Source of the DNA: a virus
Virus record (IMG/VR): IMGVR_UViG_3300032287_002166
Coordinates: 1 to 30,529 of that record
Length of the DNA: 30,529 bases
Direction: 5' to 3' (one strand)
In this document: positions 1 to 30,529 of the stretch, in pieces
Numbering within the stretch: the stretch's first letter is position 1
Layout of the letters: the number at the start of each line of letters is the position of its first letter
Program-made: the position numbers and the translations under genes
The notes under the pieces: model-generated
What the model was told of the DNA's origin: nothing
The model's input: only the letters and a program-made list of their open reading frames with translations
Database searches by the model: none

Positions 1-321
1 ATAATTGAAATTATATCCATTAATTGGTCTTGAAACTTCTGGCTGAGTTGCAACAGGATATACAAGATTATAGTTTGTATTGTAATTTACAATTGGTCGA
101 GAAACTTCTGGTTGATTGGCTTGAGGATAAACTAAATTATAATTTGTGTTATAAAGTATTGAATATGTTGCACCTGGATTATTTCCAGAACCACCACGAC
201 CAGAAATAGTTGCAACATGACGTCCATAATCAATGACAAGGTTTGCTGGCGCGTTGAACGTTTGAGTCCCTCGCGATGGTCCAGGCAACCATGTTTTTTC
301 TAACTCATTATGTCTAGGCAT
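1..321 (-). CDS. Glycine-rich fibre-like structural protein, 3' end cut by window
   Basis: The reading frame starts at the ATG at 319-321 and stays open to the left edge, so 107 residues are visible and the C-terminus is missing. The first 50 residues contain GPSRGTQTF and then GRGGSGNNPGA, a short glycine/asparagine-rich stretch. From residue 56 a 23-residue unit, built around NYNLVYP and QPEVSRPI, occurs twice in tandem and a third copy begins at the edge. It is the last visible gene of the minus-strand tail operon, 6 bases after the stop of the fibre gene. Low complexity, tandem repeats and position suggest a virion fibre or surface decoration. That role is inferred, and I recognise no named family. 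Confidence 0.6.
   Translation of the reverse strand, partial: MPRHNELEKTWLPGPSRGTQTFNAPANLVIDYGRHVATISGRGGSGNNPGATYSILYNTNYNLVYPQANQPEVSRPIVNYNTNYNLVYPVATQPEVSRPINGYNFNY
19..156 (-). repeat. In-frame tandem repeat, two 69-bp units (23 residues each)
   Basis: Units lie at 88-156 and 19-87, and a third begins at 1-18. The two proteins differ at only a few positions, but many codons differ synonymously (for example TAT/TAC, TTA/CTT, CGA/AGA, CAA/CAG). The duplication is therefore not recent, and selection appears to act on the protein. Confidence 0.8.
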
Positions 322-327
322 AGTTTA

Positions 328-1782
328 TTATCGAGCGTCTTTGATTGATAGTGTTCCATAGAAGGTTACACCACCATCGATAGTTGTAAATGTCCAAACG
401 TCTGTTCTGCCTGCTGCTGATGTTGTTGCTGGTGGAACTTGACCACCCGCCCAATAAATCGTATTTCCCCAGGAAACTGTTTTGCCACCACCAGATCCTT
501 GAACGAGGATTAGCGTTACAGTCATTGCAGTTCCTGCAGGAGGTGCATTTGAGAAAGTGAATGTCGAACTTGATTGTAGATTATATCTGAACCAGTTAGA
601 GTTTGACAAGTTTACTGTTGTTGCGCCAGAAGAATTAGTATTTTGCAAGAAGTCTGTGTATGATCTTAATGTTGCAGTCACATTCGCAGATTGACCATTT
701 GCCAAGAATGTCCAAGAGTCTGTGACATCATTCCAGAGCAACTCAGCATTACCAGAAGCAGCAGAGCGTTGGACTCTAAATGTTCCGTTGCCATCAGTGG
801 TTGTTCCGAATCTTAGAGTGTATGTTGAGTCAGCAGTTGTCGCTGGTGCTTGAATTGGATCAAGAACAGTGAGCGTTGTGATCACAGCATTAATCATATT
901 CGCGTTTGCGATATTTGCAAGACTGCGTACAATTAAGTTACTTGTATTGATTCCATTGCCAACAAACACATTAGATGCAACGTTCACATTTCCTGATGTT
1001 GTGTTTTGTACTACTGCAACATTTCCTGCTGCGATATTCCAAGAGACAGCAACATTTGATCTGAATGATGCATTACCACCAACGTCCAACAATGAACCAA
1101 CATTTACAGTTCCAGTTACATTTGCGTTCTGAGAAATTGTAACATTTCTAGAAACTGCGAGATTAGAATATAAGTTTGTGTTTCCACCAACATCTAACAA
1201 ACTTGCTAGATTGACTGTGCCAGAAACGTTGGCGTTTTGTGAGAATGTTGCATTTGCGCCAACAGAAAGATTTTGAGATAAGGTTGTGTTTCCAGAAACT
1301 GCTAGAGTGCCGAGCACTGCAGCATTTAAAGAAATTGTGGCGTTTTTAGAAACAGCAAGATTAGAATAAAGTCTTGTATTGCCAGTAACTTCTAGTGTGT
1401 TTAATAGATTTACTGTTCCTGTCACGTTGGCATTTTGAGCCATCGTGGTATTTTTGCTAACAGACAAGTTACCAAAGAGAACGGTGTTACCTGGATTTAC
1501 TGTCAATTGGTTTGCAACAGAAGCATCATCTGTAACAATAAGGTCTGTAGTCGTAGTCGTGCCACCAACAAGAGCACTACCCGTTCCAGGAAGGGTTAGA
1601 ACAACGCCACCAGTTGATCGAGAAATAGTTACTGCACCATTTGCAACAGTGAAGTCGCTATTGTCTTTTACATAGTGCGCATTTCTGAGAATATTACGAT
1701 CTGAAATTAGATCATTACTGGCTACACGCCATTCGTCGAATGTATTTGTTACAGTAACAATTGAAATATTTGCGTTAGCCAT
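328..1782 (-). CDS. Tail-fibre-like structural protein with internal repeats
   Basis: This 484-residue protein is very rich in N, T, V, S and A and has no cysteine, a composition typical of trimeric beta-structured phage fibres. Residues 1-100 form a distinct N-terminal part that may attach to the virion. Residues 105-242 are four tandem units of 36, 30, 36 and 36 residues with recurring NLAVS, QNANVTGTVN and LLDVGGN motifs. Residues 243-290 are a degenerate continuation. The C-terminal 90 residues (GTAMTVTLILVQGSGGGKTV to the WTFTTIDGG and FYGT motifs) resemble a beta-sandwich tip found on many phage fibres. It starts inside the preceding coiled-coil gene, overlapping it by 8 bases. It could be a long or short fibre, or a baseplate-attached spike. 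The receptor cannot be inferred. Confidence 0.7.
   Translation of the reverse strand: MANANISIVTVTNTFDEWRVASNDLISDRNILRNAHYVKDNSDFTVANGAVTISRSTGGVVLTLPGTGSALVGGTTTTTDLIVTDDASVANQLTVNPGNTVLFGNLSVSKNTTMAQNANVTGTVNLLNTLEVTGNTRLYSNLAVSKNATISLNAAVLGTLAVSGNTTLSQNLSVGANATFSQNANVSGTVNLASLLDVGGNTNLYSNLAVSRNVTISQNANVTGTVNVGSLLDVGGNASFRSNVAVSWNIAAGNVAVVQNTTSGNVNVASNVFVGNGINTSNLIVRSLANIANANMINAVITTLTVLDPIQAPATTADSTYTLRFGTTTDGNGTFRVQRSAASGNAELLWNDVTDSWTFLANGQSANVTATLRSYTDFLQNTNSSGATTVNLSNSNWFRYNLQSSSTFTFSNAPPAGTAMTVTLILVQGSGGGKTVSWGNTIYWAGGQVPPATTSAAGRTDVWTFTTIDGGVTFYGTLSIKDAR
1057..1470 (-). repeat. Tandem repeat array inside fibre gene (4 units of about 90-108 bp)
   Basis: The units cover residues 105-140, 141-170, 171-206 and 207-242 of the fibre. 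The second unit is 6 residues shorter. The pattern suggests a repeated beta-strand ladder along a fibre shaft. The DNA is diverged, so this is a protein-level repeat rather than a recent expansion. Confidence 0.75.
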
Positions 1783-1990
1783 TTTGTCCTCGGTTCACCA
1801 GAACTTGCAATAATGATTTAATTTCAGCCATTTCGTTCTTTAGGGTATTTATCTCTGCGTCTCTGGTTTGATTTTCTCTATATTTACGAAGTTCATCTTC
1901 GTACTTCATCTTTTCGGTCTTATCCTTACAAAGCACAGCCATGTTATTTAAATCACGAGTGTACTTTGTTCCTTTGATATCATACTTCAT
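1775..1990 (-). CDS. Small coiled-coil protein of unknown function
   Basis: This 71-residue protein is highly charged. Residues 20-66 are a run of K, E, R and D with leucine/isoleucine/methionine spacing (INTLKNEMAEIKSLLQVLV) that fits a heptad coiled coil. It starts 3 bases after the stop of the 963-residue structural gene, and its end overlaps the fibre start by 8 bases, so it is probably translationally coupled to both. A short helical protein beside a fibre gene could be a fibre oligomerisation helper, a chaperone or a minor virion component. None of these can be chosen from sequence. I do not recognise a family. Confidence 0.6.
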   Translation of the reverse strand: MKYDIKGTKYTRDLNNMAVLCKDKTEKMKYEDELRKYRENQTRDAEINTLKNEMAEIKSLLQVLVNRGQNG

Positions 1991-1993
1991 ACA

Positions 1994-4885
1994 TCAACCA
2001 CCAGGAACAGCGATCACTTTGAGCGATTCAACACTTGGAACAACTGTTGGATCTTCAGCCGTTAAACGAATCTTAACTGCAAATTGCTTAAAGGTTCCGC
2101 CTAATGGCATTGTCTTAGATCCATCGAAGTATTCAATCTTGCCCTTTGTGAGAGAATGACGATACTCTAGCGAAACTCTCTTTGTTAAATCTGCAGAAGT
2201 ATTATCGCGCGACTTTGTCATGAGCTGCCATTTCTTGGTGATGAATGGATCAGAATCAAGAGCAGACAAGACCTTAATATAAACTTGAACATCTGTTCCT
2301 GCTGGCTTAATTGCATCTAGACGAATTATCAAGTCTCCAGAATCAAATCCATCTTCAAGAGTGACGATCTTTGTTTGATATTTTGCTAGGATGTTGCCAC
2401 CAGTTGAATCTGTTTCGCCACTAATCACAGCAGTGGCGTTTGATCCAACTCCAGCTTCCGCAATTGTAATCGTTGGAGTTGTGAAATATCCAGATCCTGG
2501 ATTAATAATATTAATTGCAACAACTTTGCCAGAAGATAGAAGCGCTGGTGTAACGTTTGCAGTTGCTCTATTCGATCCTACGTCTGGGGCACTAATAGTG
2601 ACAGCAATATTTGCTGCATTACTATGAGCGCCAGGACTTGTGACAGAAATTAGATTGTTTGCAATACCAGCATTATTGATAATATTCTGAAGTGTAAACA
2701 AATTCAAACGTTCGAAGTTTAGAATTGGTGAAATACGATCATCAGAAGTTGTCATCGTAACTTTGACATTAATAGATGCAGTGTTACCTGCTTTAATTAA
2801 TCTGCGGCGGCGAGTAGATGCACTTGAAATATTAAGATCTTTACCGAAGTTGTAGATCTCATTATTGTTCAAACGAATATAATCTGTGGCAGTTCCATCT
2901 GTCAACAATGTCTTCACTTCATAAGTGATAGAAGTTGGAGAGAATTGCTGCTCAGTAGAAGAAATTTTAACCATATCAAATACTGAGTTTGTGGAGAAAT
3001 CAATCGCAGTTCCAGTTGTCTTTGGATTCAATTCGAAGAATACAGTATTTGAACTGCTGTATGATGCTCTATTGATTTGGAACATCAAATCTTGATTTAG
3101 AATTGGATTCCAATTTGAGGCATTTTGAGCCTTGAAGAAGTTTCCAATATATGGCTGCTCAGAAATACGGCGAATGTTTCCAGAAGAGTCTGTGTATTCT
3201 TCACCAAGAGTTGCAGTCCAAACTTGATAATCACCAGATTCAGTGATTAGTTTGATTGCATACTCTGTTTCTGGGAGAAGATAAACTGGATCTGTGAATG
3301 TAAATCTTGTAAGGGTACTTGCATTTGCCAATGCTGGCGTATTTGAGGTTTTGATCAATGCTGGCTCAAGAGTTTTTGAGGCAATGATATCATTTCCAGG
3401 CAACCCACTCACTACAGGTGAGATTGCAACTGTAAATGGCAACAATTCTTCAGCATTTGTTGGTTTAGTCTTAAAGAATAAATCAATAGAAGTGATGTAT
3501 ACACCAAAGGCATTCTTCACTTCACCATTCAAAACTTGATTTGATCTTGGAGTGAAGAACGTTTGAGCCATAAATTTACGATCATCAACTTTTGATGTTG
3601 TTTGTGTGACTCGTTCTGGTGCACGTGCAGTGCTTGGTGATTGTTCACGCAGCACAATATTACGCGCATTCTCAACAGTATTTGTCTTACCAAGAGCAGT
3701 ATACTTTGCAACCGCTCTCATTTTATATGCGTTGTCGTTGTGTGTTGCAGTGTCAGTTACAGTAAACACACGCTCGCCAGTTAGCCAGCGAAGATTATTT
3801 TCTGATGGGATATGGAAAATGCCATAGAAACCACCGACATCATTAACCTTGTGCGTTCCAATTGAATACACTGTATTTGATGTGCAATGTTCTGGTAATG
3901 TTGTATCTAAAATTGCTTCAATGCCACCAGCAGCATTATTAGCAACAGTTCCAACAACAGTCGCTTTAAAGCCCATGTTTGTTCCAGAAACAATTGTAAT
4001 GCTGTTTCCAACAAGCGTTGACAATCCATCACGAGAAATATTGTTTGTTGCAATTACAATAGAACGAATTGGGCTGTTAGCAGTATTTGCTCCAACAACA
4101 ACACCAGACAATCCAGTGTATGCATTTGCAGCAGCGATTGTCAAAGTTTGAGATGAAGAGGTTGTTACTGTTTCACCAGCTGAGAAGCGATTATTGCCAT
4201 GAATATATGCAGCATCTTTAAGCGTGATATATCCATTTGTCAAGTTCCAAATACGATTTGTTGCTGCGTTTGTTAACGCTGTGTTGCATGCTCCAAGAAT
4301 TGGATCGACAACAAGAACACCGTTTGATGCATCGATCAACTGCCAGCTCTTGACTTTAGCCAAGAAATTATATTGTGGTTGTCGAACTCCTGTATAGAGA
4401 TCGAAGTAGAAAATTAGATTGTCAGGAGTTTGATAAATCAAATCTCCAGCACTATAATCGTTAACAGTTAGATCTGCAGAACCGCCACCCTTCTGAACTC
4501 GAATACTCAAGAAGTTATCATTAATATAAAGAAGGTTATCAGTTGATGTTAATGCGGATCCAAGAACTTCAGCATATGCCTTTGAGGTTGATCCATACAA
4601 TCCTTCATTAATTCTTAACGAAGAAAATGCAGTATTTGAAGTCACATTAATATAAGACGCTCTTTGACAAAAATCATTCACACGAACTTCATCGAAGAAA
4701 ATACTCGCATCGTTACCTGGTTTTAAATTGGTAATTGCAAAGTTAACATCATTTTCTCGAATAAATGGTGCAAGACCAGTCGTTGATCCAACTGTGATTG
4801 GATCATCTCGATCGATAAATCGAGGCAATTCAGCCTCTGCTGAACCGATGCGTGGTCTATTTCTTAAATGAACGGGATTGCCCAT
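1994..4885 (-). CDS. Large virion structural protein, tail/baseplate associated
   Basis: This 963-residue protein is of the kind found beside the DUF4815 gene in marine T4-like phages. I recognise the context more than a defined family. The N-terminus (residues 1-60) is an ordinary soluble domain with RPRIGSAEAELPRF. Much of the rest is beta-rich with many NTA/TNT stretches. Residues about 788-828 contain a glycine-tyrosine module (NPGSGYFTTPTITI followed by GVGSNATA) that also occurs in gp6, gp7 and gp8 here. The C-terminal 140 residues look compact (KKWQLMTKS, FDGSKTMPLGGTFKQFAVKI). A Shine-Dalgarno-like AGG lies just before the ATG. It follows the DUF4815 gene by 14 bases. It may be a peripheral baseplate or fibre-connector protein, which is an inference from position. 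Confidence 0.65.
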   Translation of the reverse strand: MGNPVHLRNRPRIGSAEAELPRFIDRDDPITVGSTTGLAPFIRENDVNFAITNLKPGNDASIFFDEVRVNDFCQRASYINVTSNTAFSSLRINEGLYGSTSKAYAEVLGSALTSTDNLLYINDNFLSIRVQKGGGSADLTVNDYSAGDLIYQTPDNLIFYFDLYTGVRQPQYNFLAKVKSWQLIDASNGVLVVDPILGACNTALTNAATNRIWNLTNGYITLKDAAYIHGNNRFSAGETVTTSSSQTLTIAAANAYTGLSGVVVGANTANSPIRSIVIATNNISRDGLSTLVGNSITIVSGTNMGFKATVVGTVANNAAGGIEAILDTTLPEHCTSNTVYSIGTHKVNDVGGFYGIFHIPSENNLRWLTGERVFTVTDTATHNDNAYKMRAVAKYTALGKTNTVENARNIVLREQSPSTARAPERVTQTTSKVDDRKFMAQTFFTPRSNQVLNGEVKNAFGVYITSIDLFFKTKPTNAEELLPFTVAISPVVSGLPGNDIIASKTLEPALIKTSNTPALANASTLTRFTFTDPVYLLPETEYAIKLITESGDYQVWTATLGEEYTDSSGNIRRISEQPYIGNFFKAQNASNWNPILNQDLMFQINRASYSSSNTVFFELNPKTTGTAIDFSTNSVFDMVKISSTEQQFSPTSITYEVKTLLTDGTATDYIRLNNNEIYNFGKDLNISSASTRRRRLIKAGNTASINVKVTMTTSDDRISPILNFERLNLFTLQNIINNAGIANNLISVTSPGAHSNAANIAVTISAPDVGSNRATANVTPALLSSGKVVAINIINPGSGYFTTPTITIAEAGVGSNATAVISGETDSTGGNILAKYQTKIVTLEDGFDSGDLIIRLDAIKPAGTDVQVYIKVLSALDSDPFITKKWQLMTKSRDNTSADLTKRVSLEYRHSLTKGKIEYFDGSKTMPLGGTFKQFAVKIRLTAEDPTVVPSVESLKVIAVPGG

Positions 4886-4899
4886 ATTTTTCTACCTAA

Positions 4900-7800
4900 T
4901 TAGAATTCTGATGATACGTCAGAGTTTAATAATGATAACGTTCCGCCACCAGCGGACAAGGAATTATTTAAATTCCATCCTTCAAAGTAATTAATATTAT
5001 CTATTAGCGCAGGATTAGTGTCCCCAGTCCAGTTTGAATTCAATGCTGTAAATGGATTAAATCCTGCTTGATAGATATTTAACGGTTGAGTATAGATTGG
5101 TTCAAAGTCTGTTGGCAAATTGGTGTATGCTGGAACAGGAATTGTATACTGATTTTGCACTTGTTCGCTTGATCCGCTTACAACATAATCTGCAGACTTG
5201 AAGTATCCACCGCCACCAATTTGTTGAACATATGTTTCGTCAATAACTTGATCTTCTTCTTTTGGTTTTTGCGGAACATCAACTTTTCTACCAAATGCAT
5301 TCAGAACTTCTGGTTGATGTTCAAGAGAATAGAAGTAATCACTTTCAGGTGTTAGAGCTGCAAACCCTTCGAACTTCGCAATAATTGCAGTCTGAACAAT
5401 TTCACTCTTTGTATTGGTATACAAACTCTGGCTCACCATTGATGTTTCAGTAAATGGTAGAGTTACAAACTTATCGCGAACATTTGTTGCAAATGGTGTT
5501 TTTGGCGACAGAGCATAGTTTTTAATGTCTCTGAAGCAAGATAACAATCCATTTTCAATTGAACATGCAAAATCATTTGACATGTCAACGATTGTCATAT
5601 CATTAAATTCATCAACAATTGTTCCATAGATTGGCTTATTAATTGTTGGTGTTTCTGGTGATTTTGGTGGATCGTTAATGACTTCGCTTTCTGATTCCTT
5701 CAACTTAACATATTCTTCAATTGCCTTTACTCGATCATCGATACGAGCAATATCCTTCATTGTGTATCGACGGTTTTCAATGAAACGCAAGTCAATTGAA
5801 CGAACAGAGGCAGTATACGGTGGAATGTACATCGTATAGATTGCCATTGAGTTTGTATCTTCAAATGGTTCTTGTGGAACTAGTGATGGAATTCCTGAAA
5901 GAACCTTAAACTCTTTATCCTTTGTTACAACCAACTTGTCAATACGTGGCAAGTAGAATTCATAGTCCAATTCCATTGAATCGGTTGGACGTTGAATAAT
6001 ACCACCAGTCAATTGAAGATTTGGTGTAATGATTTCGATGTGAGTGTTTGTTGCTGCAGCAGTAAATGGTGCGCTTACAGTTACTGCTGTCGCATTGATA
6101 ACTGCATTTACAGTGCGCATCTGACCATTAACCTTGATCATAGTTCCAGTAACAACTGGTGGCGCAAGAACATTTCCGCTTAATGATAGGTTTGCTGTAA
6201 CAGTATAGCCACCAGAAGAAACATTAACTCTGGCGTTGACGTTTGTCTTAAAGTATGGATCAACGACAAGACCAGAAGAGCGCAATGGGCGCATATCGAT
6301 GGAATCTCTAAGATTTACAAGATCGCCCTTTGAATTTTTATAGATTGGAATTTGCTCAGTTTCATATAACGTATTTGCATATGACTTGGCTGAGAGATAT
6401 CCAGAGCCAGAGTGTGTGAAGTAATCAAGAAGAACTACTGTCTGACCAGATGGAGGTTGTGCGCCTGGACGCAAAACAATTGATCCATGATCATAATATC
6501 CATCGCGCTGACCGCTATCAAACGCAAAACGCTCTGTAATATCAACCATGTTCGTAGTATTTGGAGCATGAGAAACATTTGCTGAATCATAAACCTTATT
6601 AATTCGAACGACGTCTGATAAGAACAATGATTGTTTCACATCTGGAATTTTGCTAACAACGTTTGCGCTTGTAAACCAAACAATGCCGTTTGATGAATTA
6701 ATTAGCACTTCAGAGAAACCAGTAACTGCTGTTGCTGATGCAAGAGTATCATGGACAGTTAGAGCAGCATTTGATGCTACAAGAGATTTAACTCGACGAT
6801 AGTTACCATTCGCATTTGTGATTTGTGTTGTTAAGTAGACGTCACCAGTGAATGAAGCACCTGATCCGTTATTAGTATAAATTGTGATAGATTGATCAGA
6901 AGTTCTGAATACGTTAGCAGCTCCATCTGTTAAATCGCGAATTGTTCCTGTGTTTGCACCAGAAGTTGGAACAACAATGATATTTTCTAGAATATCCGCA
7001 TCAGAAACAAGTTGTCCATTAGTTCCAAAATCAAATGTTTCGCTTCCTGTCAAACCAATCGTAATTGCACCATTTGAAGCAAATGATTGATTGCGGAGAA
7101 TATATCTTCTATAGAAATCGACACTCGTATCACTATCCCATTTGATGTAATCATTTGGAAGTCTGAAGACCATGCTGTCATATGAAGCGTCTTGAATAGA
7201 TGCTGCTCCGAGAGCATCTTTGCTTGTTATTGCAACATTTGCTTGTAAATTTGCAGTAGCAAAGGTGCTTGGGTTTGGAACGATAAATGCATTTGCAGTT
7301 GCAAGAGGCATTGAAATAGAGATCTGATCGCCAGAGACTACTGTTGACTTAAAATCTTTATCTACAACAGCAACTTTCGTTGAACCATTATAGTGAATAA
7401 TTTTTGCTGAGTTTCCGACTGCGCCAGTTGTGTTTACCAGCGTCACAATACCATTTACATATGCATTATTTACTGGTGAGAAATACGATGCAAGGTTCAC
7501 TGATTTTGTATTTTCAGCATTTGCGACGGTAACTGTTGTGATTGGTTGGAAATCAACTTCAGTTAAGTATGTGAAGTAGGTTGTCGTTGCACTTGTGCGA
7601 TCAAAGTTACGAATTCGAGCAGTACCAATTCGTGTAGCATAATAATTTGCTGTATTGCCATTCAATACAACGCCGTTATTTGCAACGCAGTGTATATCTA
7701 CCTTCTCGAGACCGCCAGCAAACACAACACCATTTGCACTACCAAAGACATTGTTCAACTGAATTCTATTTCCATAGAATATGCTCAAGTCATAATCTTT

Positions 7801-8841
7801 GCTTGAACGAGTTGTTCTTGCTCTTGTTGATGGAAGTTTAACTGTTCCAACTGTTTCGTATTCAAATCCGCGCACATAGCCCTTTCCTGGCTCAACATTA
7901 ATAATAAATGTTGATGTATTTTCAGCCGCTCCAATTGGAGTATTTGCTGACAGATTGACACGGAATGGTTTTACAACATAGTTTCCTGACTCATCGAAGG
8001 TGCGGCGCGCAAGTGTTTTTTCTAATTCTGAATAAATTGGATAACTTACTTGTTTTGTAACCACTCCATTTTCTACACGAAGCAATTCAAAGAAACGACG
8101 ATCATCAATCGAGTCAAGTGTTCTCTTTGTGAGATCTAAACTGAACTGATAACGATGCGCACCAGGAGCTTGATAGTTAAATGATTCTTGAGCTGGGTCT
8201 AATAATGCATTGTCGATCGACTCTGTGATAATTTCATCGTTGATTTGCAAACCAATACGATATGTTGGTGCGCTTGAATATGAATCTAGAACGATCGTTT
8301 GTGGAGCAACTCTAACGAAGAATCCATCGACGTAGAAAATGCCTTCGTTAATTGAAACAACAGATCCAGTTCCAGTTGCATTTGCAGAAATAGTGTTTGC
8401 AGAAGAACCACCCGCAGTTGAGATCGTTTGTGTGGTTGTGAACGAACTTCCTCGTAGATAACGAACAAGAAGAGTTCTATCTGTTGTCGAAGAAAAGGTC
8501 TGAATTACTTTTGCACGAGTTTTTGGACTACCTGAATTGAATACTGTAAGACCAATGAAGTCTTCTAGGTCAATATCGATACCGTTAAACTGTTGTTCAA
8601 GTTTAACATAACTGATTCCAGTGTCGAGCGTTAAGTGCCCACCGATAACTGGTGAGCCATCTTTGAAGATATGATCGCCAAACTGTTTGATCTGATTTTG
8701 AAGGATCGACTGAATCTGGGTTAATTCGCGAGCCTGAACTGCATATCCTGGACGAAACAAGATGCGCATGTAGTTTTGCTCAAACGCACCATTTGTCGCC
8801 TCAAAATCGTCCCAATATGGTTCTGCATTAAAATCTGCCAT
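4900..8841 (-). CDS. DUF4815-type baseplate/tail structural protein
   Basis: This 1313-residue protein begins with the hallmark of the DUF4815 family of marine T4-like phages: PYWDDFEA, then ILFRPGYAVQARELTQIQSI, then LQNQIKQFGDHIFKDGSPV within the first 70 residues. The long middle is beta-rich with many N/T/A stretches. Residues about 884-938 carry a small module (GTMIKVNGQMRTVNAV followed by TVSAPF) also seen in gp7, gp8 and the 655-residue protein. Residues about 1030-1075 (RFIENRRYTMKDIARIDDRV and onward) are helical and charged. The family is found in virions but its role is not established. Position after gp8 suggests a peripheral baseplate or fibre-network part. T4 itself has no obvious counterpart. 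Confidence 0.8.
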   Translation of the reverse strand: MADFNAEPYWDDFEATNGAFEQNYMRILFRPGYAVQARELTQIQSILQNQIKQFGDHIFKDGSPVIGGHLTLDTGISYVKLEQQFNGIDIDLEDFIGLTVFNSGSPKTRAKVIQTFSSTTDRTLLVRYLRGSSFTTTQTISTAGGSSANTISANATGTGSVVSINEGIFYVDGFFVRVAPQTIVLDSYSSAPTYRIGLQINDEIITESIDNALLDPAQESFNYQAPGAHRYQFSLDLTKRTLDSIDDRRFFELLRVENGVVTKQVSYPIYSELEKTLARRTFDESGNYVVKPFRVNLSANTPIGAAENTSTFIINVEPGKGYVRGFEYETVGTVKLPSTRARTTRSSKDYDLSIFYGNRIQLNNVFGSANGVVFAGGLEKVDIHCVANNGVVLNGNTANYYATRIGTARIRNFDRTSATTTYFTYLTEVDFQPITTVTVANAENTKSVNLASYFSPVNNAYVNGIVTLVNTTGAVGNSAKIIHYNGSTKVAVVDKDFKSTVVSGDQISISMPLATANAFIVPNPSTFATANLQANVAITSKDALGAASIQDASYDSMVFRLPNDYIKWDSDTSVDFYRRYILRNQSFASNGAITIGLTGSETFDFGTNGQLVSDADILENIIVVPTSGANTGTIRDLTDGAANVFRTSDQSITIYTNNGSGASFTGDVYLTTQITNANGNYRRVKSLVASNAALTVHDTLASATAVTGFSEVLINSSNGIVWFTSANVVSKIPDVKQSLFLSDVVRINKVYDSANVSHAPNTTNMVDITERFAFDSGQRDGYYDHGSIVLRPGAQPPSGQTVVLLDYFTHSGSGYLSAKSYANTLYETEQIPIYKNSKGDLVNLRDSIDMRPLRSSGLVVDPYFKTNVNARVNVSSGGYTVTANLSLSGNVLAPPVVTGTMIKVNGQMRTVNAVINATAVTVSAPFTAAATNTHIEIITPNLQLTGGIIQRPTDSMELDYEFYLPRIDKLVVTKDKEFKVLSGIPSLVPQEPFEDTNSMAIYTMYIPPYTASVRSIDLRFIENRRYTMKDIARIDDRVKAIEEYVKLKESESEVINDPPKSPETPTINKPIYGTIVDEFNDMTIVDMSNDFACSIENGLLSCFRDIKNYALSPKTPFATNVRDKFVTLPFTETSMVSQSLYTNTKSEIVQTAIIAKFEGFAALTPESDYFYSLEHQPEVLNAFGRKVDVPQKPKEEDQVIDETYVQQIGGGGYFKSADYVVSGSSEQVQNQYTIPVPAYTNLPTDFEPIYTQPLNIYQAGFNPFTALNSNWTGDTNPALIDNINYFEGWNLNNSLSAGGGTLSLLNSDVSSEF

Positions 8842-8857
8842 GGATGCTACCTATTCT

Positions 8858-10480
8858 TTAAAATTCGACAACTAATTTGACGGTTTCTGTCTGATTCGGG
8901 GAACGAATGATTGGTGATTTGTTCTCAATAAACAACACTTCCCCAGTGAAGATATTTATATCGGGTTCTGTCACAGAAAATACTCGTGCCGCTGCTGAGG
9001 GATTATCTTTTTCGTAAATAGTTTCTGAAACAATCTGAGAGACGTTTCCGACAATACGATTAATATACAACGTATTTGTATTATTATCGAAGTGAATTAC
9101 TCGGGCATTAAATGTAGATGTTTCAAAACTAGATCCAAAATACACGATTTGTCCGTGATCAAAGTCTACAGGTGGATTTGATACTTGCAAAGAAGTATAC
9201 GTCGGGTGTACCGTAGAAGTTGCATACACACCGTTTGCCAGTTTTGGGTCTTTAATAATCGAAATTTGTCTAACTTTCTCAGTTCCGTCGCCCTCTGTTG
9301 GAAGTAGACCATCCAGATCACCTTCAAAATCGACGCTGATCATTTGATCAGAACCACCAAGTTCTCTTACTGGATCAAATCCATGACCATATCTTGGTGA
9401 GATTACTGCTCTGAGATTTGCGGTATTACCCACAAGAGTTTGAATTGTGTCGTCGACGGTTATTGTTGCTGTGGTATAAGTGTTACCACCGTCGATAATA
9501 TTGATATTTGTAATTACACCATTTGTAACATCAACAGTTACATTAGCGCCCACACCATCACCCGTAACATCGACAATAGCGTAGTTATTAACAGAACCAC
9601 CAGAGAAATACCCAGAACCACCGTTTATAATCTGGACAACATCGATACGTCCATCATCAGCATTTTCGAAAACAATTGGTTCTCGAATCACTGGCATGTA
9701 TTTGTCTGTGAAAAATTTATTTTTTAATCCGTTAGGGATTGTGTACATATACTTCCACTTATAACCATCAGAGGTTTCAATAAATGGATTTTCAGGTAAC
9801 TGCCCACCAAGTGTGATTTCTGGCATAACAGTTGAGTTTGCTCCGCTGTTATTGTCCATACACTTAAAGACTTGATCTGCGATATTTCTAACGTAAAACT
9901 TGTTTGCGTATTGCGTTGTGGTTGTTACAACCTTGTACAAGTTTGCATTTGTATAAGCAGATAAGAATGGAGTATTTACTGTCAACGAATTGCCAGATAC
10001 ATGAATATTGGACACTTCTTTTGTTTCTTCTCCGATGCGGATAAGAGATCCAACGGTCAATACTGGATTTACGGATGCAAGATTGAGCGTTGCTGAATTG
10101 ACAGTTTGAAGCGTTGAGATGGAAACATTTACGTTCCCATTATATTTTGTTTCTGTTGATTTCGTGAATGTGTTTAGCGTGTGATCGTATGGAACATAGA
10201 CTTCCGTGTTAGCCCAATCGACTCTTGGAATCACAGGCTGGACGTCATTACTTGTTATTTTTACCATTACTAGACCATCTCTAGCAATCCAATTTTTCAT
10301 ATCAACAGTGTCATATGGATCTGGCACTTCTGAATCGTCATATAGTTCAGTATTTGAAACATTTGACCATGGAATTGCTCGTCCCATTAGAATGTACACA
10401 TTTGCTAACGGCAACGAAATCATCTTCTCAAAATTGATGGCGTTTGCAATTCCGAAATCTTTTGTGATAATTGAAGGCAT
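8858..10480 (-). CDS. 8: Baseplate wedge protein gp8, enlarged
   Basis: gp8 is a wedge subunit that binds gp7 and gp10 in T4. The match to T4 gp8 is clear at both ends. Near the N-terminus are NVYILMGRAIPWSN and VIPRVDWANTEVY, in the middle FIETSDGYKWKYMYTIP, then VRQISIIKDP. The extreme C-terminus is GEVLFIENKSPIIRSPNQTE, followed by a short beta strand. It has 540 residues against 334 in T4. The extra length falls in three insertions: residues about 118-184 (an RIGEE / LTVNTPF / LYKV module), about 282-345 (a GGSGYF / GVGANVTV / NTYTTATITV module) and about 425-500. The gene lies between gp7 (3 bases upstream) and the DUF4815 gene (16 bases downstream). The weak Shine-Dalgarno GGA fits the chosen ATG. 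Confidence 0.9.
   Translation of the reverse strand: MPSIITKDFGIANAINFEKMISLPLANVYILMGRAIPWSNVSNTELYDDSEVPDPYDTVDMKNWIARDGLVMVKITSNDVQPVIPRVDWANTEVYVPYDHTLNTFTKSTETKYNGNVNVSISTLQTVNSATLNLASVNPVLTVGSLIRIGEETKEVSNIHVSGNSLTVNTPFLSAYTNANLYKVVTTTTQYANKFYVRNIADQVFKCMDNNSGANSTVMPEITLGGQLPENPFIETSDGYKWKYMYTIPNGLKNKFFTDKYMPVIREPIVFENADDGRIDVVQIINGGSGYFSGGSVNNYAIVDVTGDGVGANVTVDVTNGVITNINIIDGGNTYTTATITVDDTIQTLVGNTANLRAVISPRYGHGFDPVRELGGSDQMISVDFEGDLDGLLPTEGDGTEKVRQISIIKDPKLANGVYATSTVHPTYTSLQVSNPPVDFDHGQIVYFGSSFETSTFNARVIHFDNNTNTLYINRIVGNVSQIVSETIYEKDNPSAAARVFSVTEPDINIFTGEVLFIENKSPIIRSPNQTETVKLVVEF
8953..8960 (-). promoter_or_regulatory. Candidate T4-type late promoter TATAAATA inside gp8
   Basis: The minus strand reads TATAAATA exactly, matching the T4 late promoter -10 box. 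It lies in the last 35 codons of gp8, about 112 bases before the DUF4815 start, and would give a transcript leader of roughly 105 bases. Its position within a coding region (codons for DINI) means it could be chance. Confidence 0.4.
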
Positions 10481-10483
10481 TTT

Positions 10484-13400
10484 TTATCCGTTAGTTCTAA
10501 TTATGCTATAACCAACTACATTATAAATTGGAGTTTTACGATATAAAACGTTAGCGTTAGCAAGACCTGTTGTTGTGTTTACTTGAATAACATTACCAGA
10601 AACGCCAATTACTTCTTTTCTGTATTCAGTACCAGATATATTGAAACTGATGTTATCACCAACTTCAATACTTTCGCCGACAGAATATGTGTTGCCATAT
10701 ACAAATACGTTTGCATTTCCAGAAACAATTCTCACTCTTCCGTCGCCAATTCCACCAATTGCTGATTCTAGCCAAATAATGTTGTTAGATACAACGTTTG
10801 TGACAATACGAGAATATTGTTTCTGAGAAGCAGTTTCTGTACTATTTATGATGATTATATCACCAACATTCACATTACTCAAGAAGGCAGATGTGTTACC
10901 ATATACGATGTTGCTCGTATAACTTGTATTCACGTTTGTAGTTCCAATAGAATTTTGAGTAAATGTATTACTTTTAATTGTGATGATATCGTCTTGTGTG
11001 TCTTTAATGACAAATTTAGATTTCAGATCCATTCCAGCTGGATGCGCAAGACGGAAAATAGTTTCTTTATATTCGTCTAATGATTTCTCTGATTGAATCT
11101 CATAAGAGAAATTGTGATAATAATCTTTATCTTGCAGTTTCTTGTCAGCGCTGATAAATCCGTCTGTGTTCAGATAGAATCCATCATACTTGATCAAACC
11201 AGCCAAGAATTCTGCGTTGGCTTTCGCCTTACCGTCACCATAAAAGTGTGGGTATTTTCTCTCAACAGCATCATTAATACCAAGGAATGATATGATTGCA
11301 TTTTGCGTTGATAGATTTACTGTAACATTTCCCGTTGCAGTATTAATATTTAATGGGAGAGAAGTGTTAAGCAAGCCATTATAGTCATAAAGGCGAACTA
11401 CTGTATTTGTCCCATCTGGTCTAAACGACGCATCAACAATAGCAGAGAATGTTGAGTTTGCATTTGAAGCCACGTTTCCTTGCCAAACTCTATTTCCTGC
11501 AATAACAACAGATGCTGGTGGTAGATTATCTGTTAGAATATCCACGATCTTGAGAGAAACATTTGGTGTTGCTTCGTAGTCAAATCCACGACTAATAATT
11601 GTAAAGTTTTCAATACGTCCAATGTCTGATGTTTCTGCAGTTAGTTCTTCACCATCACTCAATCCAATAACTTCGAATTCAGCATCTGATCCTAGTGATA
11701 AATTTGCTCCTGTTGAATTCCAAACTCTAATTGTTGGCATTGCAACATAACCTTCACCACGATTTCCAAGATTAACTGCTACAATTGATCCATTTGCACC
11801 AGTTTGAATTGTTGCTGTCCCACCATACCCAGTTCCAACAAATTCAACCATATCGCTATTGCTATAGCCAGTACCACCTTTCTTAACCAAAATAATACCA
11901 ATCTGACCTGTGTTGCGGACATTTTGGCGGAAGTCCATAAACAATCTAAAGCGAAGAATATTCGTTGAGTTGATGTTATTTTCAAATGCTCTGTCAAGGT
12001 ATACTGTCTTAACATTTGCAGATGTGCCTGGATTTGTTACAACATAATCAACGACATTGGCATAATGGTCAGTTTGACCAACATCTAGGAACAATCTACA
12101 GCCAGTATAAAAGCCATTTGCCAAACTATAAGAAGAATTTGATGAACTCAAACGAATAGATGGATATGGCAATCCTGTGCGATTATATCCCGAGAACTGA
12201 CCCGCAGGAATAGACATGAATCCTTCATCGATTGAATAGTCAGTATCAAAGACAGAAATGGTTTCGAATGTTGGTGGTTCTTCAAAGAACGACCCGCCAT
12301 CTTCAAGAAAAACAGAGCGAATTGCACCAAGAGTGATTGAGTCGTATGTAAATGCTCGACCAATTTGAGTTTGAGCATTTGCAAAAATCTTTACATTACT
12401 TGTTGCGTTTGGAGCAGTTCCAAGTGCGGTTCCAAGAGTTGCAACTTTAGTTGTACCATTGTAGTCAGTAATCGTTGCTCTATTTGGAGATCCGCCGACA
12501 CCAGTTCCACCTACGATCTGAAGAACATATGAGTTATAGTAATCGTCAGTTGAACTTGCTAAAAATGTAGCAGTGTTTAAGTTAACAGTTGTTGTACTGT
12601 TACCAGAACCTGTTGTTAAATTAATAACGCCAGGAACATTGTCAAAATCGTAACCATTGCTCGAGTTGATTGCAATGTCTCGTTTGTAGACAATTGCATC
12701 TGTGCAAAATGAAAAGTTGTTCGCGTTTGCTGGAATATCATCCCAAATACGATCAACAATAACATTTGCACCAATACCAGTATTTGAATTGATACGAATT
12801 AAAGAATTCGCAAATTCTCTAAAGTAATAACCTTTTCCAGTGACACTGACCGAATCAATTGTACCAGTAGAAACATTGTTTACAACTGCAATTGCCTTTT
12901 CTGCTTCTGGGGTGTCAGCCAATCCACCAGCAAATACAACTGGATCGCCAGATTTATACCGACGACCTGTCTGAACAATTCCCAATCTATTTCGGAATAA
13001 TCTTAGATTAGAAATTAGAGAAATAATTTTTGATCTAAACGTCTGAGTGTCGCCATTCTCATCAACGTAATCAATTAAAACATATTCACCAGCTTCGAAT
13101 ATACGAGTTACATTTGAAACATATAACTCAATAATTTCTCTACCTGTTTCTTTATCAATTGATCGTATTGCTCTTTCAATAATAAAAGAAGTACGAGATT
13201 CTTCACCAACGCCGCGACGACGTTCTAATAGATTAATATCAAATCCAGAATATTCGCTTGGAGTAACTTTGTATAATTTCTCAGAATTAAATGTCTGAGT
13301 TTCATATGTTTCTAATGCAGTATTGTAAACATTTGCAAATGGAATTGAGACTGTTAAAAACAATCCTTGCGCATTCACATTTTGGACAAGACGCTTTTCT

Positions 13401-13957
13401 GTACCAATATGAATAAATGAATTTGATGTGATTCCAGCAGAAACAAGATTAAATCCGTTTGCTGTAACTGTATTCGCAGTAACTGCAAACACATTAACAT
13501 TTCCACCCTCGACTAATGTGAGAGTGTCATTGAATGCTAGACGCAATGCTTGTGGAAGTTTCCATTTACCATCAGATGCACGAAGAACATCTTGTTTTGG
13601 AAAATAAATTTCAATTTCTTGATTATAAAGAACTCTAAAAAGAAACTTGAATGAGTCTGGAGTGCCCTTTATAGAGTAAAATTCACGTGATGCCTTAATG
13701 ATTTTTTCAGGAGAAAGTTCAGTGCTATCTGGGAAATTTGGAATAAACTTGCCTTTGATATACTTAATCAAATCATCTCTTGTTGTATCAACATCCATGA
13801 AATCATAGAGTTTTTTACCAACATCAAGAGTTTTATTGGATTGTTCCATATATTCGTAATACTTCTTGAGAAGCGTTACGAATTTTGGGTGATCTGCAAC
13901 TATAAAGTCAGGAAGCTGACTTTCTACAATTGTTGAAATGTAATTATTTGCAAACAT
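10484..13957 (-). CDS. 7: Baseplate wedge initiator gp7, rearranged
   Basis: gp7 nucleates wedge assembly in T4. Residues about 5-125 match the C-terminal third of T4 gp7, including a helical lead-in (HPKFVTLLKKYYEYMEQ) and then the block FYSIKGTPDSFKFLFRVLYN followed by QEIEIYF. A second T4-like block, FRLAHPAGMDLKSKFVI, appears near residue 967. In T4 these blocks lie close together. Here about 830 residues of beta-rich modules separate them, and the large N-terminal half of T4 gp7 is absent. Glycine-tyrosine modules occur near residue 375 and at about 690-806. Residues 985-1157 are a further pair of small modules. The start codon overlaps the gp6 stop by one base. Confidence 0.85.
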   Translation of the reverse strand: MFANNYISTIVESQLPDFIVADHPKFVTLLKKYYEYMEQSNKTLDVGKKLYDFMDVDTTRDDLIKYIKGKFIPNFPDSTELSPEKIIKASREFYSIKGTPDSFKFLFRVLYNQEIEIYFPKQDVLRASDGKWKLPQALRLAFNDTLTLVEGGNVNVFAVTANTVTANGFNLVSAGITSNSFIHIGTEKRLVQNVNAQGLFLTVSIPFANVYNTALETYETQTFNSEKLYKVTPSEYSGFDINLLERRRGVGEESRTSFIIERAIRSIDKETGREIIELYVSNVTRIFEAGEYVLIDYVDENGDTQTFRSKIISLISNLRLFRNRLGIVQTGRRYKSGDPVVFAGGLADTPEAEKAIAVVNNVSTGTIDSVSVTGKGYYFREFANSLIRINSNTGIGANVIVDRIWDDIPANANNFSFCTDAIVYKRDIAINSSNGYDFDNVPGVINLTTGSGNSTTTVNLNTATFLASSTDDYYNSYVLQIVGGTGVGGSPNRATITDYNGTTKVATLGTALGTAPNATSNVKIFANAQTQIGRAFTYDSITLGAIRSVFLEDGGSFFEEPPTFETISVFDTDYSIDEGFMSIPAGQFSGYNRTGLPYPSIRLSSSNSSYSLANGFYTGCRLFLDVGQTDHYANVVDYVVTNPGTSANVKTVYLDRAFENNINSTNILRFRLFMDFRQNVRNTGQIGIILVKKGGTGYSNSDMVEFVGTGYGGTATIQTGANGSIVAVNLGNRGEGYVAMPTIRVWNSTGANLSLGSDAEFEVIGLSDGEELTAETSDIGRIENFTIISRGFDYEATPNVSLKIVDILTDNLPPASVVIAGNRVWQGNVASNANSTFSAIVDASFRPDGTNTVVRLYDYNGLLNTSLPLNINTATGNVTVNLSTQNAIISFLGINDAVERKYPHFYGDGKAKANAEFLAGLIKYDGFYLNTDGFISADKKLQDKDYYHNFSYEIQSEKSLDEYKETIFRLAHPAGMDLKSKFVIKDTQDDIITIKSNTFTQNSIGTTNVNTSYTSNIVYGNTSAFLSNVNVGDIIIINSTETASQKQYSRIVTNVVSNNIIWLESAIGGIGDGRVRIVSGNANVFVYGNTYSVGESIEVGDNISFNISGTEYRKEVIGVSGNVIQVNTTTGLANANVLYRKTPIYNVVGYSIIRTNG

Positions 13958-16026
13958 TAATCAATAGTCTTTACGTTAACACTGATTGATGAGACATCTT
14001 CGTCATCAATTGTGATAATGCGGCTTCGTGCAGATTCAAAATTATTTGTATCTGGTTTGCCAACAATTCTTAAAATCTTTAGAGGATCTTCAATTGCAAC
14101 TGGATCAAACTCTCTCAAAGTGATTGTTCCTAACTTATAATCAATTGTTCCAGCCTCTGGATTCAGAACTGTCTTTACGTTATTATCGTCAAAGAAGAAA
14201 CTACGAAGAATACCATAACGACCTTGAAGAACAGGATTAAAATTGCCAGTTCCATCAAATTCGTCTTGATAATACATTGTCACAGTTGCTGTGGTATAAT
14301 TGATGCCAGGATTATCTACGACAATCTCAGTAATTCTACCATTCACAACAATCGGATATGCATTGGCACCGAATCCATCTCCAACAATTGATAGAGTTGG
14401 TGGAGAAAGATAAGAAGTTGGTGCAGCAACAATCTCAATTGCTTCAATGCCAGAAGATGTTCCAGGTGTTTCTTCTAAGAAACACTTACGAAGAGCACCT
14501 TCTGAATCAAATTTTGTGAATGCGGGAGTTGAGTAAATTCGATATTTTGGATCTTCTCGAGATAAAGATGTGCCGAAATTCAATGTATAATTTCTTGCAG
14601 CTCCAACTTGTGGGACTAATCTCTTTTCAATCGTTGCAATCGCATCGGAATAGTTGATAGAGATATTGGAGTCGTCAATATATCGAAGCAGCTTCGATAG
14701 TTTAAATCGACTGTTGAAATTGTCGAGGTCTGCATTCTTGTAAGCGACAATTGCATTTCGAACAGTCGCAGAAATTCCATCTTGCGAAAGGTTTGTTTTC
14801 GTTGGATCGTAGAACACTTCTGCAAAAATATTGAGATAGTTGTAATCCACATCAACAAATTCTGGAATAACAGTGACAACAGAAACTGGTTTAATAACTT
14901 CGTTGATAACAGTTAGTTTTTCTGATTCTGTAATTTCATATCCATTGCTTGGTTTTGCAGCAATATAAACTTTACCATAAACTGGCGGAATATTCTCTTC
15001 ACCACCCCAAACATTCACTGCTTCGAAGTATGGATAGTTGCGATTGATCAATGCAATGATATCGTCTTTTGTGACACCACGATTGTTAGATGCAAATGAT
15101 TTTGTTGCAGCGTATCTAACACGCTCAAGTGCTTCTACTGAAGATCCACCAGCAGCAGCAACTTGAGGGTAAACAATCGCATTTGTAAATCCACCCACAG
15201 GCTGAACCAGTGTAAATGCATTTGCTTTATTGGCTACTGCACCATCTGTTTTAAGATAAGTGATGATCACAACGTTTCCGTTTGTGAGAGATTTACCAAT
15301 TACACCATCACCGAAATAGATTTTATACTTGCCTCCACGTACCTCATCTAGAAAATACACAGCTGATGTGTTTGATGTTGAAGTGGCTTTTGGAGCAAAA
15401 ATATATTTCTCAGAACGCAAACTTGTTAACGATTCTTGAACAATTACTTCTAAAGATGCGGTGTCAATTCCAGCGTCTGGAAGTTCGAATCCCTGTTCTG
15501 GATTGCTTGTGGAGTCATAGGTGAACGTATATGATAGAGGTTGACCTTGATAGATGTATAAATCGTCGAAACAAAAGCGATTACAGGTTTGATCATAGGT
15601 TGCAACAGCCGTAGTACGATTCACGAACGTATAAGACGTTGAATCGATGGCTTCAGATTGCAATCTAGTATATTTTGGGAGAGTTAAAGTAGTTTGTGTG
15701 TTACCTTGTGGGCGAAGAATCTGTAGATTTATCTTTGCACGCGCAGAAGTAGCAGAAACAGGTGTGTAACCAAGCATTTTAGCGTGAGAAACGACTGAAT
15801 CACGTAAAAGAGCAGTGTCGAGGAACATTTCGTTGGCGATCATGTTATTGTAGAACGCCATATAGTGTGTATTGTACGCTAAAATGTCAAGAAGAACGTT
15901 GATTCCAGCAGCTTCGAAGTCAAAATCGCTAAATTCTTGTTGATCTCGAAGAAAATTCTTTAAATTAGTCTTAATATCGCTGAAATCGAGTTCAGAAATC
16001 GTTAATTTTTGGTCAACATTAGCCAT
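13957..16026 (-). CDS. 6: Baseplate wedge protein gp6
   Basis: gp6 forms the ring of wedge dimers around the hub. This protein has 689 residues against 660 in T4. The N-terminus has the family pattern: NLKNFLRDQQEFSDFDFEAA, then LLDILAYNTHYMAFYNNMIA, then NEMFLDTALLRDSV and MLGYTP. Residues about 230-420 form the baseplate J-like core (YKIYFGDGVIG, ERVRYAATKSFASNNRGVTK, then YPYFEAVNVWGGEE). Residues about 528-585 carry the small glycine module (GDGFGANA, then NPGINYTTATVTM) shared with neighbours. It starts one base inside the end of gp25 (TAATG arrangement), so translation is probably coupled. Confidence 0.93.
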   Translation of the reverse strand: MANVDQKLTISELDFSDIKTNLKNFLRDQQEFSDFDFEAAGINVLLDILAYNTHYMAFYNNMIANEMFLDTALLRDSVVSHAKMLGYTPVSATSARAKINLQILRPQGNTQTTLTLPKYTRLQSEAIDSTSYTFVNRTTAVATYDQTCNRFCFDDLYIYQGQPLSYTFTYDSTSNPEQGFELPDAGIDTASLEVIVQESLTSLRSEKYIFAPKATSTSNTSAVYFLDEVRGGKYKIYFGDGVIGKSLTNGNVVIITYLKTDGAVANKANAFTLVQPVGGFTNAIVYPQVAAAGGSSVEALERVRYAATKSFASNNRGVTKDDIIALINRNYPYFEAVNVWGGEENIPPVYGKVYIAAKPSNGYEITESEKLTVINEVIKPVSVVTVIPEFVDVDYNYLNIFAEVFYDPTKTNLSQDGISATVRNAIVAYKNADLDNFNSRFKLSKLLRYIDDSNISINYSDAIATIEKRLVPQVGAARNYTLNFGTSLSREDPKYRIYSTPAFTKFDSEGALRKCFLEETPGTSSGIEAIEIVAAPTSYLSPPTLSIVGDGFGANAYPIVVNGRITEIVVDNPGINYTTATVTMYYQDEFDGTGNFNPVLQGRYGILRSFFFDDNNVKTVLNPEAGTIDYKLGTITLREFDPVAIEDPLKILRIVGKPDTNNFESARSRIITIDDEDVSSISVNVKTID

Positions 16027-16418
16027 TAGCGGACCTTCTCGAGGAATAGATTTATTGTTACTGGATTTTGTAGATTATTAATGTAAAATCTGAGTGTCAC
16101 AGCATAACGATTTTCTTCTGGTTGAGCCTCTACTCTAATAGCATCAACAGAAACACGCGGTTCGAAGTTTTGTATAACCGATTGAATCTCGGATTGAAGC
16201 ATATTTGCGGTGATAAACGAAATATCTTCGAATAATAAGTTGCGAATCCTAGATCCAAACGTTGGTTGAAATGGCTTCTCATACAAATTTGTCAATATCA
16301 AATTGCGAAGTGCACCGATTATTGCCGCATTTCCAGTTCTTTTAACAACATCTTTCGTAACTGGGTGTGCAGTAAAATTTAAATCTAAATCTTTATATGT
16401 GCGTACTTCTAGAGACAT
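16026..16418 (-). CDS. 25: Baseplate wedge protein gp25
   Basis: gp25 is the small wedge subunit that joins gp6 and the sheath. It belongs to the conserved gpW/gp25 family found in all contractile injection systems. At 130 residues it is close to T4's 132. Visible family features are PFQPTFGSRIRNLLFE (the PFxPxFG signature), then SEIQSVIQNFEPRV (the xxExR-type core) and a C-terminal beta hairpin. It lies 24 bases downstream of the 655-residue gene, and its stop overlaps the gp6 start. A Shine-Dalgarno-like AGG precedes the ATG. Although annotated as lysozyme-like in some records, no catalytic site is expected in this family. Confidence 0.93.
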   Translation of the reverse strand: MSLEVRTYKDLDLNFTAHPVTKDVVKRTGNAAIIGALRNLILTNLYEKPFQPTFGSRIRNLLFEDISFITANMLQSEIQSVIQNFEPRVSVDAIRVEAQPEENRYAVTLRFYINNLQNPVTINLFLEKVR

Positions 16419-16433
16419 CTACAACCTATCAGT

Positions 16434-16441
16434 TTTTTATA
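16434..16441 (-). promoter_or_regulatory. Possible late promoter before gp25 (7 of 8)
   Basis: The minus strand reads TATAAAAA, one base from the T4 late box TATAAATA. It lies 16 bases before the gp25 ATG, in the short gap after the previous gene, and would give a leader of about 10 bases that still holds part of the AGG ribosome site. A-rich gaps make chance matches likely. Confidence 0.25.
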
Positions 16442-16442
16442 T

Positions 16443-18410
16443 TTAGCAAGGTTTAGCGCATGGATCTTCTGGAACATTGACATCTGGATCACGATCATCG
16501 ATATCAACATTACTTTCTGTTCCAGTATCTGGACCGTTGAACTGACCTGGTAGACCAATTATAGTATCAGAGCCATTAAACGCACCAGTTGCGGCAATTG
16601 CAGTATTTGAATCAGCAACTGGTGAAGTCACTGAATCTTGGTTAAACTCACCGTCGAAGTCATCTAGAGTATCGATAAAATTTCCTGTTGTGGCATCACA
16701 TCCATCTTCTGGAGCATATGGCACAATAATGACATTTAGATAATCATCAGAAGATGTGTCACCCTTGTTTCGTTTCTTCTTACCGCAAGACAATGAGAAG
16801 AGTTTGCCTAATGCGTTAACGAAGTTCTTAACGTTTTTAATAATTTGTTTATCTCGCGCGATGACTGCTTCAAGATCATTTCTAACATTTAAGAATCTAG
16901 AAATAGCTCCATTAACTGCAGTTGTTACCTGCGCCTCGCTTAATCCGCGAAGTTTAGCATCGTTAAGTTCATACTTCATTCGCTTTAATGCGTCTTTAGC
17001 ATCTTGCAATAACTCTTTCTTAAAGAGTGCTTGCGCAGCATCGGTAGGATTTTCTGTTGCAACAGAGGTGTATTTTCCATTCGCAAGTCGGACTTTAGAT
17101 GTGACCCCCTTCATGAAGTTAGGATCACCAGTCATTGTTTCAATCATCGTAAAGCCATTAATGATTTCGTCTGGATCGATATCTTCACTAAATCCTGATA
17201 CTTCAATTTCATTATTAACTTTGTAGACTGCGAAATTCTTGGTTAATCTGAGAGTATCATCAACCTTTATGGTCGTATCTGTCAATTCTTCAACGAAGAA
17301 TTCTCTAGTATCGTAGATAATCTTATCCCCAACTTCCAGTTGAGTTAGCCACGAAGTTCCGTTGCCAGTAATTGTATCATCCAAGCACTCTGAATTTGCA
17401 ATAAACGCAGATTTAACATAAACTGTTTGGTTTGTTTTCGTTGTGGTGAATGCGCTGTTTACGATAAATGATGTTTCTTTAAATAATTGCGCTCCAGTTA
17501 CAGAATTATCGAACGCAACATCTACTGTTAGGTAATCTCCAGCGGAGTTAATTGATTCAATTCGTCTAATAACATTGTTTACAGTGATGAACATACTTGA
17601 ATTGAGATTAATTGTTCCCGATACCGACAGTAAACAATTTAACAGATTCAGCGTTCCTGTGCTTGCAGTTATTACCTTCACATTATTGGTAGAAACATCA
17701 ACAGAGACTGTGCCAGAAGCATGGGCAGTAAATACCTTTTCTGTTACAATCTTAGTTTGTGAGTCAATGATAATTGTATCGCCATAATCAACTTTAGGAT
17801 ATGCCGTTGCGTATAAATTTGGCGTTACAACATTGCTAGACGCAATGCTTACAGAAGCACCAACAGAAACAACATTACCATATAAAGGAACCAATTCATA
17901 AGCCATAGTAGACTTTACGCCAGAGAGTGCGTCAGTATGGTCTCTAAAATTTTGCAAACTCGCTTGAAGTGATGAATTTTGCGCAATTGTTGCCAATCTA
18001 CCGAGAGTAAATGGACCAATTTGATAGTTATCAGCAAAGTTTTGCGCGGCTCCAAGAGATGTTTCTAGTGCATCAAATGTTGCTTGAATACTACCAACTC
18101 CATTACCTGCGAGGTATGGGAATGTTGATTTTAATCCTGCATAATCATTACCAATATAGCCATCAATTTCATTATTAAGAGATTCAAATGGTGATGCTAG
18201 TGCTTTATCTAGAGGATCAAGGACAGTGTTCTTAAATTCTTTAAATGCATCAACAAGTGGATTTCTAAAATATTGTTTGAAAAAATTGGAAACAATGTCG
18301 GCTCTCGAATCAAACCATTTCTTCATGTCAATAAGAAATTTACCAAATTTAGTTGATGCGAAATTCAATCCACCATTTTTGACAAATGGAATGGGAACGC
18401 AGGAAAACAT
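16443..18410 (-). CDS. Unidentified 655-residue tail/baseplate protein
   Basis: The protein is large and soluble-looking, and I cannot assign it to a T4 gene. Residues 1-120 are helical (FGKFLIDMKKWFDSRADIV, LVDAFKEFKNTVLDPLDKAL). Residues about 190-400 are beta-rich and hold three copies of a small module, the clearest at about 337-396 (GNGTSWLTQLEVGDKII, FFVEELTDTTI, then YKV). Residues about 430-560 are helical and charged. A short cysteine/lysine-rich stretch (LSCGKKKRNKGD) precedes an acidic tail. The ATG at 18408-18410 is chosen over a TTG one codon upstream. Neither has a good Shine-Dalgarno. The frame stays open further upstream over a hydrophobic stretch, so the true N-terminus is uncertain. 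Position before gp25 suggests a hub or wedge role. Confidence 0.65.
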   Translation of the reverse strand: MFSCVPIPFVKNGGLNFASTKFGKFLIDMKKWFDSRADIVSNFFKQYFRNPLVDAFKEFKNTVLDPLDKALASPFESLNNEIDGYIGNDYAGLKSTFPYLAGNGVGSIQATFDALETSLGAAQNFADNYQIGPFTLGRLATIAQNSSLQASLQNFRDHTDALSGVKSTMAYELVPLYGNVVSVGASVSIASSNVVTPNLYATAYPKVDYGDTIIIDSQTKIVTEKVFTAHASGTVSVDVSTNNVKVITASTGTLNLLNCLLSVSGTINLNSSMFITVNNVIRRIESINSAGDYLTVDVAFDNSVTGAQLFKETSFIVNSAFTTTKTNQTVYVKSAFIANSECLDDTITGNGTSWLTQLEVGDKIIYDTREFFVEELTDTTIKVDDTLRLTKNFAVYKVNNEIEVSGFSEDIDPDEIINGFTMIETMTGDPNFMKGVTSKVRLANGKYTSVATENPTDAAQALFKKELLQDAKDALKRMKYELNDAKLRGLSEAQVTTAVNGAISRFLNVRNDLEAVIARDKQIIKNVKNFVNALGKLFSLSCGKKKRNKGDTSSDDYLNVIIVPYAPEDGCDATTGNFIDTLDDFDGEFNQDSVTSPVADSNTAIAATGAFNGSDTIIGLPGQFNGPDTGTESNVDIDDRDPDVNVPEDPCAKPC

Positions 18411-18481
18411 CAAGGCTAATGTCTGCAGTAATGGTAATCCTCCGATGAGACAGAGGATGATTTTGATGATTTTACTTAAAC

Positions 18482-18724
18482 TTATGAAAGCGGCATACCT
18501 CTAATCAATTTGTCTATGATGTCATTACCATAAACTTTTCTATAGTGTTCTTCAGTATCTTTTGCTTTTTGCATTGCGCCAAGATATGTTTTATGGGCTT
18601 CTATTCTTTCTTGCATATTATTTCTGATCAAAAAGATTTTATCTTCTTCAGAAAGAGGTATCAATTTTACCATTTTATCTTCAAGCATTTGAAGAGTGTG
18701 TAATGCATTAATTTCCATACACAT
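18482..18724 (-). CDS. Small unidentified helical protein
   Basis: This 80-residue protein is charged and predicted helical (TLQMLEDKMVKLIPLSEEDK, then ERIEAHKTYLGAMQKAKDTE). It has no signal peptide or membrane segment. A second in-frame ATG two codons downstream is an alternative start. No strong Shine-Dalgarno is visible before either. It begins 5 bases after the preceding stop in the minus-strand tail operon, which supports a tail assembly or minor structural role. I do not recognise a family. Confidence 0.55.
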   Translation of the reverse strand: MCMEINALHTLQMLEDKMVKLIPLSEEDKIFLIRNNMQERIEAHKTYLGAMQKAKDTEEHYRKVYGNDIIDKLIRGMPLS

Positions 18725-18729
18725 ATTTA

Positions 18730-19260
18730 TTAGAATCCATTAAGCCTAATTTGAGTCTTTTCGGTTGTTGTAGTGGTGGTATTAGGAGTTGCATTACTCA
18801 ATGGTGAAGCGATATTTGCGGCTGCTCCTCTATCCGCGCTAGAATCTCTGGGTGGAACTACTGAACTAAAAGTTCTAATATTTGGTGGCAATTTAGGCTG
18901 TTCTCCATTGAGAATTGCTTGGATAATATTATTTGCAATATCAGTGTAGGATTCTGTTGGAAAACTAATTGAAACATTAGGTCTTCCATTTTCAAATGTG
19001 ACTATAGAATTAGCCCCAGTCGTTATTGGTAAATATTGAGAATTGTCCTCACCTTGCAAAATACGAAAAGTAGTTTGTTGTTCAGTTTCTTGTTGCACCT
19101 TTGGTGAGAATGCATCTCCTGGAGCAAATGGTGCAACAGAAGGCACATAAGGCGCTATTTCATCGCCAAGGTTATACACACCATTCGCCGCAAAGTTCTC
19201 GCCAGATAATTCTGCCTTTACTCGTTGCTGACGGCGTAAAATTTCTATTCCTGATCCCAT
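18730..19260 (-). CDS. Unidentified 176-residue tail protein
   Basis: I do not recognise this protein. The N-terminal 20 residues (GSGIEILRRQQRVKAELSG) are helical and basic. The middle is proline- and alanine-rich (YVPSVAPFAPGDAF), and residues about 85-130 look folded (SFPTESYTDIANNIIQAILN). The C-terminus is a low-complexity linker with a run of seven threonines before a short tail. The start ATG directly abuts the gp5 stop with no spacer, so it is probably coupled to gp5. Its place between gp5 and the wedge genes fits a hub tip, a connector or a minor structural protein. Confidence 0.6.
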   Translation of the reverse strand: MGSGIEILRRQQRVKAELSGENFAANGVYNLGDEIAPYVPSVAPFAPGDAFSPKVQQETEQQTTFRILQGEDNSQYLPITTGANSIVTFENGRPNVSISFPTESYTDIANNIIQAILNGEQPKLPPNIRTFSSVVPPRDSSADRGAAANIASPLSNATPNTTTTTTEKTQIRLNGF

Positions 19261-20598
19261 TTAAATCCCACTAATCGATTGAGATGCTGCAAATGCATCA
19301 GCCGCAGCTTGACCTGCACTTGTAGCATCAGCAAACGAAATTGGTTGTCCGAGTCCTGGTAATGGTATTTCTGGATTTGGTGGAATTTCTGGGACTGGAT
19401 TAGGAATACAAGAATTAATACTTTCTATTCCTTGTCGGTTATTAAATCCAGTGCCAGTATTAACGAATGGTGCATCAAAAGAAATTGCAGTTACACCTTC
19501 AGCAGAAACAACGCCACCAGACACCTTTAAAGCCATGTTGCCACTAACATCTGTCTTCAGACCAGAAACTGACGCCATTAAACCTGACATGCCAACTGAT
19601 AATCCAGTAACACTGACTGATTGCCCACCTGCTATTGATATACCCTGCGGCGCAGAAATAACAGTACCAGATCCTGAAACAATTTCGATAGATTTCGCAG
19701 AAATACGAAGTTTACCTCCGACCTGGAGATAAAAGTCTCCGTCAATCGTTTCATATTTATTTCCATTAACATAAGTTCGTTGATCGCCCATCGTAATATC
19801 TTGACGACTAGACATTGATTTCAATTTAACTGAACCTGTGTTCGCAAATTCTAAAGTGGTGCCAGTTCTGTGAGATAATTGTACTCTTTCATATCCATAA
19901 GTGTCATCAAGTTCAAAAGCATGTCCAGACTCAGTTTCAGTGGCATGGTTGTATGGAAATTTAGCTGCATAGGTTGGATAGGCTTCATCCCATGATCCAA
20001 CGATAGTAGGGATATTAACAACTCTTGTTTTTCTCTGTATGTCTATCGTTGTATTGGCAATAGATTCATTTGTCACACCATCAAATTTACCATCCTTTTC
20101 ACCACGAACTGGTCTTGAGAGTCGTGATGTTGTTGGTTCATTTAAATATTTTGGATATCTTGATGGATCTTCGTCTTCAATTCGAATACCTTTTGTGTCT
20201 TTACCAAGTTTAGTTGTTCCAGTATTCAATTTACGAGGCATAGCAGCATTGCGTTTTGAAGCAACGCTCATTGGATCGGTAAATCCGAGATCTCTATCTA
20301 AAAGTTCTTCAGGAATACCTGGAACAGTTCCAAGAATAATTGGATATTGACCCGCTTTCCCATCAGCAAAAAATCCAAATACCATTGTTCCTTCAGTTGG
20401 TGGCTGAACAGCCTTCACACCATATGGAACGACAGGATGCGCCCATGGAAGTTCAGAAATTGGAATTTGGTTAACATCATTAGTATGCCAACCAAAACAA
20501 CGGATCTGGCAACGACCAAGTTCAAGTGGATCTATTCGATTTTCCACAATACCAAACCACCAAACAAAATCACCTAATCCTAAAAAATTTTGATTCAT
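19261..20598 (-). CDS. 5: Baseplate hub spike gp5 without lysozyme domain
   Basis: gp5 trimers form the membrane-piercing spike below gp27. The N-terminal OB-fold domain matches T4 gp5: WWFGIVENRIDPLELGRCQI, then WHTND, LPWAHPVVPYG, PPTEGTMVFGFF and the IILGTVPG motif. T4 then has a roughly 170-residue T4-lysozyme domain. Here residues about 100-210 are a linker with no lysozyme motif, leading straight to ETESGHAFELDDTYGYERVQ, which matches the start of the T4 C-terminal region. The remaining residues are short repeating beta strands (DITMGD, YVNGNKYETIDGDFYLQVGG) as in the triple beta-helix. It has 445 residues against 575 in T4. It starts one base inside the gp27 stop. Confidence 0.9.
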   Translation of the reverse strand: MNQNFLGLGDFVWWFGIVENRIDPLELGRCQIRCFGWHTNDVNQIPISELPWAHPVVPYGVKAVQPPTEGTMVFGFFADGKAGQYPIILGTVPGIPEELLDRDLGFTDPMSVASKRNAAMPRKLNTGTTKLGKDTKGIRIEDEDPSRYPKYLNEPTTSRLSRPVRGEKDGKFDGVTNESIANTTIDIQRKTRVVNIPTIVGSWDEAYPTYAAKFPYNHATETESGHAFELDDTYGYERVQLSHRTGTTLEFANTGSVKLKSMSSRQDITMGDQRTYVNGNKYETIDGDFYLQVGGKLRISAKSIEIVSGSGTVISAPQGISIAGGQSVSVTGLSVGMSGLMASVSGLKTDVSGNMALKVSGGVVSAEGVTAISFDAPFVNTGTGFNNRQGIESINSCIPNPVPEIPPNPEIPLPGLGQPISFADATSAGQAAADAFAASQSISGI

Positions 20599-21956
20599 TA
20601 GAAACTTCTCGCTTTTCTAAATTCTTCTCTATCTGTTGCCAAATCAAATGGCGCAGCAATAGAATTCTTACATAATGTTAGTACTGTTTGAAGACCGTCA
20701 GAAGGAGTGATTGTGTGTCGCACACCCGTAATTAGATATTTGCCTGAATGATATGGGTCAATATTTCTTTCGCTTTCGTTATTTGGAATAAATGCTGGCA
20801 TATCAAACTCAACAAGATATCCTGCGGAATAAAATGGATTGCCTGGAACAATACAATTGAGTTCTGTGCTGCGAAGAAGATTAATCTGAATTCTTCGTTG
20901 CATCAGTGTTTTCTCAATACCTGTTTCTACAATCTTAAATCCCTTTGAAATGAAATATGGATTATTTGTCTGACCTTTATTAGTTAGCCAGTAATCTATT
21001 TGAGTGTCATATTCTTCATAAATGGTTTTTTCATTTCTATTCTTTGCATTATTTAATGGAAAGAATCCGTCCATCATAATTTGTCTATTAGATGCATTCA
21101 CTAGAGAATAATCATTTCTTACATATTTTTGCGTAATCAAATCAAGTGTGAATAAGCGTCCAGTGTATGCAGAATTTTTTGTATTCGATAGAACATCAAA
21201 ACTCGAGTTAAATCGAAAATCATTAACATCATTTGCATTTAAAGATGCTGCAGTTAATTGATCTTGAGTTAGTTTGGCAGTGTTAAAATTTATCTTTGCG
21301 ATGACTTCTCTCTTGAAGAGACCTTCTAAAGATATGAAATTAAATCCATCTCTGTTTTCAAAGAACACAAACGTTGAGCTGTTTTCGTTATAAGATTGAG
21401 ATGCAAGATATTCTAATGCTTCTAATGGTTTATACCGAGTGAGCATAAAGTCGGTTGAGCCAAACGAATTTTCAAAATTCTCCGAACTCAATTTCTTTTT
21501 ATTAACTTTAAGATCATTCACACAAATGTTAGCAGCGTGATCTCGAGCATTTTTTCCACGTAATTTTCTAGACAATGTTAATTGATTCGAGAAAACCAAT
21601 TCTTCTGAACAAAAGTGGAGTACATACGATTGAGCCTGTGATCGACCCGCTGGTTTTCGTTCTGTTGCTTTATAAATTCGAAAAGTTCTTTTGTATCGTT
21701 GATTAGATGCGCTTTCTCCTGGGCGACTAAATGAGATATAAAGATACTCATTACCGTGCAGTCCCATACTTGAAAACAAATCAACGCCATCGATTAATTG
21801 AATCGATCCGCTCACAACAGGCATAAACACATCTTCGTAGATATTGATCACATTGAACAAACTTGTAATATCTTTTATCTCACCAAGAGAATTGATAATA
21901 CTCAGTTCATGAATTAAAACATCTTTAGTAGATGTATTATTATTAATATCAGCCAT
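20598..21956 (-). CDS. 27: Baseplate hub protein gp27
   Basis: gp27 forms the trimeric torus that connects the gp5 spike to the tube. This protein has 452 residues against 391 in T4. The N-terminal part (LIHELSIINSLGEIKDITSL, then YEDVFMPVVSGSIQLIDG) and the C-terminal part (GKYLITGVRHTITPSDGLQT, then LTLCKNSI) show the hub beta-barrel pattern of T4-like gp27. The protein is encoded directly before gp5, its binding partner, with a one-base overlap, which supports the call. The start overlaps the end of gp53 by 8 bases. Confidence 0.85.
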   Translation of the reverse strand: MADINNNTSTKDVLIHELSIINSLGEIKDITSLFNVINIYEDVFMPVVSGSIQLIDGVDLFSSMGLHGNEYLYISFSRPGESASNQRYKRTFRIYKATERKPAGRSQAQSYVLHFCSEELVFSNQLTLSRKLRGKNARDHAANICVNDLKVNKKKLSSENFENSFGSTDFMLTRYKPLEALEYLASQSYNENSSTFVFFENRDGFNFISLEGLFKREVIAKINFNTAKLTQDQLTAASLNANDVNDFRFNSSFDVLSNTKNSAYTGRLFTLDLITQKYVRNDYSLVNASNRQIMMDGFFPLNNAKNRNEKTIYEEYDTQIDYWLTNKGQTNNPYFISKGFKIVETGIEKTLMQRRIQINLLRSTELNCIVPGNPFYSAGYLVEFDMPAFIPNNESERNIDPYHSGKYLITGVRHTITPSDGLQTVLTLCKNSIAAPFDLATDREEFRKARSF

Positions 21957-22629
21957 TCAATACTGTTCCGAGTTCATTAATTAATGGTTGGATATACGAT
22001 TGTTTAAGCAATTTAATTTGACGTTTGTTATCATTTACTTCAGTCTCATAATTATAAACATAAACAGCTTTATATGATGACTTAATTGTTAACGTCGAAG
22101 TCACTGCTGTATTTGGATCTGCATTATTGGATCTAAATGTATATACCTCAGTGGTTGGAGTATTTACATTATTTAAAATCAAAGTATTTGAAGTATAATC
22201 ATATTGATTTAGCGTTACGATATGATTTTCAGTTGTAGTCTTCGTTAGACCATTCACTTCTGAATATGTTTTTTCTTGCTCTAATTCATAATGATGGATT
22301 TCAGAATATGCATTTGCGATAGTTGAATACCCATATTGCTTGATGATTTTTCTTTCCAATGCATCTGTCGTTAGAGGAAAATCAAAATGCGGATCGATTA
22401 AATCATTAACCATACAGATGACCCAATGATAGGAAGCATCACCATACTGTTGGTACGCTACAATTTCAGGCGTATCACCTTCTTGCAATTGATACTTATA
22501 AAACGCCACTGTATTGTTTAGAACACTACTGCGGATTTTAAATCGCGAGAAGATATTTGCAATGACAGTTGGACTATCATTCTTAAAATCAAACGAATAT
22601 AAAGTTTTTGGAAACTCTCTAAAAAACAT
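21949..22629 (-). CDS. 53: Baseplate wedge protein gp53
   Basis: gp53 completes the wedge and clamps neighbouring wedges together. The family LysM-like core is visible: YQLQEGDTPEIVAYQQYGDA, then YHWVICMVNDLIDPHFDFPL, matching the T4 stretch with YGNPQLYWVLLMCND. It has 226 residues against 196 in T4. The added length lies in residues about 130-195, a threonine-rich beta insertion. The C-terminus (NDNKRQIKLLKQSYIQPL) resembles T4's NEKLRQIKII end. A strong Shine-Dalgarno at 22636-22640 and a one-base overlap with the gp48 stop support this start. Confidence 0.9.
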   Translation of the reverse strand: MFFREFPKTLYSFDFKNDSPTVIANIFSRFKIRSSVLNNTVAFYKYQLQEGDTPEIVAYQQYGDASYHWVICMVNDLIDPHFDFPLTTDALERKIIKQYGYSTIANAYSEIHHYELEQEKTYSEVNGLTKTTTENHIVTLNQYDYTSNTLILNNVNTPTTEVYTFRSNNADPNTAVTSTLTIKSSYKAVYVYNYETEVNDNKRQIKLLKQSYIQPLINELGTVLNG

Positions 22630-23897
22630 CAGAAGCCTCCAGCAACAGCTGCTCTGTCGATAATAACTGTTTCTTGGAATGTTAGTTGAAGTCGCGTTTC
22701 AACTGGTGCACCATCTTTAAATGTTGCAAATCCGTTTGGGGAATAATCAACATTGATTCCAGATAAAACACACTTTTTAGTCTTAAATAAGAAATCGTTC
22801 ATATTATTTCGACCGTCATAAAATTCGATTTCAAATTGGGCAGGAGGAATGAAGTATCGACCTGTTGAATTATCTGGAATAGTTGGAGATGCGAAATATT
22901 TTAAATTGAATATAATGGCTCGTATCAACTCAGCTTCTACTGCATTTCTTGGGATCATTCTGAAGTCGAAGGTGAATTTACGAAGAACTGGAGATGTATA
23001 AAGCATTTCTAGTTGCGGATTAATAACTCGACCCGTTGTGGCAAAAACTCCCAACTTTGTTAAATCCTCATTGCCAGCAATTCTACTTAGAATGCTTCCT
23101 GCAGCTTCTGCAATAAATGCATTAGTTTGATCAACAGAACCACCCTTTGAGGCTAGTGCCTGCGCGCCGAAACCAACTGCGCCGAGAGTAGCTGTTAAAG
23201 ATAGAGCCTCATATTCATTGTCGTAACTGGTGTTGATTCCATCTGGCATAAACAGAGCAATTCCCAGTTGAAGTTGTTCAATGTTACGTTTTAGTGCAAA
23301 ACTCTTTACAAGTTCTTTTGATCTAGAAATGATATTAACATCATTGCCAAATAATGCCTGTCCAGCCGAAATAATCGTATTTTGACCAGGTCCAGTTGTT
23401 GCCGCCAATCCAACAACACCACCAACGACTCCACCAGCTGCTGCACCTATCGCAGTTGCAGCTAGTTCTTCTCCTGCAGGAATTGCAGCAGTAACAGCTT
23501 GAGCTGCAGCTCCCAGGCTTTGAGCGCCAGTTCGGATTGATTGCGTTGTTGCATCACTTACTTGAACTGATCCAGTTACTGTTTCGTATATTTTAAAGAG
23601 AATATATGGCGAACCATCAGCTTCTAAACTTTGAGGGAATTTTAATATCCCTAACTCCGATTTGCTGAAACTTGTAGCAGCAGTTGTTGTTGTTGTAACT
23701 TGTTCAAGTGTTTCTGCTGGAACCTCGTTAATAGCAGAAATACCACCAGCTGAAGATCCCCTAGTTGAAGATGCACGTGCTCCTATCGCTGATAGTGCTT
23801 TTGCTCTTGCTTCATTCAATGTTGCAGCCTGAGTTGGTGCATTAGCAATTGCTCTGTCAAATTGCCGATTAATTTCTGCTGCTGTCAGTGTTGACAT
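22629..23897 (-). CDS. 48: Baseplate-tail tube junction protein gp48
   Basis: gp48 caps the hub and starts the tail tube with gp54. The C-terminal 150 residues match T4 gp48: VLRKFTFDFRMIPRNAVEAE, then IIFNLKYFASP, CVLSGINVDYSPNGFATF, and a final TFQETVIIDRAAVAGGF that parallels T4's ITLNRASLYAGTF. The N-terminal half is low complexity, with residues about 130-180 alanine/glycine-rich and hydrophobic (AIGAAAGGVVGGVVGLAATT), as in other gp48 proteins. It has 422 residues against 364 in T4. It is the first gene of the minus-strand operon. AGGA lies 7-8 bases before the ATG. Confidence 0.9.
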   Translation of the reverse strand: MSTLTAAEINRQFDRAIANAPTQAATLNEARAKALSAIGARASSTRGSSAGGISAINEVPAETLEQVTTTTTAATSFSKSELGILKFPQSLEADGSPYILFKIYETVTGSVQVSDATTQSIRTGAQSLGAAAQAVTAAIPAGEELAATAIGAAAGGVVGGVVGLAATTGPGQNTIISAGQALFGNDVNIISRSKELVKSFALKRNIEQLQLGIALFMPDGINTSYDNEYEALSLTATLGAVGFGAQALASKGGSVDQTNAFIAEAAGSILSRIAGNEDLTKLGVFATTGRVINPQLEMLYTSPVLRKFTFDFRMIPRNAVEAELIRAIIFNLKYFASPTIPDNSTGRYFIPPAQFEIEFYDGRNNMNDFLFKTKKCVLSGINVDYSPNGFATFKDGAPVETRLQLTFQETVIIDRAAVAGGF

Positions 23898-23907
23898 TAA
23901 ATGTTCC

Positions 23908-23915
23908 TATAAATA
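23908..23915 (+). promoter_or_regulatory. T4-type late promoter for the plus-strand tail operon
   Basis: The 22-base space between the divergent gp48 and gp4 starts holds TATAAATACT, identical to the T4 late consensus (TATAAATA) and its next two bases. In T4 this box is read by the gp55 sigma-like factor with the gp33/gp45 activators. The expected start of transcription is about six bases after the box, near 23921. It would drive gp4 through the tape-measure gene. No matching box faces gp48. Confidence 0.8.
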
Positions 23916-23919
23916 CTTG

Positions 23920-24354
23920 ATGGCTTACAGCGGTAAATTCAGTCCGAAAAATACCAATAAATATTTAGGTGATCCTACGAGCGTCTGGTATAGAAGTCTC
24001 TGGGAACGCCGAGTCATGGTGCGCCTTGATGACGACCCAAATGTTATTGAGTGGTCAAATGAAGAGATTATTATACCGTATTTATCCCCGATAGATGGAA
24101 GGTGGCATCGTTACTTCCCAGACTTCTTCGTTCGAGTTAAAAATCGACATGGCGTGCAAGAAGCAATGATTTTAGAGGTGAAGCCGCTGAAACAGGCAGT
24201 TCCACCGCAAGTAAAGAAGAGAATCACACGCCAGTATATCCAAGAAGTTGCAACTTATGGAATAAACGAGGCTAAATGGAAAGCGGCTACTGAATATTGT
24301 AAAGACCGAAATTGGTCGTTTAAAGTTATCACTGAAAAGGATCTAGGAATCTAA
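23920..24354 (+). CDS. 4: Head completion protein gp4 (nuclease fold)
   Basis: gp4 (also called gp50) is added to filled heads before tail joining. The N-terminus MAYSGKFSPKN closely matches T4's MAYSGKWVPKN, which fixes the ATG at 23920 rather than the TTG one codon earlier. The protein has a PD-(D/E)xK-type nuclease pattern like the TnsA family: Glu29 in LWERR, Asp68 in FPDFF, and Glu86-x-Lys88 in LEVKP. Whether it cuts DNA in vivo is not shown here. It has 144 residues, close to T4's 150. No Shine-Dalgarno is visible upstream, and the late promoter sits just before the ATG. Its stop overlaps the next start by one base. Confidence 0.9.
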   Translation: MAYSGKFSPKNTNKYLGDPTSVWYRSLWERRVMVRLDDDPNVIEWSNEEIIIPYLSPIDGRWHRYFPDFFVRVKNRHGVQEAMILEVKPLKQAVPPQVKKRITRQYIQEVATYGINEAKWKAATEYCKDRNWSFKVITEKDLGI

Positions 24355-24902
24355 TGCCATCGCTATTCGACAAATTAAATAAAGAAATGAACGCTGCGGG
24401 TGTTCGACCAAGAACAGAGGCGGCAAAAGCGTGGCTTGGAGGTAAAATCTCCAAGATGAGGATTCCGACAAATAGATCGAACATCTTAAACGATGCTACT
24501 CGAATCTCGGCTCGCGCCTTCATTGGCAAGATGTACATGTTTCATTATGATCCAAAATATAAAGATACTCTACCTGTGTGGGATAAGTTTCCGCTAACAA
24601 TACCAATTGAAATCTACGACGATGGGTTCCTTGGATTGAATCTACATTATCTCGATCCATACAGCCGCCTTGTTCTCATTGATCGACTACACGACTTCAT
24701 AAACAACGATAAATATGACGACACGACCGTTTTCCGTTTGTCATATGATCTACTCTCGAAATCTAGAAGATATAAACTAATCGAGGGCTGTGTAAAACGA
24801 TATTTGTCAGATCATATCATGTCGTCTCTCATATACATCGAACCAGATAATTGGGAAACTGCGATATTTCTTCCAACAGCAAAGATGGTGTATAATCGTT
24901 AA
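24354..24902 (+). CDS. Probable gp2-like DNA end protector / head completion protein
   Basis: This 182-residue soluble protein begins with a basic, helical N-terminus (KAWLGGKISKMRIPTNRSN), as expected for a DNA- or portal-binding part. The central block GKMYMFHYDPKYKDTL, then PIEIYDDGFLGLNLHYLDP, then SRLVLIDRLHDF resembles proteins labelled DNA end protector (gp2) in marine T4-like phages, as I remember them. I cannot confirm the match to T4 gp2. In T4, gene 2 is beside gene 4 and their products act together on finished heads, which fits this spot. Starts overlap by one base at both ends, so it is translated together with gp4 and the next gene. It could instead be a minor tail protein. Confidence 0.5.
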   Translation: MPSLFDKLNKEMNAAGVRPRTEAAKAWLGGKISKMRIPTNRSNILNDATRISARAFIGKMYMFHYDPKYKDTLPVWDKFPLTIPIEIYDDGFLGLNLHYLDPYSRLVLIDRLHDFINNDKYDDTTVFRLSYDLLSKSRRYKLIEGCVKRYLSDHIMSSLIYIEPDNWETAIFLPTAKMVYNR

Positions 24903-25615
24903 TGGCTACAGAAATTGAAAATCCAGAAATAGAAGAAGTTGTTGTCAGCGCAAGTACTCCGACATATCGGATCTATGATCCAAGCAAAATGCTTAATCAG
25001 AACTTGCTTAAAAGTTCTAAATTCGCAATCCGAATTCCAAGTTTACCAGAAGTTACTGATCTCAGCGGTGAGTTAGATATTTCTAGTCAAGAATTCACAT
25101 TTCTTTGCGATTCAATTGAATTTCCAGGACAGACGCTCACAACAACAGAACACCGCATTCCTGGTCGATTTAAGATGAAGAATGCATATCAACGTGATAT
25201 GAACGAAGTTACATTGACATTCTATCACAATACCAAGTTACCAATTTATAAAATTTTCTCAGATTGGATTAGGAATATCTCACCAACAAGCACAAACAAT
25301 GAGTATTTCGACGATTATGTTTGCAGTGAAATTCAACTTTTTCAATTTGAAGACACAGTAGGAGACAGAGGACTGTTTTCTACATTTGAGGAATTTACAA
25401 ATTTGACTGCAGCGGGAATAGCAGGTAGGGCTACATCCAAATCCTTTACAGTAAAACTATTTAATGCATACCCATTAAATTTCGCATCGATGCCTTCAAA
25501 TTGGGCTGATGATGGATTCCAAAAAATGACAGTAACATTCTTTTATGAGTCTTATGAGGTATTCTTATCTGATGCAACAGTCAGATTTAGCGATATTCTT
25601 CGCAACGTTCAATAA
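24902..25615 (+). CDS. 54: Tail-tube-fold protein, probable gp54 tube initiator
   Basis: The 237-residue protein has the pattern of the gp19/gp54 tail-tube fold. An N-terminal strand (KFAIRIPSL) is followed by FLCDSIEFPGQTL, RIPGRFKMKNAYQRDMNEVT, LTFYHNTKLPIYKIFSDWIR and a final KMTVTFFYESYEV. The block LTFYHNTKLPIYKIFSDWIR parallels FRMDSEACNYRAMQDWV of T4 gp54. T4 gp54 has 320 residues and gp19 163, so length alone does not decide. The hub context, with gp48 divergent and gp26 downstream, favours gp54. A major tube protein (gp19) is the main alternative. Confidence 0.6.
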   Translation: MATEIENPEIEEVVVSASTPTYRIYDPSKMLNQNLLKSSKFAIRIPSLPEVTDLSGELDISSQEFTFLCDSIEFPGQTLTTTEHRIPGRFKMKNAYQRDMNEVTLTFYHNTKLPIYKIFSDWIRNISPTSTNNEYFDDYVCSEIQLFQFEDTVGDRGLFSTFEEFTNLTAAGIAGRATSKSFTVKLFNAYPLNFASMPSNWADDGFQKMTVTFFYESYEVFLSDATVRFSDILRNVQ

Positions 25616-25668
25616 CTTTTTTCGCAGATCCAAGTACAGGAATAGTAAACGCATAATGAGGTTTTGAT

Positions 25669-26424
25669 ATGCCATTGCCAAAAATAGATTTACCAATCTT
25701 TGAATTGAAGATATTATCTTATCCACTACCAGTAAAATTTCGACCTTTCTTGGTGAAAGAAGAAAAGTTATTATTGATGGCTCTTCAGAGTAGCGATGAA
25801 GAATCAATTTATAAGACGATTAAACAAGTCATCAATAACTGTTTAGTTGATGATGTTGATATTGATAAACTTCCAATTTTTGATATTGAGTATTTGTTCT
25901 TGAATATTCGAGCAAGATCAATTGGAGAGAAGGTTGAAACAGCCTTTATTTGCCGTAATGTGGTTGGTAAAGAACCAGATGAAAATGGAGTAGAGGTTGA
26001 TGTCGAATGTAAAAATGTGATGCAAGTTGGTATTAATGTTCTTGACATTAAGCCACCTAATGATGATGTGCCAACAAAAGTATATGTTACGGATAAAATT
26101 GGATTGCAATTGAAGTTTCCGACTCTTCGATCGTTTAAGAGCGTTGATTTGATGCTTCAAAATCCAAGTAACAATGCAGTGTTTGATATGATTTATGATT
26201 GCACTGAATATGTGTTCGATGAAAATGGAATGTACTATGTTAATGAATCGCCAAAAGAAGAATTTGTTCTGTTTTTGGAATCATTAACTCAAGAACAATT
26301 TGATAGAATCACAGCATTTTTTGAAAAATTACCAAAGATTGAATATGATATTGATACAAAATGCAGTAAGTGTGAGTTCGAACACAAGTTACATTTGGAG
26401 GGACTCAACGATTTTTTTATCTAA
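25669..26424 (+). CDS. 26: Baseplate hub / tail assembly protein gp26
   Basis: gp26 is needed for hub assembly in T4. The sequence shows the T4 baseplate (gp26) family signature: KFRPFLVKEEKLLLMALQSS, then IKQVINNCLVDDVDIDKLPI, then FDIEYLFLNIRARSIGE. The C-terminal part has four cysteines, Cys95, Cys114, Cys232 and Cys235 (KCSKCEFEH), that could bind zinc. It has 251 residues and its own Shine-Dalgarno GAGG (25658-25661) seven bases before the ATG. Its last codons run through seven T residues (26412-26418) before TAA, and the next gene is open in the -1 frame without a good start. A minor 330-residue gp26-gp51 fusion is therefore likely (see the frameshift entry). Confidence 0.88.
   Translation: MPLPKIDLPIFELKILSYPLPVKFRPFLVKEEKLLLMALQSSDEESIYKTIKQVINNCLVDDVDIDKLPIFDIEYLFLNIRARSIGEKVETAFICRNVVGKEPDENGVEVDVECKNVMQVGINVLDIKPPNDDVPTKVYVTDKIGLQLKFPTLRSFKSVDLMLQNPSNNAVFDMIYDCTEYVFDENGMYYVNESPKEEFVLFLESLTQEQFDRITAFFEKLPKIEYDIDTKCSKCEFEHKLHLEGLNDFFI
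26397..26418 (+). promoter_or_regulatory. Candidate programmed -1 frameshift site joining gp26 and gp51-like frame
   Basis: The slippery heptamer T TTT TTT (26412-26418) is read by gp26 as GAT TTT TTT ATC TAA. A -1 slip gives TTT TTT TAT CTA ACC, open into the next frame. GGAGGG at 26397-26402 ends nine bases before the slip site. This matches the arrangement of the internal Shine-Dalgarno stimulator of E. coli dnaX frameshifting. No clear downstream stem-loop was seen by eye. Confidence 0.65.
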
Positions 26425-26441
26425 CCTTTCGTGATGCTAAT

Positions 26442-26660
26442 TTGAAGAGTTACTATAACAATATGTTTACGCTAACTCACCAATACAAATATACTTTGAC
26501 TGAACTTGAAAATATGATACCATGGGAACGCGATATGTATATCTCAATGGTAAATTCTTGGGTTAGAGAAGAAACGGAGAAAGTTAAACAAAGGAATGTT
26601 GAATCTCAAAACGATTTAAAGAACATGTTTAAAAATATTAAACGCAGTAAGAGAAGATAA
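26442..26660 (+). CDS. 51: gp51-like hub assembly protein / second chaperone frame
   Basis: This short basic protein carries YKYTLTELENMIPWERDMYI, a motif I associate with gp51-type hub assembly catalysts of marine T4-like phages and with second reading frames of tail chaperone pairs. Its first good ATG is 26463 (65 residues). The frame also opens at a TTG at 26442 (72 residues), and it is open back to 26418. The added codons (YLTFRDANLKSYYNNMF) read like conserved protein. It is in the -1 frame relative to gp26, after a slippery T run. The gp26 stop and the TTG are separated by 17 bases. The end overlaps the tape-measure start by one base. The C-terminus is lysine/arginine-rich. Confidence 0.7.
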   Translation: MKSYYNNMFTLTHQYKYTLTELENMIPWERDMYISMVNSWVREETEKVKQRNVESQNDLKNMFKNIKRSKRR

Positions 26661-29044
26661 TGTCATTAGCAAGCATAGCAACTAATCTTTACACAATACA
26701 ATCACGAAAAAATGTTCCGTTAAAAACGGCATTCTCAATGATGGTTCGAGAAGATATGGCTATGCGATTCTCTGTTTACAATTTGGTGAGAATAATTACA
26801 AAATCTGAATTTCTGGCAACGGTTGCGCAAACTGCATATGGAAAACGAACTCCAATGCAAAAAGCACAAGACGAAGAAGATCGTAAGAGAGAAATGAATG
26901 ATCAGAAGTTTAAGGTCTACACACAGGTTACATTCGCTCGAATCAATAACAGATTGAACCTTTTGACATCAATTGCAGAGCGCAACAGTCAATTGATTAT
27001 GAACTTATATTCTGAACTTGGATATTTTCGTGGACAAAGAAAAATGTCCTTCAACTCTAGTGCTGGGTTTGCCACAAGAGTGATGTTACCATCGAAAACA
27101 GTTAAAACTAAAATCGAAGAAATTGAAAAACAATTATATGAACTCAGCAATGTAAAGAAAACTCGTGTACGACCACGCGGTGCTGCGGCAAAAAAGAAAA
27201 CTGGTGCTGGTGCGCAAACAAACCAAGATAGTGGAAGTATCGCGAATTTTATTCTTGCAAATCCTGGATTAGCGATGGCAATCGCTGCACCTGCGCTCGG
27301 TATAGGAACAGCTGCACTTGCAGGATATGCTGCATATAACCTTCCGACGACACTCGGAAGGTCTATCGATAGATTTAAAGGAGAAACTCCAACATATTAT
27401 AATAACAAGGGTGAGGCGATTACTGATCCACAAATAATACAAAATGCAGAGACATTAGCGCAAACAACTGATCCACTTTTATTGTCTGGTGGCGTAGCTG
27501 CTACGACAGCAATCGGAATAAAGGCTGGGTCGATGATATCTTCAACTGCTAAACAAATTAAACAAGGAGCTATATCAAGAGATATAAACAACAGAATAGC
27601 ACAACGGACTGGTCAAACACCATTAGATGCTGCCAACTCACGAAGATTATACAGAGCTTATCAACAGAACAAAGATTTAAATGCACCTGGATTGCAACAA
27701 ACAGCTGCAGAAAGAGACAAAGCTGTAAAAGCCAGAGCAGAAAGAATATACAATCGCGAGGTGGTTAGTGAATGGTCAAAACTACTCCCAATATTAAGAG
27801 GATTGACTAAAGTTGTTGCAGTTGGAAAGGCAGCAGACATAACATACACGCTATCAACTATGAGCACTTTTGTTGCTGAAAGAACAAGTGGTAAAATATC
27901 AGATTCAAAATTTAAAGAGAAGATGATATCTGGTTATTCAAAATTGATAACATCGGTTGGTATCGCACCGATTGCAGCAGGACTCGGCGCACTCGCGGGC
28001 ACATCGATGTTTCCAGGTTTAGGTACACTTACTGGAGGAGTTCTTGGCGGCATTGGTGGCACACTTATCGAGCTTTATCTTGAGAACATTGCGGATAACG
28101 ATAACCTTATAAATCAAGGTATTACCAGCACTGCAACTGCTTTATTTAAATTGTTGCACGAAAATGCATCAGTTTCTCAGTATATGCCAACCGCAATGAC
28201 GATAAAATCAGAAGACACTAACGTTATATCAAATCTGGGTGGTGCGGTTGGCGATCTAAGTTATTATACGGGTGGTAGAGGACAATCTGGTGCGGCTACA
28301 GGTGGAATAGAAGCCATTTTAGCAACAATAAGAACTAAAGAATCTGGTAATAATTATCAAGCAGATGTGATGAAAAATGCCGATGCGCAAGCGCGAGCTA
28401 AAGCATTGGGGTATGGTAAGGCTAGTGCTTCTGGTGCATATCAGTTTGTGGATAGTTCTTGGCAGGGGTTGACAAAAAAGTATGGTATTGGAACGCAATA
28501 CAAAAGAGCAGTCGATGCTCCACCAGATGTTCAAGATCGTGTTGCAGCTGCGTATGTGAATGAGATTTTAGTTGCTACAGGCGGCGATGTTTCTAAAGTT
28601 CCAGTTGCATGGTACACTGGTAATATTGAAGGTAAGATAGATGCTCGAGCACTAGCAATGAACCCTGGACTATCAGTCGCAAAATATCAAGAATCTTGGC
28701 TTTCTCAATATGCAAAAATGGGTAATAGCACTGCAGGTGACATAAGACGAAATGTCGCTACTGCCGATACTGTGAGAACATCACCACCACCACTCACTGT
28801 TTCTACTACAAATGCACCAGTTGCTACTATACCTTCTGCTGAAGATAAACCAAAAGTAGAACAAAATGTTGAAGCAGCAATTGAGGCTAAAGTCGCTTTG
28901 GGGCAAGTTAATATAGTACAGAATCAAATGGTTGCTGCAGTTGGCGCATTGAATCAAAAAATTGTTGATGTGACAAAAAAGACTACAACAGAATTCCCAT
29001 TCACATCGAATCCAGAAGCAGCAATCAGTTCTTACAGAGCATAA
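26660..29044 (+). CDS. Tape-measure-like tail protein with lysozyme-like domain
   Basis: This protein sits right after the gp26/gp51 pair, where tape-measure proteins normally are. It has their pattern: a helical coiled-coil N-terminus (to about residue 170) and two long hydrophobic glycine/alanine segments (about 195-226 and 430-478). Residues about 550-690 form a lysozyme/transglycosylase-like domain: IEAILATIRTKESGNNYQA with likely catalytic Glu561, then ASGAYQFVDSSWQGLTKKYG, then DVQDRVAAAYVNEIL. It may cut peptidoglycan during injection, replacing the domain missing from gp5. It has 794 residues against 590 in T4 gp29, whose role (tail length) it may share. That role is inferred from position and composition, since no sequence match to gp29 was checked. 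It converges on gp32. Confidence 0.75.
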   Translation: MSLASIATNLYTIQSRKNVPLKTAFSMMVREDMAMRFSVYNLVRIITKSEFLATVAQTAYGKRTPMQKAQDEEDRKREMNDQKFKVYTQVTFARINNRLNLLTSIAERNSQLIMNLYSELGYFRGQRKMSFNSSAGFATRVMLPSKTVKTKIEEIEKQLYELSNVKKTRVRPRGAAAKKKTGAGAQTNQDSGSIANFILANPGLAMAIAAPALGIGTAALAGYAAYNLPTTLGRSIDRFKGETPTYYNNKGEAITDPQIIQNAETLAQTTDPLLLSGGVAATTAIGIKAGSMISSTAKQIKQGAISRDINNRIAQRTGQTPLDAANSRRLYRAYQQNKDLNAPGLQQTAAERDKAVKARAERIYNREVVSEWSKLLPILRGLTKVVAVGKAADITYTLSTMSTFVAERTSGKISDSKFKEKMISGYSKLITSVGIAPIAAGLGALAGTSMFPGLGTLTGGVLGGIGGTLIELYLENIADNDNLINQGITSTATALFKLLHENASVSQYMPTAMTIKSEDTNVISNLGGAVGDLSYYTGGRGQSGAATGGIEAILATIRTKESGNNYQADVMKNADAQARAKALGYGKASASGAYQFVDSSWQGLTKKYGIGTQYKRAVDAPPDVQDRVAAAYVNEILVATGGDVSKVPVAWYTGNIEGKIDARALAMNPGLSVAKYQESWLSQYAKMGNSTAGDIRRNVATADTVRTSPPPLTVSTTNAPVATIPSAEDKPKVEQNVEAAIEAKVALGQVNIVQNQMVAAVGALNQKIVDVTKKTTTEFPFTSNPEAAISSYRA

Positions 29045-29068
29045 AAAAGGGGGACTTAAAGTCCCCCC
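29043..29068 (-). terminator. Rho-independent terminator of the gp32 transcript
   Basis: The minus strand has a GC-rich stem of GGGGGAC and GTCCCCC (7 bp, 5-base loop), followed by a run of six T. The plus strand has no T-run after the stem, so it works only for minus-strand transcription. It lies 28 bases after the gp32 stop and overlaps the stop codon of the tape-measure gene. Confidence 0.88.
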
Positions 29069-29096
29069 GAAAACACCTACCGTTTTCTAATCGAAA

Positions 29097-29993
29097 TTAC
29101 TCAGCAGCAAGTTTCTCGAAGAATGCCATATCGTCATCTTCGACGCTGACATTCTCAGCAGTGACCTTCTTGGCAGGAGCAGAGCGAATGACAGGAGCGG
29201 CTGCTTCCTCATCATCAACACGCTTTGCAGATGCACCAGCAACGCCACCAGCACCAAGAACCTTATCCAACTTCGCCTTGAGTTCATCATAGGACTTGAA
29301 GTTATCAGCCTTCAAGAAATCCTTGAGCGAATGTGCTGACTTCCAAACCTGCTCAATCTTCGCATCGTCGCTATCGAACAACGCAGCAGGAGATTCAAAC
29401 TCCGACTTGTCATAGTTGCGATAGCCTTCGACGTTACGAATCTTGACCTTGAAGTTTGCACCCTTCCAAAAATCGAAAGGATTCATTGGAGTCTCATCAG
29501 CAAACTGCGGCTCAAGTTGCTCCTTGATCTTGTCGAAAATCTTCTTTCCGAACTTGAACAAGAACACCTTGCCCTCATTTTGCGGACGCTTGGCGTCAGA
29601 GATCACAAGAACGTTTGCGATATAGGTCAACTTGCGCTTCTGCTTACGAGCAATTTCCTTGTTGGCTTCAACGCCAGAATTCCAAAGAACTGTGTTGTAC
29701 TCAGAAACGGGGTCAGTTTTGCCAAGAGTTGTGAGAGAATTCTCGATGTACCAACCACCTGGACCTTGGAATCCGTGCGACCAGATTTGAACCCAAGGAA
29801 GACCATCTTCACCGTCGACTGCTGGAGTATCGAGGAATCGGATAACTGCATATCCGTTGCCAGCGGCGTCAACTTCTGGTTGCCAAAAACGATCATCAAC
29901 GTTCTTGCCACCACCATTACCTGCTGAAGATGCTTCAACTGCCTTCTTCAATTTGTCAAGGGACGAACCCTTCTTAAGACTTGATAGACTCAT
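29097..29993 (-). CDS. 32: ssDNA-binding protein gp32, no zinc cysteines
   Basis: gp32 coats single-stranded DNA in replication, recombination and repair. It is a clear match to T4 gp32 (301 residues; here 298). The basic N-terminus (SLKKGSSLDKLKKA) is used for cooperativity. The core includes AGNGYAVIRFLDTP, WSHGFQGPGGWYIEN, RKQKRKLTYIANVLVISDAK, then NEGKVFLFKFGKKIFDKIKE, and the C-terminus is acidic (VEDDDMAFFEKLAAE). His73 aligns with the T4 zinc ligand, but the protein has no cysteine at all, so the T4-type zinc site is lost. GGAG (30001-30004) with a 7-base spacer precedes the ATG. It follows gp59, its partner in helicase loading. Confidence 0.95.
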   Translation of the reverse strand: MSLSSLKKGSSLDKLKKAVEASSAGNGGGKNVDDRFWQPEVDAAGNGYAVIRFLDTPAVDGEDGLPWVQIWSHGFQGPGGWYIENSLTTLGKTDPVSEYNTVLWNSGVEANKEIARKQKRKLTYIANVLVISDAKRPQNEGKVFLFKFGKKIFDKIKEQLEPQFADETPMNPFDFWKGANFKVKIRNVEGYRNYDKSEFESPAALFDSDDAKIEQVWKSAHSLKDFLKADNFKSYDELKAKLDKVLGAGGVAGASAKRVDDEEAAAPVIRSAPAKKVTAENVSVEDDDMAFFEKLAAE

Positions 29994-30000
29994 TTATATT

Positions 30001-30004
30001 CTCC
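30001..30004 (-). promoter_or_regulatory. Ribosome-binding site of gp32
   Basis: GGAG on the minus strand lies 7 bases before the ATG, in an AT-rich, apparently unstructured stretch. In T4, gp32 blocks its own translation by binding such a leader. No clear pseudoknot was seen here, and no convincing promoter was found in the 67-base gap to gp59, so gp32 may be read from an upstream promoter. Confidence 0.55.
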
Positions 30005-30060
30005 GTATAGCGTTGTATGAATTGTATATCGACTTATCCACTTTCTTCATTACCATATCA

Positions 30061-30529
30061 TTATATAGCATTTCTGTCTCCAAGTAAAGTTTCTTTTGTG
30101 AGAGCCTTGTACTTGTCAACATTCACATTCAAGAATGATCCGTATTTGCGAATCTTTCTTGATACTTTGGGATAGATGATGTCATCAGAAATCTTCTTGT
30201 CCCAAATTCGAATAAAGTCGAAGATGTTATTCAAGATTACCATTGTTTCAATAGTAACATCATTCTGAAGAAAAGCAGTTAGCAATTTAGGGAACTGCCC
30301 ATCTTCGACTTTAAATAGTTCGTTGAAATTGTCTTTGCTTGCAATCTTCTCAAGATCCTCAACGTAGATCTTGCTCATGGAATCCGTCTTTCGTTTCCAT
30401 TCTCTGTAGGTAGATTCAGCTTCTTCCTCAAGTAGAGACTTGGTCCAATTATCGTCACTGTGTACAAAATTAGCAACCAGAAATGGAACCATTTCATCGT
30501 CGCGATACTTGCGCGCAAGACGGTGGAAT
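30061..30529 (-). CDS. 59: Helicase loader gp59, 5' end beyond window
   Basis: gp59 loads the gp41 helicase onto gp32-coated forks. The visible C-terminal 155 residues match T4 gp59: RLARKYRDDEMVPFLVANFV (T4 has EKYKLKELALIFISNLVAN), then STYREWKRK, FNELFKVEDGQFPKLLTAFL and NDVTIETMVILNNIFDFI, followed by an Arg/Lys-rich helix. The ATG at 30490-30492 is internal. The frame continues to the right edge, so this is a partial gene (T4 gp59 has 217 residues). Its place directly upstream of gp32 matches the T4 order. Confidence 0.88.
   Translation of the reverse strand, partial: FHRLARKYRDDEMVPFLVANFVHSDDNWTKSLLEEEAESTYREWKRKTDSMSKIYVEDLEKIASKDNFNELFKVEDGQFPKLLTAFLQNDVTIETMVILNNIFDFIRIWDKKISDDIIYPKVSRKIRKYGSFLNVNVDKYKALTKETLLGDRNAI

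Follow-up and report, generated by a model that had tools for sequence, protein, structure and literature searches.

A repeated glycine-tyrosine module in baseplate wedge and VrlC-like proteins of a T4-type virus, and its possible kinship to domain I of the T4 sheath protein gp18

Why should several neighbouring proteins of one phage baseplate carry the same small glycine- and tyrosine-rich repeat, and what might that repeat do? The question is raised by IMG/VR record IMGVR_UViG_3300032287_002166, the whole of which (30,529 bases; hereafter the window) was analyzed. A T4-type baseplate cluster lies on the minus strand of the window and encodes gp25, gp6, gp7, gp8, a 1313-residue protein that is DUF4815/VrlC-like, and a 963-residue protein. 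A sequence-only reading had described one beta module of 40-60 residues in gp6, gp7, gp8, and the 963-residue protein, and had proposed that it was duplicated and moved between neighbouring genes, enlarging gp8 and gp7 compared with T4.

The host proteins gp6 and gp8 are T4-type wedge proteins, as indicated by matches to 5hx2 (E 7.9e-41) and 1n7z (E 1.3e-10), respectively. The AlphaFold2 model of gp8 overlays T4 gp8 with a VIA-align Z of 23.1, and that of gp6 overlays T4 gp6 with Z values of 22.9 (5iv5) and 23.2 (3h2t). Window gp7 scores above the cut-off of the Pfam family Baseplate_wedge and shares with T4 gp7 a short motif only (64% identity over 28 residues), which spans gp7 residues 90-117 (window 13607-13690, minus strand) and T4 gp7 residues 731-758. 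T4 Gp7 has been reported as absent from pelagimyophages and cyanomyophages (PMC7029224); a gp7 remnant may be common despite that report. The two VrlC-like proteins match separate parts of phrog_358 (2,056 positions), the 963-residue protein at 1233-1589 and the 1313-residue protein at 6-877, and full-length relatives of the latter fall into size classes of ~1,150-1,560 and 1,890-2,360 residues, as if one VrlC-type gene were split in the window and whole elsewhere. When the whole window proteins were searched against the PDB with phmmer, the matches were relatives of the host proteins only.

A 38-position profile, iterated over the open reading frames of 80 related IMG/VR contigs, describes the repeat as a unit of ~38 residues with the pattern GxIxxIxIxxGGxGYxxxPxVxI...GxGAxA (GY unit). 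Each unit runs strand, turn (GGxGY), strand, turn (GxGA), strand, and two units in tandem make up one domain of ~75-90 residues. The pattern is present at every place named by the sequence-only reading, whose observation of recurrence is thus borne out. The register it gave is not: the repeat reads G-x-I...GGxGY...P-x-V-x-I...GxGAxA, and the stretch originally delimited therefore covers ~1.5 units, a two-unit domain taken out of phase. The copies are listed in Table 1 together with their host proteins. Two units each are found in gp6 and gp8; gp7 has three near-full units and two halves, and in the 963-residue protein a clear unit is accompanied by a degenerate one. The degenerate unit and the half unit at gp7 544-564 are additions to the original description; the latter gives no significant match with the single-unit profile alone and was recognized by hhalign, with E values of 1.4e-6 and 1.1e-4 against the gp6 and gp8 modules. 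When every one of the 116 six-frame stretches with at least 60 residues was scanned, no further place came up with a stretch E below 0.5.

Table 1. Positions of the GY modules, their host proteins, and the second module M2 in the window.
Feature	Residues	Window position	Strand	Basis
gp6, baseplate wedge (GY host protein)		13957-16026	-	
gp7-like, baseplate wedge (GY host protein)		10484-13957	-	
gp8, baseplate wedge (GY host protein)		8858-10480	-	
1313-residue protein		4900-8841	-	phrog_358 match
963-residue protein, VrlC-like, phrog_358 part (GY host protein)		1994-4885	-	
GY module in gp6	units 526-561 and 563-594	14245-14451	-	profile; hhalign; AlphaFold2; absent in 5/5 outgroup gp6
GY module in gp8	units 277-318 and 321-361	9398-9652	-	profile; hhalign; AlphaFold2; overlay on T4 gp18 99-186
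GY units in gp7	684-716, 723-753, 780-802 (half unit)	11552-11908	-	profile; hhalign; gp18 domain I profile kinship
Single GY unit in gp7	365-401	12755-12865	-	profile and hhalign, weaker
Half GY unit in gp7	544-564	12266-12328	-	hhalign
GY module in 963-residue protein	738-828; clear unit 786-822, degenerate unit ~745-780	2402-2674	-	profile; hhalign
M2 in gp8		9929-10141	-	
M2 in gp7		13319-13507, 10757-10942, 10538-10741	-	
M2 in 1313-residue protein		6034-6234	-	
M2 in 656-residue protein		17214-17858	-	

Because the iterated unit profile was trained on the window itself, the tests that count are those between separate gene families. Hhalign comparisons of this kind gave E values of 2e-19 for the gp6 and gp8 modules, 1.3e-15 for gp8 and gp7, and 1.8e-13 for gp6 and gp7; the module of the 963-residue protein matched those of gp7, gp6, and gp8 at 2e-9, 3.6e-8, and 2.1e-7. 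Across 264 control comparisons, in which 66 other segments of five proteins (90 columns each) were set against four module profiles, the lowest E was 2.9e-4. Of the two weakest gp7 copies, near residues 375 and 550, the former was detected at 2.8e-7 with the gp6 profile and at 3.1e-7 with the gp8 profile. Single-unit profiles made from the relatives of one gene recognized copies in other genes with scores reaching 25.5 bits, whereas the highest score among 800 locally shuffled decoy proteins was 10.5 bits; some cross-gene matches lie near decoy level, such as the gp8 profile on gp7 (1.5-8.9 bits). In addition, PHROG_438, the gp8 family, matches window gp6 at 523-599 (E 8.2e-7). The columns conserved between genes are Gly, Tyr, and Ala. 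With cross-gene matches above the controls, the copies in gp6, gp7, gp8, and the 963-residue protein are homologous, as had been supposed.

The best control match came from residues ~270-315 of the 963-residue protein (window ~3941-4078, minus strand), where the segment starting at residue 271 matched the gp7 module at the E value given above and the adjoining one, starting at 226, at 4.3e-4. This region, counted here as a control, may be another degenerate GY unit.

Structure prediction points in the same direction for the gp6 and gp8 copies. The models have mean pLDDT values of 82.6 for gp6 (37 alignment rows) and 88.5 for gp8 (43 rows). In the two copies the order of predicted strands is identical, and secondary-structure states agree at 86% of 74 sequence-aligned residues, whereas the highest agreement among 5,355 slid pairings was 72%; a common fold is therefore most likely for this pair. 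In gp8, residues 279-360 are modelled as seven strands of 4-12 residues and a helix at 291-294.

How old is the sharing? In gp6 the copy is a module-sized insertion, and the same site is empty in all five outgroup proteins (T4, HTVC008M, S-P4, S-RIM32, and RHph_N34), in keeping with the proposal of an inserted module. The gp8 module also occurs in HTVC008M and P-RSM6 and is lacking in T4 gp8. Counted at E < 0.1 with a profile trained on the same open reading frames and with near-identical contigs kept in, two units are present in 51/51 gp6 and 80/80 gp8 relatives, while 61 gp7 relatives carry 2 to 7; in the family of the 963-residue protein (n = 22), 0, 1, and 2 units are found in 3, 17, and 2 members, and in that of the 1313-residue protein (n = 48) in 28, 12, and 8. 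When copies of 0.75-1.5 times the length in the window were kept (gp8 60/68, gp7 46/55, gp6 45/45, 963-residue family 18/21), 167 of the 169 had their closest counterpart in the same gene of a different phage. In a tree with 104 copies (100 of the 169 after thinning, plus four reference copies), many of whose forks are unresolved, the copies group by gene with three changes, the minimum possible, compared with a mean of 54 after shuffling. Copying between genes is thus old. These counts and the gene-wise tree lead us to reject recent copying between neighbouring genes; the evolutionary account first proposed is borne out in part, in that the copies are homologous and the one in gp6 is a clean insertion.

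The suggested enlargement of gp8 and gp7 by the module likewise holds in part. Since T4 gp8 has no GY module, the module explains some of the difference between the window and T4. For gp7, protein length and unit number are uncorrelated (r = 0.03, 61 proteins), and we reject the idea that it grew by gaining GY units. The length classes of gp8 depend on a second module, M2, which is unrelated to GY and was recognized from the similarity of gp8 112-195 to gp7 148-230 (hhalign E 2.6e-12; E 2.5e-8 in an own-genome search). After iteration, two more copies were found in gp7 and others in the 1313-residue and 656-residue proteins. Among 80 gp8 proteins, those with no M2 copy have 435-470 residues (49 proteins), those with one have 527-552 (23), and those with three have 666-679 (8), giving three classes of ~440, 540, and 670 residues without overlap. 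M2 copy number sets the size classes of gp8; M2 enlarges gp8 in the manner ascribed earlier to GY, while being another module. It is a second shuffled beta-barrel module, and its best structure overlays are barrels of phage tail and tailspike proteins (LKA1 gp49, Z 9.3; JBD30, Z 8.0).

Having established the repeat and its history, we asked whether the GY module belongs to a known domain type. No family was assigned to the module regions of the host proteins in a Pfam scan (E up to 1) or against NCBIfam (E up to 0.1). In structure comparison, gp8 280-360 overlays T4 gp18 99-186 (72 aligned residues, rmsd 2.6, 19% identity) with a VIA-align Z of 6.3, which is below the level that VIA-align calls safe and, at ~6, can reflect a common arrangement; gp8 279-361 overlays the KP1 sheath protein at 98-187 with Z 6.0. 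No other outstanding match was among those listed for gp8 280-360, a result that excludes no fold. A two-unit profile built without T4 sequences matched gp18 102-159 at E 0.0012 (search size set to 200); of the 22 T4 structural proteins searched, no other fell below E 0.1. An alignment of gp18 domain I (23 sequences) was matched by the gp7 module at E 7.1e-7, with 68 columns aligned, and by the pooled profile at 7.1e-4; the E values were 0.013 for gp6, 0.023 for gp8, and 0.058 for the 963-residue protein, and the strongest among 66 controls reached 6.6e-3. In a blind scan of 174 segments of the 22 T4 proteins, the gp18 region ranked first for three of five profiles (gp7, gp6, and pooled), with gp7 nearly three orders ahead of the next protein; the gp8 and 963-residue profiles placed segments of other T4 proteins above gp18. 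T4 domain I and the window gp7 module also converge on one stretch of PHROG_26741, matching it at 260-312 (E 6.9e-5) and 263-326 (E 8.7e-4), respectively. Taken together, the signal of kinship to gp18 stands above controls for the gp7 profile, is weak for the gp6 and pooled profiles, and is not seen with those of gp8 and the 963-residue protein. These data support, short of proof, the view that the GY module is a remote relative of gp18 domain I, a link that is uneven among the copies and comes mainly through gp7.

The two domains are alike in size (~90 residues) and in the alignment of their signature turns; domain I is inserted into its host protein, as is GY in gp6, and the gp8 model, which overlaps domain I structurally, suggests a beta barrel plus helix for GY as well. 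They differ in that gp18 domain I sits on the sheath and GY in wedge proteins. Searched with tblastn, T4 domain I is found in 1,376 records, the ten commonest name groups of which are enterobacterial, Aeromonas, or Acinetobacter phages. A review reports that gp18 domain I is a six-stranded barrel with a helix, that it protrudes and makes no inter-subunit contacts, that it binds the baseplate and retracted long tail fibres, and that the substitutions G106S, S175F, and A178V inhibit fibre retraction (PMC3004832). With T4 gp18 numbered without its Met, G106, S175, and A178 all fit the sequence and lie in the turns PGSNY and SSGLAAV, of which the former aligns with GxGY and the latter with GxGA. 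With E values of up to 10 allowed, the Pfam model of the domain, PF22639 (Gp18_dom_I), was listed for none of the four module regions of the window; among 30 module sequences it was listed once, with E 0.055 and below the curated cut-off of 27 bits. The copies are therefore not filed as members of the family. Within an open-access library, neither PF22639 nor its name turned up in a paper, and among the titles listed none connected the sheath domain with the baseplate wedge. As a domain type, gp18 domain I is known already and has a Pfam model; new are the GY copies in wedge and VrlC-like proteins, which lie outside the PF22639 listing.

Ig-like domains are common to various phage structural proteins. 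Like GY, they are small beta accessory domains reused across virion proteins (PMC9230969), and phage tail proteins are known to share domains in general (PMC10684548). No Ig-like Pfam family was assigned at E up to 10 to the module regions of the four window genes or to the 30 module sequences. A profile search, as the sequence-only reading had suggested, showed the GY module in many other phage structural families, including tail fibre families: PHROG_438, 2885, 701, 460 (head closure), 4406, 19630, 5342, and 1922 carry the same module in different host proteins, and their annotations do not name it. PHROG_460 (head closure Hc2, profile 231-301) was matched from all four window genes tried. 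T4 gp14 showed a half-unit trace only (E > 1). Beside gp8, cyanophage P-RSM6 encodes a 614-residue protein with about five GY units (17753-19594). A synthetic consensus query against phage records gave no match, probably because the low-complexity filter of BLAST was on. Among 177,635 PDB sequences, searched in one direction, the two-unit profile matched residues 434-517 of Dpo31 (E 5.5e-5), a tailspike of the marine podovirus Carin-1 (PDB 28lx, 28mg, and 8ck1). Residues 434-536 are described as domain D3*, with an Ig-like fold, protruding from the beta-helix core and soluble when expressed alone (PMC13317679). Three stretches of the profile match D3*, which is an inserted domain and is described as protruding; unlike the window copies, it lies within the beta-helix of a depolymerase spike and is called Ig-like by its authors.

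What, then, might the module do on the baseplate? The reading we prefer, tentatively and at a little short of an even chance, is that GY is an accessory domain akin to gp18 domain I and may act as an exposed protein-docking knob. Two 38-residue units would together fold into one small barrel of beta strands, carried as an insertion by gp6, gp7, and gp8 of the wedge and by the 963-residue VrlC-like protein. Most likely a remote relative of gp18 domain I, the domain would by that kinship face outward, and its two signature turns would hold another virion part, either a folded-back fibre or an outer baseplate layer. We propose this from the properties of gp18 domain I and from the retraction mutations in the aligned turns; exposure and docking are what we infer by analogy, and a place on the outer face would follow from gp18 domain I and Dpo31 D3*. 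Most conserved residues are Gly, Ala, or Tyr, which a fold requires, and conservation of the signature turns does not by itself mark them as binding sites. A bolder version, which we consider rather unlikely, makes GY a single transferable docking knob of T4-type phages, placed on the sheath in T4 relatives, on wedge and VrlC-type proteins here, and on neck and spike proteins elsewhere, with the signature turns forming the fibre-holding site.

Three rival readings compete with the docking proposal. The likeness to gp18 domain I may be convergent, GY being an unrelated repeat in a world where GGxGY repeats and small barrels are common; a Z of only about 6 and the failure of the gp8 and 963-residue profiles to rank gp18 first favour this, yet sequence and structure signals, obtained independently, converge on a single 90-residue stretch of one T4 protein, and we think convergence improbable, if not strikingly so. 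Alternatively, GY may merely brace or thicken a larger, perhaps double-layered baseplate by packing on neighbouring subunits, binding nothing specific. The unvarying place and copy number of the module in the gp6 and gp8 proteins of all relatives, its presence in several proteins of one assembly, and the two-layered baseplate predicted for pelagimyophages and cyanomyophages on account of VrlC (PMC7029224) would all suit such a role, which we nevertheless hold to be rather doubtful, given the reported lack of inter-subunit contacts of gp18 domain I (PMC3004832) and a copy number that changes freely among relatives of gp7 and of the VrlC-like proteins. That constancy in gp6 and gp8 is, on the other hand, unlike a fast-evolving adhesin, and so argues against the idea that GY is a weak sugar-binding accessory domain whose many baseplate copies provide loose adhesion to the host surface, much as has been proposed for phage Ig-like domains. 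The idea draws on the relative in the depolymerase tailspike Dpo31, for which a distant resemblance to sugar-binding domains of the Ig-like type has been described (Z 2.9 and 2.8; PMC13317679), on the adhesion role proposed for extra sheath domains (PMC9230969), and on the occurrence of the module in tail fibre families; the conserved Gly, Tyr, and Ala come without the conserved Trp or acidic cluster expected at a sugar site, and we regard sugar binding as quite unlikely.

Our findings join unannotated repeats of aquatic-phage baseplate, neck, and spike families to two solved domains, gp18 domain I with its fibre-retraction mutants and D3* with its soluble expression alone, and these links make directly testable the role of a module that is very common in the baseplates of phages from marine and fresh waters. 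They also identify a second module, M2, as what accounts for the size classes of gp8. Given its probable remote kinship to the knob that holds the folded-back tail fibres of T4, GY may be a reusable docking part; if the reading of a transferable knob were true, the position of the knob would set where the fibres park.

Follow-up and report, generated by a model that had tools for sequence, protein, structure and literature searches.

A conserved poly-T slip site points to a programmed −1 frameshift joining the gp26 and gp51-like frames of a divergent T4-like marine phage

A single gene in a T4-like marine phage probably gives rise to both a shorter and a longer tail assembly chaperone by means of a programmed −1 frameshift, a reading to which we assign a probability of about 0.93 on the strength of sequence comparison. 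The phage is represented by IMGVR_UViG_3300032287_002166, analysed here as one 30.5-kb stretch (30,529 nucleotides, hereafter the window), in which gp26 on the + strand is followed by a gp51-like frame in −1. The gp26 frame (25669..26424, +; 251 aa) ends GAT TTT TTT ATC TAA and thus carries, in frame, the slippery heptamer T_TTT_TTT (26412..26418, +), which is the only run of at least seven Ts in the window; an A7 run occurs nowhere in it. The 0-frame stop, TAA (26422..26424, +), lies one codon past the slip site, and a GGAGGG that would act as an internal Shine-Dalgarno (SD)-like stimulator (26397..26402, +) precedes the heptamer by nine bases (26403-26411), or by 10 nt when measured from GGAGG. 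With base 26418 re-read, the −1 frame is open for 80 codons plus a stop (26418..26660, +; stop codon 26658-26660), so that the predicted products are 251 aa without a shift and 250 + 80 = 330 aa for the fusion (25669..26660, +). The initial annotation, made from the letters alone, had proposed just this arrangement, and its coordinates proved accurate throughout: the T7 and the codons around it, the placing of GGAGGG, the length of the open −1 frame and the sizes of both predicted products.

The 0 frame belongs to the T4 gp26 family (Pfam PF12322, 2e-58; PHROG_150, 1.4e-64), with an AlphaFold2 model at pLDDT 91, and the −1 frame belongs to the gp51 family (PHROG_634, 'baseplate hub assembly catalyst', 3.8e-19). 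Around them is a T4-like gene neighbourhood of baseplate wedge and hub genes, head closure, DNA end protector and tail tube. The window gp26 is nevertheless a divergent member, reaching only about 41% identity at best with its closest isolate relatives, which are cyanophages; its environmental relatives L003 and L004 are 72% and 64% identical. Within the baseplate cluster we also observed three consecutive ORFs on the − strand (16443-19260; 656, 80 and 176 aa) that have no PHROG match.

The strongest argument for frameshifting comes from these relatives. They were collected with peptide patterns lying inside the gp26 body, away from the slip site, so the conservation described here is not the product of selection by the query. 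In 180 loci the gp26 stop could be read, and 163 of them, the window included, have T_TTT_TTN in frame no more than 60 nt from that stop; the motif is missing from the other 17, namely Vibrio phage K387 and 16 loci of the CBA120 type (Ackermannviridae). Once thinned to below 80% nucleotide identity, the set comprises 86 representatives, all of which keep T_TTT_TTN and all of which have the extension open and in −1, at a length of 57-80 codons. The initial annotation had proposed to look in related phages for the T run and for the frame of gp51, and both are indeed kept. Of 89 loci that have a slip site, 80 place a single codon between it and the gp26 stop. Nor is the signal confined to cyanophages, since isolates far from them (phiM12, DLP6, phi-ST2, Ah1, pf16 and AF3) carry it as well; a scan of viral contigs with phi-ST2 gp26 returned only two near-identical Schizotequatrovirus loci.

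Could this conservation simply reflect the encoded protein? The residue preceding the slip site differs between loci (Ser, Asp, Asn, Ala, Gly, Thr, His or Phe), yet its codon (AGT, GAT, AAT, TCT, GCT, GGT, ACT, CAT or TTT) ends in T without exception, against 57% T-ending among D/S/N/A/G codons elsewhere in these genes, as counted in a less redundant set. Likewise, the first Phe codon of the slip site is TTT in every case (66% elsewhere), and only 5 of 95 other Phe-Phe pairs in the same genes take the shape T_TTT_TTN. At other codon positions of these genes in the 86 representatives, the motif appears 18 times in 20,237. The last slip codon is freer, being TTC in 62 representatives, TTT in 21, TTA in two and TTG in one. 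Because the preceding residue varies whilst its codon remains T-ending, and because other Phe-Phe pairs seldom match, these comparisons indicate that the slip site is constrained as nucleotides, beyond what the protein would require.

The same holds for the elements that would stimulate slipping. SD matches of at least 5 nt, mostly sitting 8-10 nt before the slip site, occur in 44 of 86 representatives, as against 29.2 ± 3.9 when synonymous codons are randomised with the protein kept; none of 200 randomisations gave more than 38. In the Glu-Gly motif, the Glu codon is GAG in 45/62 loci (26% elsewhere, p=4e-14); for the preceding Leu, the codon ends in G in 27/49 (28% elsewhere, p=6e-5). Both p values treat as independent loci that are not. 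These results support an internal Shine-Dalgarno conserved past the protein requirement, apparently as a selected feature, in keeping with the stimulator role proposed for GGAGGG at the outset. Downstream of the slip, predicted RNA structure in the family exceeds that of synonymous controls at 3-63 nt (mean z −1.62 ± 0.18) and shows no excess at nt 40-80 (mean z −0.04). For the window itself, a strong downstream hairpin was considered and rejected, as its predicted structure at nt 3-63 is weak and ordinary (z −0.56); L003 and L004 (64-72% identical to the window) have predicted hairpins of −15 to −20 kcal/mol. Strong predicted hairpins of −13 to −16 kcal/mol were also seen immediately 3' of the T run in P-SSM2 (L002; GTATGGCTCA...TGAGTCATAC) and at L056, L067 and L082.

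T4 itself offers a telling comparison, as it does not shift: its genes 26 and 51 are separate, lie on opposite strands, and gene 26 ends GAG TTC TTT GAG, without a slip site. A profile of the predicted fusions aligns with T4 gp26 over the body only (positions 10-238, 4e-24), whereas with T4 gp51 it aligns over positions 74-281 (E=2.5e-12), running straight over the junction (near 236). When the profile is built from just the extension, it finds residues 207-243 of T4 gp51 (1.5e-5; the best of 1000 shuffles reached 0.18) and has no match in T4 gp26. PHROG_150 and PF12322 each recognise both T4 proteins, AlphaFold models of the window gp26 and a T4-type gp51 share the order of their elements, with extra C-terminal helices in gp51, and a BFVD search with the T4-type gp51 model returns gp26 proteins. 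As T4 gp51 is co-linear with the fusion and T4 gp26 with the body only, the two are a pair of short and long paralogues, in which two genes replace the frameshift. Both are listed as hub assembly chaperones (PMC3004832).

Amongst other explanations, the one that survives best, although we hold it to be improbable, is that termination and reinitiation (translational coupling) after the gp26 stop yield gp51 as a small protein of its own. An ATG does fall within the first five extension codons of 35 of the 86 representatives, and the annotation of phages such as phi-ST2 and AF3 gives gp51 a start that overlaps. The remaining 51, the window among them, have no such ATG, and for this reason we reject reinitiation as the general mechanism. 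In the window, the earliest start-like codons of the −1 frame, TTG at 26442 and ATG at 26463, both lie within the conserved domain by alignment, and starting there would cut into it, in keeping with the first impression that this frame lacks a well-placed ATG. In several phages, moreover, protein-level similarity in the extension begins directly after the slip, upstream of the annotated starts. Reinitiation would also leave unexplained both the fused form of T4 gp51 and the in-frame T_TTT_TTN in 163/163 loci, a count that excludes the 17 Ackermannviridae (CBA120 type) and K387 loci and that gives the programmed −1 frameshift strong comparative support. In some phages, reinitiation could operate alongside the frameshift. 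Vibrio phage K387 (L091, 3118-3300) lacks a T6 run and has a TAATG stop-start overlap in place of the slip site, which suggests reinitiation there.

A shade less probable still is transcriptional slippage, whereby the polymerase rather than the ribosome would change frame on the T run. The length of the run is in its favour in some loci (T7 in the window, T8 in L004), but most representatives have T6 and then a C (62/86). Six Ts are short for polymerase slippage as it is usually known. The conserved codon register, together with an SD at 8-10 nt, points instead to the ribosome. Scarcely credible is that a sequencing or assembly indel split one gene. Homopolymers are indeed prone to error, and the record is that of an environmental virus, but 163 loci share the slip site and the −1 relation, among them the independently sequenced isolates P-SSM2, S-ShM2, phiM12, DLP6, pf16, Ah1 and AF3, and since isolates and contigs share the arrangement, this explanation is refuted for the family.

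The Ackermannviridae loci without a T run deserve a mention of their own. In CBA120 (L086, 3240-3420) and in L183-L197, a gp51-like extension follows gp26 in −1 with neither a T run nor an early ATG; the junction of this type reads GAG ATT TTC ATT TAA TTTTTGAAATTG, and in CBA120 no gene is annotated over the extension. We could speculate that the wider T4 superfamily descends from an ancestor with a dnaX-like signal (SD, T_TTT_TTN and downstream structure) and that CBA120-type phages, having lost the T run, make the fusion by some other non-canonical recoding, a scenario that we regard as possible and rather unlikely.

How would the programmed frameshift proceed in the window phage? The majority of ribosomes would end at the gp26 stop and release the 251-aa form, the putative TAC-N. 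A minority would pause on T_TTT_TTT, helped by pairing between GGAGGG, 9-10 nt upstream, and 16S rRNA, and would slip back by one base, with two tRNA-Phe re-pairing perfectly; the TAA would then be missed and 80 residues (TAC-C) added, giving the 330-aa fusion (TAC-NC). If the pair works as lambda G/GT does, the tape measure protein would be coated by the body common to both forms, and the rare C-terminal extension would recruit tail tube or hub subunits. We infer the slipping, its efficiency and the chaperone role. The elements of the signal, their conservation, the −1 relation of the frames and the homology to T4 gp26 and gp51 can be read directly in the sequences.

From the position of the gene and its short and long forms, the likely function is by analogy that of a G/GT-like pair of tail assembly chaperones, acting on a tape measure protein encoded downstream. 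The next gene (26660..29044, +; 794 aa), whose ATG overlaps the extension stop, is the probable candidate by position. Its product has no significant family or PDB match in PHROG, Pfam or PDB, and none to a tape measure protein; the annotation of phiM12 records a resemblance to tape measure proteins for a gene that lies a little further down the corresponding cluster. Around 28280-28609 we noted a transglycosylase-like stretch that falls below the cutoff (Pfam E=0.076).

Considering that hundreds of cyanophage and T4-like records present the pair as an independent 'hub subunit' and 'hub assembly catalyst', the first consequence of this work is a corrected annotation. It also offers an explanation for the need of T4 for two paralogous hub genes with chaperone products, and the strong conservation provides a clean set of natural data on the requirements of a poly-T frameshift signal. 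The general idea is not new. The abstract of Vladimirov, Gautam and Davidson reportedly describes frameshifting as conserved in several T4-like groups and T4 as using genes 26 and 51. PMC12846349 attributes poly-T slip signals in T4-like TAC-N genes to these authors (Virology 2022, 566:9-15), and PMC10885494 cites the same paper for T4-like phages in which a short and a long gene stand in for the shift. On the evidence of these citing papers, the production of two chaperone forms by frameshift has already been described for T4-like phages and our main conclusion is known; the initial annotation, which was aware of no precedent for gp26/gp51, needs correcting on this point. On a gp26/gp51 frameshift in cyanophages, the literature searched gave nothing further. 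What the present analysis adds is a quantified conservation of the slip site, the SD and the downstream structure, with possible overlap with the Virology 2022 paper.

Among known systems, lambda G/GT and P2 E/E' consist of a short form and one lengthened by a −1 shift, with the tape measure gene following directly, as proposed for the window, although their slip sequence is other than that of the window. The lambda-type chaperones have no detectable sequence match to the window proteins, and a fold search with the window gp26 matched a solved member, HK97 2ob9, no better than at E=6.3 (prob 0.13); neither sequence nor fold search thus supports direct homology to a lambda-type chaperone of solved structure. 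The E. coli dnaX cassette resembles the window in having a heptamer of a single base preceded, at about 10 nt, by an SD, and resembles many of its relatives in having a hairpin; it differs in using an A run rather than a T run, in belonging to an unrelated gene, and in that the hairpin of the window is weak. Closer are T4 genes 26 and 51, whose body and extension are homologous to those of the window, with two opposite-strand genes taking the place of one slip site. Closest of all are the T4-like tail assembly chaperones of Vladimirov et al., which, as that work is cited, share with the window the same protein families, short and long forms, and poly-T signals; the difference in mechanism appears to be essentially none, and the window would stand as a divergent member of the same group.
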